From contig CACVBU010000271.1 in NCBI GenBank assembly GCA_902728285.1, forward strand, positions 1,133,371-1,197,370: DNA of 64,000 nt. The letters run 5' to 3'. Numbering within the stretch: the stretch's first letter is position 1; every line of letters begins with the position of its first letter. A program made the position numbers and the translations under genes. The stretch comes from Clytia hemisphaerica. Taxonomy: Eukaryota; Cnidaria; Hydrozoa; Leptothecata; Clytiidae. Positions 1 to 64,000 of this stretch are shown one piece after another. A model generated the notes under the pieces. The model made no database searches. It was not told the DNA's origin and saw only the letters and a program-made list of their open reading frames with translations.

Positions 1-98
1 CGTGTTCGACTTAAGGAAACATTCGGGTTTATAGAGGTTCGAGTTAAAGAGATTGAACTGTATTTTAAATATGTTTTTGCAAACTAATTTATCTACAG

Positions 99-3000
99 AA
101 GGATTGTTCAATACCGCCATCAACTCAACCACTTCCTGGTGCATTTTCACCGACAAATCAAGCATTCGGCACATCTCTTTCCAACATAAATCCCATACTG
201 CCTATGGCTCCAACGTCTCCTGGTCCTTTTGGACCAACGCCCTTCGGCGTTTGTACACCTTCTAATGGAATACCCATCCCACCACCTTCCTCTGGAGAAT
301 CCAGAGTCCAGGGTCTCCTGGGCCCTGGTTATATTTTGCCACCGTCTTCAATGAAACCGATGCCACCACAGCAATCATTACTCAAACCATTGCCAGCAAC
401 TCCATTTGTCATTAATCAGAGCAATTTTAACTTCGATAACAATGATACATCGATTCTGGAATCGAAAACAACAGAGAAACCTGTAAAACGTCAAGCTCCC
501 AAACCTCCAACTGTGCAACCCTTAGCGCAAGAGATATCTGCAACCAAACCTCTCCCAGTACTCCCTTTGGAGACTTCTGAAGCAGTTGGTATAAAAAGTC
601 TAGCACAAAGTCGATCAAACATCAAGCCATCCACAGTTATAGAAAAGGATCTTAAGCAGCCACAGTCGATCCCGACCCATGAAGACCGTAAACTACCATC
701 GACGACAGGTTTCACTGGATTTGACACAACCACAAAATTGACACAAGAGTGGGAGCCACCGTCAGAACTAGACGTCTTCAAATATATCATACAATGTCCT
801 AACGCGCATGTTAAAATAAAGAAGAATACAATCTGTGCTCATTTCTTCCAATCAAAGTTGCTGCTTTGCTTAAATTGGTTGAAAAACCATCCTGATACAT
901 TCCGGCTGACTCGTACCAAGAAAGAAGTCTTCCTCTGCGTCAAGGACATCAAACTTTGCGTAAATTACTGGTCAAATGCTGGCTGTCTTGGTGATTGCGG
1001 CTTGTTCCATATCTGTAAAGAATCGCTTTTTGATATCAGTCACTCAGCAATATCCTGTGGAAAACATCATGATTTTTCATCAACTCACAACAAAGGAATC
1101 ATCGGAAAATTTTCCTTGGAACCTTTACATAGTCGTCAGTTGAAATGTTTACTGAAGAATACTTTACCGTCTGTCTGTGAAGAGTACTTAAACAATCGAT
1201 GCACTGATCTACAACAATGTGAAAATATTCATATCTGTGGCGACTTTGTGAATGGAGAATGTCGTAAACATTCGGCACTCTGCTCATTTCGTCACGAAGA
1301 AGCTTTGTCCGATAATCACGCTGACGAAATCATGAAATTGTTTCATATTTCGGACACTTCGTTGTTAAAGAAATATTTGGTTTATTTCAAACCGAAATCG
1401 GAAGAAAAGAAAAAACAAGAATTTCTACAACGACGTAAGTTTTAGTTTTGTATTATCTCCAAATCATTCAAATATTCAAAAAGATAACACTTTATAGCCC
1501 CATTTGTAGGGGCCTGTGCTTTATCATCGAGGATTTTTATCGTTCGGAGTCTCCAGAGAGAAAGAATGTTAAGTAAGTACACCAACTTAAAAACTAAAAA
1601 TCTTTCTTTTTCAGCCACATTCAACTTCTTGAAAGACGAGGCGATTTGTGTGAAATATGTGGATGACGTTTGCGACAAAGACGAAACTTGCTCTTTACTT
1701 CATCCTAAAAATCGCACTCCATACTTATGGCAATACAAAAAACCGGATGAAACTTCTTGGAAGTTGTTCCCGAATAATTTGAATGTCGAAATTGAGAAAG
1801 CTTTTTGTGATCCAATGCAGTCCAGATATAAGTAAGTACGGAATTTGCTTGCCAAATGCATGGTCTTTCATTTAGTGTTTCAAAGTTTAGTAGTTGTCTA
1901 CTTTTTATGATCTTTTGAGTAAAGCAGTATGGCGAGGCCAATTTAATTTGTTGTTTTACGGCTACCTAAAAAAGGGGGTCGGTCGGTCGGCGAAAAAATA
2001 AAAGTAGAATTTCACCTATAAAATCTGACAGTCTGTAAAGCAATGAAAATGAAAATGTACTACCAAAATCAATTTTATTTTTATTTCAATTTTTGGAATT
2101 TTCAGGGTCGGACGGGCCCGTAAAACAACAAATCAAATTGGTCTCGTCTTATAAAGACGGTTTGTAGGTTTGAGCATCATCATAAATGCCCCTAATGGGT
2201 CCAAAACGTTTTCAGATCGACTGGTTCGAATAATCGGTGGTTCTTTGACCCATAAGGAAATTTTAGCTACACAATGCTCTTAAGTGTATTAATTTTAGCG
2301 TGTACTTAAATTGGCGGTTGACAAAAATACAATTTTTGGCAGGTGGGGATATTTTAGTAAATCAAAAGTTACTTGGTATTTTAATAGTTTTTACTTAAAA
2401 ATGCGGATTTTGGATAGAATTTCTATCCCTAAAAGATTTTGTTGAATTTGGCGGATATTCAATTTGGCGGAAGGTAGATTTAAAAATTTTGGCGGGTATT
2501 TAATTCGGCGGATTTTTATCAAAACAGTCGAATCCGCCGAATGTAATCCCCGCCAAAATTGATACACTGAAGGTATCATCTCTCCAAATTAAAAACTTAA
2601 TTTGCTGGTCCAAAACTTAATTTTGATCCATTTTTCAGTTTTGCTGACAAAGCATCTTACATCACATTTGATGAGAGCAGTAAAATCACTGCATTCTACA
2701 TGAACCAAAACGTTGAAGTTCGCCGTTTATCCACCAGAACTTCATTGTGTATGCCGAAAGGCTCTTACACTACTTGGAAGTGGTATTGGAAAGAAAATTC
2801 TGGAAAGTGGACTGAATATACTGGAAAGGTAGGGCTTTTTTGATTTACTTTTTGATAAATATCGAGTACCACTAGTGTCGCATGAGAAACAAAATGGTAG
2901 TTTTGCGCTTGTTGAAAAGATAATAAGGAGTGAAATATATGATAAATGAAGATCGTCCGATTCATTCACGGGTTAGGCCAAAACTTGGAGTTATCTGATA

Positions 3001-6000
3001 TTCTGATAGGATAGAAGGAGGAGCTATTCTCAACTTCAGTTGAGCTATAATCTGAGAATGTCTGTATGTATGTCTGTATGTATGTAGGGGTGTTTTTTTC
3101 ATTTTTTAAAAAAATTTTGATTTTTGGGGCCTGGGGACGAGTTTTTCACCAAAACGAGGCTGGCAGCCTGGACACTTCAAAAAAGGTCGGATTTGGCTGA
3201 AATTTGGCACACTTGTTCCTTGGGTGAATATCTGGGGTTTTTTTTTCATTTTTTGAAAATTTTGATTTTTGGGGCCTGGGGACGAGTTTTTCACCAAAAC
3301 GAGGCTGGCAGCCTGGACACTTCAAAAAAGGTCGGATTTGGCTGAAATTTGGCACACTTGTTCCTTGGGTGAATATCTGGGGGTGTTTTCTTCATTTTTT
3401 GAAAATTTTGATTTTTGGGGCCTGGGGACGAGTTTTTCACCAAAACGAGGCTGGCAGCTTGGAGACTTTAAAAACGGTCCGATTTGACTGAAATTTGGCA
3501 CACTTGTTCCTTGGGTGAATATCTGGGGGTGTTTTTTTCATTTTTTGAAAATTTTGATTTTTGGGGCCTGGGGACGAGTTTTTCACTAAAACGAGGCTGG
3601 CAGCCTGGGCACTTCAAAAAAGGTCCGATTTGGCTGAAGTTTGGCACACTTGTTCTTTGGGTGAATATCTGGGGGTGTTTTTTTCATTTTTCAAAAATTT
3701 TGATTTTTGGGGCCTGGGGACGAGTTTTTCGCCAAAACGAGGCTAAAATTTTGGGGCAGCCTGGAGACTTCAAAAATTGTTCGATCTGGCTGAAATTTTG
3801 CACACTTGTTCCTTGGGTGAATATCTGGGGTGCTTTTTGCATTTTTCAAAAATTTAGATTTTTGGGGCCTTGGGACGAGTTTTTTGCCAAAACGAGGCTA
3901 AAGCTTTGAAGCAGCCTACAGCCCTCCAAAATGGTCGGATTTGGTTGAAATTCGGCACACTTGTTCATTGGGTAAATATCTGGGGGTCTACAATTGGGCC
4001 TATGAATAATTTGAAGCCACTGAAGTTGAGCCCAGTGCGTTGCGCACGTTCGACTATGACTAGGTTTCCAGAACTCCGCTGTAAACCCTGAAATAGTTAT
4101 AAAAATTTGAAATTTAAACTCTCAAGATGTTAAGATTTTTCGTACGTCAAGAGCCTCATGTGTCTGGAAGAAATTTATGTGTCGGTTAAAGCAAAAGCGA
4201 GAGAGGGCTCCATGCATTTGATGATCTGAAACGAGAAAAAAAGGAACTAGGCATTGCAGTGGCTGACTGCGAGCTGCAGTGGGAGGGAAGGTTATTGTTT
4301 GTTCCCGAGCTAAGTTTTTACAGCTTTAAATAAATTTTTTGAATTTAGAAAAACATTGTATGATCTCCATTAACTTCCTCTCTTCTTCAAAAGTTATAGC
4401 TCCTTCTCCTAGAAGTTTTTCTTTTCAGAGCACGTGTGTAAAAAGAATTAACTGAAGAAAAGCGGTAAAACTGTATATTTTTGTTAAAGGCTTTTGTAAC
4501 CCCAGGGGGGGGGTCAACATTTATAATACCAACCCATAGCCCAAAAACCTGACTTTTGACCTTTTGAGCTAAGTTAACACCACCACCCCAAAATTGGTAT
4601 CGATACCAACTTGAAAATCATAATTTTCAGAAAAAGGGGGGACTCACCCCCTTATTTTGGTATCGATACCAGCTTGAAAATCATAATTTTCAGAAAAAGG
4701 GGGACCAACCCCCTAAATTTGGTATCGATACCAGCTTGAAAATCATAATTTTCAGAAAAAGGGGGACCAACCCCCTAAATTTGGTATCGATACCAACATG
4801 ACTTTTTGAATTTGACAAAATATCATGGGACCCGCCCCCTAATTTAGTACCAATACAAATCTGACAAATTTGAGTTTAAAGCTGTTTAAAGGGGACCCGC
4901 CCCCTCCCACACAAAGAGGGTATATACTAAGAGAAACTTCAAAAAAAGAAATACTCTTTCTTCAACACAACACAAAAAATGTCATATGCTAAAATAGAAA
5001 ATGACTGAAAACTGACAATATAATAAAAACAAACCCAATGAAGCTAGCAAAATCAATCTGAATCAATATTATCTGAATATAATAATTGATGTGCAAAAAC
5101 TAGGAGAAGCTATTATTAGTACATAATTTTAGAACAGAATAGATTCACTCATGGTCATGCATTACCAAATGCTATCACAGAAAAAATGTTTAATTGCTTC
5201 AGGCTTGATCAAAAATAAAACTTGAAAATATCGAAAAAGTCCAAAATAAACAAACTTCAAAGTCATTTATACTTATTACTCATTTACAGTCATTATACTC
5301 AAAAGCTAAAACAAATCCAATTGAAACCTGTTTAGACTGATATGTACCCCGGGGTATTTTCTAGCTATAAGGGCAAAATTTAGGAAAGTTTTGCTGTCAT
5401 TTTGATATGGATACCAACTTTCTGAATCATATTATTTAAAAAAGGGGTACCCACCCCCTATTTTGGTATCAATACCAACTGAGGATAACTCTTTTTTTCT
5501 AAAAAAAGGGGGACCCACCCCCATCAATACCAACTTGACTTTTCAGACTTTTAAAGGAAAAAAAGACACCACCACCCGGCTATGGGTCTGGTATCTGGAT
5601 GTTGACCCCCCCCCTGGTAACCCTTGGCAGGGGTCAGTGAGAGACAATGAAAAAAATGTTCAATCTGTGATTTTCTTACATTCCGTTAACCTGACTATTT
5701 TGTTACTTTCCAGGTTACCTCTGACAATCTGGAATACGACTTCGTTTACCAGAATCACTCAACCCACAAAACTTTTACGATTGGAGAATACAACTACAAA
5801 TTAGACTTCACCACAATGCAACAGCACAATTTAGGTCCTGTTTATTTCACCAAAAGAAATGTAATAAGGAGACCTGTGTTTGTTTCAACGTATGTATATT
5901 TAATTCAACAGGCCACTACTATAGGAGTATTAAACATTCTACAGTCCACTTTACTGATGCCACCCTGATGAGAAGGGTTTGTAAGATCCTAGAAATGCAA

Positions 6001-8989
6001 AGTAAGTTATAAGGATGAACTAGGGTTGGAGAATATCGATACGTGTGGACCAATCCTCCGAGCTCTTACCCTCAAAGGGATAAGATTAGATACACGTTTT
6101 TTTTATAAGAAGGCTTTAAAAATTTTGGATGTTCTTATGAAAAAAACGTGTAAGACTTTTAAAGGAAAAGTCACCATTAGAGACAAACTTGGTTAAAAAA
6201 GTGACCCTTACAGGGTCGATTCTCTAGAAATTGTACTACCCATAGTGAGGTTTTTGTTGACTTTATTGTCGAAGATTCTAACTCTGATAGATACCTACTA
6301 TTTTCAATTCTTGTTGTTTTTTAACACTAAGAGAGGCCTTAGAAGGTTGAAAACCCGACACCTTTGTGTTTGTTCAACTACTCAGAGGCTTATCTCATAA
6401 GATCAGTAAGATAATTAGTTTTGAGGATTTTACTTCATATAACATAAAAATTGTTCCCATTATTTTCGAACTCACTGTATACTCGCGTTTAGACGGGATC
6501 TACTCTGGTACGACTTATATCCTCTGCTACCCTGATGAAAAGGTTTTTCGAGATCTTTGGACATAAAATAAAGCCATTTCTTAGGTTTACAAAATAATAT
6601 TCATTCGTATGATGTTTTCATGTGGTTTATAAAATAACATTCATTATGTTTCTCATATAATTTTGACAGGTCATCAACGCCACAAGAGGAAGACATCACA
6701 CCTTGGCATTGGCCGAAAGAAGTTTCCTTTGAAGGAGGTCGTCTCGATGTCAAACCAACCGAAAAACAACAAATCACACAACAGTTCAAAACTTCACTAG
6801 GAAGAAATATCACTGTTTTGGATGTGGAAGAAATCTGTAATGCTGAGTTTTATCAAAAGTACAAAAGGTATATACTTATTGTGTGTACAGCTGAAGTTCA
6901 GGAGAATTAGTCAAAATTTCACGAAAATTTGGACAAAATTCCCAACACCTGTAAGGTTTTTGAAGAATAAATTTCCCGACAGAAAACGAAAAAAGAAGCT
7001 TTCTGGGGTCGGAAGAGGGAGCATGTTCAATGCTTCATAAATCACCAGAATTAATCGGTTAGCCGATCTCGTATTAGGATTAAGTAGTCTCTTAGACCTC
7101 ATTTTGAGTCTTTTCCGATCCTCGCATCGATGGGCTTCTTTCTGGGGCTCAGCATGGTATCCTTATAGGAAGTTTCAGCCTGTTGAGAAATTTGTCCATA
7201 CAAACGACTATATCTTCTTTATATATTGTTTATTTCAGCAAAAAGAAAATACTCGCAAAGAAGCTGGGTGAAAACAATGTCAATGAACTCGAGCTGTATC
7301 ATGGGACTGATGCCGCAGTGGTTGATGGGATATGTAAACAGAATTTTGATTGGAGATTGAACGGTAAAAACGCAACAATGTTCGGCCAAGGAAGTTATTT
7401 CGCAACACAAGCTTCTTACAGTCGCAACTTCACGCGACCGGATTCCAATAAAATCAGATATATGTTCGTTGCAAAGGTTCTGGCAGGAAGATATACTAAG
7501 GTACAGAAAAATATTTTTTTTTTTCTTTACTGACTGTTTGTTTCAATGATATTTATATCGTGTCCAGCTCCAGTCAGGTATCGAGCACAGATATTTGTCG
7601 TAACGTTTCTTGAATGCATCTTATGAGCAGCCAGTGCTGTTTCGTATGTCACATGGTAGGCTACGTCATATCTTCCTTCGTTTCGAGTGTAAAACTCCTA
7701 CTCTTCGGGCTATGAGGACTGCTCTTGCTTTGAATATTGAAATTCTCCGGATAAATCGCATGCGCACTGCGGTTTTAATAAAACAATAGAGAGTTTCGGA
7801 ACCTAAACCAATCAGCTGTGTTTTAAACATTCTTTTATTTGAAATCTCTATTGATAAACATCTTTTGTGAAAGTTTTTAAGCCTATTAATAAGCAATTCC
7901 TGGTGGGGGCTACTAGTGGCTGCATATAGCTTTGCCTATAGACCAAGAGTAAGGCTTAAAAGCCTGGAGCTGTCTATTATGTAGACTAGTCAGATGGTGG
8001 TAGACTGTTGAAGAGCCCTGTACGGCTAGACTTTCACAAATAAACTTGCCAAATCTACTTCTGTAAATTCGGCTGATGACGTGGAAAAAGGAACACCCAT
8101 AGATTTTAAAGCCCGAAGGGCTAGATGTCGTGCATCGGCTGAAAACTGTACCGAGGTTAGGAAGGGAATCCTACCTAAGTCACGTGACATTACAATAGAA
8201 TTTCAGCGCTTGACCAATAAAAAACTTCGTGTTTTCGAAAACTATAGCAGCAAACTTCTTTGCGATATTCACTTTTTTTTGCTTGAAAGAGCTCAAAGCA
8301 CGACATCTAGCGGTTAATGATGGTATTCCATTCGTAGGATGTTCCCAGCTCAAGTTTAAAGTTTTGAAGTCATTTTTTATTACACTTAGCCATGTTGTTG
8401 TTGGTTTCCCTCTGGGCCTCTGATACTTCAAGGTGGCGTAAACTAAGGCTTTCTTCATTGGGGTATCATTTTTCGCAGTTGTAACCATTGACTTGATGGG
8501 AAATGAAGCCACTTATTTCCAAATGTTTTTCATTTGTAGGGAAGTTCTGATATCAAACGACCACCACCAATATCACCTTTAGATCCTCACACACTTCATG
8601 ATAGCTGTGTCGATAACATCTCATCACCTTCAATGTATATTGTTTTTGAGCGCGATCAATGCTATCCTCAATATCTGATCACGTTCTTGGAAGATGACGA
8701 AAACCTGGCGTTGCGTGGTAACCGTTATTCTGTAGATTTTGATCAAAGTGCTCTCCGAAGACAGAAACAAGCAATCAATTCTATCAATTACAAACACAAA
8801 TTGAAACCGCTAAATGAAAGACCCAGAAGAAGTGTTGCTGCTGCTTTAAATCTTACTGAGGATTCGAGTTATTCGACGTCAACAAACGTGCCGAGTTACA
8901 CGACGTCGTCACATCAAACGTCACCAACTTACTCCAAGGCGCAAACTCAACCTAAAGCCAATAAGAAAGACGGCTGTATTATTTCTTGA
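99..8989 (+). CDS. ZAP/PARP12-like CCCH-WWE-PARP protein, 5' partial, 7 exons, C-terminal CaaX box
   Basis: Exons 99-1434, 1615-1831, 2639-2828, 5714-5889, 6670-6867, 7239-7500 and 8540-8989 all have GT-AG borders. Their 2,829 nt close exactly to 942 codons plus stop. Numbering from base 99: residues 1-210 are proline-rich; about 224-280 resembles the winged-helix start of ZAP; CCCH fingers lie near 286-303, 359-376, 379-398 and 457-471; two WWE domains lie near 483-550 and 565-645; the PARP catalytic domain fills the C-terminal third. The catalytic triad reads H726 (YHGT), Y758 (GQGSYFA) and M825 (PSMYIVFE) where polymerising PARPs have Glu, so mono-ADP-ribosylation or no activity is expected. 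The protein ends KKDGCIIS, a prenylation CaaX box. In vertebrates this architecture is the antiviral RNA sensor ZAP-L/PARP13 and its relative PARP12. The first exon starts at an acceptor (AG at 97-98), so the true start lies upstream. RNA binding and antiviral function are inferred. Confidence 0.93.
1930..2150. mobile_element. Small inverted-repeat element (MITE-like) in intron 2
   Basis: Arms at 1932-1962 and 2118-2148 are inverted copies with about 3 mismatches in 31, sharing the core ATTTGTTGTTTTACGG. The interior has no coding capacity. A TA may be duplicated at the borders, but this is unclear. It lies wholly within intron 2 of the PARP gene. Confidence 0.6.
2277..2578. repeat. TTGGCGG-rich inverted-repeat element, copy 1
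   Basis: The ends (CTTAAGTGTATTAATTTT and the inverse of AAAATTGATACACTGAAGG) form a degenerate TIR. The body is rich in TTTGGCGG words. Related copies are at 19927-20217 and 60617-60947. It is non-coding and sits in intron 2 of the PARP gene, just before the acceptor of exon 3. Confidence 0.5.
3110..3990. repeat. Tandem array of six ~146-bp units in intron 3
   Basis: The word GGGGCCTGGGGACGAG recurs at about 3127, 3272, 3418, 3564, 3710 and then, as a variant with TTGG, 3865, giving a 145-155 bp period. Each unit also carries GGCACACTTGTTC and GTGAATATCTGGGG. Several frames stay open across units, but the translations are a by-product of the repeat. Confidence 0.9.
4503..5616. mobile_element. 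1.1-kb inverted-repeat element with G-capped TIRs in intron 3
   Basis: The left end CAGGGGGGGGGTCAACAT and the right end ATGTTGACCCCCCCCCCTG are inverted, and similarity continues through the word GACCCATAGC/ACCCATAGC for about 45 bp. GTAACCC directly repeats at 4496-4502 and 5617-5623, a 7-bp (possibly 8-bp) target duplication. The interior holds four ~62-bp tandem units (4590-4850), each with the palindrome GGTATCGATACC. There is no transposase, so this is a non-autonomous hAT-like candidate. Confidence 0.7.
6091..6152. mobile_element. TA-flanked MITE, TACACGTTTTTT family, copy 1
   Basis: TA-CACGTTTTTTTTATAAGAA faces TTCTTATGAAAAAAACGTG-TA, forming a 62-bp near-palindrome flanked by TA. 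It sits in intron 4 of the PARP gene. Longer relatives lie at 11281-11437, 18693-18843, 45473-45723 and 55523-55799. Confidence 0.7.
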
Positions 8990-9097
8990 CCTGTATGATT
9001 TTTCTTCAATTGCTCCTTTTGTTGAATTTTAATATTTGTCTCAGTCGGAGGAGACCTGAACGCTGAGGCTGAGGCATCAAAAATGGATGCACATCCT

Positions 9098-9410
9098 AAC
9101 CAACACCCCCTTCTCACAGACCTGGCAGAATTTTTTCAGCCAGTGAGGGTAAAAATAACGGACTAAAACTCGATGGGGATCGATATTCCCTTATTTTTTA
9201 TGACCAGGGATTTGAATTCTTTTGTTTTTCAAGTCAGAAAATTCAGTGGGGATGGTAAAAATAACATAGTATTTTGCAGTGAGGATTGGTTTATTTGATT
9301 ATTTTAAATGGGGACAAAAAGTGAGGTATAATTTTCCACCGGGAACGATATTTTGGCCAATTTTTCCAATGGGAAGGGTTTCCAGTGGGTCTGTGAGAAG
9401 GGCGTGTTAA
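9098..9410. mobile_element. Small inverted-repeat element downstream of the PARP gene
   Basis: ACACCCCCTTCTCACAGACC near 9103 is inverted as GGTCTGTGAGAAGGGCGTGT ending at 9408 (one mismatch). The interior is AT-rich and has no ORF. A diverged relative may lie at 47465-47612. Confidence 0.6.
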
Positions 9411-9710
9411 CCAAATACTCCAGATCGATTGATAAATTATTTTACATCAAAGTAGTAGTTTGATTGTGTTATACTTTATATTTTTGTAAGATATCTTTTT
9501 AGAAACAGTAGTAATGGGTCAGGGTACATATTTACTAGATTTATTAGCTGAGTAAGGCTGAAGAAGTTCTTGAAATCATGCAGATATCCCGTGGAAAAAT
9601 GGTAAAATAGGAAAAAAACCTTAGAAATGAGACTCCCTTGGAAAAATTCATACGAAAAGGGTGGACTGAAATCAATCTTTTAGATCTGAAAATTTCGAGA
9701 TAACTTTTAA

Positions 9711-10053
9711 CCCCCGGGGGGGGGGGGGCAGCTGGGCAAAAGGACCAATGGGTATGTGCGGGTCCTAAGGGTACCTTTTCCAATATGTTTAAAATGCACT
9801 GTAAGGGTCGGAAAAACTAGAGATGCACTGTAAGGGTAGAAATTTCAGAAAATTCTTGAAAAATCTAGATATTTTGACCAAAAAGGCTAGAATTTTGACC
9901 ATTTTTTGCACGAAAGGGATCGAAAATTTGGGGGAAAATGCACTCTAAGGGTATGATTTTCACTGATTTTTGCTGCACTGTAAGGGTGCAATTTTAAAAG
10001 CCAATTTTTGGCCCGCACATACCGTCAGTCCGCAAACCCAGTGCCCCCCCCCT
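9711..10053. mobile_element. G-capped MITE carrying CACTGTAAGGGT repeats, copy A
   Basis: The left end is CCCCCGGGGGG... with GGCAGCTGGG and, further in, GGGTATGTGCGGG. The right end is the inverse (CCCGCACATACC ... CCCAGTGCCCCCCCC). The interior repeats GCACTGTAAGGGT about five times. It is the same family as 44962-45296. The target duplication is not clear here. Confidence 0.65.
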
Positions 10054-11280
10054 GAAGTTTTTCGAACCACTAGAATATAAACAAGCATAACTCTCAGGTG
10101 CATAAAAAACGCCCCTCCCTTTTTTAATTTTTTTCCAACCTCCCTGACCTTATGTTTATTTGTTTTTGAAAATGTTTTCAGTTGTCAAAAGAGGAGTACC
10201 TTCTTTTTCTCTGAATAACTGAATAACCAGTTTTTAGTTTATGGTTACATTATTTCCAGGCCATTAGCCCCCTCCCTCACAGTTTCTTCCCTTCCAACCC
10301 CCCTCCCCCCGTTTATTAGGCACCTGACTGAGGCTGAGAGTACCATTTCCATTACCATTATCTTTTTTACCTGGAAAGAGGAAATCTAGGTGGTAGAGAC
10401 AATGCTTTGTCTTTCAAGCCCTTGGAAATTGAAAAAGTTCTCGAGATCCCCTGGAAACTCTTCTTTGAGGGCCCCTCGAAATGTTCGTCCGCCCCCATTT
10501 TTGCTTTCGTAAGAATTGCTTCCATGATTTTACTTATATAGTGTATTTTGGATAGTTTTAGATTTTTGCTTCGAATTTTTGAAACACTTTTATACTTAAG
10601 CCAATTGAAATAAACCAGCCGAGGCTGGAAGGTCAGCCATTAGAGCTTAGCTAGATAGCTTTAATAAGTGGGTTAACAGATGTAAGAGATGTACTGAAAC
10701 AGAGTAGACTAAAAATGTTGAATAATGTACAAAATGTGAAACATTTGATAACTTGATTTAAAATTATTTAAAACAAGCCTGAGAGCTCCTCCAACCCCCC
10801 CCCCCCCCCCCACGAGAAGATCAAAGTATACTTCTCTTTAGCATTGTAGCACTGTTTCTATGACATCAAACAATTAAGATATAGTTCATTACTATAAAAT
10901 AAATAGAAACATAGTGTAATTAAACTTTTTGTTAATTTCATTCCAGTCAGTTATGATACATTTTTTCTGTTGGATGTTATGTAGACAATATCCATATCTG
11001 AACAAAGTGTTATCTAGAAATAAATAAGAAAATTGCCAAAACGTCAGAAATAAAGATATCCATCAAATATACATAGAAACTGTACTTTTTGTTTTACTTG
11101 ATAAAACTCCAATAACACTTTAAACTCCAGAAAAACACAGTTTGCATCAAAATCTTTTCAAAACGTGGTTCATATTTATAACATTTCAACAGGAACTGTA
11201 TTTTGGTAGACTTGGTCAAATTACAGAAACCATTTGTCAGTTGTCTGCAAGGCCAATGAGGTACTTACGTAACTGACTGC
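10054..11280. other. Non-coding stretch, no gene recognised
   Basis: AT-rich with several C-rich runs, notably the poly-C at about 10796-10811. No exon with coding character, RNA gene or clear element was seen. A few AATAAA words occur (for example near 10607), but none can be tied to the PARP gene. Confidence 0.5.
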
Positions 11281-11437
11281 TACACGCTTTTTTTTTTATA
11301 AGAATAGTGTACTTTGGTTGAGGGTAAGCATTATTCTTATTTTTCTATTGTTCTAAACAATAGGCCTATTGTTTTAAACCCGAAATCTCACCCTGATATT
11401 CTTATAGAAGTTATTCTTATAAAAGAAAAAGCGTGTA
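11281..11437. mobile_element. TA-flanked MITE, TACACGTTTTTT family, copy 2
   Basis: TA-CACGCTTTTTTTTTTATAAG faces TTATTCTTATAAAAG...GCGTG-TA. The interior (ATAGTGTACTTTGG, CAATAGGCCTATTG) nearly matches copy 3 at 18693-18843, so both are recent relatives. No coding capacity. Confidence 0.8.
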
Positions 11438-12267
11438 TTCAGTCAAAGCCAAAATTTGGCAAGGTCAGAAAAACATAATTTACATCCAGTCTTCGGAAAT
11501 AAATTTTGTAGTTTAGTACCGTCAAGTTACACAACACAACATGCACACAACCATCTTGAAGACTTTGCTGGTCGCAAATGATAATCGAAAGCAAAACTTA
11601 AAATTCATAACTATGCAGGGAAGCTCATTTTCCCCCCATTTTGCTTTAAACTCCCTTTTGATTGGTCTTTGAATTTGGGTGATTGCTTTACCGCCTTGGC
11701 GGAATAAACACACGGCCATAATAAATAAATTCAACAGGGCAGCGGAGTAGCAATTAATTATCGCCGTTCATTCCATTCCCATCATTCAGTCAAAACGTGC
11801 GCCAAGGTTAGAAAAGGTTAGAAAAACACAGTCTGCGTCCGGAACTGCGTGAAAAATAGTTTGATCAATTTCAACAAGAACTGTATATATTAATATTAAT
11901 ATAATTGATGAAATTCCAAAGACCATTTGTCATAATTTTACAAGTCCAATAATAGGAGATGTCATCATTTGGTTCCCTTCATCTGACCGACCCTGATTTA
12001 CGGTCAGCAGGTAGAGCTTTGCTGGATTTCCACTGTCGACCTCTGCAAGTTTTAAAATCGAAGTAGCGAGCCGCATGCTAATGGAGAGTAAACCGAAAAC
12101 CAGTTTATCCACGGTTTCTCAATTTCTTAATTCGGATCAGTCCACACGGATTCCCTTTCAACAAGATGTAGCTGCTTCTTAAAAGAAAAATATTTTCGAC
12201 CGACCGACCAAATGACCCCACTTTTTAAAGTAGAAATGACGGGAAGCAAACAATTTTTTGCGATTCG
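11438..12267. repeat. Degenerate dispersed repeat region
   Basis: Phrases such as AGAAAAACACAGT, CAACAAGAACTGTA and GACCATTTGTCA recur at irregular spacing here and at 11090-11240. This suggests old diverged tandem or dispersed copies. No gene was recognised. Confidence 0.35.
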
Positions 12268-12273
12268 CCTTAT

Positions 12274-12620
12274 CAGGACCCTGCCGACGCACCGGACTTA
12301 ACAAACACCGGACACGCGAAAGTCCGGTGTAAAATGAGAATTTTTTTTACCACCGGACAATTTCTACACCGGACTTAAGGAAGTCGGATGTCCGGTGTTG
12401 GAGAAGGATATTTTTCCCACCGGACAATTAAAACACCGGACATAGCCAGTCCGGTGGGTCCGGTGTTTCTTAATTTTTTGTTTCTTAAATGTCCGGCGTC
12501 CAAAATTCCCTGTATGCAACACCGGACTGACACCGGACTTATTGCGTCCGGTGTAGCGAAAGGATACTTTTTGCCACCGGACAAATACACCGGACAGTCC
12601 GGTGCGTCGGCAGGGTCCTG
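12274..12620. mobile_element. 347-bp DNA element with perfect 25-bp TIR and 6-bp target duplication
   Basis: The element starts CAGGACCCTGCCGACGCACC and ends with the exact inverse. The perfect TIR is about 25 bp. CCTTAT is repeated directly at 12268-12273 and 12621-12626. The interior is built of inverted and direct ACACCGGACT/AGTCCGGTGT words at least ten deep. There is no transposase, and the superfamily is undetermined. Confidence 0.85.
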
Positions 12621-12626
12621 CCTTAT

Positions 12627-14150
12627 CAAACACGTCCAAACCAAGTCCAAAAAAGCACACGATTGCATCATCCAGTCTTTATCAAATTTAGACAGTAGCT
12701 GTACTTTTGTAAACTTTATCAAATTCCAATAACATTATAACAACATCAATCCCACCTAGAGGCAAACAAGAGAAATATGTTTTTATTGCAAAAACTAATA
12801 AAAAGCAGCAATAAAAAGTATCAGAAAATTCAACATAAACAAAAACTTGAGCAAACGGCTTTAAACCTTCAAAAGATGTAGAAAAATAATCCCCTTGATG
12901 AAAATCATGTGAAATATAATAACAGAAATTGAAGCTTGCAACAGATCATTTACACTGGAAATACTTTGGTACAACACTGACTTATGACATCTGACTTATC
13001 GCTTGAGCCGCCATCTTGACACTTGAAACACCACATTATGATCTGTAAAAACAACGCACGCTAAAAGTACCCAAAAAGTTAACCCGATCGGAAGAAAGTT
13101 TAGAAATCAAAGTGAGATCGGGAAATCGGATTTTTTTTTTGTCGTCTTATGATGCTGATGGAAGAAAATTTTACCTATTTGAATGCTCAGCTTAGGCTGA
13201 CCAAAAATAAAAAATATTGCTTTAGGTTTTATTTCAAAATGTTTCCTTCTTGACTAATATCTTGCTGACAGGGAGAATGCCCGGGGTCCACTTAAAGCTT
13301 TTTAATAGACAAGATGGTGCGATTAAGTTGTCCGGTAGTAAATGGTAGTTCTCCTCTAACTCTAAACCATAGTAACTTCCCACACCCTAAACCCCCGACT
13401 CCCATACCCACAGAAGAAAAGACACAGTGTTTTCTTTATAATTTGGTGGACGGGTCTTTGCAAGCACTGAGGATACTCTGGACAGCGGATAAAATACAAG
13501 AAGTTTATTCGTTGAGTACTGTATAATAAATTCTTGGCTCGAGTGTCATTGTTGTAAATTTGAACGTGGTAATATTTCGTAGAAAGTAGTGATTGCGAAC
13601 CGGCCGGATGCGCCACAAACCCCTTCGTGAGAGGAAAATACATATTCCTCGTCCCAATGCACGGTCGCGTCCTCGAGGGTTAAGGCACTACTCTTGAGTC
13701 TCTCGCAAATACGATCTCTCATTAAATCGTTCATAATTACCGCCTCTCGTTAATTCGTTTGTAATCACGTATATTTCGTCAGTTCTTTCGATGGGAATAT
13801 ATGATAACACAAGAAGCCGTAGCGGCGTGAAGGCCCAGCTGACGTGGCAATAAGCAAATGTCGTTTGTATTGGGTACATTAAAGAGAACCAATGTTTGCG
13901 GAATCGTATTTTTGCAATTTTAGGGTTTGAAAGAAAACTTTGTGTCTTAGAATCCTAATGCACATTTTCGGCTGAGATTGAAATACGGAACATTCAAAAA
14001 GTTTAAAAAGTTCGAAAATTGGCTTAATGAAAAAAAGAGAAAAGAAACCAGCTGCACTGGAAGGTCAGCAATGATAAATGATACGCAATATATGTATATA
14101 ATAGATTTACTTTATGTTTTTGTTACTAGTATGAAAGAAAAAATCGGTTT
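12627..14150. other. Non-coding stretch, no gene recognised
   Basis: No supported exon. A CCGCCATCTTG word (YY1-like) lies at about 13009-13019. Short open frames near 13314-13879 lack splice context or recognisable domains. Confidence 0.4.
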
Positions 14151-15370
14151 AAATAAATTCACAAACTTCAAATGTCAAATGTTGACCGTCAAAGTTCAGA
14201 AATATGGATTTAACGCGTAGCATCATGAAAAACATTCCAAACTTATTCAAATTTACACATGAGCTGCGTTTTAGTATTCTTTAATGAGTTACAACATAAG
14301 TTTACTTGGGAAAATTCTCTGTCAGGTTTGAAAAATCCAGTCACCGACCGTTTAGAGCGATAAATCCAAAATTAACAATTTTCACGGGTAGCATCATGAA
14401 AAATATTCCAAACTTATTCAAATTTAAACATGAACTGTATTTTAGTATCCTTTAATGAGTTACAACATAAGTTTACTCTCGGGTACCTAATAGCCGGGGG
14501 GTTTGGAATAAGCAGGGGGGTTGGAGAAAATCTCAAAATTTAATAAGCGGGGGGTTGGAATAAAAATGTCCTGGGTGGAAAGTGTCCGAAAATTAATTAG
14601 CGGCCCCCCCCCCGGCTATTAGGTACCCGAGAGTACTTGGGAAAATTCTCTGTCAGGTTTGACAAATCCAACCACCGACCGTGTTTTTAGTTTAAAACGA
14701 TAAATCCAAAATTGACCATTTTCACGGGTAGCATCATGAAAAACATTCCAAACTTATTCAAATTTACACATGAGCTGCATTTTAGTATCCTTTAATGAGT
14801 TACAACATAAGTTTACTTGGAAAAATTCTCTGTCAGGTTTGAAAAATCCAGCCACCGACCGTTTAGAGCGATAAATCCAAAATTAACCATTTTCACGGGT
14901 AGCATCATGAAAAATATTCCAAACTTATTCAAATTTACACATGAGCTGCATTTTAGTATCCTCTAATCTAATGAGTTACAGCATAAGTTTACTTGAAATA
15001 ATTATGTGTCGAGTTTGAAAATCATACCACGTCCAACCACTGACAACCAATCACCAAACGAGACAGATCCAGAAATAACCATTTTCACGCGTAGCATCAT
15101 GGAAAAAGTTCCAATCTTGTTCCAATTTAAACATGGGCTCCATTTTAGTGTCCATTACCAAATTCCAGAATCAGTTTACTTGAAATAATTATGTGTCGAG
15201 TTTGAAAATCATACCACGTCCCACCACTGACCACCGTGGTTACGACGTCGTCGGTGGTTTTGTTAACACTAACAGCCTGAACAGCGACAGATCCAGAAGC
15301 GACTGTTTTCTTATGTAGCATCAAGAAAAAAGTTCCAATCTTATTCAATTTTACACATCAGCTGCATTTC
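14150..15370. repeat. Tandem array of six ~170-190-bp units
   Basis: GTAGCATCATGAAAAA-type starts recur at about 14217, 14386, 14728, 14901, 15092 and 15315, with ATGAGTTACAACATAAGTTT and CTGTCAGGTTTGA shared by the early units. The unit between 14386 and 14728 is longer because it holds a MITE (14476-14633). The last two units are the most diverged. Confidence 0.85.
14476..14633. mobile_element. 158-bp TA-inserting MITE nested in a tandem repeat unit
   Basis: Perfect TIR CTCTCGGGTACCTAATAG with G-run/C-run cores. TA is duplicated at 14474-14475 and 14634-14635. Sister units of the array read GTTTACTTGGG without the insert, so the empty site is visible. A diverged copy with the same ends is at 61344-61438. 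The Tc1/mariner-like TA target is inferred from the duplication only. Confidence 0.9.
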
Positions 15371-15886
15371 AGTTTATTTATTTCTATATCAGAAAAGCCA
15401 TTATTTCCTAAAAATTTATAAAGTCTTTTTGAAAACAAGAAAAAATTAAAAATGAAAGTGATTTAAGGTAGAATTTTTACTCATAAAACTTGAGCAAAGA
15501 CTATAAGATATGGCAGAATGTTGAAAAAGGTTTATAAAGAAAAACAATTACAAAATTTCTTTGGTTTGAAAGTCTCTTGACCACTAAAGCAAAGAAAATG
15601 TTCAAGAAAGTATGAATTAACCTCCTCGCTTCGACCGCCATCTTGTTTTGTTTTGAAAATTGTTTTGAAGGAGCGCGGAATCAGAAAATATATCTTTTAT
15701 AGCCAGTATCCGACTTTAGCAAGCTTTTCCATCTCCAGACGGCAAAATTAAAATGTGTGGTACTGGTTTTAAGCGCCGTTTCTGCCTAAAGTGACACACG
15801 GACGGACAGACAGAAAATTGCAAATGAAAGGCCCACTCGCTTAGCGCTGGGCCAATGAGGCCTGGAATCTTTGAGTTAGAAAACTT

Positions 15887-17612
15887 CGAGTTAGCGATTT
15901 TCGAGTTAGGAATTTTCGAGCTAGCTAAATTATGACGTCATAAAAGTGCAAATTATGACGTCACTTGACTCTAACTCGATTTTGTATTTTCAAAAAAGGA
16001 TTTTCGAGTTAGGATAAACTCGAATTCTATTTTTCGAAAAAACCTTTTCGAGTTAGTTAACTCGAATTTCTTTTCACAAAACCTTTTTTCGAGTTAGCTA
16101 ACTCGGAATTTATTTTTCCTTCACAAGTTTTCGAGTTAGCTATCTTGGATTTTTTTGTATGGTAGTAAAAAAATTTCGAAAAAGAAGTAGGCGGAAGGAA
16201 GTTTGCTTGTTTTTCTTCCTCCTTTCTTCTTGTTTAAATGTGGAGTAGAGATTTTGTAAAAGATGAGAAATTAGATATATTGAATTTAAGTGCCCTGATG
16301 TATCTTATGTGTACACCAACAAAATTTTGCTTCGTAAAACTACATTTTGATGCTTGAATTTTGACTTGCGTGAGTGTATGATTTTTTACCACACTGGATG
16401 TTCTTTGCTTTTGTCTCCAGATAATTGTTTTATCAGTTCTGTTGCAGAAGATATTTGCAGATTATTTCAAGGTATGTTAGTTATGTATATACAATATATT
16501 TGAGAGTTATATAATTGAATATATCTAAACATTACTTCTTTACGATTCTACAAATTCATAAGGGAGTGTTGTTGTTCCTTTGTAAGATGTTAAAACAAAC
16601 CAATAACTTTTTTTCATCTTTGGCATTTCACTTTTCGATACTGCAAAAGACAAATACCTTTGTGTTTTATCTTTTTCAGGTACTACTTAGCTTCAATTCC
16701 TTTGAAGAGATTGTGGTGTTTTTGGTTGTTTTCTTTCCTTTTGTTCATATTTGTATTTTGGAGCTTCGACCGTACCGTAATCATTTATACAGCATTTTGA
16801 TTTCAAGTTAAATAACTCGAAATGAAAATTTCGTCAAAATGATTTCGAGTTATATAACTCGAAATTAAAATGCTGTATAAATGATCTCGAGTTATATAAC
16901 TCGAACTCAAAATGTTACAATATTGGTTTCGAGTTACGTAAATAGGGTTAGGTACGCGGTTAGGTACATGTCAGATGGAAAAATTGACTTTTCAAATAAC
17001 AATTTCAGCCGTTTAAAACCATAGAAGCAAATGAATTTTTGCTGAGTAATCAAGCATGTTGCGGATTTTTGGCCATTTTTTCAGCCATTTTAGGGGTTCT
17101 AAACGACGAAGTTTTACAATCGACTCCAGTTTCGTCATCTACTTTTCGTCATAAAATAGTCAGAATTGCCTTTCGAGAACTTTTTGAAAATCTTATTTAC
17201 AGGAATTTGTATTAAAAAGTGGCGTCATCAAAAAATGCCCAAAACCTTATCAATCGACATTCGAATTTTAAATAAAACCATTCGAATTTTTTGGATTTAC
17301 CTACTACCATTACAAAAAAAAAATTTCAAGTTAACTATTCTAAAAAAATCCAAGATAGCTAACTCGAAAACTTGTGAACGAAAAATAAATTCCGAGTTAG
17401 CTAACTCGAAAAAAGGTTTTGTGAAAAAGAAATTCGAGTTAGCTAACTCGAAAAGGTTTTTTCGAAAAATAGAATTCGAGTTAATCCTAACTCGAAAATC
17501 CTTTTTTGAAAATAAAAAATCGAGTTAGAGTCGAGTGACGTCATAATTTGCACTTTTATGACGTCATAATTTAGCTAACTCGAAAATTCCTAACTCGAAA
17601 ATCGCTAACTCG
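15887..17612. mobile_element. 1.7-kb foldback element with ~300-bp arms
   Basis: Arms at 15887-16175 and about 17300-17612 are inverted copies, rich in TTCGAGTTAGCTAACTCGAA-type palindromes. Both contain paired TGACGTCA (CRE-like) sites. A smaller internal inverted repeat spans about 16780-16930. No target duplication was found. No transposase is present. Confidence 0.8.
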
Positions 17613-17643
17613 AGTTCGGAATGCTCGGATTCTTCTCTTGCAG

Positions 17644-17802
17644 GTGTTGTCAGTGGTTGTTCGTTATCGAGTTTTTATCGTGTATCTGATTTGTCCGGTT
17701 GCTCTTTTAGTCGGCTATAGAATCGGAAGTGTTTTTCTGGATACATATCCCGTTTCGTTGCCTCCGGTCATCGTCGATGCATCACATGAAAATAAAATAT
17801 AA
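17644..17802 (+). CDS. Possible terminal exon of an unidentified small membrane protein
   Basis: An acceptor (TCTTCTCTTGCAG) is followed by 52 sense codons and TAA. The peptide has one likely membrane helix (VFIVYLICPVALLVG) after a basic stretch (VVRYR) and a soluble tail. AATAAA overlaps the stop and could be the polyadenylation signal. A phase-compatible small exon may be 16421-16471 (acceptor CTCCAG, donor GTATGT), which lies inside the foldback element immediately upstream. I do not recognise the family. The exon call rests on splice signal, frame and hydrophobicity only. Confidence 0.35.
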   Translation: MLSVVVRYRVFIVYLICPVALLVGYRIGSVFLDTYPVSLPPVIVDASHENKI

Positions 17803-18692
17803 GATTTATGTAAGTAAGGTTAATGTCCAGAGCCCTCGACCCGAGATGTTGTTTTGAAAAAGGGCTACCATTTTTAAACCCATACATGTCTCATCTGAGC
17901 ATGCGTACTCGAACCCATGTCTCTCGGACGCCCGTCCGCCCATTCACGATCACGCCCTGACGCCCTACTATTTGAGTGTGAGATCGCGGAGAAACTAATT
18001 TTCGCTCTATCTTCGACTGCGCGAAAATACGCTTCTCCTATCTTGAGTTTTCGCTTAGGTGGACTGTAAAAATGTTTTGGCTTTGGGCCATAGAAGGATT
18101 TACAGACCAGAAACCTAAAATAGACCATAAATTACACATTTTGACAATAGCTTTTTGTCTACTGGATTGAATTTCTAGCTGTTGTGTTGTTGATCAACAT
18201 TTCCTTTGTTCAGTTAAATTTTGGGTAGAAAAGATAAGTTTTCGAGTGGGTGCTGCAAAATAATATACTTTTTATTGAATTTTCATTCTTGTCTTTAAAA
18301 TATCTAAAACTCATTTAGATAGAATGCAACTATATTTTTGTTTTATCATAAATCCGTTAGGAATTTATTTTATTTTTTCTTTTCTGAAAAATTGAGGAAA
18401 TCCTTGCAATAAATTGTGAAGCTTTTTTTAAAGGTTTTCATTGTATAGGTAAATGGCGAAAGCGTTTATCAAGAAATAGGCTACCCGATGGGGGCGCTAA
18501 CTTTAAAAAAGGGCAAATGGGAAATTACGAATAAAAGATTTTTGCTAATTATTTTTATTATTTGAAAAATAAGAGAAGTAATCTTAGCGCAAAATTTGGC
18601 GGAAATAGTTTTGGGCGAATCAAGAAATATTTTAAATTAGGTGAGAGTTTATTTTGGCGAATGACCGTAATTTTGCAAATATTTTAGCTAAA

Positions 18693-18843
18693 TACACGTT
18701 TTTTTCATAAGAATAGTGTACTTTGGCTGAGGGCGAGCATTATTCTTATTTTTCTATTGTTCTAAACGATAGGCCTATTGTTCTAACTCTGAAATCTCAC
18801 CCTGATCTTCTTATAGAAGTTATTCTTATAAAAAAAGCGTGTA
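18693..18843. mobile_element. TA-flanked MITE, TACACGTTTTTT family, copy 3
   Basis: TA-CACGTTTTTTTCATAAGAA faces TTATTCTTATAAAAAAAGCG-TG-TA. It is nearly identical inside to 11281-11437. It is inserted in a degenerate TTTGGCG-rich repeat (about 18590-18930) whose words continue on both sides. Confidence 0.8.
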
Positions 18844-18929
18844 AGGAGGTTAAGATTTTTTAGGACTAGGAGAAACTCAATTTGGCGTGAATTAGTTTTG
18901 GCGAACGACCAATGGATTTTACATAAAAA

Positions 18930-19185
18930 TACACTCTTCTCGAGATGCATAAATTTATTGTTGTCCTCGTTTTCAAACAGATTTCATTGCTATGAAATTA
19001 TACATTTAAACCAATTTAAATTCCCAAAAGGCAAACATTAACTCTAAAACAAAAGTACTTGAAATTCAAAATGTCTCATGAGGTGTAAACAACGCAATTA
19101 TCATTGTGAATATGTAATTTTATAGCAATGAAATCTGTTTGAAAACGAGGACAACAATAAATTTATGCATCTCGAGAAGAGTTTA
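18930..19185. mobile_element. MITE with ~65-bp TIRs (TACACTCTTCTCGAG family)
   Basis: ACTCTTCTCGAGATGCATAA and the following ~50 bp (to about 18995) return inverted at 19115-19182. TA lies at both borders. A 45-bp miniature with related ends is at 25433-25477. Confidence 0.8.
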
Positions 19186-19298
19186 TTAACTTGTGCGAGC
19201 TTTGGGAACTTTGAAGGTAATTATCGCCAAAATTTCTTCCTGGCAAAATTGTTTTCCTCTAGGCCGATATCGTCTATTGTTTTCCTCTGGGCAGCACA

Positions 19299-21145
19299 AT
19301 GTGTCGAAATTTATTTAATGTTACATCGTCAACTGCAAGACATGTCGTTTCTTCATTTTATGGTATCTCAGCTATCTTGACAGCTTTGGAGAATACTTTT
19401 TGTCTGATCGTTCTTTGGCAACCGTCTCTTCGATCAAAATCGTATCGAATATTGGCGTCACTTGCTTTGAGGTAATATTTTATTCCTATTATAAGAATTT
19501 TATAAGAATTCCTGAGTTTCCTGTTCCAAAATGGATGTGGGAACTGTCGAATTGTTGTATCCACTGCTTAAAAAAATTTAATATAAGGAAAAATTAAGAA
19601 TAATACTGAGCCCAGAATAGATGTATTTCAAGTTACTTTTGGGTCAAAGTAGCAAAGTCAGGCTCATGCCTGAAACACCTCCCGTCACGTCTTAAAAATG
19701 TGAGAACGATTCGAGGCTTTGAAGTGCAAAAAAATAAAAACACTAAATTCTCAATAAAAATGTCTTATTATGTGGCTGGATACAATGGAGTTAAGATAAC
19801 TCAAAAAACGCATGGGAACTACGCGACCTCCTTCACTGTGTATTTACCAGCTTTTTTACGCTTACGGATAGCGCTAGATATTCTCTGGCGTTCATCAGTA
19901 ACGTAAATAAAGCCTGGAATATACAGGGATGAGGTTTAGATTAATTTTGGTGGGGATTAGATTTTGGCGAATTTTTTAACAAAACTCTCCAAATTAAATC
20001 CCCGCCAAAAATTTCAAAAACCGCCAACCCTTCACCAAATTGAAAAAAAAAGAATATTATGTGAAAAATAGCAACTTTTCAGTATATTTTATAGTAATTT
20101 TTACCCATTTCAGTGGTCTCAAGATTTGCAATTCACCAAATTAAACTCCCCCGCCCCAAATTTGAAATTGATCTATCGTCAAATTAAATGCATGCCAAAA
20201 TTAATCCACTGAAGGTGAAATTTGCTCAATTTATGGAAAGTTCGACTTTTTTTATACGATTTTTTACCAGAAAAGTCAAATAAAGCTGTTGGAGTTACGG
20301 AGACTGGAGGTTGAAATGAGATTCGAACTATAGAGGTTCGCAGTAATGGAACCTTGCTTATCCATCACAAAATTGAAATACAATCACCATCAAAAATTTG
20401 TCTTTATAAATAATCATTTACATTTTACGTTTTCTAGTGATTGCTTTGTTGGCTATTTAGCATTTCCTTTGGCAAGTTGGTTGATACAAAATGGATCTCA
20501 AATGACCGAAAAGACTTGTTTCGTCGAAGATTTTTATTCTTTGGTTGGTATATGGATGGCAGGTGTTTCGTCATGTTCGATCGCTTTTATTGCGTATGAT
20601 CGATATTTGATCATCACTAGATACTCTCATTACCATACCATTTTAACCAATCGGAGACTTATGAGCATTTTATTAGCATATTGGATCTGTATCTTGCCCC
20701 TTGCTTGGGTATCTATAGAGAACGTTCATTTTTACGCATGGACTAATTTTGATTTTATACTGGTGGTTATAGTGTGTTTATTTTGTTGCTATTTCTTTAT
20801 TTGGAAAGCTGTCAAACAGAGTCGGAGATTGGTTGCTACTGACAACAACATAAATAACCGACACCGCCCAGCAACGTGATGTTAAACTTGCACATCATAT
20901 TGGTGCAAATCAACCATACTTCACTTGGATTTCTATCGACTGATTTTATCATGAATTTCTTTCTAGTTGCTGCGTATTTTGGTTTGTCAAACAGCTGTGT
21001 TAACCCCCTGATTTATGTTTGGAGTGATGCAGAGTTCAGAAAAGCCTGTAAAACATGTAAACGTTTGTTGAAAATCAGGAAAGCTCGACAGTCGCAGTCA
21101 GTTAGAATGGATAATTTAGATATGACACGAAGTACTAGAACTTGA
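19299..21145 (+). pseudogene. Class A (rhodopsin-type) GPCR, two exons, TM6 lost
   Basis: Exon 1 is 19299-19471: MCRN start, N-glycosylation site NVT, TM1 with LENTFCLIVLW, TM2 start LASLAL. Its donor GTAATA splices in phase to an acceptor at 20436-20437, giving the classic TM2 junction LASLALSDCFVG. Exon 2 carries the TM3 cysteine (KTC), the motif DRYLIITRY, TM4 with a conserved Trp and TM5 up to AVKQSRR. The frame then stops at 20877-20879. The usual loop-3/TM6 entry (QQRDVKLAHHI) appears in a second frame at 20869-20901 and stops. TM7 (NSCVNPLIYVW) and a Cys-bearing helix 8 appear in a third frame and end at 21145. TM6 itself is missing. The simplest reading is a decayed receptor gene; an assembly error would look the same. 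The ligand cannot be inferred. Confidence 0.75.
19927..20217. repeat. TTGGCGG-rich inverted-repeat element, copy 2 (in the GPCR intron)
   Basis: The ends ATTAATTTTGGTGGGGAT and the inverse of GCCAAAATTAATCCACTG form an imperfect TIR. The interior has CCCCGCCAAAA words. Same family as 2277-2578 and 60617-60947. Confidence 0.5.
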
Positions 21146-21237
21146 TAGATCAAAGATGCTTCGATTGAAGTTTAATAAGATAATGTTTCATTTCGTCTTA
21201 CTTAAGAAATGTCATGCTTACTTTTCACGGACACCCT

Positions 21238-21310
21238 ATGTACAAAGAGCCCCCCCCCCCAGTGGTTTGCGTGAATGGGCTTTCTCACTTACACCGGGGG
21301 GGGGGCACTC
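21238..21310. other. Facing poly-C and poly-G tracts
   Basis: A C-run at about 21252-21262 faces a G-run at about 21294-21305, a spacing that could form a hairpin. This looks like the core of a G-capped element, but longer TIRs and a target duplication were not found. Confidence 0.3.
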
Positions 21311-21489
21311 GTATGATCTGGCCTACGTCATGTACCGCGCTTAATCAGGGTGTGTTTCTGTGAGATTGTACTGCAAGGGTCGAATTTTAAAACAAATTCA
21401 AAATAATTGATAAAAAGAAAGGTTTTTACTTCTCGTTTGTTTGAAAAAGGTTTTATTGTCGAAGACTTTTGAAAATTAGCCCTATTACA

Positions 21490-21775
21490 GCTTCAGAGAT
21501 AGCCAGTGTTCATAAGTGGATGGCAACTCAGGCTAAATCATTGTCTTGTGGTATAAAGAAATTATCAAAACAATTCAAAGACATTGACAATTTGTTAGAA
21601 AAACTTCAAGACAACAAGAACATGTTTTGGATTTCAGAAAACACTGAAGAAACTTACGAAATACGACCAACAGCACCTATTCACCTTTGTAAGGGTTTCT
21701 TTGACAGTGAATCATGTTCTGATAATACATGTCACAAGTGCCACTGGCATCATAAGAGATTGCTCAATTTTTTTG
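21490..21775 (+). CDS. Isolated exon with a ZAP-like CCCH zinc finger (gene fragment)
   Basis: An acceptor (CCCTATTACAG) is followed by an open frame with a helical region, then LCKGFFDSESCSDNTCHKCH, spaced like the CCCH finger that follows the winged helix in ZAP/PARP12 proteins. A possible donor (GTATTA) is at 21776. The layout (helical DNA/RNA-binding-like segment, then CCCH) parallels residues 224-303 of the PARP gene at 99-8989, so this may be a paralogous fragment or the start of a second gene. No partner exons were found nearby: a microsatellite follows. Function is not assignable. Confidence 0.4.
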
Positions 21776-22187
21776 GTATTATCACCTTTGAAATCTTCTG
21801 AGACCTTCAATTGTGAGAGAATGCTTCTTTTAAGTTACTTCTCAATAATTAATTTGTCAAATTTGGACAAAGAAAGTCTGAATTCTAGGCGTCTGAAACG
21901 GATTTTCAAAAAAGATTCTTTGTGAAGAGTCTCTTGAAAATTTAGTTGTTCTTCTCCCTATTCTATCCAAATCTCTTAGCATTAAGAATAAAAAATAGTC
22001 AGAGAAAGGGTCCATTTGTTTCTTACCTGAAAACTTCCATTTTTGACACAAAGAACACAAATGATCAATGTAAATTAAGGTGGTAACTAGTCATAGCTTT
22101 CACTCAATGCCCCCACATAAAGATCATGTCATGCACTTATAAGCTTTAATGCTCTAAAGAATAAAACATTAAAAAATAATCAGGAAT

Positions 22188-22716
<529 letters not shown>

Positions 22717-23398
22717 GGCATTTGCTTGAAAAAAAATTATATTCCATTAACAAAATATACTTGAAGAATTCGCAGCTTGATAATTTAATAAAATTTAAGG
22801 AAAAGCTGGAAAAGCTTCTCAAGAATATATTTCAAAAGTTATGGTATCATTAGCTTACGGGTTTTCACATCTCCTGTTTGTTTTTTTCTCCTAGTTTCTT
22901 TCTTACAACAATATATATCATGATTATTATTCACTAAATAGACCTTTTCTGATAATGCCGCCGACAATATATAGTGGTGAATAAATCAACAAGGTAACCA
23001 ATCAGAAATAGCTTGTTTCTTTCATTGGCTGCTATATTTCAACAATTCTCTATTGCAACTTTGCCTAATAAACAATAGTCAAGAGGATACTGCGTATGAA
23101 ATTTATCAAAAAGTTCTGCGCCATCTTAAATAGGGTGAAATAGAAACCAGTCCTAGTTAAGGCGCGGCCTCCACTTGCGTACGCTGTGATTGCACTTCTC
23201 AAACAAAATCTTCTATTTTATTGGTCAAAAGAAAAATAAAGGAATGTCATTGTGGTCCATTCAGACGTACAGTCGAGAAAAGTTGAAATGTGCCTAATTT
23301 TTTTTTCAAGTGCACAGTACTTTTTCATGGTGCAATCTTTTCTCCAAGCAGCACAGACAATGAAGAGACGTGCCTTCAGGAAGCTAGACGTTTATAGC
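22717..23398. other. Non-coding stretch, no gene recognised
   Basis: AT-rich. No splice-supported open frame and no clear inverted repeat of its own were seen. Confidence 0.4.
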
Positions 23399-23717
23399 TA
23401 TATGTGGGGGGCGTACGGGACTTCGTAATACCGATATACCGATCACTTTTTCTCTCAATTACCGATATACCGATAATTTTTTCGTTCAAATACCGATACC
23501 GATCAATTTTTCCCCATTTTTTTAGGTATCCGCCCCCGGAGGGGGTAGTTAGGCAAAAATGGGTGCTTGGTATGTGTGGACGATAAAAGTCGGGTTTTTC
23601 ATCATCCAAAATTCTCTATAACAATTACCAAACTGTAGCGTGTTGGGTAGGTACAGGCTGGTAAGCAAAAGTAGAATTTTGGCTTAACTTAGCCCCAAGC
23701 TTTTTTGACTTTTGTAT

Positions 23718-24385
23718 CCCCAGGATGGGGGGGGGGTTAGAATCTACCACCCTCGATTATTTTCGATCTAGAAGAGCTATGGCCATGAAATTTGGTACAG
23801 ATGTTCTCCATCATGGTGCAATTCTCCAGGAAGAAAAAAAAATAATTTGATGACGTCATTCAAAAACTGATGACGTCATCACAAAATTTCCAACGGTCGG
23901 AAAATAGCCCAAATATATGGTTTACAAAAATATCTATTACAGTCGAACCAATAAAGATATTTCGATTCTGTTTAAAGATTTTGAAAGGTAAAAAAATTTT
24001 TTCTTAAAATCTATGCTGAAGATTAGTAAAATTTTCAAAATTTGATGACGTCATAAATGATGACGCAATCATTTTCAAAAATTTTCTTTTGATTTGTATC
24101 ATCAATGCCTATCACGTGCCAAAATTTGAAAATGATTGAATAAATAGTTTAGAAGTTATCAGCACTTTAAAATTTTGAGTTTTAAGCGATTTTAGTTGGG
24201 TTTTATGTCATGTTTCACAATAAAGTCATAACACCTGATCTGGACAACCTAAGACCCTAAAACTTTGCACAAAGACTCTTAATAAGATTTTATTTAAAGT
24301 AAGAACGTTTCAAGTCGTTTAAAAAATTTTTCTCCGAAATATAAACAAAAGAACTCCAGCGTGGTAGATTCTACCCCCCCTGGGG
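23718..24385. mobile_element. Nested 0.67-kb inverted-repeat element
   Basis: CCCCAGGATGGGG... AGAATCTACCAC at the left faces GTGGTAGATTCTACCCCCCC then TGGGG at the right. The interior has several TGATGACGTCAT words and no ORF. Flanking duplication is not evident. Confidence 0.7.
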
Positions 24386-25432
24386 CTAATAGGGTTAAGG
24401 TGCCCCCTTGTAGGCTTATTCTGTTACCCCTTTTGGTCGCATTGGTATACCGAAATTTGAAATTTGAACTTAAATGGTCATTTTAGAAACATTTAGGAAA
24501 TCCAAACGAAGCGAGCAAGAAAAATTTGCGACATTGTTCATCGAGATGGATTGAGTATAGCCTAGCAGAGGCGTAGCCACGAGTTTTCGTTTCGGGGGGG
24601 GGGGCGAGATTAGAGAAATGTTGACTTTTTTTAGGGGAAATTTTCAGAGAAAGTTTTTTCAGAGTAAATTTTTGCTCTAAGCAGGATCAAAATTAGCGAG
24701 AATAAGGTCACAAAAAGTGTAGAAAGCATAACATTTCATGTCGCAGAGAGTTTGCTTTGTAATCTTGACGCCGCAGGCGAAAATTTTGGTCTAAGAAATA
24801 TCAAAAACAGCTTAAAGGAGGCCTCAAAAAGGTCAAAGGTAGCCAGAAAAAGGTCATAAAAACTACAAACCCCTTCACATTCTGTTGGGAAAACTTTGAC
24901 CTTTTTGGAAAATTGTTTTTTTTTTTGGTGGGGGGCGATCAATTACAGTTTAGGGTAATTTCAAGATTTTGGCGTTCAAAAAAGCTCAACTTGGGGAGGC
25001 GTGGCCCCCTGTCAAAACGCCAATGGATCGAAAATGGGAACTTAAAGAGTAGAACGTCAATTAAGAGAGCGTCAACTGTATTCACGGCAGAAAAATGGTC
25101 ATTCACGTGTCAAGCAGACCCCTGGCTGAGCCTCTTGCCTTATCAAAATTGCAGCAATGATTTTTCAAATCGGCGCCCCTGAGTGTTCCTTAATTTGTAC
25201 TAATTTACGTATGAGGGAGGGATTATTTAGTAGATCAGCGCTCAGAACATATCGTTCATATATTCGAATAGTAAAGGAGGCTTTGGCCAAATAGAAAATT
25301 TTTGAAAGTCAACCAAATAACATAAACTCTAAAAAAGCCATGAATTTGATACTTATCAAGAAGATATCGAAGAAGCTAGTGCGAGCGAAGCGAGCAAAAA
25401 AATTTTTTGTTTTAAATTTTGTGTTCGCCAAA

Positions 25433-25477
25433 TACACTCTTCTACAATGCTTATTTATGCATGTCGAGAAGAGCGTA
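25433..25477. mobile_element. 45-bp miniature of the TACACTCTTCTCGAG family
   Basis: TA-CACTCTTCTACAATGC faces GCATGTCGAGAAGAGCG-TA, with TA at both borders. It is related to 18930-19185. Confidence 0.55.
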
Positions 25478-26098
25478 TTGGTAGATTGTGAAAGAACATT
25501 ATTGCGAGCGAAAAAAATTGCAAGATTTTAAAATTTATCTCACCAAAGTTGGTCTTGGGGCGCAGTGGCTCATGATCTTTGATACCGATGGTTGACCGAA
25601 AATACCGAAATACCGACATAAAAATGGGTCTTTTACCGATATGATTTTGAAATACCGAGTACCGATTATTTTTTTCCTGTAATACCGATTTACCGATCTA
25701 AAAAAAGGCCAATACCGATGTACCGATATCCCGTATCCCCCCCTATATATACTTTCACTTTATGGTGTTTCTGTATCGGCAGGTACAAAATGCATAATGC
25801 ATATTGCATATTGCATAATAGTATTGTGTAATTTACGGAACGATTTTATATTTTCTAAAACTCTCCTTTGTAGAGGCTAAAACCGCGAAAACCTTTTTAG
25901 AAGAGTTTCTTACCGATTTCTCCAGACATGATATTTACGGTTGATTCGCTATCTATCCTTTACCATCATATTAAGGAGATAAACATTACTATGTTTTCAT
26001 AACATAACATTATATCCTAGTAATACTATATCCTTATTATACTGTACTATGAATTATAATAATACTAAATATAGAATAACTGCTAATATTCATCTATC

Positions 26099-26158
26099 TA
26101 CACGTCTACTTATCTATACATCTACATATCTATGCATCTACATATCTATGCATCTATT
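26099..26158. repeat. Short block of the 16-bp ATCTATGCATCTACAT minisatellite
   Basis: A few copies of the unit that fills 27897-29090, here just left of the Penelope-like pair. The pair therefore appears to sit inside, or at the edge of, the minisatellite. Confidence 0.8.
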
Positions 26159-26242
26159 TGCAAATCTGACTTGCGATTCAAGATAGTGCTCTATACCATC
26201 GGTAGAGCGATATATCAGTCAATAATAGAGACTAGTTTATTT

Positions 26243-26283
26243 TCCGATACTCGGAGTTTCGCGCCGTTTCAGGCAGTCTTCAG
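26243..26283 (-). ncRNA. Hammerhead-ribozyme-like core in the left Penelope arm
   Basis: On the minus strand: CTGAAGA (matches the CUGANGA core), a CTGCC...GGC(A/G) stem, CGAAAC, then the hairpin TCCGA-GTA-TCGGA. It sits downstream of the GIY-YIG frame in sense orientation. Penelope-like elements are known to carry hammerhead motifs in their terminal repeats. Stem I and the cleavage triplet are not clear. Confidence 0.45.
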
Positions 26284-26374
26284 TCAGATTTTAAAAAATT
26301 ACAAAAACGACATTCGCAATGTCAATCTTCAATTATACAGTTTAGTGTCTTCATTTGTCATAATTGACGTCATT

Positions 26375-26908
26375 TCAGTCTTTGCTGTCAAACAAGGCAA
26401 GGGTGTGCTTGTTGACATGTCTACATTTTGATATCAGTTCAGATTTTGAGTTCATGATGTCACCGAATTTTGTGGCGATTTCAAGCTTCTCATTTAAACA
26501 AAGATTGCATTTCATCGAGGCTCGTTGGAATCCGCCAGTTCGTCTAACGATTTTCCACGATACGGTTGGGTTCTTGTTTTGGCGTTTGAATTTCCAATAT
26601 TGTTTGGAAAGTTCTGTTTCGTTTTCATACCGCTCGTGATTAAACGACTTCTTGTGGTTGCTGAACCGTTTTTTGAATGTAGTTTCAGCGAGACCGATGT
26701 ACTTCATTGGAACGGTATCGTCATTAGTATCGTCGTCGATCGATATTGTGGCTTCATAAATTGTGTTTTCGGCGAGACATTCTCCATTCAGCGGGCATTG
26801 GTTTTTCACGATACAGTTGCAGGTAGGAACGTCTTGGTTGTTGGTCGGCTTGAGGATACGTTTGTTGTGGCTATCGATAAGCGATTTTATCGAACTGGCG
26901 GATTCCAA
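26375..26908 (-). CDS. GIY-YIG endonuclease domain of a Penelope-like retroelement, N-terminally truncated
   Basis: The minus-strand frame has, in order, a Cys cluster (CNCIVKNQCPLNGEC), the degenerate GIY-YIG signature MKYIGLAETTFKKRFSNHKK, the acidic segment ETELSKQYW, and the C-terminal signature CNLCLNEKLEI...SELISKCRH. This order is typical of the endonuclease that follows reverse transcriptase in Penelope-like elements, where it nicks target DNA for priming. No RT precedes it, because the sequence upstream (toward higher coordinates) turns into the inverted copy. The frame is otherwise intact to its stop. Confidence 0.85.
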   Translation of the reverse strand: MESASSIKSLIDSHNKRILKPTNNQDVPTCNCIVKNQCPLNGECLAENTIYEATISIDDDTNDDTVPMKYIGLAETTFKKRFSNHKKSFNHERYENETELSKQYWKFKRQNKNPTVSWKIVRRTGGFQRASMKCNLCLNEKLEIATKFGDIMNSKSELISKCRHVNKHTLALFDSKD

Positions 26909-27058
26909 CGAGCCTCGATGAAATGCAATCCTTGTTTAAATGAGAAGCTTGAAATCGCCACAAAATTCGGTGACATCATGAACTCAAAATCTGAACTGAT
27001 ATCAAAATGTAGACATGTCAACAAGCACACCCTTGCCTTGTTTGACAGCAAAGACTGA
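26891..27058 (+). pseudogene. Inverted copy of the C-terminal end of the GIY-YIG protein
   Basis: The plus strand repeats the last ~55 residues (RTGGFQRASMKC...SELISKCRH...LFDSKD) with few changes (for example CNPC for CNLC). It is the right half of the inverted pair and has no upstream domain. Confidence 0.85.
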
Positions 27059-27149
27059 AATGACGTCAATTATGACAAATGAAGACACTAAACTGTATAA
27101 TTGAAGATTGACATTGCGAATGTCGTTTTTGTAATTTTTTAAAATCTGA

Positions 27150-27190
27150 CTGAAGACTGCCTGAAACGGCACGAAACTCCGAGTATCGGA
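27150..27190 (+). ncRNA. Hammerhead-ribozyme-like core in the right Penelope arm
   Basis: Plus-strand counterpart of 26243-26283: CTGAAGA, CTGCC...GGCAC stem, GAAAC, and TCCGA-GTA-TCGGA hairpin. The core words match the left arm while the stem II closing base differs. Confidence 0.45.
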
Positions 27191-27200
27191 AAATAAACTA

Positions 27201-27877
27201 AAGTCTATTCACGATAAGTGTGCACTCTTTTTTCATTTACCTATAACTTTTGAAGGAATTCTTCAATCTTTATAAATTTGGTATGATTGGAAAGATATTA
27301 GTGAGTGGAACAATTTGAAATAAAAAAAACTTTAAAAAAATTCTAAAAATGAAGATGAAAATGAAGAAGAAAAAAATGAAGATCTTGTATAAAAGTGCTA
27401 TAACTATCATTATCACTGAAGTGAATCCTTAATCATCGAACGTCATCACTGTGAAAAAAATTCTCAAAAATAATCCTTCAATCAAAAGATATCAAACAAA
27501 GTTATAAGCTGATTGACGTCTAAAAACACTGTTTTCTGCAGTTTTTTGCTGTTTTTTGGGGTCAATCACTTATTAACTTTGTATCATAACTTTATATTGA
27601 ATAAATATTTTAATGAAATTTTTTCATAGTAATGATCTCCTAAGATCAAAGAATCTCTCCAGTGAAAATGAAAGTTATAGTATTTTTTTACAAGATCTTC
27701 ATTTTTTTCTTCTTCATTTTCATCTTCATTATTAGAATTTTTTTAAAGATTTTTTTATTTCAAATTGTTCCACTCACTAATATCTTTCCAATGATACCAA
27801 ATTTATAAAGATTGAAGAATTCCTTCAAAAGTTATAGGTAAAAGAAAAAAGAGTGCACACTTATCGTGAATAGACTT
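27201..27877. mobile_element. 677-bp TA-inserting foldback element with ~185-bp TIRs
   Basis: The arms begin AAGTCTATTCACGATAAG and continue near-identically to about 27385 and from about 27695. TA is duplicated at 27199-27200 and 27878-27879. The left Penelope arm shows the empty site as AGACTAGTTT (minus-strand AAACTAGTCT). The interior has no ORF. Confidence 0.9.
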
Positions 27878-27896
27878 TAGTCTCTATTATTGACTG

Positions 27897-29090
27897 ATAT
27901 CTATGCATCTACATATCTATGCATCTACATATCTATGCATCTACATATCTATGCATCTACATATCTATGCGTCTACATATCTATGCATCTACATATCTAT
28001 GCATCTACATATCTATGCGTCTACATATCTATGCGTCTACATATCTATGCATCTACTTATCTACGCGTCTACTTATCTATGCGTCTATATATCTATGCGT
28101 CTACATATCTATGCATCTACATATCTATGCATCTACATATCTATGCATCTACATATCTATGCATCTACATATCTATGCATCTACATATCTATGCGTCTAC
28201 ATATCTATGCGTCTACATATCTATGCATCTACTTATCTACGCGTCTACTTATCTATGCATCTACATATCTATGCATCTACATATCTATGCATCTACATAT
28301 CTATGCATCTACATATCTATGCATCTACATATCTATGCGTCTACATATCTATGCATCTACATATCTATGCATCTACATATCTATGCGTCTACTATCTATG
28401 CGTCTACATATCTATGCATCTACTTATCTACGCGTCTACTTATCTATGCGTCTATATATCTATGCGTCTACATATCTATGCATCTACATATCTATGCATC
28501 TACATATCTATGCATCTACATATCTATGCATCTACATATCTATGCATCTACATATCTATGCGTCTACATATCTATGCATCTACATATCTATGCATCTACA
28601 TATCTATGCGTCTACATATCTATGCGTCTACATATCTATGCATCTACTTATCTACGCGTCTACTTATCTATGCGTCTATATATCTATGCGTCTACATATC
28701 TATGCATCTACATATCTATGCATCTACATATCTATGCATCTACATATCTATGCATCTACATATCTATGCGTCTACATATCTATGCATCTACATATCTATG
28801 CATCTACATATCTATGCGTCTACATATCTATGCGTCTACATATCTATGCATCTACTTATCTACGCGTCTACTTATCTATGCGTCTATATATCTATGCGTC
28901 TACATATCTATGCATCTACATATCTATGCATCTACATATCTATGCATCTACATATCTATGCATCTACATATCTATGCGTCTACATATCTATGCGTCTACA
29001 TATCTATGCATCTACTTATCTACGCGTCTACTTATCTATGCGTCTATATATCTATGCATCTGCATATCCATGCATCTACATATCCTTTGA
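27897..29090. repeat. 16-bp minisatellite (ATCTATGCATCTACAT), ~75 copies with higher-order pattern
   Basis: Unit variants (GCATC, GCGTC, CTTATCTACGCGTC) recur in a fixed order about every 210-225 bp (for example CTTATCTACGCGTCTACTT near 28049, 28231, 28423, 28648, 28856 and 29012). Because 16 is not a multiple of 3, all three frames cycle through the same 16-residue repeat and stay open. This is not evidence of coding. Confidence 0.95.
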
Positions 29091-29448
29091 TCTAGCTTTC
29101 ACATGAAGCTCTTTAATTTATATTGGCTGGATATTATGGCTTATCTAACAAAAAGCATTCACATGGTTAATGCTTTGTATTTCAACCCCGTTGAAATTTA
29201 TTAGCAATTGTTCGAAAAGATCTCTGAGAAAACCCAGAATATAGATCTTGCTATAAAATTTACGTTTTCGAGTTAGAAAAGTAACGGAGGAGATACTTTC
29301 GTGTTTTTTTCTACACTATACTACGTTCTGTAAAATACAACTATGAAAATCAAAATGGCGACAAGCATTTTCAGTGGATCATGGATTTTCTGGTAGAAAA
29401 TGGTATATTTGTTTTGTTGAAAGTATTATCTTTCAAATTCTCCTTATA

Positions 29449-30773
29449 CTCTAGGAGCTGAGTTAGGTCCCGTATGCACATCGGCGTATAGTCATTATTT
29501 CTTTTGATCATGAAAGTATAGTCCCTGAAGAGTCAGAAAACGTGTGTGGCGTTATTTGGATCAGGCTCAAATTTCCATAATGGCGGATTTTAGATTTTCA
29601 ACCCTTTTTAGCCCTCTTGCTTGAAAAAAAAATTCTTTTGAATTCAAACATAGACATTTTATATACCAATCGATCACAAATTTTATGCTGATTAAGAAAA
29701 AGGTCAGAACCATGATCTGAAAATTTCGCTATCTAAAGATATGATGGACTTTCGATTTCGATTTTTTGAAATGATTACTTTTGGTTCCAAATTTGCGTGG
29801 CTGTAACATTTGATTCGCTTACTTGATTTACTTGAAATTTTCCGAGGGTCTTGTCTACCTTCCAAATAATAAAATTCAGGAAAAAATTTTTTTCTACATG
29901 AATTTAGAAATCCATAATGGCGGATTCAAAATTTTCTTTCGTCACATTGGGTCCTAGGCTCTGCTAGCCTAAGAAAAATATTTTTTGATCTTTAAACCAT
30001 GCATATTATACACCAATCGATCAGAAATTTTATGCTGGTTGAGAAAAAGGTCAGAACCATGGTCTGAAAATATCGCTATCAAGAGATACGAAGTACTTTC
30101 GTTTTCTAAGTTTTGAAAACGAAAGTACTTCATAGCTCAAGATAGAAAAATTTTTAGACCATAATATTGACCTTTTTCTTAATCAGCATAGAATTTCTGA
30201 TCGATTGGTATATAATATACATGGTTTTAAGATTAAAAAAATATTTTTCTTAGGCTAGCAGAGCCTAGGACCCCATGTGACGAAAGAAAATTTTGAATCC
30301 GCCATTATGGATTTCTAAATTCATGTAGAAAAAAATTTTTTCCTGAATTTTATTATTTGGAAGGTAGACAAGACCCTCGGAAAATTTCAAGTAAATCAAG
30401 TAAGCCAATCAAATGTTACAGCCACGCAAATTTGGAACCAAAAGTAATCATTTTAAAAAATCGAAATCGAAAGTGCTTCATATCTTTAGATAGCGAAATT
30501 TTAAGACCATGGTTTTGACCTTTTTCTTAATCAGCATAAAATTTGTGATCGATTGGTATATAAAATGTCTATGTTTGAATTCAAAAGAATTTTTTTTTCA
30601 AGCAAGAGGGCTAAAAAGGGTTGAAAATCTAAAATCCGCCATTATGGAAATTTGAGCCTGATCCAAATAACGCCACACACGTTTTCTGACTCTTCAGGGA
30701 CTATACTTTCATGATCAAAAGAAATAATGACTATACGCCGATGTGCATACGGGACCTAACTCAGCTCCTAGAG
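29449..30773. mobile_element. 1.3-kb near-perfect palindrome with TA borders
   Basis: The arms (29449-30106 and 30115-30773, about 660 bp) are inverted copies with only scattered mismatches, separated by 8 bases (TAAGTTTT). They start CTCTAGGAGCTGAG and are flanked by TA (29447-29448, 30774-30775). Within each arm a ~300-bp block is itself partly duplicated (AGAAAAAGGTCAGAACCATG appears twice). No ORF of note. Confidence 0.9.
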
Positions 30774-30866
30774 TATTAGTATAGCCTCTAAAATTGACAT
30801 TTTTCAAATATTATGCATTATGCATTATGCAATATGCATTATGTTTTATGCATTTTGAACCTGCCG

Positions 30867-31414
30867 GTTTCTCCCCGGTTTCTGTATGACTGTCTGTGTA
30901 CCTAGTCTAACCAGCGTTAAATGCCTTCGGGAAGATCCATCCTAACTAGGAAAGCCAGAATTGGAGCTATTTCACCAAACCACTGGAGCGTAAGTTATTT
31001 AGGCTATCACAACTGCATGAAAAAGTTGAATGTGCGCATGTAAAGTTAAAGGAATGTAAACAAACTTTTTGCAGGTTTTTGAAAAAGATTTTTACCACTC
31101 TGAAAAAACAGTGAAAAAGCACTAAGTGAGGTAAATCTATTTTGAAGACCAAAAGAAAAAGTTTGTTTACATTAATTGACATTCAACATTCATTCAACCA
31201 CTTTTGGATTCAACTTTACACATGCATACATTCAACTTTTTTGACAAAGATAAATTAGAGTTTGAACAAAAATATCAAATGTATATACATTTGAAAACTT
31301 GAGCAAATTTCTTTAAATAATAATTTATTTACAACCACCCATTACTGGGTAAGGTTGGACATAGAGTCATGACTCTCGCCCATGAGGCCTATTCACTTCA
31401 GAGAGTTACGACTC
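30867..31414. other. Non-coding stretch, no gene recognised
   Basis: AT-rich. It contains a short minus-strand open frame (30967-31182) without recognisable domains or splice support. Confidence 0.4.
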
Positions 31415-31416
31415 TA

Positions 31417-31897
31417 CAGGGTGTCCCTAATAAAAGTATCGAGTTTGAACATGCGATTGAGTAAAAAAGTTTGTGTGTGTTATCGCTAAAATATAAGAAC
31501 GTTCTCCATCACATAGGCTCATTACAAAAGGTAGTTACAACGTATAAATTAATCAATAGCCCTTTTACTATTCCCCTGTTGCATAAATGTACGTCTTTAA
31601 AAATCAAAATTAATAAAAATTCAAATTCCCATGTTTTACTTTTTTATTGTTCCATACATTCCATTTTTATTATTTTCATAGTTTTATATACGATTCTTTA
31701 CAAACATGTTTTAATTTGTGCGTTTTTCTCATGATCGTAATTTCGTTGCATTTGTAAACAGGCAGAGTATGTTTTTATTGTTACGTAATGACAAAGAAAA
31801 AAGAGGGAGAGCTTAAAATACAATTTTGTGAATACACACTTAAAACTTTCTACTCAATCGCATGTTCAAACTCGATACTTTTATTAGGGACACCCTG
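31417..31897. mobile_element. 481-bp TA-inserting element with ~45-bp TIRs
   Basis: CAGGGTGTCCCTAATAAAAG through ATGCGATTGAGTA returns inverted at the right end. TA is duplicated at 31415-31416 and 31898-31899. CAGGGTGTCCC ends are typical of Tc1/mariner-type elements. The 87-residue internal frame has no transposase motif, so it is non-autonomous. It lies 40 bp from the end of the LINE reading frame. Confidence 0.85.
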
Positions 31898-31936
31898 TAT
31901 GTCGAGCTATCAAAAAAGAAAAAAAAAACTTCAAAA

Positions 31937-34900
31937 TTATTTTTTCTTGCTTAAGGCAAGAGTAAAATATTGGTTTAATGAAACATTTTTAAACTCCATA
32001 GCTTGGTCAAGTAACGATTTCGTTGGCCGACCTCTTTTAGTGTAGTGATCGTTATTGAAAGTTAGTAATTTGACAGTTCGTGTTACTGGCATACGAATGA
32101 TATGACTAACGTAATGATGTTGCTGAGATTTTATAAAGAAGCTAACATCAGATGTTCCACATATATTATGAAGTTGATTGTTGTTAATTGCATATCGATA
32201 GTCATTAGCATCCGGATTCACAAATCTGAATCCACCACGAATCATTCGACGGAGGAGTTTTCGATACACAACATCCAAACGGTCAAATTGTTTTTGGGTC
32301 AGATTCCAGTTCTGACAGGCGTATACTAGCCTACTTCGCACAAAGCTGTTCAGGAAAAGTATGCGAGTTTTCAGATTAATTCTAAAATTCTGAATTAAAT
32401 TTGACATTTGTTGAAATTTAGTGTTAGCAAGCTGGGTGCGGTGGTTTATCTCCTTTTCACCAGTGTTCGGCTGGTTACAATCGAGATAGGCTCCCAGGTA
32501 TTTGAATTCAGAAACATTGGCTAGATGGCATTCGTTTAATTTGACAATTGAGTTTGGATATGGAGAATCTACTGGATAATTGAGAATCATCGTCTCTGTC
32601 TTTTGAGCATTGACAGATCGACCGAACTTGACGAAAACATTATCAAGAAGAATTGTTGCAATTTGTAAACTCTCTTGATCTTTCAAGAATAAGACTAAAT
32701 CGTCCGCGTAACCGCTCCAGGGTAATATTGATAAGTTTGAGAGATTAATGTTCTTTTTACGAGTCGATAATCTCTCTGCTCGCGAAAGAGAGCTAGTGCT
32801 GATTTGGTATTTGTGATCAAAGAACTTGATATCATCATTTAAGTGTGATTTCTCGAGTATCAGACGCATGACGAAATCGAGATATAAGTTGAACAAAAAC
32901 GAGCTTTCTGGCCAACCCTGGCGGACTCCAGAAGATGTTTGGAATAATTCTCCTTCATAGGTTAGAGAGGTGTGTTGATAAAGTTTTTCCAATATCTAGA
33001 TCATAATCGGTGACTTTTTGTCGGTGAAACGAAGACAAATTGTATCAAACAGCCATTTACGGGGTATATGATCGAAGGCAGCTGAGAGATCGACAAATAA
33101 TAGATACAACGGCTGTTGTTTCCGATGACTGATTTGGTGTATTCTCTTTACTGTGTAAATCCCATCAGTAGTGCCACGGTTTGGACGGAACCCGTTCTGT
33201 TCGTCAGTTAGTTGACATTCGTACCAGTCGCGGAGTCGGAATAAGATGATATTGACAACGAGCTTACAGATAGTAGATCCGATACTAAGACCCCGATACT
33301 TTGATGCGTTCTTTTTTTGAGCCTTTTCCTTTCCAGAGTGTTCTCAGATGGGAGTTACCCCAAGTGTTCGGTAAATCTAGATTTTCCCACAAGTTGTTGG
33401 TGATTCTTTGGATTACTTTAATCATTATCGGATGTGAACATTTCTTCAGTAGCTCTGCTTCAACGTCATTGCTTGCTTTATTATTTTTGAGGAGACGGAG
33501 GTGTTTTTCTATTTCATCGGCTGTAGGTGGGAGGTCGTTGATGACAGTTCCTTAATAAATTTCGGAAGTGTCTGATTTATTTCCTCAGGTGACGTATCAA
33601 TTGATGGGTCAGTAGGGTTGAAATGTTTCTTAAAGTGTTCAAAGAGTTTATCGGTTGGGCAAGCATTGTTTGTTGGTTGAGGGTAGTTTCCTGTCTTTTG
33701 GCACGATGGAATAGCTTTTCGAACTGCTTGTTAATAACAAAAGTGTTCATTTTCTCAGCTTCAAGCCTGAAGTGTTCGTTTTTGAGATGACGAGCTCGTA
33801 GTCGAATCTTTTTACGGATTCGCTTGATATCCTCAGGATTAACATTTTTAGATGAAAGCTCAGATTTTGTTTGGAAAAGTTCTTGGAGTTTGGCATCTGT
33901 TTTCCATGGAGGTGGTTGAGATTCAAATGTCATTGTAGGAACGTAGATATTGGCAGATTCTTTGATCGTGTTTACAAGTTTTTCGTTTAGAAAATCGTTC
34001 GACTCTGAGTTAAGAACGTCATTAGAGTTAAGCTTTCGTGAGACATCATCTTTGAAAAGTCCAGTCATTGCTGGGGTGACTGCTTCGAAATCGATTCTCT
34101 TTTGACGTTTGGTATGGGTTCGGTTGATGTATCTTGCTTTCTTTGATGTTGGTGTACAAAGGTGTGCAACAACAAGACGGTGGTTGCTATCAAAGTTGAA
34201 AGAGTTAAACACGCGACAGTTTGTAACATATCTACGTAACCAACTTGCACAGAGGATAAAATCGTATACCTTTTTCGTCTTTCCATCTGGGGAGTGTCAC
34301 GTAATTCGTCTGCAATTTTTATGCGTAAACCAAGTATTCAATACAGACAATTTATTCAGTTCAAAGAATTCGTGGAATCGTTCTCCATTGTCATTAACAA
34401 TCAAATCGTTAATTATACTTCCTTCTCGTAACGAAGTGTTCGACCAAGCGGCAGATGTAGAAGCGTTGAAATCTCCAATGCAAATCAGTTTTTGGTTCTT
34501 TTTCAATGATTTAATTTGTTTATTCAATGTTCTATAAAACAAATTCTTTGACGACTCGGTGCTTTCCTCTGTAGGAGCGTAACAGTTTATTATTTTCAAT
34601 GAGCAGCTACGGACGATTGCATCAACAACAATAATTCGAGCATCTACTGGTATTACTTCAACAATTTCTATCGACGAGTCTACTTTAATAACAATACCAA
34701 CACCATGGGTTCGTTTGTTACTATGTCCCGACCAATGTTCCTCGTATTGTTTGCCAGAGTTCGATTTAATCAGAGCTGATCCTTTGTTTGGACGTCGAAC
34801 TTCCTGTAACCCACATACCGAGAGATCGGCTTTATCAATTTCGTCAACTACACGTTCGAGCTTTTCATCATCTTTCCCTGTTCTAATGTTTATTGTTCCA

Positions 34901-34962
34901 ATTTTCCAGTTGTGAAAGATCATTTCGTAAGTTTTGATAGTTTGATAGTTTTTCAACCACAT
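31937..34962 (-). pseudogene. RTE-like non-LTR retrotransposon (APE endonuclease + reverse transcriptase), inactivated
   Basis: On the minus strand from 34962: an APE-type endonuclease (IGTINIRTG, GLQEVRR, CIGDFNAST), interrupted by an in-frame TGA at 34297-34299 where Trp is expected. A linker follows to 33577, then the RT: NGFRPNRGTTDG, LFVDLSAAFDHI, SGVRQGWPESSFLFN and the catalytic YADDLVLFL. The tail has the RTE-style FKYLGAYLD block and a C-terminal RGRPTKSLLDQ, ending at 31937. Besides the TGA there is a TAG near 33000 and frame breaks near 33650, 33540 and in an A-run near 33315. It once encoded one protein for target-primed reverse transcription and is now dead. The RTE assignment is by motif style only. 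Confidence 0.85.
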
Positions 34963-35525
34963 TTAAGGGTGTGCGTGGTTAGTTCATCACTCCGAGACAA
35001 ATAAAAATCATCATATCATCATCAGTGACTGTTGTTGTTGATGTTTAGGTGTGGTGGCTCACCCCCATTTAATTGAGGAAGATTTTCTTTCCACCACCAC
35101 ACCTTTCTTTTTTTTATTGATCTTATTCACTAATTCTTATTCACTAATTCTTAATGGAGTGAATTTTTTTATCTTAAAGATTCCGGAAAAAGAATTGAAA
35201 TCATTGCTGAAGTGAACTTCTTACTAAATTACAGTAGTTAGTATTCAGTTTCAAAGACAAGAAACAAAATTTGACATACAAAACACTTTTTCCAGTCAAT
35301 GAATCAGCTCATCATCATCATCATAACCAGTCTGCCATTTTGTTTGTTTTGATTTGCACAAGTAATATTGTAATTCGTGTATATCATACACTGTTATGAT
35401 TTGCATTTATAACCAAGGAACTTGTTATAACACTCGCTTCAGCTTTTCAAAGCTAAATCAAAACTAAAATTGTAATATGTAATAATGGTAATAGCATATA
35501 ATGTAATATGAAAATATGTATACTA
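34963..35525. other. LINE 5' flank and non-coding sequence
   Basis: The sequence before the LINE start includes an inverted GGTGTGGTGG...CCACCACCACACC hairpin at about 35048-35105, possibly part of the LINE 5' leader. No gene was seen beyond that. Confidence 0.35.
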
Positions 35526-35682
35526 CCGTCCCGGAAAAAAACCAAACATTTACGGAAGAGACTAACTACGGGGATGCTTGGGCGACAAAACAAACAAACA
35601 CGCGCAACAAAATTTCGAGATTCCAATCCAATATCTATGCGTGAAACTATGAGTGCCTCCTCGTCGCTACGCTTCTGCGGGG
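35526..35682 (+). repeat. Dispersed SINE-like repeat, copy 1
   Basis: It starts CCGTCCCGGAAAAAA and runs through TTTACGGAAGAGACTAACTA and ATTTCGAGATTCCA to TTGCGGGGG-type ends. A second copy in the same orientation is at 42188-42347 with about 90% similarity by eye. No tRNA or 5S promoter boxes were confidently recognised. Confidence 0.6.
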
Positions 35683-35691
35683 GCAAAAATG

Positions 35692-36018
35692 GAGTCTGCT
35701 AAATCGCGTGCCACGCGTGCCAGCGTGCCATCGGTTTTTAAGCGTGCCAGCGTGCCATGCGTGCCTTCGTGCCAACTGTCTTGGCGTGCCAACGTGCTAG
35801 CGTGCCAACGTGTCTTGGCGTGCCAACGTGCCAGCGTGGCTACGTGCCATCCAAATTTCGGCGTGCCATCCAAATTTTGGCGTGCCATCCAAGTTATGGC
35901 GTGCCATCCAAGTTTTGGCGTGCCATCCAAATTTTGGCGTGCCATCCTTATTCCGGCGTGCCATCCAAGTTTTGGCGTGCCAACCAAATTCCGGCGTGCC
36001 ATCCAAGTTTTGGCGTGA
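35692..36018 (+). repeat. Left minisatellite arm of the 7.3-kb foldback
   Basis: The outer part has 11-13-bp GCGTGCCAACGT-type units. The inner part has about nine 19-bp GCGTGCCATCCAAATTTTG units. Open frames such as ILACHPNFGVPSKF are repeat by-products. Confidence 0.9.
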
Positions 36019-36428
36019 CAACCAAATTTGCGTACTTTTTTAAATTTCCAGAGTCGTTATTTTCCATGAAACTAGGCGATATTTCGGAATATACGCTTAC
36101 TACGGTCTCTTACACGGGTTAAAGTACGGCAAGTGAGGGGAGTAAGAAAAAGAAAGAAAAAAAAAAAAAAAGAGCTTTTTGGCTATTTTGAAGTTTTAGG
36201 TTTTCAAAAAAAAAAAATTCCAGAAAAAAACTTATTCAAAAGTTTCAGAATGAAAAGCTTTTTCAATTTTTTAGAACAGTAGCGTAGACAGGGGTGAAGA
36301 AAGATCTCCGTATGAGAGTAGATTTTAACGACAAAGCACTTACCTATTCGTGACATAAAAACATCAACCCCCCCCCCAATATGGACCCCCTCAAAAATAC
36401 CACATGTTTAATTAACTGTGATATTCAT

Positions 36429-36471
36429 TGTTACTAAAAAAGGTAACACATGGTAACAGGGAGTAACGAGG
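36429..36471 (+). repeat. Relic terminus of the foldback MULE family (TTGTTACTAAAA-GGTAAC)
   Basis: ATTGTTACTAAAAAAGGTAA then GGTAACAGGGAGTAACGAGG resembles the end of the foldback element at 48172 (GTTGTTACTAAAAGAGGTAA...). The resemblance resumes after the G-capped insert, at 38124-38165 (TAACGAGGTGACAGG ... GGTGGCTCTGAGG). The terminus was thus split by that insertion. Confidence 0.5.
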
Positions 36472-38123
36472 GGGGGTTTTCAGGGGTCTTAAATACCGTC
36501 ATACCGACAAAATTTGGGGTCAAATACCGTAATACCGTCGGTGAAGGAAGCCTAATACCGATACCGATATTATATTTATGTTTTTTTTTTCGAAAATAAT
36601 GAATTTTTAGTTATCAAATCTATTGTTAGTAACAAATTAGAAACTGTACAAGCAAGTCTTGTACTTTATGAGCCCCCCCAGTCAACCCTCAATTCAGGTA
36701 TTCACGCACAAATTTTTTCCAATTCACGTATTCACGCGCACAAAAAAAACATTTTCACGTTCACGCACCAATTTTACATCTTTGGTTAAACGATTGTGAC
36801 CTTATTCGGCTAAATTTAACCTATATATATAAAATTTTTTGCTAGGTTTGTGACCTTATTCTCGATATCGTCGACTTTTTAAGGCCTCTTTTACAGCTAT
36901 ATCAGCTTTCATAAAGCAATATTTTAGGTCTGCCGCGCCAAAGTTACTTGCTAGTTACGGGAGGCAAATGCAAAATTAAGCCTTTCCCCCAATAATTTCT
37001 TCCTCGCAGACCCGTAAGATGTCTTTCATATTGAGAATTAATTTAAAATCGAGGTTTGGGCCAATCATGGTCTGAGAAGCCGTAGACTTCAACACAGGCT
37101 TCATAGAGATGGTGCTGTGGTGCAACTAGAGGACGCGAATTCTAAAGTTTAACCCCTCCCTATGGGAGGAAAGAAAATAAACGGAAAATAATAACGCGAG
37201 CGAAAGGAGCGCGAAAATTTTTCGACCATTTTCGCTCTCCTTTGTTATTGAAAAACGGCCTTAATACGCTATTGTTAGCCAAGTATGCCTTGTTTGGTCA
37301 CACAATTTTTGATTTTATTTAACACTGACCATTTGTTGGCAAAAAGAAAAATATGGTACGGCGAGCGACGTACCTGCTGTACCCGGTACGGCGTTCCAAG
37401 AGTTTCGCCCAAAAAAAAAATTAAAATTTAGAATGCCTAGATTGCCTGAAAACACATCATGTGCATCATGATGTGAATTATTTTTTAATCGGTCGATGCT
37501 GCACAAGATGTTTTAGAACTACCTACTTTTAGTAAATAAATTATTGAAGGAGTAAATACCGCCTTTACTGTCTCTAAGTTACTGCAGTATCAGTGTATTG
37601 TATTGTAGTAGCAATATAAGTGAATACGGAGAGACGACCATATCATTTAGTGCTGACGGAGAAAATTTTATCTAGACTCATTCGTTAGATGCAGTATTTG
37701 CATCACAAAAGTTGTCATTAAAAAAATGCGGCCGCAGAAAAATAGCGAAAAATATTTGTTTAGATTTTGCAAAGTTTTGCTTATTTTGAATAACCTCACC
37801 ATGACAATAAGTCAATAGGACATCCAAGATTGTGCGAGCGAAGCGAGCAAGAAAATTTTACTGGTTAAAATAGCGGAATAGACTTATCTATTTTGAATTT
37901 TTTTTTGCATGAAACTCATGAAGAAACTAAAAGGTAAATAGTTTTATACCGAAATACCGTTTTTTATTGATAAAAATATCGAAATACCGACAAAAAAACA
38001 GGCAATTTACCGATACCGGTAGAAAATGAAATACCGTAATCCCGTCGTTTTTTTCTCGTAATACCGATTTACCGGGGGTAAAAAGGCCCAATACCGTCAT
38101 ACCGTAAAAGTGAAAACCCCCCC
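36472..38123. mobile_element. 1.65-kb G-capped ATACCG element, copy 1
   Basis: It starts GGGGGTTTTCAGGGGTCTTA then AATACCGTCATACCG, and ends with the inverse CGGTATTG... style ATACCGTCATACCG...TTTTCCCCCC-type cap. An exact 8-bp duplication TAACGAGG flanks it (36464-36471, 38124-38131). Copy 2 is 38329-39797. There is no transposase frame; hAT-like by target size. Confidence 0.8.
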
Positions 38124-38328
38124 TAACGAGGTGACAGGTGAAGAATGGTGGCTCTGAGGCGTGAAGAATTTAAGAATACACTCTTTTTATAAGCATAACG
38201 TTTATAAGCCTACTTAGGTTCAAATTCGGTAAAAAAAAAGCATAACGCTAAGTATCTAAACATATATTATATATAAAGCTGAAAATGAGATTTTTCTTTG
38301 TCAAGAAAATGACAGGTAGACTACTGCG

Positions 38329-39797
38329 GGGGGGGTTTTCAGGGGTCTTAAATACCGTCATACCGACAAAATTTTGGGTCAAATACCGTAATACCGTCGG
38401 TGAAGGAAGCCTAATACCGATACCGATATTATATTTATGTTTTTTTCGAAAATAATGAATTTTTCAGTTATCAAATCTATTGTGTAGTAACAAATTAGAA
38501 ACTGTACAAACAAGTCTTGTACTTTATGAGGCCCCCCAGTCAACCCTCAATTCAGGTATTCACGCACAAATTTTTGCCAATTCACGTATTCACGCGCGAA
38601 AAAAAACCATTCACATTCACGCTCCAATTTTGCTTTTACATCTTTGGTTAAACGATTGTGACCTTATTGGGCTAAATTTAACCTTTTTATGGTCTCTTTT
38701 AAACAGATTGACCTATTATTATACCAAACATTTTCGCCACTATATAAAGCTTTTGCTTTTTTGACCTTATTCTCGATATCGTCGACTTTTTAAGACCTCT
38801 TTTACAGCTATTTGAGCTTTCATGAAGCAATATTTTAGGTCTACCACGCCAAAATTACTTGCTTTGTTACGGGAGGCAAATGCAAAATTAAGCCTTTCCC
38901 CCAATAATTTCTTCCTCGCAGACCCGTAAGATGTCTTTTATATTGAGAATAAATTTAAAATCGAGGTTTGGGCCAATCATGGTATGAGAAGCCGTAGACT
39001 TCAACACAGGCTTCATAGAGGTGGTGCTGTGGTGCAATTAGAGGACGCGAATTCTAAAGTTTAACCCCCCCCCCTATCGGAGGAAAGAAAATAAATGGAA
39101 AATAAGAACGCGAGCGAAGCGAGCGCGAAAAATAATTCGACAATTTTCACTCTCCTTTGTTATTGAAAAACGGCCTTAATACGCTATTGTTAGCCAAGTA
39201 TGCCTTGTTTGGTCACACAATTTTTGATTTTATTTAACACTGACCTTTGTTGGCGAAAATATGGTACGGCGAGCGACGTACCTGCCTTACCCGGTGCGGC
39301 GTTCCAAGAGTTTCGCCCAAGAAAAAATTTAAAATTTAGAATGCCTAGATTGCCTGAAAACGCATCATGTGCATCATGATGTGAATTTTTTTGATCGTTC
39401 GATGCTGCATAAGATGTTTTTAGAACTACCTACTTTTACTAATTATTGAAGGAGTAAATACCACTTTTACTGTCTCTAAGTTACTGCAGTATCAGTGTAT
39501 TGTATTGTAGTAGCAATATAAGTGAATACAGAGAGACGAACATATCATTTAGTGCTGACGGAGAAAATTTTATCTAGACTCATAAAACTCATGAAGAAAC
39601 TAAAAGGTAAATAGTTTTATACCGAAATACCGTTTTTTATTGATAAAAATATCGAAATACCGACAAAAAAACAGGCAATATACCGATACCGGTAGAAAAT
39701 GAAATACCGTAATCCCGTCGTTTTTTTCTCGTAATACCGATTTACCGGGTGTAAAAAGGCCCAATACCGTCATACCGTAAAAGTGAAACCCCCCCCC
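38329..39797. mobile_element. 1.47-kb G-capped ATACCG element, copy 2
   Basis: Same family and orientation as copy 1, about 95% alike by eye, with small internal deletions (for example 180 bp missing against 37690-37920). CTACTGC is repeated at both borders and differs from copy 1's duplication. This is therefore a separate insertion only 205 bp away and not a segmental duplication. Confidence 0.8.
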
Positions 39798-39899
39798 TAC
39801 TGCCTTTCGCGTGGAAGAAACACGTGTATCTCCTTCAAAACTTTTAAAGTTATGTAATGCTCTGTTCATATAAAAATGAAAATAATAAAACTAGCCATA

Positions 39900-40760
39900 G
39901 CTTTCACTAACTGCCTCCCGCTAGTACAAATGCTTGTAAAAACTAATTAATGCTAATTAAGGCTTTTTAATGCTTTAAAGCAAAAGTTTGGAAATGATTT
40001 GGAATAGTTAGAATGATTCTTCTCAACAGCATTTTCTTTGAGATATCAATGAATAATAAGCTAACATAAATGAAACATATTTTTTTTCTAAAAATGTGAA
40101 TTACTTTTTACAAAGAATAAAATACGAATCTTAAAACATTCATTAGGAAAAGTGTCCAGGTAGAATCAATTGCAGATACTTAACCAGTCAAAAGACATGC
40201 AACTATATTTATTTCAACCAATTTGAAATATAAAAGAAACATAGTAGAACCAAACAGCATAAGAAATGCTATGAGCCAGAAACATAACGAGCAGGAACCA
40301 AAAATTGACAGGTAACAACGTACTTAGGAGTTTTTCCAACGGTTTAACAAAGGATATCATGATCCAAAATTGTTTACATTAAATGGATTTACCAGTAATC
40401 TAGAAGCTGTAACAGCGTCGTGTAAAGGATGGAAGATGATAGGACGTAACGTGGTAATATCGTAATATGGTATCAGTAACGAGGCAATATTGATGAGCAG
40501 GAAGCAGGTATTAACAGGAAATAGCGTACATTCAGGACTTTTTCCTACGGCATGATAAGGGATCTCACGGACAAAATTGTTTACATTAGAAAGATATGCC
40601 AGTTATCTTGCAGTTGTAACAGCAATATCGTGTAGAAGGATGGAAACTCATGACGTAACGTGGTAATAATAGCAGTAACGAGGTAATATTGCGTTGTCAA
40701 GGTAAACGAATCCTCATTCATAAAAAGCTTAAAGGAAAAATAAGAAACATGAAATTAGAT
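39900..40760. repeat. Two ~225-bp tandem copies with GTAACG words
   Basis: Blocks at about 40310-40500 and 40540-40700 share AAAATTGTTTACATTA, GGATGGAA, GACGTAACGTGGTAAT and AGTAACGAGG. No gene was recognised in this stretch. Confidence 0.6.
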
Positions 40761-41090
40761 GATATATGGTGAGTGTACTGAAATTTCCTCAAAAATTATA
40801 GTTCACAAAAGTTTCTTTCAATCTTTGATAATAATTTCCCAAATAGTGCCTGGTAAGTATCAACAAGAACACAGGTTAAACATAAAAGACTAATAAAACC
40901 TAGTCTTATAAAAGTACACAAAGAAAAAATATTTACGTACTTACTGTCGAAGTACCATAACACAGGATTTTTAAGCATTCTTGTTGGGAGAAGAGTATGT
41001 TGAATGACGATTGTCGAATAAATTTAGTTACAGTGGAATTTCGTTGCCAATTCAACCACAAACAACAATCACTTTTGTCCATATTCAATA

Positions 41091-41818
41091 GACCTTTTCG
41101 CTTTTCCGTCCGCCATCTTGAATTGAATGCAAAAATACAGGAACGAAAATGCCGTGGTTGGATTTAGTTGGAATGTATGCAAAACATATGCAAGTTTACA
41201 CAAAGATTAAAAAGACAACAAAGCATCTTATAAATAAATATTATAATCATTAAAACAATAAAAGATGGAATTTCTTAATCCAAAAGGAAATATTTACAGA
41301 ACAATAAAAGCCTTTTAGGAATTTGTTCTTAAAGACATTGCATATTCTGTTTTCATGTCATTAAAAAATTCCACGAAGACGGAGTACACACATCAAACTT
41401 TCAAAACACGCAAACTGAAAGCAGTAATTATGACGTCACACTTTATCAATGTTTTGATTTGATCATTTGGCGGCTCTATTCCCAGGAGAATAATTTGCCG
41501 TCAGCCGAATAAGGATTGTTTTTTACCTTCGCGGGTGATTTTTCAGTTTGAGTTTCTGTCTAATGTTATGGTCTTTTGAAGTGCTTGTTCTAAGAGATGA
41601 GTGAATATAATTGTTTTTAGTTTTCAAGAGAAGCAAATTTAATCTTTCTTCTACAAGATTACACTTTAATATAATGCCAATTATGCATGTAAGTTTTTAT
41701 TTAATACTTTCTTTTTGCATATGTTTTGCATACTTTCTAAGGGAATTTCACCACGGCAATTCGGCCACCATAATTTTTGCATACAATTCAATATGGCGGA
41801 TGGAAAGGCGAAAAGGTC
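41091..41818. mobile_element. TA-flanked 0.73-kb element with ~70-bp TIRs containing CCGCCATCTTG
   Basis: GACCTTTTCGCTTTTCCGTC then CCGCCATCTTGAATTGAATG returns inverted at 41750-41818 with a few mismatches. TA lies at both borders (41089-41090, 41819-41820). Each TIR carries a YY1-like CCGCCAT(C/A)TTG. No transposase was found. Confidence 0.75.
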
Positions 41819-42187
41819 TAATATCATTTTAATCATTGTTCACATTATTGGGGACAAACTGTCTGGGTCGAAAAATGAATCAATCTGAATGTCTAAGACA
41901 GGAGACAGATTTTAATTTGACTGTCAGCAAATTCACTGATTGGTATATATATGAATATATCTTGTTTAATCCCATTCCCAAAGTCAAAAGTAAATGCGTA
42001 TAAGTATTTTGACTGCAGGAGGAGAGAGATTGAATTTAAAAAACTTCCAGAAACTTCTGTATTCCATTTCGTGCATGTTGACCAATCGGGCAAAATTCTA
42101 CAAGCGGATTAGAATCTACTGTCGAAAGCTGAGTAAAATGCCCGCGGCGCCTGCTATTAAAAAGAAAAAGTTTTTAGGCTAGCAACT

Positions 42188-42347
42188 GCCGTCCCGGAAA
42201 AAAGCCGAACATTTACGGAAGAGACTAACTACGGGTAGGCTTGTGCGACAAAACAAACAAACAAACGCGCAACAAAATTTCGAGATTCCAGTCCAATATC
42301 TAAGCTTGAAGCTATGAGTGCCTCCTCACTCGCTGCGCTCGTTGCGG
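42188..42347 (+). repeat. Dispersed SINE-like repeat, copy 2
   Basis: Matches 35526-35682 in the same orientation and is followed by a short AATAATAATAAAA tail, as a retroposed short element would be. Confidence 0.6.
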
Positions 42348-42654
42348 GGGTAATAATAATAAAAGTACTACTATTTTCATATCTCTAAAACAGCTCTCTT
42401 GGAGCATTTAATGTTTTCATTGCATGACAATCTATATCCGTTTGCACCGCCAGCATTGTTGGTGTATACACCTCATATTTTGTGATAATGCCATTATTTA
42501 CATAATTTAAGTGTCATTACATAAAATAACCTTGAAAATGCTTTCCCACTAATTTTGAGGTAGTCCATATTGGGGTCCACAATGGGGTCCATATTGGGGG
42601 GGGGGTCCAAGTTGTGTCATCTTCTCCCCCAAGCTTTACCGAAATTTCGGTAAA

Positions 42655-42955
42655 AATTCGGACGAGCACGCCGAAATTTGGATGGTACGCCAAAATTTGG
42701 ATGGCACGCCAAAATTCGGATGGCACGCCAAAATTCGTATGGCACGCCGAAATTCGGATGGCACGCCAAAATTCGGATGGCACGCCGAAGTTTTAATGGC
42801 ACGCCAAATTTGGATGGCACGTTGGCACGTTGGCACGCCATGGCACGTTGGCACGCTGGCACGTTGGCACGCCATGACACGTTAGCACGCATGGCACGTA
42901 GGAACGCTGGCACGCATAGCACGCTGGCACGCGTGGCACGCGATTTAGCAGACTC
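42655..42955 (-). repeat. Right minisatellite arm of the 7.3-kb foldback
   Basis: 19-bp GGCACGCCAAAATTCGGAT units, then 8-13-bp GGCACGTT-type units, ending CGCGATTTAGCAGACTC. This is the inverse of the left arm at 35692-36018. Confidence 0.9.
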
Positions 42956-42964
42956 GTAAAAATG

Positions 42965-43348
42965 TAAGTATTTTTTAACACTTTTGAACACATTTTCATG
43001 AAACAAATGGAAAAAGGTGGCATAAGTGGCATAAATGGTGCTGAAACAAATGGACACAATATTTGTAGTGGAATTATCATTTTGGTGGTACTTGTGTAAC
43101 GCATTTTTGTTAGAAAATAAAATATTCAAATTATTCTACGCATTCAACTCTTTCATCATTAACTGTACATCTGCAATTTGGAAAGCTATTCAATTTCTAG
43201 CTAAACCCTGTCAGACGCTTTTATTCACAGGTAGTATTCGTTTTATGGATTTTGGTGCATCGTTGAATTTCATCATTGCCATTAGGGTAGGTAAAGCTGT
43301 CAAATGCCACCATTCAACAAATACTTAGTAATTTTAAGTTGCTATTAA
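42965..43348. other. Non-coding stretch, no gene recognised
   Basis: The only long open frame (43035-43328, plus) lacks recognisable domains, and its composition matches the surroundings. Confidence 0.35.
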
Positions 43349-43614
43349 GGGGGGGGGGTTGGTAGGGGTTCGAAATACCGTTTTCCGTCAAAATTTTTGC
43401 TGGATCCCGGAATCCCGAAAATTGAAAAAAATAATAACACCGTCACACCGGTTTGTACAGGTTCAGATACCGGCATAATGACAAAAATAAGGCCAAAAAC
43501 CGTCACCGTCTGATTTTAAAATACCGTTTTCCCCTTCTTTTTTTTTCGACAAATCCCGTAATACCGTACTAAAAAAGGGCCAATCCCGTCACACCGTAAA
43601 AGTACAACCCCCCC
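43349..43614. mobile_element. Short G-capped ATACCG element
   Basis: The left GGGGGGGGTTGGTAGGGGTT then AAATACCG faces CACCGTAAAAGTACAACCC then CCCCC. CTATTAAG/CTATTGAC flank it as an imperfect 8-bp duplication. It is a small relative of 36472-38123. Confidence 0.65.
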
Positions 43615-44953
43615 CTATTGACAGTAACTTTGGACCACCTATCAACTGAGAGTCATGAACTAATCATGAACTTATTATATTACACTATTCTCATATGTAG
43701 ATCGAAGCACTAACAACTTCCAATTTATCATTTCTCTATACAATTCTTATATAAATAATATTCTTTTATGATATTGGGAAATTCCCTTTAACATCTTAAA
43801 TGGTTTCTATTGTGGTTTATATTGAACGTTTTTAAAATGCTTTTCTATTCAACAAGAAAGCGAAAGTTTTGGCCTATAATACATAAGGCGGTAGCTTGAG
43901 AGTTTTGTATGTGTGTGTGTGTGGAAAGCATTTAGAAGACAATTCTTTGTGTACTGTTTGCATTTTTATGTAATTCGTAGCGTATGCCTTGTTTGAGAGA
44001 AAGTAACAAAAATGAAAGCACATGTTTCACTTATGGGTTTTTGTTCGTTTTCTAATAACGAAATATTTTATTATTTTTTAGATACCAAAATGAAACAATA
44101 AACTATAAAAAAGCGTTGTAAAGAGATGACCAATCAGGGACTTACTGGAATGACAATATAATGGTCAAAATGGCGGACACACGGAGGTTCACACAAAAAA
44201 GACGTTTCATTTTAGTCTACCCCTGATTTGTGTTCAGCTTTACTAAGAATTATCAACGAAGAAGTTAGCTTTTCAAATCATACACAAGAGACAACCAATA
44301 AAAATATTCGATAAATCTATGCAGCAAATCATTTTATACAACTAAAAACAAAAATTGGTAGGGTACTTGTACAGCCTTTTTGGAAATTCCCGACAAGCTC
44401 GCAATGTATGTGCAGGCGAAATCGTCGGCCTTTTCAATACACGTCAGATCTGAATCTGACGGTATTTCAAAAAAAAATTTTCTATTTTATTCCTTTGCAT
44501 TATGAACTATGGCATTAATTATCAGATAAAATCAGGTGATGGTTTGATTTTGAGAATTGTTCCCTTTTTTAGATCAAAGGTTACACCATTTGTTTTACCC
44601 TTGCAATATATTTCCTACTCTATAGCGTTATTTGGTTATCTCCCTGCAACTGGACTAAGCTCAAAGATAACACATAAATTTGTATAGTACAGAGAATTTT
44701 ATTCATTCAATTACTGAATGAATCTATATTCTTTCCAATCATGGGTAATTTTTTACCTCGAGAAGAATTGCAAGAAATTACGTGACATGAAGTTAAACCT
44801 CTTTTTACCATTGTTAATTGCAGGGGAAACAACTCCTTTCATAATTTAGAAGAAACAACATGCTTATACGGCAACTTTCTATTTCAATAAGGGTTTAAGG
44901 AGAGTAGAACTTGCTTTTAAACGTCCTTCTTCCGTTGTTATTCTTAGAAATAT
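43615..44953. other. Non-coding stretch, no gene recognised
   Basis: AT-rich, with a TG microsatellite near 43910. An AAAATGGCGGACAC word (inverse YY1-like) lies at 44168. No coding exon was supported. Confidence 0.4.
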
Positions 44954-44961
44954 GTTATTTT

Positions 44962-45296
44962 CCCGGGGTGGCAGTGGGTTTACCAACTGACGGTATGTGC
45001 GGCGAAAAAATTGGCTTTTATAATCACACCCTTACAGTGCAGAAAAAAATCGGTGAAAAATCGGTGAAATTCATTACCTTACAGTGCATTTTTTCAAATT
45101 TCAAACTCTTTCAGAACAAAAAAAATCAACATTTTCGAGCAAAAATTTGCAATTTTCCCCAGATTTGCTGAAATTTCCACCCTTACAGTGCATTTATCAA
45201 AAGTCCACCCTTACAGTGCATTTCTGATATTTTGAAAAACATAGCCTTAACCGCCGCACATACCCGTCGGTCAATTTGCCTGACTGCCCCCCCGGG
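44962..45296. mobile_element. G-capped MITE with CCCTTACAGTGCA repeats, copy B, exact 8-bp duplication
   Basis: CCCGGGGTGGCAGTGGGTTT at the left, with ACGGTATGTGCGGCG further in, mirrors CGCCGCACATACC...TGCCCCCCCGGG at the right. GTTATTTT is repeated exactly at 44954-44961 and 45297-45304. It is the same family as 9711-10053. The 8-bp duplication suggests hAT. Confidence 0.85.
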
Positions 45297-45472
45297 GTTA
45301 TTTTACTTCCAGCTTTCGAACTAATGATAGTATCTTAATTTGGTATAGCTGATAAATTTATATTTCCTGTTTTCAGAAAATTATCTTATCTTTCGACATT
45401 CTATTTATGATAATTGACTCCGACATCGACATAAATATCCATGAAGCAGTCATTCTGTGAATTTTTTATATG

Positions 45473-45723
45473 TACACGTTTTTTTATAAGAACATCTAAA
45501 ATTTTCGAAGCCTTTGGATGTTCTTAACTTTTTGAGATTTAAGTCTAAAAATGTTCTTAACATATTCTTATTTTCACCATTTTGTGAGTATTTTTGTCCG
45601 TCTTTCTAAGAAATCGGGTGTTTTAGAGTGTTCAAAGCCTTCAAATGTTCTTAACTTGATCTTAACATTTTGGCCATCGAAGGCTTATGTGCTTATATTG
45701 TCTGTTCTTATAAAAAACGTGTA
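45473..45723. mobile_element. TA-flanked MITE, TACACGTTTTTT family, copy 4
   Basis: TA-CACGTTTTTTTATAAGAAC faces GTTCTTATAAAAAACG-TG-TA. The interior repeats GATGTTCTTAAC words like those in copy 1. Confidence 0.7.
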
Positions 45724-46644
45724 TTCTCTCAATAACCAATTTCTGTTATTAGATTATATAATATGGAAAACTATTTTCTTTATCTCACTAAATCCGTCCT
45801 TAATAAATGATCATAGGGAAAGTACTGTCTGTACTTTACCTACCTCGTTTAAAAATTGATGAGAAAAGCAATTTTATTGTTTATTCAAGTCTCATGTTGC
45901 TTAAGAGAAATGAATCAGTTATATACATATTTTATAAGAATGCTTGGAAATAACATATTGATTTCAGTTCGGCAAATTGCACAGATCCGCAACGCTGCGA
46001 AATTCTGCATCTTTAGCGTTGTGATATTCCGCGACGTTGCGAAATTCCGCAGCTTTACTGTTGCATAATTTCGCAGCTCTGGCCTTTGGACCAAAATCGG
46101 ACCGGGGTTCCAAAATAATGTGCATTTTGAAGAACAACCCAAAAGGAAACTTTTCACCCTAGTATTTTAATTTCCTACCTAGCGATTATTCACAATCACT
46201 CTTGGAAGAAATGCTACTTCGTTCAAAAAAGCGTTACTTTGTTCAAGAAAACAAGTTTTTGCCTGATTTTGCATGCGTTTAGAAGAAAATTGGTAGGCGC
46301 TCATAATTTTTAAAATCACAAGCTTCAATCTGAAGCGTTGCGTAAAATAGCAGGGCAACCCTGGGGAAACGCTGCGAAAAACCGCAACGTTGCGGAATAT
46401 TGCAACGTTGTGGATCTATTCAATTTGCTGAACTGATTTAGAAAAGTTAAAACCAAAGGGGCTTCCCCTCAAAATTCTCTTCTGAGACTTTGACTATTAT
46501 GGACGAAACTTACGCCACCCAGAACTTCCCGAGAAAGAAAGTTTTGCTTCTCATTAAAAGGAAATTTTCTTGTAATTAAAATTTGAGTTGGGTGCTCTTA
46601 TAATGAAACGAAAACTTTTTTTTCAAATGTCATCAATATTTTTA

Positions 46645-46774
46645 TTCAAAGTAATTGGCCAACACGTCTTTGAAGAAAAAGATCTTGGAATCCTCATTGA
46701 CTCAGAACTTACATTTGAAGAACACATTGCAAAGCAAGTCAAAAAAGCAAACGCGATACTTGGCATAATCAATC
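46645..46774 (+). pseudogene. CR1-like LINE reverse transcriptase fragment, left part (interrupted)
   Basis: The open frame carries EEKDLGILIDSELTFEEH...AKQVKKANAILGIIN, the late RT region of CR1/L2-type LINEs. It is 5'-truncated at about 46645 and breaks off at codon ATC-AAT (46768-46773), where a TIR element begins. The frame resumes at 62759 (same element) with CGA-GGA-TTT, in register. Confidence 0.85.
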
Positions 46775-48171
46775 AAAGACTTATAACCAAAACAAGACGT
46801 CTAAGCGCATAATTATGCAAAATTATCTTATTGTTCGAACAATAAAAATAAATTTCCTTTGATCCGCACGTTAGTTGCCGACAAGATTCAAAAAAATGGC
46901 CGCCAAAACTCGAAGGCCACCAAATTTGGAACTACAGCACCTGACCCCGAGAATGTAGTAAACCCCGAGAATGTAGGTTTCTCATTTTTTAGCATGGTAG
47001 CCCTAACGATAGTTCAACTTCATAAAAAGTTGTTTCAGAGCATACTATTACATATTACTGATTATTTCTAGACAAAAAATTCTAACTTGAATTGATTTTT
47101 TCAGGCGAAAATCTGAATCGAAGTTGATTGGATACTACTCGAATTGAGACATTTTTTGAATAAATCCTCTCTAAATCGAAATCTATTGGAATTAAGTTAT
47201 GATGATAGGGTATTTTCTTATTCCTAATGAACTAAGGAAATGTGGAAAATAGTCCATTTGAATATTTCTTGTTCTAAGTTAGATATTTTAACGAAAATGT
47301 TTGACCTACCTTTTGGGGTTAGTTGACCTACAATTTGGGAGCCTTCATAACCCGACATAAAAAGTCTGTCAAATTAAATAAACTTCTTTTGTTGTATTTT
47401 CATAACATGAAAGTATTACCTGAGAGATAATTAATGTTGGCATTTTAAGCTTTTACGACGTGTCCCAGACCCGCTGGGACCCCAGCCCAATCAGAAAATT
47501 TGCCTAAGTTTGGAACAATAGAATTTCTATCCCCATTGGGAATTTAGTATAAATTTTTTGACCCGATGTGGGAAAAGTTCCACCGGGGCTGTGAGGCAGG
47601 GGTGTTGATAAATTATTCACATATTTTAACCCAGAATCTTCAACCTACAAAATAAAAACAACTTTCTTGTCTCTTCTTTTCGTCCTTTCTTTTACTTTTC
47701 ATCATTTGTAGCACGATAAAAGTAATATCTTTGTTAATTTTTTGTCTGAGTATATTTCTAAAGTATGAATTTCACTTAGAGAACAAAAATTTCCGATGAA
47801 TACTGAAATTTCGCTCTCAGCAACCGAATCTTTTCACCTACATTCTGGGGGTTAAAAAGCGAAAAAATCCAATTTTCAGAATAACAAAAGCTCTTTAGAA
47901 TATTGTTTTGGCATCAAATATTTCTAAAATTTTCTGTTATAATTAATTCAATCGAAAAAATATCAACATTTTACTATTACTAGATTTAAAGCCATAAAAC
48001 CAAACCTACATTCTGGGGGTTATAATGAAAATGGGAGTCAACTTCAAGGACCAAAAAAATTAGCCTATCTATCAAAAGTAATGAAAGTAACCCCTGGGAA
48101 AGGATTTTGGGAGTTCAAAATTTCGTTTTAAACATTCAATATTTTTTTAAATGCAAATCTACATCTCTCAG

Positions 48172-48320
48172 CGTTGTTACTAAAAGAGGTAACGAGTGGT
48201 AACGAGTGGTAACGATGTGGTAACGAGTGGTAACGAGGTGGTAACGAGGTGGTAACGAGTGGTAACGAGTGGTAACGATGTGGTAACGATGTGGTAACGA
48301 GGTAACGAGTGGTAACCAGT
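48172..48320 (+). repeat. Left GGTAACGAGT(G) satellite at the foldback terminus
   Basis: About a dozen GGTAACGAGTGGTAACGATG-type units of 10-13 bp just inside the terminus. The inverse block is at 58563-58700. Confidence 0.9.
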
Positions 48321-48354
48321 TGAAAACGGTGGCCCTAAGTCTCCAAATTTGAAT

Positions 48355-50090
48355 TTCTCGATTCTGGTGGTTTTGCAACAGATGCTGATGGCTCTTGAGG
48401 TTCTGCAGCAGGACCTGGCAGATCTGGTGAATGTGCAGTAGGAATTGGAGATTTAGGCGTATGTTATAGTGGAGTTGATGGATCTGGTGAATGTGATGGT
48501 AAAGTTGGTTGTTTGGGTGAATGAAATGGTGGAATTGATGGTTCTGGTGAATGTGAATCAAATATTGATGGTTCTGGAGGTTCTGTATCAGGAGTTGGCA
48601 ATTCTGGTGAATGCAATGGTGGAGTTGGTGGTTCTGGTGAATGTGCAGCAGGAGTTGGTGGTTCTGGTGAATGTGCAGCAGGAGTTGGTGGTTCTGGTGA
48701 ATGCATTGGTGGAGTTGGTGGTTCTGGTAAATGTACAGCAGGAGTTGGTGGTTCTGGTGAATGTACAGCAGGAGTTCGTGGTTCTGGTGAATGTACAGCA
48801 GGAGTTGGTGCTTCTGGTGAATGTGCAGCAGGAGTTGGTGGTTCTGATGAATCCAATGGTGGAGTTGGTGATTTTGGTGAATGTGCATCAGGAGTCGATG
48901 CTTCTGGTGAATGTACAGCAGGAGTTGGTGGTTCTGGTGAATGTACAGCAGGAGATTGTGGTTCTGGTGAAGGCAATGGCGGAGTTGGTGGTTCTGGTGA
49001 ATGTACAGCAGGAGTTGGTGGTTCTGGTGAATGTACAGCAGGAGTTGGTGCTTCTGGTGAATGTACAGCAGGAGTTGGTGGTTCTAGTGAATGTTCAGCA
49101 GGAGTTGGTGGTTCTGGTGAATGCAATGGTGGAGTTGGTGGTTTTGGTGAATGTGCAGCAGGAGTTGGTAGTTCTGGTGAATGTGCAGCAGGAGTTGGTG
49201 GTTCTGGTGAATGCAATGGTGGAGTTGGTGGTTCTGGTGAATGTGCAGCAGGAGTTGGTAGTTCTGGTGAATGTGCAGCAGGAGTTGGTGGTTCTGGTGA
49301 ATGCAATGGTGGAGTTGGTGGTTCTGGTGAATGTGCAGCAGGAGTTGGTGGTTCTGATAAATCCAATGGTGGAGTTGGTGATTTTGGTGAATGTGCATCA
49401 GGAGTCGATGCTTCTGGTGAATGTACAGCAGGAGTTGGTAGTTTTGGTGAATGTACAGCAGGAGTTGGTGGTTCTGGTGAATGTACAGCAGGAGTGGGTG
49501 ATTCTGGTGAATGCCCAGCAGGAGTTGGTGGTTCTGGTGAATGCAATGGTGGAGTTGGTGGTTCTGGTGAATGTTCAGCAGGAGTTGGTGGTTCTGGTGA
49601 ATGCAATGGTGGAGTTGGTGATTCTGGTGAATGCGCAGCAGGAGTTGGTGGTTCTGGTGAATGCAATGGTGGAGTTGGTGGTTCTGGTGAATGTGCATTA
49701 GGAGTTGGTGGTTCTGATGAATGCAATGGTGGAGTTGGTTGTTCTGGTGAATGTACAGCAGGAGTTGGTGGTTCTGGTGAATGTACAGCAGGAGTTGGTG
49801 ATTCTGGTGAATGTACAGCAGGAGTTGGTGGTTTTGGTGAATGTACAGCAGGAGTTGGTGGTTCTGGTGAATGTACAGCAGGAGTTGGTGGTTCTGGTGA
49901 ATGCAATGGTGGAGTTGGTGGTTCTGGTGAATGTGCATTAGGAGTTGGTGGTTCTGGTGAATGTGCAGCAGGAGTTGATGGTTCTGGTGAATGGGATGGT
50001 GGAATTGATGGTTCTGGTGAATGTGATGGTGGAGTTGATGGTTCTGGTGAATGTGATGGTGGAGTTCATATTCTGATAAATTGTTATTGA
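48355..50090 (-). repeat. Left 30-bp satellite arm, minus-strand (PEPPTPAVHS)n frame
   Basis: About 57 units of GGTTCTGGTGAATG...GGAGTTGGT, 30 bp each, with three alternating unit types. On the minus strand an open frame of 480 codons reads PEPPTPAVHS-type repeats and ends in a non-repetitive tail (PEPSIFDSHSPEPS...PDPSTPL). The same tail ends the right arm. Because 30 is divisible by 3, other frames are open too, so coding is unproven. Confidence 0.85.
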
Positions 50091-51002
50091 GATGTTATTC
50101 ATGTAATGAAAATACATTTATGGTGAATCTGATATTTTTTGCTAGTTAATGAACGCTCAATTTGAAACTATCTAGATTAAATGAGCTCTAATTGAGATTA
50201 CATAACGATTATAAGTACTGTTCAACGCTTTGCGTGAAGTTGCGTTTTTTAACATCATTCGACTTTATTTAAAACATTCTTTAAACCAACTACAGCGTTT
50301 TGATTAGATGTTTGAATACAATGACAAAAAATTTTAACACAAGTAAAATATCTTTCAGGTTTCTTTTTAAACAAAATATTCTTCATCGTTTGGAACAAAA
50401 TATAAAAATATAGCATATCTTTGAGAGAATTACCGCAATATTCAATTTTGAAATGAAATTTTCTATCAATAAAAATCGAAATTTGCAAAGCTAGAATTCG
50501 AGGAAACTTTTATCTCCCAAAAATAACATAGTTAAGAAAACTTCAGAAGATCAACCATATTTTATCGTATAAAATACCTAACAAAATAAATATGTATAAA
50601 AAAAGGCCACAGCCTCGTGAACATTTTTTGAAGGGAAGGAACAACAATGACTTAACCATATCGTACTTGAATTTCGGAGAATTTCAATTATCAGTTAATC
50701 ATATTTTTCATGTTTCCATGTAAACTAAATATAAAATTTTATTCAAAAGCCATCTTTCAGTAACTAGGAAAAGGGAATATGAAGAGTACGGTAGAGATGG
50801 AATAATTATTTCAAATAAACTGAATAAAAAGTTTATCCAAAAGAATATTGGGTCACTGCGATTTGAAATTCTCATATCCTCTAAAAGAACTCTTAATGAA
50901 CACACCTAATGACTCAGAAGAAAAATGTTGAAACAAGAAGAAACATCAAAGTAAAAACAATACCAACGAAAGCTTTAAAAAAATCTAAAAAAGTTTAATG
51001 TT

Positions 51003-54000
51003 TCAAATGTCGATTCCTGACTGTTGCAACGAGGGCTTCCAAGTTTCCGGTATGTTATTGCGCGTACGCTCAGGAACAATAACCTTCTCAAATTCAAAGT
51101 TTGAGTCAAACTGTTTAAGACATTTTGTCAAGTAATGTAGATAGATGTTTCCCTCTGTGGAAACGGGTTCGCCATTGGAATTTCTGTATTGATCCCGCTC
51201 TCCGAAGGTTTTTATGACGAACACATCTTTGTCCGCAAATGAACCCTTACAATTTTGACATCTTGTGACTTGTTTCGGGCAAAGCTTGTGATCGCTTCTC
51301 AGCACCAAGGTGAATTGGGTTTGAAGGGTTCTTCCAGGATCAAGGAATGACATGTCTCTTGGCTCTTGATTTTCGGTGCACTAGGGAAAGAGATAATTTA
51401 TTACATCTTATTACGATCGAGCTTCTAAATTTTGCCTGAGTGATTCTAAGGCTTAAACATGCATTTCTATCCAAAAAGATTAGTTAGAATAACTCAATTA
51501 AATCACTTAAGGCAACACGCTTGACGTCTTCGCCTTGAACCTAGAAATATAACTGTAAAGAATTACCTGCCATGCTGGTTCGTCATTATTTGCAGTCTTC
51601 TGGATTTTCAATCGCTTCAAAGGTGCTACATTTTGCGTGACAAAAACTTCAGGCTCTTTATCTGATCTGCGTTTCTTTTTTTTTGATTTTGGCTTTTTAC
51701 CAGCATTTGTTGGCTTTTCAAACGCAAAGGGCTCCGCTGAACACCGCATGAACTTTTCAAAATAAGCATCTCGTTTTTCCTGATTCCAACTGACCCATCT
51801 TGCTGGAGGCACATACAAATGCTCGTACTCAAGTGCTAGTCGATAGGTTCCAATTCCCCTGATAGCTCGTCTTGCCTCTTGGAAGTAGCATTTGGTCCAT
51901 TCATTGAGAGTTTCTGTCACTTTTATCATTTGCTTTGGTATTTGTTCTTCTTTCAACACCTGAATCAAAATACAATTTTTTCAAAGAAAATTTGATTATG
52001 CGGCTAGTGCCTAGCGACAAAAATTAAACTCGAGGGTAAAAGGTTTAGTGGATCAAAAATCGAAATACCGAAACCATATTTGACTCAATGTTTCTTTAAA
52101 AAATAATTGATTGAAGCCTCGAGTTTCCTAGAAGGGTTTAATAAGGAATGTCGTGTACACATTTTTTTTATATCATAAGCAACTCCAATTTTGCGCTCAT
52201 GAATGGAGTTGCTAATTTTATCAAGATTGCAGCCTAAAAGTCGTTATGGATTTTGAACCAAAAATACTCAGCTCGTATAGCAACTATATAAACTTCCCTT
52301 GGCAGCTCATCGGTTGCTTAAAACTTATAAAAGAATGTGCGATATAATTTGGTAAATGAATGACATAGGAAAATCACCAAGCTTTGGAAAAATTATTTTT
52401 GATACCTTTTTTTCGATGCGATGTTGATTTTCCAAGGCGTTGGTCGTAAATCTTTTTTCAATACCATGCTTTCGTCTTGCGTCCATTACCAGACATTCGT
52501 TGAATTTTGGTACACGGTTTTTCTTGAACCAGTCAAAAAAACCAGGTGCGAGCCTTTCCCAGATCGGTTTCAAGCTTTCCAGTTTTGCAGAAAGATCGTC
52601 TTCGTCACTAGCATCAGCAAGGCCCTCTCGGAGAACAACATCTTGTTGACTCCCATATATGTCTGCCATTATCCTGTCTCGATCTTCCAACCTCTTGCAT
52701 TTTAATCGAAGCTGTTCAGCATCATTGTCTTGGAAATGTTTTGTGCACCATAAGCTTTCAGATGCCCGAAAGATATCTTTGACACCTGAAGTAAGGGTAG
52801 CATTAACAAAAATTACTTTTCCTAGTAAAATATGTATCCTGTTGCCCCTGCCCGTCTGATGCAAATAGAAAGATACCGGGTGTGTCAAAAAAACGCCCCT
52901 ATTTTACAATCTTCGAAATCCGCGAAAATTAATCCCATTTAAGTATTCTTCTATTTCGGAGAAGAAATTGCACATCAATCGAAACATTACGGGTACGATC
53001 CTTGAATGTACATCCATTTCTCCTCTCTCCCATACCTCTTTTTTCTTAATCCTACTTCTTCGTATTTTCATTCTTCTGTTTCTTCCCCCCTCTTTCTCGT
53101 GTACACTAAGTAAAACAGAACTAACCTTTTGCAATGGCTTTATCTAAATCATGTCCAATTTTATTGATTTCCAGAAGCTCAGGCTTAGCGAAGGCAAGCT
53201 CTGCTGCAAATCGTCGGTACGTTTCTTGGTCTTTTCGGAAGTGCCAAAACGATGGTCCAGGAAATTGTGGGTGTTTCTTGCTGTCTCTTGCATTGACCAA
53301 AGCCAGATTTGGGTAGCTTGTGTCAGTTAAAAAAAGGTTTTCACAAACATCGAATGTAGTATCGATCGACAAAATAGCTTGATTGTCAACACAAAAACGT
53401 TTCATGTCTGACAGTTGGTAGTCTAAATAGTTGATGACACCATACTCCTTTTTAGTTAAAAAGAATGATTTTGAAAAGCTGTCAGATTTTTTAATGTAGG
53501 TAACCATTGTTTCCGCTTCAGTCAAATTACCTCCTTCTGCTTCCTTGTTCTTGGCCACACCTACTGCCCGTCTATTGTCAATGACTTTAGGGTTCTTTAT
53601 AGTCTCCGAAAGACTGTTGGGTTCTTCAGCGGCCATCTTACGATATATTTGGTTGGTTGAGCGACCTTCATCTATTTCAACATCGATCCTGTTACTAATA
53701 GATGGATCGTGCCGATAATAGAGTGGCGCCTCTGAATGTTTTGCATTACCGTGCCTCGGCATGAGAAATCTTTCTTCTTCGTCATCATGTATGTTCTCAC
53801 ACTCAGAATTTCTGTAAGTAACTAGATAGTAAGGATGGTAGATTGTTTTGAGGTTATGTTTCACCTGAGTTATGACGTGTGAGAGAGTTGGATTACTTTT
53901 ATTTTTACGGTAACTCCTTTTAATTTCATACACGTCCATTCTAGCCACACGTTTTTCTTCAGTTGTACCTTCATCTGACTTTTCTTTCAGAAAAAAATAA

Positions 54001-54506
54001 TTTTGAGTTTTGTTATGGTGCACTTGCTTTGCTTTGCTGGTTTTTGATGTGATTCCATTTTCCCAGAGATAAAACTTTTTCGGGTTTCCCTTGCTCACAT
54101 AAGCTCCATTGTCATCTGCTTTAGCTGAGGCGATTGAAATTTTTTGGCTATCAAGTGTAAATACTGCATTGTCTCGAATCTTTACAGGTTTTTCTAATCT
54201 TTCCAATTTCTGGGGATTATTATATAATGTTTTTAATATCTTGGTAGCACTCCATTCTACTGTTGCCTCGTCATTTTCATCTTCAATGTCGCTCGTAACT
54301 TCAGTCTTCAACAAATAAGAATAGTCGGGGTTGGTGTTTATCATATCATTTACAGGTGGTGGGTTTGTATTTACAGGTGGCGGGTTTGTATTTACAGGTG
54401 GCGGGTTTGTATTTACAGGTGGCAGGTTTGTATTTACAGGTGGTGGATTTGTATTTACAGGTGTTGTGATTGTTTGGAGGTATTCAGTTTCATCATCACT
54501 GCTGTC
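51003..54506 (-). CDS. MULE-like DDE transposase, four exons, 5' end not found
   Basis: Minus-strand exons 54506-53126, 52785-52406, 51959-51567 and 51380-51003 have GT-AG borders. The 2,532 nt close to 843 aa plus stop. Exon 1 opens with an acidic stretch and five PPVNTNP repeats (21-bp units), then a basic N-terminal region with the block RFLMPRHGNAKHSE. The RNase-H-like core follows: ILSIDTTFD (first Asp), IGHDLDKAI (second Asp, across the first intron to KGVKDIF), the MULE-type CxxH in LWCTKHFQD, and a late TNALENQHR block with candidate acidic residues. The tail has a basic nuclear-localisation-like run (KKPKSKKKKRRS) and a CQNC motif. Expected role: cut and paste of the surrounding foldback element. 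An upstream first exon is expected since exon 1 starts at an acceptor. Family placement is by motif only. Confidence 0.8.
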
Positions 54507-54509
54507 CTG

Positions 54510-57240
54510 AAAAAGGAGAAAAATCCACGTTCTTATTTTTGTTTAACTCTTTGTCCAACAGCAGGAACGATTAAACATATGTTGTGCGTAGATGTAATTT
54601 TTGGGCAAATATGTACCTTATCGGCCCTTTTTACGCCGGCCCTAATTTAACACTGGCCTCTTTTACGCTGGCCCTTATTACGCCACAACCTGATTTTGGG
54701 CTTACGCCAATTAGGGCCGTAAATAAGGCGAAAATTTGCTAGAATGGCTATGTATGTTTCAATTTACATTTATCATTTTTCAGTAGTAAACTGTTGGAAA
54801 TTCCATTGAAAATCACGGATTTTTGCGAAGTTTTAGATATGGAGTAAAACAATGGATAATTTTTTATCTTCGAATCATACCCAAAATCCTTTTATAAAGT
54901 TTTGAGTATTAGTTCTTGAGATATTTAACTTTTTAAAATTATGACGTCATTAAACTCAAATTCTGCTGAGAAAGAATTTAAGTTACACCGAATACGGTAT
55001 TCTACATCCAAATACGCTTCCAAAAATGTATACTTTGTTATGGTTTAGGGATTGGAACTGGGGCGGAAAAATTAATGCATTTTTGGGACTTGCATTAAGT
55101 TACCCGAGCAATTTATCTTAACTGTTCGTTATAATTTCTTGAGTTAATGACTATTTTAAGTTTTGAACAAGCCAGTCATTCAATAACTTGAATAATAAGT
55201 TGTAAGTGATCATAGTGAAACTAAAAATTGTTTCACTGGACACGGCTAAAATTAGTACACTCTCAATTAGTACTCTTGCTTCCCCAAAATCCCCCCCCCC
55301 CCACTAATTAAATTCGAATGATTTGTTTATTTATTACAGTGTATATAGACCTTAAACTTTCTCATTTTACGTGTTCATTTGTTAAAGTTTCTTTTTTGTT
55401 GTTGAAATTGGTATCAGTTAAAAAGAATTCGGTCTTCAAATTACCCCCCGTCCTCTTATTCCATTTCCCCCCGCTTATTAGAATTTAGAAAATTTTCCTA
55501 CCCCCTGCTTATTCAACACATATACATGTTTTTTCATAAGCATACAAAAATCTGAAAACAGGCTCAGAGATGCTTAGGTCGAAAGCTTAATAAGGCTGAG
55601 AAATGCTTAAGGGAATGCTTAAATCTAAAGCATAAATTTAGGGAAATACTGAAAATCCGTGAAATTCCAGCCAAAAAAAGCTAAAATCAGGAAAAAGATA
55701 TTTTTTGTAGGTTCAAGCAATACTTGCCATATGCTTAATTTTTCCCCATATCAGAGCCTAGATATGCTTATAAGTGCAATGCTTATAAAAAAACATGTAT
55801 TTTTCCAGTAAGAAAATTTTGGGAAACAAAAAACAGAACAAAATCACTTTTTTTCCAGGATCAATTTGTATAAAACACATGCATTTTTCCAGGAGCCTGA
55901 ATTTCCTCATGGAATAGATATTTTTTCAAGGAGCTAAAATTTTCTCATCGAACAGATGTACTTTTCCAGGAAACAAAAGTCAAAATAACAGATGGTTCAT
56001 TCCAGCCCTGGGAACGCTTCTGAACAGTTATTTTGTGTTTTCTAGCCGCTGGCTGCTCTTAGGAAACGTCAACTACCCTATAGTTGTTTCATCCCCTTTC
56101 ATCGTGTAAACATAAAAATTCACGCATCTAGATCTAATTTGAAGAAACACAAGATTAATTCACTCTTTAATATTTGAAAATCAATTACCCACGATGGTTA
56201 CTTCTTAAGAAACGGGACAAGCTGGAGTTTTTACAAGCTCTTATTTGATTTGGTTGGTCGTTAACATGTAATAAAAACAATTTTATTACTTTTACTAAAG
56301 AACGCGTCATTTCCATTATTTCATGTGACCAATTAGTGAAGTAACTTATAAAAACTCCAGCTCATCTCTAAGAAACAGCCTGCTGAGCAAAACGTAGGTT
56401 CTTAGAATGAAGAAAGACGTGTATTCTTCGGTTATTGAGTCAGTGTATACTATGATAGATAGTAATGTAAGACTCGAAAAATCATTTCCAAACATTCATA
56501 ATAACGATAACGATACTTACAATCAAAATAGTTTCGACATCCATCTTTCTTCTTCAGTTGTTAAAAAGTGTATGAAGTGTGTCGTGTGTTTTTTGTTATA
56601 CTTTCTTTTTCTTTGATTTACTCGAAAATTTTAGGCGCGCTCTCCTCCGTATTGTGTTTTCCTTCCTTCATTCATTCATTCATTTTATACATAAAATACG
56701 CCAATACGAAGAAAACAAATATAGTTATTCAAAGAAGTCGTTCTATTCTTTTAAATAATTAATGATTTTTTCTTCAAGTTAAAAAAAAAGGATGCTTCGA
56801 TGATTTGCACATTACATTTACAATTATACACCTCAGAACACCCCTTAATTTATGCTCCAGTGGAAGAAATAAACACAGTGCATTCAAATTCAAAACTTTA
56901 GAAGCCACTGTGTTGGGTTAAATTGTTTTTTTTCTAGATAGGTCAGAAACTTTTTTTGCTTTTTCGTCATTATTTGAGAATTTATTTGCTTTACCACTGG
57001 GATTGGGATTGAAACAACATCCAATTTTTCAATGGTTTGACCATTTTGCCAAATGACGTCAATCAAATGGGACTTTGTTTTAGGAATATTTCCACTAGAG
57101 TGGGCGATGTGAAAGATTCTTGGTCAAATGGACAAAAGCGTATAAGATAACAAAGAGGTCATGCAGCGTCAGATAGTTTTCGGAAAATTAACAAGGGGGC
57201 GTTTATTTGGAACCTAAGAGTAAGCTCAAAGTCTTCAATT
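54510..57240. other. Central non-coding part of the foldback, 5' of the transposase
   Basis: It should hold the transposase promoter and first exon, but none was identified. It contains a TA-flanked MITE (55523-55799), a C-rich MITE-like relic (about 55255-55520), a small inverted pair around CTGGAGTTTTTA (about 56200-56375) and TTACGCC-rich repeats at 54620-54740. A 69-codon plus-strand frame at 56407-56616 has no recognisable domain. Confidence 0.45.
55523..55799. mobile_element. TA-flanked MITE, TACACGTTTTTT family, copy 5 (diverged)
   Basis: TA-CATGTTTTTTCATAAGCAT faces TGCTTATAAAAAAACATG-TA. The interior has repeated GCTTAA/TGCTTA words. It is inserted in the foldback's central region. 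Confidence 0.65.
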
Positions 57241-58530
57241 AATAATGTACATTTACCAGAACCATTAACTTCACCATCACATTCTCCAGAACCATTAACT
57301 CCACCATTGCATTCACCAGATTCATCAACTCCTAATGCACATTCACCAGAATAATCAACTCCACCATCACATTCACCGTCCCCACCATCCCCACCATTGC
57401 ATTCACGAGAATGACCATCCCCGCCATTGCATTCACCAGATCCATCAACATCAGCATTATATTCACCAGAATCATCAACTCCACTATCCCATTCACCAGA
57501 ACCACCAACTCCTGCTGTACATTCACCAGAACCACCAACTCCTGCTGTACATTCACCAGAACCACCAACTCCACCATTGCCTTCACCAAAACCACCAACT
57601 TCTGCTGCATTTTCACCAGAACCACCAACTCCACCATTGCCTTCGCCAGAACCACCAACTCCTGCTGTACATTCACCAGAACCACCAACTCCTGCTGTAC
57701 ATTCACCAGAACCACCAACTCCACCATTGCCTTCACCAGAACCACCAATTCCTGCTGCGCATTCACCAGAACCACCAACTCCTGCTGTACAATCACCAGA
57801 ACCACCAACTCCTGCTGTACATTCACCAAAATCACCAACTCCACCATTGGATTCATCAGAACCACCAAATCCTGCTGCACATTCACCAGAACCACCAACT
57901 CCACCATTGCATTCACCAGAACCACCAACTCCTGCTGCACATTCACCAGAATCACCAACTCCTGCTTTACATTCACCAGAACCACCAACTCCTGCTGTAC
58001 ATTCACCAGAATCGCCAACTCCTGCTTTACATTCACCAGAACCACCAACTCCTGCTGTACATTCACCAGAACCACCAACTCCTGCTGTACATTCACCAGA
58101 ACCACCAACTCCTGCTGTACATTCACCAGAACCACCAACTCCACCATTGCCTTCACCAGAACCACCAACTCCTGCTGCACATTCACCAGAACCACCAACT
58201 CTACCATTGCATTCACCAGAACCACCAACTCCTGCTGCACATTCACCAGAATCACCAACTCCTGATGCACAGTCCCCAGAATCGCCAACTCCTGATGCAG
58301 AACCTCCAGAACCATCAATCTTTGATTCACATTCACCAGAACCATCAATTCCACCATTTCATTCACCCAAACAACCAACTTTACCATCACATTCACCAGA
58401 TCCATCAACTCCACTATAACATACGCCTAAATCTCCAATTCTTACTGCACATTCACCAGATCTGCCAGGTCCTGCTGCAGAACCTCAAGAGCCATCAGCA
58501 TCTGTTGCAAAACCACCAGAATCGAGAAAT
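57240..58530 (+). repeat. Right 30-bp satellite arm, plus-strand (PEPPTPAVHS)n frame
   Basis: About 43 inverse copies of the left-arm unit (CACCAGAACCACCAACTCC...). The plus-strand frame 57427-58419 encodes the same PEPPTPAVHS repeat and ends with the same tail as the left arm. The unit number and order differ from the left arm, so the arms have changed independently. Confidence 0.85.
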
Positions 58531-58562
58531 TCAAATTTGGAGACTTAGGGCCACCGTTTTCA

Positions 58563-58700
58563 ACTGGTTACCACTCGTTACCTCGTTACCACATCGTTAC
58601 CACTCGTTACCACCTCGTTACCACCTCGTTACCACTCGTTACCACATCGTTACCACTCGTTACCACTCGTTACCACTCGTTACCTCTTTTAGTAACAACG
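58563..58700 (-). repeat. Right GTTACCACTC satellite at the foldback terminus
   Basis: Inverse of 48172-48320: CGTTACCACTCGTTACCACA-type units ending in CCTCTTTTAGTAACAACG. Confidence 0.9.
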
Positions 58701-58709
58701 ATCTCTCAG

Positions 58710-60616
58710 GTCTGATTCAAATTTCACCTACATTCTCGGGGTCAGGTGCTGTACTTGTCCATGTAATTTTGCTAATTATGGTCTAATTATCATGAAATAT
58801 GTCAACAAATTGGATTGGTTTGATTTTAGAATAATTATTCTTTCCATTTCTGCTCTTTGAACCTTGAACTTTGGCCAGAAGGAAGGAATTTCGCAAAAAC
58901 AAGATGGCTGACTGGTTTCTGAGTATTTGCTATAATGACCCAAAGAATGGCTTTGAAATACTATGTTAGAGAATTTTTTGATGATTAAAAATAATTTTCT
59001 AGCATTGTAATATGACCAAACTTTAAGTCCATACCATTCTTTTTTGTGGCCTGGCTCTTTTCAGACTGGCCTGGCTCAATGTTTTTGTGCTATTTTTTGT
59101 GAACTGTCAGACTGTGTTTTGTTGGAAATTAAGGTTTTCAGTTAGTTTACCTGGCTTTATGTTTGTTCAGATGAAAAGTATTCGGTTTAATATCGCTCAT
59201 TTGATTTCGATATAACTTTTTTCAATTTATTTAGGTGTAAAATATAATATAAAAAAACATCAAAATAATCAACCATAAATTCTCTGTATATATCCTGCTC
59301 CTTGAAAAGGCATTTCAAAAACAGATGGGCGACTTCAAATCAAGGATATCTTCAACAAACAAGATGTATTGTGATTAGAATTGAAATATATACATCTAAC
59401 ACCCAATGCTGAAAAATATTTTGTCGCAATGATGGTTTTTGAGTCATAACTTTAATTTTGGCTATTTTATTATAACACCGAATCAATTTGTCACTGGATG
59501 GATTCTTTGGATATCTTGATATATGTGGCTTGGCTGGTATAGTTTATGGCTGGTAGACTTGGTAGATTAGAATTATCAACAGCGATGATGAAAAGATTGC
59601 TCTACTAACACTAACAATATTTGGAATATCTTAAAATTTGGATAATGTATTGTTCACACTGTCACTAGAGACTAGCTCACAGCAGGCTACAAACTGAAAT
59701 TGTGAGGGTTATTGCATCAGTATATATATGAAAATATTTGATACCCCAACGGTGAAATTGTGATGTATGTCATTTGTAGAAAGTGGACTAAAATATACAA
59801 TTGATTATGCCTGGGTCATTGACTAAATAAGCGCCATCTGCCATCTCATGGACAGAATCTGAGATTTACAAAAATAACGTACATTCAATTGGCTAAAAAT
59901 GGAAAGAGTATTGAAAGCTTGGATATTACTTTTAAAACAGTGTGCCAGATTTTTAATTTGGCAAGACTGGTTTCTGGCAAATGAAAAAAGTATTGCTTGT
60001 AGATAATCTTGAACAAATTTATATAGATGAATTCTTTGGCTAGGTAATTTTAACAAATTATAGAAAGGAAACAGAAGCAAACTATATAAATTAATCAGTC
60101 AGTCATCATAATGAAATTAATTTTGACACGTAATTTTGGAGGTAGTTCTTAATATTGTGAAATGCTCTGACTGTTAATACCAAAATTATTTGTTTGTGTA
60201 ACTATTTTAATGTAGCGTTGAGCGTAAGGGACTTATTGTCTATACTTTGTCATCTAAGTATCATTTTCAATCGTCAATTAATCCTCAGAAAAAATTAAAT
60301 CAGGTCATCTATTTTCAAAAGAATTGCCTATTTTTGTCTACTATTGTATTGTGTATTTGAAAATTGTTTTTTGTTTGTTTCTCAGTATTACCAAACAATA
60401 AATTAATGATTTTGTATTTTTTGATTAGATTGTGTTATGCCAGTTAACTAGGGTCCTGGTTAAAGATATGTTACATGCATGAGTTACTTTGTTCATTTGT
60501 GTCCAGACATTTTTTTTAAAAATCTCCAGACTGATAGTTGTTAACAAAAATTACAAGTATTTTTGTGATTTTGGTCATGATTGGAAATGGTTGACAAATT
60601 CTGAAAATTTTCAAAT
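58710..60616. other. Non-coding interior of the outer TIR element
   Basis: AT-rich sequence with no supported exon. CCTACATTCTCGGGGTCAGG (58729-58748) matches inverse words near the left end of the outer element (about 46945). Confidence 0.45.
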
Positions 60617-60947
60617 ACCTTGAGGGAACCTTTTCTGGTGGGAACTAATTTTGGCAGGAACTAATTTTGGCAGGCAGCAAATATCCTAAATTTTTTTAAT
60701 TTTGGTCGGAACTTATTTTGGCGAATAGTGAATTTTTTTAATTTTGGCAAATGACAGCGTAAATCTCTTCTATTTTGCCTTATTTTGAGCAATTTTGATG
60801 AATTTCAGGGTTATTTAGGCAAGGAAACAAAAAATTTAATTTTGGCGGGAACTTATTTTGGCGAGTGAGCAATATATTTAATTTTGGCAGGAACGAACTT
60901 TGGCGAATTTCGCCTAAATTCCCAAAATTAGTTCCCTTAAAGGTACT
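60617..60947. repeat. TTGGCGG-rich inverted-repeat element, copy 3
   Basis: CCTTGAGGGAACCTTTTCTG at the left faces AATTAGTTCCCTTAAAGG at the right. The interior has many AATTTTGGCGGGAACT words. Same family as 2277-2578 and 19927-20217. Confidence 0.6.
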
Positions 60948-61343
60948 TATTTTCTAAATAGGAAGTGATGAGTCAAAACAATCCCATCATTTTTCATTAA
61001 ATTTTTCACATTTTTATGGTATATACTGTGATTTTTATCAAAAGGTGTCATAAAAAAGTGAAATGATCAAACAGGCATTAAAAATAACAGGAGACTTGTT
61101 AAAATTTTATGCCAGAATCTCCTCAAAAGTTTGGATCAAAATATTGAAAATTGAGTGAAAAAAAATTCTTTAATTTTTCAATTCAATTATCAGTCTTTGA
61201 CCCAAACATTGATTCTATCTTTTCAAAACAATATGATTAACAAAAATTTTTAGAATAAAAAAAACTTATACACTGGGCAGTATCTTTGTTTAAAAGAAAT
61301 TTAAAACTTTTAATAAAATAAGGTCCATAAAAGGCTCTAACTA

Positions 61344-61438
61344 CTCTTGGGTACCTAAATAAATGGGGGTTTGGAATAAGCCAGATAGGAGAATTTAATT
61401 ATTAGCGGGGGAGGGGAAGCTTATTAGGTACCCAAAAG
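61344..61438. mobile_element. TA-inserting MITE, diverged copy of 14476-14633
   Basis: TA-CTCTTGGGTACCTAAAT then a G-run faces TTATTAGGTACCCAAAAG-TA. Same end sequence as 14476-14633 with substitutions and a shorter interior. Confidence 0.75.
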
Positions 61439-61972
61439 TACAGTTTTATATCGTAGATATAGTTTTAGTAAAATAGAGTTTAAAAAATGTTTGTATGTCA
61501 TTCAAGTCCATCGTAAAATATCACGATTCCCTCTAGTTGAGTGTCTACTACCATGATTATTATTTCTTCATTCCAATATCGATATTAACACATATAGGTA
61601 TATTAAAATAGTCAATCAACATCTTGTATATATGTACTATGTCATTCAAAATACCAAAAATATTCTCAAGTTTCCAATCAATTTAATTGAATGTCAAGAG
61701 TATGAATTCAATAAGATTGGGTTAATCATTCCACCATTTATGAAATCAGCCTTTTTAGAGTTTCATATATCTGCAAGTTTTGCAAACACCAAAGTTAAGT
61801 AGAAAAGTGATCAGCCATAATAAATGATAAACATTCACAACATATTAGTTCTTTAACTCGCTTTAACTCGTCTGTCTTTTGGTACTGTAGGCCAGGTCGT
61901 CCTCAAAAGTTTAAAAGTGTCCTAAAGTCTTTGAAGCACATCATTTGATCATCTTTGAGTACATCTTTCTGG

Positions 61973-62271
61973 CCCGGGGGGGGTACTACCCTTGTCGACC
62001 GACGGGGGTGCTCCGCCGAGGTTCGAAAAATGGACCCTACGTGGGACTCGAAATTTGCGAAAAAAGTGACCCTGAATGGGACTGAAATTCCAAAATTTTC
62101 TCAAATTTTCTACTTTTTCCCTAAATTTTCCAAAAATAGGCACCCTACGAGGGACTGATTTTTCTATTTTGGTGTTTTTGCGACCCTACCAGGGACTCGT
62201 AGAGGTTAAAAAAGGTACCCTGACCAGCGGAGCATCCCCGTAACCCATTTTGCCCTAGTACCCCCCCCGGG
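61973..62271. mobile_element. G-capped MITE with exact 8-bp duplication
   Basis: CCCGGGGGGGGGTACTA and its inverse bound the element, with partial TIR further in (GGGGTGCTCCGC/GCGGAGCATCCCC). CTTTCTGG is repeated exactly at 61965-61972 and 62272-62279. The interior repeats GACCCTACGTGGGACT-like words. No ORF of note. Confidence 0.88.
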
Positions 62272-62758
62272 CTTTCTGGTTTCCAATAGTTGTTGACGAT
62301 CAACTGTTAGATATGAATATAGAAGGCAGTTTTGATGTTGATATATCAGGCTGTCGGGTTTCCTTTAGCACTTGAGGAGAGGAGCCCATATCATAAAACT
62401 TCAATTTGTATCTTTCTGTTACGAAGATGATTTGATTGCCAGTAAAACATTTTCACATTCATTTAGATTAGAACGAAGTCAGAGTTTCTAATTTTCTAAT
62501 CAAAGTTTTTCTGCTTCAGCCATTTTGAAAATTTCGACGAAAATTCTGAGAAATTAGTAATATTGATTATTTTTGCTGACTCGGCAAAACAATTGTTTTT
62601 ATTGCTGACGCGGCAAAATTGATTGTTTTCGTTCACTAATTATGCGGAAACCCTGTAGATATAGTTTATTGTATTAGAAGAACAATAACACGCTATCTGA
62701 TGAGATCTAACTAAGGTGAAACAATGGTTAGACGTCTTGTTTTGGTTATAAGTCTTTG

Positions 62759-63293
62759 AATCAATCGAGGATTTGTAAATATGAGTACAAGTACATTTAA
62801 AACATTGTATTGTGCGTTTGTTCGCCCGCATCTGGAGTACGCTCAGTCAGTATGGTCTCCGTTTCTACGTAAACACGTAAATCTGATTGAAGGAGTACAA
62901 AGACGGGCAACAAAACTGGTTCAAAAATGTCGTGATATGTCTTATGAAGAACGATTGCGTGAATTAGATCTTCCTACGCTCGAGTTTAGAAGACACTTTT
63001 GTGACATGGTCCAACTTTACAAGCACATCAACTATTACGAAAAAGATATCATCCCAAACAAGATAGCCCGTCGAACGCGACCAAACAGAAGGCACAACTT
63101 TGAGATGATTCCAAACTTTGGAAGCGATGGACTCCGTGGTGTACAAACGAATTCCTTCTTTTATCGAACTATACCAACCTGGAATAAATTGCCAAAAGAT
63201 GTCGCTGAGGCAAAGACAGTCAAAGTCTTCAAAGAAAGACTCAACACTGCATGGAGTAAACACCCGAAAAGATTCAGCACAAAACAATTGTAA
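62759..63293 (+). pseudogene. CR1-like LINE reverse transcriptase, right part (C-terminal)
   Basis: The frame continues the fragment at 46645-46774. It starts INRGFVNMSTSTFKTLYC and runs through the hallmark VRPHLEYAQSVWSP, VQRRATKLV, SYEERLRELDLPTLEFRR and TWNKLPKDVAEA to a stop at 63291-63293. It is uninterrupted and ends in a 3' tail with (AAT)n, as expected of a recent 5'-truncated insertion. Confidence 0.9.
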
Positions 63294-63351
63294 AATACGT
63301 ATAATCACGATCAGTTCCAGAGGCCCTCGTGCGCCTAGAACTTTGTTACAT

Positions 63352-63386
<35 letters not shown>
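63352..63386. repeat. (AAT)n tail at the LINE 3' end
   Basis: About eleven AAT units immediately after the LINE 3' region. CR1/L2-type LINEs often end in simple repeats rather than poly-A. Confidence 0.85.
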
Positions 63387-63388
<2 letters not shown>

Positions 63389-63815
63389 CATTGATATAAT
63401 ATGTTCTAGCTATGATTCTTGCTTCTAGAGAAATTTTTCATCCTCTCAAACGAAATTGTACCCACGGTCTAATAAACATGTGTAGCAAGAGAGATATTCT
63501 AAATCGACTCATTCTTGTGCCAAAAATGCAAAGTTGCATGCATTTGAATACCTTTACTATCCCCCTCCCAACATTCTTTTCCTCTGTAGTTCATTCGGGA
63601 AAGATGTTTCAACCACGAGGGGAATATTTATCACGTGCTATTATAAGGGAATGCTGAATCATGACTTTTATCATTCATGAGACATGCTTGCTCATTCTCA
63701 TCTAAATTCTTTCTACTTTTATTAGATGTTGGCAAACGCTTGACAAATTAAAAAGTTTCGAAGAAAAAACCAAAAAGAAGATTTTTAAAATAGCACCAAA
63801 CACACAAAACGTAAG

Positions 63816-64000
63816 ATGGCTGGAAATCACGGTAAGCGAAAACGCACATTTTCTGAATGCGACGAAAAAGCCTCTCAACATATCCTGAACTTTATCGTAC
63901 AAGCGTTCAATGCTTTGAAGAATCGTAAACCGTTTTTAGAACGGGATTTCACCAAATCGACCATGGTACTTCCAGTGCAGTATAACAACCAAATTGTCAA
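63816..64000 (+). CDS. Start of an unidentified gene, 3' partial
   Basis: ATG at 63816 opens a frame that stays open to the window end (about 61 codons), beginning MAGNHGKRKRTFSECDEK with a basic nuclear-localisation-like KRKR, then a helical-looking segment (HILNFIVQAFNALKNRK). A GTAAGC at 63832 could be a donor, so the first exon might be much shorter. The region before the ATG reads like a 5' leader after a possible acceptor (TTTTATTAG at 63725). I do not recognise the family. Confidence 0.5.
   Translation, partial: MAGNHGKRKRTFSECDEKASQHILNFIVQAFNALKNRKPFLERDFTKSTMVLPVQYNNQIV

Follow-up and report, generated by a model that had tools for sequence, protein, structure and literature searches.

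Nested insertion of a P-superfamily-like element, a mariner-like element and a foldback element into a LINE of Clytia hemisphaerica

Non-autonomous Tc1/mariner elements occur in many copies of about 1.27 kb, have terminal inverted repeats (TIRs) starting with CAG and are flanked by a TA duplication. The FB-NOF elements of Drosophila have long composite inverted repeats with short tandem repeats, 9-bp duplications and, in some copies, a MULE-type transposase. Composite inverted repeats, 9-bp duplications and a MULE-type transposase in some copies are also described for the Tm1 Mutator/Foldback elements of root-knot nematodes (PMC3169594). In the P superfamily, the element Galileo is described with 7-bp target duplications (PMC2775673), whereas the Tetris foldback of Drosophila virilis has been linked to tandem (satellite) arrays (PMC4079207).

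We analyzed a stretch of 64,000 nucleotides of the C. hemisphaerica genome, called here the window, and we are highly confident that it contains a nest of four layers, in which a LINE was entered by a P-like element, this one by a mariner-like element and the latter by a foldback, with a side insertion of 299 bp. The features are as follows:

46660..46773, plus strand: 5' piece of the LINE (layer 1), 5'-truncated, C-terminal part of the reverse-transcriptase frame
46767..46773: left 7-bp target duplication, AATCAAT, from copy comparison
46774..62758, plus strand: layer 2, non-coding element with a P-superfamily-type partner; 31-bp TIRs, 3,859 bp without inserts
46935..58751, plus strand: layer 3, Tc1/mariner-like element, 1,279 bp long once the foldback is removed and bordered by TA at 46933-46934 and 58752-58753
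48163..48171: left 9-bp target duplication, ATCTCTCAG; unfilled site in mariner copy L049
48172..58700, minus strand: layer 4, foldback with a putative MULE-like transposase; 10,529 bp
48172..50060: left arm of the foldback, comprising the end, a 10-bp array (48188-48320) and a 30-bp minisatellite (48423-50054)
51003..51380, minus strand: last transposase exon, with the stop
51567..51959, minus strand: transposase exon
52406..52785, minus strand: transposase exon with the NALENQH motif
53126..54506, minus strand: transposase exon with the DTTF and GHDLDKA motifs and GT-AG borders
57246..58700: right arm of the foldback, inverted, comprising a 30-bp minisatellite (57248-58422), a 10-bp array (58563-58684) and the end
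58701..58709: right 9-bp target duplication, ATCTCTCAG, from sequence
61889..64000: start of a tandem triplication with units of 6.3-6.6 kb, continuing past the window to about C193:1214657
61973..62271: 299-bp element in layer 2 with ends CCCGGGGGGGGTACTA; 8-bp duplication CTTTCTGG at 61965-61972 and 62272-62279
62759..62765: right 7-bp target duplication, AATCAAT, from copy comparison
62766..63386, plus strand: 3' piece of the LINE (layer 1), resuming the frame at CGA-GGA and ending in an (ATA)n run

A preliminary description of this DNA had seen three layers in it. Its sequence observations held overall. As for its interpretation, the in-frame cut of the LINE, the innermost position of the foldback, the exact borders and the readable order of events stood, whereas the layer count, the host of the foldback and the size of the outer duplication had to be corrected. 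The codons of the LINE indeed halt at ATC-AAT (46773) and restart in register at CGA-GGA (62766). The start of the LINE was placed at base 46660, its best uninterrupted relatives aligning from query residue 6, and the 3' piece contains a 177-aa open frame and an (ATA)n array at 63353-63386. Uninterrupted copies, which had been proposed as a check, do exist in the genome: among the 150 of 4,210 candidates scored, the best-scoring relatives cross the joint with 95-98% amino acid identity, some of them having an open frame of 1,033 aa. The LINE, putatively CR1-like according to the preliminary description, also has in L010 a 65% relative with the RVT_1 domain (Pfam, E 5.1e-13). Excision of both insertions recognized at the time was said to restore the LINE frame, and it does, but removal of the outer element alone suffices, as the inner insertions leave this frame untouched.

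At the LINE joint, the 31-bp TIR is perfect, as reported before, with CAAAGACTTATAACCAAAACAAGACGTCTAA at 46774-46804 and its complement at 62728-62758. The 15-bp end of layer 2 has 67 genomic matches and its relatives are mostly about 3.8 kb long. Exact duplications of 7 bp (7/7 bases) flank the window copy and 16 of the 19 other two-ended copies, the exceptions being L014, L020 and L024; this size falls within the 7-8 bp of the P superfamily. These duplications led us to reject the outer duplication of 8 bp read earlier, whose eighth base, a C, is part of the TIR at the left joint and of the LINE at the right one. The copy L020 has layer-2 ends and encodes a P-superfamily transposase with a PF21787 match (Pfam, E 2.5e-24); against the P transposase structures 6p5a and 6pe2, the whole protein gave an E value of 1e-4 and single stretches values of 16 and 0.11. 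Because this transposase-bearing copy is without the 7-bp duplication (only 3/7 flanking bases match), its link to the layer-2 family rests on the shared ends. These are 94.8% identical to the window element over 135 bp and 84.2% over 247 bp. In C327 and C781, P-type transposase matches were also found at distances of 1.9 and 6.7 kb, respectively, from a layer-2 15-bp end. Layer 2 was probably moved by a P transposase of the L020 type. Should the outer element be a member of some other superfamily that makes 7-bp duplications, associated with L020 by chance, the unmatched flanks of L020 and its similarity to the family near the ends only would be accounted for; yet we consider this unlikely, given the extent of the end matches, the additional transposase matches in C327 and C781 and the 7-bp duplications described for Galileo, itself a P-superfamily element (PMC2775673). 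Layer 2 resembles Galileo and other P-superfamily elements in its target duplications and its probable P-type partner, but its TIRs are short (31 bp) whereas those described for Galileo are long (PMC2775673).

Between the outer element and the foldback lies a complete further element, layer 3, which had been missed when the foldback was taken to cut the TIR element directly. Its 24-bp TIR, CAGCACCTGACCCCGAGAATGTAG, has 476 genomic ends at <=2 mismatches. The site of this element is uninterrupted in 16 of the 19 layer-2 copies, 13 of which read GGAACTACTTGTCC without an insert while three (L014, L021 and L026) show small differences; the site is not visible in the three remaining copies (L015, L020 and L024). 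A nest of only three layers, with the extra 1.3 kb native to the TIR element, would agree with the non-coding flanks of the foldback and with the fact that no further end pair is conspicuous by eye. However, the uninterrupted layer-2 copies and the TIRs, TA flanks and numerous genomic ends that the extra 1.3 kb has of its own leave this reading practically no probability, and it was rejected on the unfilled sites. The real host of the foldback is, then, a TA-flanked mariner-like element inside the TIR element. TA is present on both sides of this element in the window and in 4/4 mariner copies examined, as in Tc1/mariner elements, to which layer 3 was assigned by its ends and the TA, no transposase being seen in the window copy. 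This copy is non-coding, with a longest stop-to-stop frame of 62 aa, and in its TA duplication, TIR beginning with CAG, length of about 1.27 kb and many copies it is like the non-autonomous members of that group.

The foldback was correctly delimited from the beginning: ATCTCTCAG is exactly duplicated at 48163-48171 and 58701-58709 around CGTTGTTAC ends. Its 25-bp end has 176 genomic matches at <=2 mismatches, and the outer 270 bp of the arms are identical at 257 of 258 aligned bases, each arm showing 12 gap columns. Extended inverted repeats of this kind, carrying tandem subrepeats, are as in foldbacks of the FB-NOF type. The insertion site is uninterrupted in all four distinct two-ended mariner copies, L049 reading exactly ATCTCTCAG and the other three ATCTTTCAG. 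The 9-bp duplication was found in both foldback copies tested, that of the window and a second one (C12) flanked by its own GCTGATCCA. For layers 2, 3 and 4, the further copies examined terminate at the same places, a check also proposed earlier. Open frames of up to 533 aa in the arms were rejected as genes, several frames being open on both strands; they stay open mechanically because the 30-base repeat contains no stop. The transposase matched the Pfam MULE domain (PF10551) with 13.7 bits (E 0.087), below the cut-off of 27.6, and no single exon gave a MULE match at E <=0.1 in the Pfam scan; nor was a FLYWCH domain found by Pfam in the identified exons, which do not include the first exon(s). 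At C628 and C656, the transposase has relatives overlapping with PF10551 matches that do exceed this cut-off, and these intermediates indirectly suggest that it is MULE-like. The exon at 53126..54506 has relatives in C250 (94%) and C860 (98-99%, two overlapping pieces in different frames). In its tandem-repeat inverted repeats, 9-bp duplication, putative MULE-type transposase and many shorter copies, this foldback is like FB-NOF and Tm1 (PMC3169594 for Tm1), but it has another end sequence and repeat units of 10 and 30 bp, and its MULE assignment, unlike theirs, comes through intermediates. Elsewhere in the genome, C248 has 12 foldback ends on the same strand, with 10 of 11 intervals of exactly 2,260 bases, which may be an arrangement like that described for Tetris, in which a foldback is linked to tandem arrays (PMC4079207).

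Besides the two insertions first recognized, the same nest holds a fifth element, the 299-bp insertion with its 8-bp duplication, whose 18-bp end has 147 genomic matches. In the 19 layer-2 copies its site is exactly unfilled in nine, present as a variant without the insert in five and not located in the other five by a search based on search words. One of the tandem units, unit C, reads CATCTTT-CGGG-CTTTCTGG at this site, that is, four element bases and a shortened left duplication. Because this footprint remains, unit C would once have had the 299-bp element, and the notion that it was simply without it was rejected; we infer an excision and not another kind of deletion.

The right end of layer 2 and the LINE tail lie inside the tandem triplication, whose units are 99.8-99.95% identical, so the assembler could err here. 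The earlier concern about assembly duplicates has some substance in that the right TIR and the LINE tail are present three times in tandem. If the assembly or the haplotypes had misled us, the LINE halves would be unlinked in the chromosome or the tandem units would be alleles joined one after another; in favor of this is that the three nearly identical units all contain the junction between the P-like end and the LINE. We judge it very improbable in view of the joints, which are exact at the element borders and accompanied by target duplications, of clean unit junctions, of the absence of any N within C193:1190000-1228000 and of the left flank, for which a search for another haplotype (40 of 483 candidates scored) returned the window itself as the sole full-length match, the other 48 matches being on an older repeat within 46000-46452. 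A protein encoded downstream is weakly OTU-like (E 0.013, below the cut-off).

For the nest as assembled, the order of events is secure as read from sequence comparison, because relatives in the same genome show all three insertion sites unfilled. Borders, target duplications and unfilled sites were observed directly in one genome assembly, and the duplications directly adjoin the exact ends of multi-copy elements; in a control, random pairs of window positions had an abutting 7-mer in common at a rate of 0.000175 and an abutting 9-mer at 0.000055, simple repeats raising the latter. Which transposase moved each piece we infer. A LINE copy integrated first, 5'-truncated. Into it went the non-coding P-superfamily-like element, in a cut-and-paste event with a staggered cut of 7 bp, presumably mobilized in trans by an L020-type transposase, followed by the non-coding mariner-like element at a TA within the P-like element and by the foldback, with its putative MULE-like transposase gene, in the mariner copy through a 9-bp cut. 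The 299-bp element entered the P-like element as a separate event with an 8-bp cut. Later, a segment of 6.3-6.6 kb comprising the P-like element end, the LINE tail and downstream frames was tandemly triplicated, and one unit lost the 299-bp element, leaving the footprint described above.

Nested transposable elements are ordinary biology, here well recorded, and the families involved are new but of known kinds. With four layers, and with unfilled copies elsewhere in this genome proving three of the insertion sites, the nest offers a clean worked example and cautions that reading by eye can miss a layer. Concerning the P superfamily, the transposase of L020 and those of several relatives differ from the usual P type in carrying a RAG1-like N-terminal zinc domain, and no THAP domain was found in the L020 transposase by a Pfam scan. 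The probable layer-2 transposase may represent a branch of the superfamily in which the usual N-terminal THAP domain is replaced by a zinc domain homologous to the N-terminal part of the recombinase RAG1, a proposal for which we hold belief and doubt in equal measure. If true, P-type elements would be a second transposon lineage with a RAG1-type N-terminal domain and could have donated the N-terminus to RAG1 or received it from there, which bears on the origin of the non-core part of RAG1.

The window was located at C193:1133371-1197370 of the Clytia hemisphaerica genome assembly (417 Mb, 951 contigs), so each of its elements could be compared with relatives from the same genome. The preliminary description had recognized a nest of three layers. 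The nest is real, and its documentation is better than a reader of the sequence could know, but three layers are too few, a mariner-like layer and a 299-bp side insertion having been overlooked. The insertions are as follows:

46660-46773 and 62766-63386: layer 1, LINE
46774-62758: layer 2, P-superfamily-like element with 31-bp TIRs
46935-58751: layer 3, Tc1/mariner-like element, inside layer 2
48172-58700: layer 4, foldback of 10,529 bp, inside layer 3
61973-62271: 299-bp element, ends CCCGGGGGGGGTACTA, duplication CTTTCTGG

The bases of the window bear out the proposed LINE codon borders (stop at 46773, restart at 62766) and the perfect TIR (31 of 31 bases match). Uninterrupted LINE copies, which the preliminary description had named as a check, are present in the genome with 95-98% identity across the joint. 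Among the best 150 of 4,210 candidates scored with the joined LINE protein, the top relatives span query residues 6-218 unbroken at 95-98% identity, run continuously across residue 43, the cut point in the window, and in some cases sit in frames of 1,033 amino acids. Their alignment begins at residue 6, which points to a 5' truncation of the window LINE at about 46660. The cut LINE was seen three times on C193 among the same 150, each time starting at residue 40; these three lie in the tandem units.

The 15-bp layer 2 end, CAAAGACTTATAACC, occurs 67 times in the genome (33 forward, 34 reverse), its backward control not once. Twenty regions were taken, of which 19 have both ends of one span, L012 being without. 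Exact 7-bp target duplications flank 16 of these 19 copies (exceptions L014, L020 and L024); the window duplication, AATCAAT, is likewise 7 bp instead of the 8 bp first proposed, the eighth base being a coincidence. The commonest copy size is about 3.8 kb, and in L011, the copy whose frames were listed, none above 64 amino acids lies fully within the element. At only 47 bp, L015:1056-1102 (on C261) still has the two ends, flanked by an exact 7-bp duplication, but through an extreme internal deletion has lost nearly all the interior.

Window layer 2 matches its relatives only at 46774-46935 and from about 58752 on. The layer 3 site is empty, reading GGAACTACTTGTCC, in 13 of the 19 two-ended copies and also uninterrupted, with small differences, in L014, L021 and L026 (L015, L020 and L024 do not show it); the window reads GGAACTA, then CAGCACCTGACC...GGTCAGGTGCTG, then TACTTGTCC. 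Layer 3 is flanked by TA and measures 1,279 bp without the foldback. Its 24-bp end has 242 forward and 234 reverse matches in the genome (up to 2 mismatches). Eight loci (L042-L049) gave four distinct two-ended copies, since in each of three pairs the two loci show one copy, and L042 shows a single end. All four are flanked by TA at either end, and their aligned bases are 92.4-96.2% identical to those of the window copy, which is non-coding (longest frame 62 amino acids).

The foldback site is uninterrupted in all four mariner copies, reading AAATCTACATCTCTCAGGTCTGATT in L049 and ATCTTTCAG in the other three; in the window the ATCTCTCAG duplication stands on both sides, as had been claimed. 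The 25-bp foldback end occurs 176 times in the genome (97 + 79, up to 2 mismatches), with at least 26 inward-facing pairs among the matches listed, the shortest being 1.3 kb (C523) and the longest 21.9 kb (C250), and a second copy on C12 (L037, L038) has its own 9-bp duplication. The arms contain 10-bp and 30-bp arrays. Four exons with GT-AG borders encode an 843-amino-acid protein, in a model that lacks the upstream exon(s), with the motifs DTTF, GHDLDKA and NALENQH, in which we see the D, D and E of the MULE catalytic triad. On this protein the Pfam MULE model stays under its cut-off; relatives on C628 and C656 (identities of 30% and 28%, with E values of 2.2e-6 and 4.2e-8) overlap MULE matches above it. 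The foldback shares DNA with C250 and C860, in the longest stretches at 98.8-99.3% identity, which suggests that it was recently active.

At C250:81257-103192, 21.9 kb between foldback ends contain a close relative of the window transposase (94% protein identity) and a P-type domain (C250:87946-88272), perhaps a further nest. Among the matches listed, C248:76597-101473 bears twelve foldback ends on one strand, spaced by exactly 2,260 bases in 10 of 11 intervals and by 2,252 in the other, apparently a satellite-like array derived from the foldback. A second foldback in the window (35692-42955) has ends of its own, GAGTCTGCTAAATCGCGTGCC, that are unlike those of layer 4, together with 8-bp and 19-bp repeat arrays in its inverted arms and flanks gcaaaaatg/gtaaaaatg, alike at 8 of 9 positions; its 26-bp end has 110 genomic matches (up to 2 mismatches). 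A TCGAGTTAG-type repeat forms inverted arrays at about 15866-17613 (~1.7 kb), possibly a third, short foldback.

The 18-bp end of the 299-bp element occurs 147 times in the genome (79 + 68). Of the 19 layer 2 copies, 9 show the exact empty site and 5 a variant of it without the insert; in 5 the search words did not locate it. A tandem triplication extends from window position 61889 (C193:1195259) to about C193:1214657, in units A, B and C of about 6.56, 6.57 and 6.27 kb, with pairwise identities of 99.87, 99.95 and 99.82%, mismatches of 2, 3 and 4 and gap openings of 5, 0 and 5. Units A and B hold the 299-bp element, and unit C reads CATCTTT-CGGG-CTTTCTGG, where four bases of the element remain and the left duplication is cut short. 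This is what excision and imperfect repair leave, although a deletion by another route could also have removed the element. The loss is very recent, because the units differ little elsewhere. The triplication (L012, C193:1195259-1214657) also includes the LINE tail and a 525-amino-acid frame with cysteine-rich stretches, weakly OTU-protease-like (E 0.013, under cut-off).

Staggered cuts of characteristic length by cut-and-paste transposases, followed by repair, account for the duplications of 7, 2, 9 and 8 bp. Since an element within another is the younger, the layers were inserted in the order 1 to 4. Layers 3 and 4 lie elsewhere in layer 2 than the 299-bp element, so the nesting gives no order between it and them. 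Later than the layer 2 insertion came the triplication, which also followed the 299-bp insertion because unit C bears the footprint.

One layer 2 relative, L020, has the layer 2 ends 9.0 kb apart and encodes a 701-amino-acid protein:

L020:6688-8790 (C435:736287-738389): P-superfamily transposase with RAG1-like N-terminal zinc domain

The protein matches PF21787 (E 2.5e-24) and PF12560, RAG1 importin binding (29.2 bits, cut-off 23.3), the latter with 41.5 bits (E 1.6e-10) when residues 1-170 are searched alone. As a whole these residues match RAG1 chain 21wb with E 3.1e-4, against 0.0078 for the best single domain. The full-length protein finds the Drosophila P transposase (6p5a/6pe2) with E 1e-4, its single stretches giving 16 and 0.11. 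When the best 150 of 247 PF21787 candidates in the genome were scored, at least 9 of 17 PF12560 matches lay up to 3 kb upstream of a same-strand PF21787 (C327, C861, C185, C394, C824, C435, C899, C926 and C366). On C394, C824 and C435 both domains have equal open-frame lengths (642, 703 and 701 amino acids), as expected for one continuous frame. The other 8 (C904, C735, C791, C640, C633, C26, C432 and C456) had no PF21787 neighbour among those 150. Most of the 150 PF21787 matches had no PF12560 nearby, so the fusion may mark a minority branch, or elsewhere the domain may be too diverged or on a separate exon. Six P-type matches of near-equal score at C870:32974-47261, spaced ~2.8 kb on one strand (best 150 of 247), are likely a tandem array.

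In the titles and abstract openings listed, with few subscription papers covered, no report of a P-type transposase with this domain was found. Aplysia N-RAG-TP consists entirely of RAG1 N-terminal-like sequence, according to PMC8355894; the literature covered also included PMC4411706 and PMC7204232. Transposon nesting itself is ordinary, and among LTR retrotransposons it is called common in PMC6911290. The interest of this nest lies in the completeness of its insertion record, together with the side finding that joins P and RAG1.
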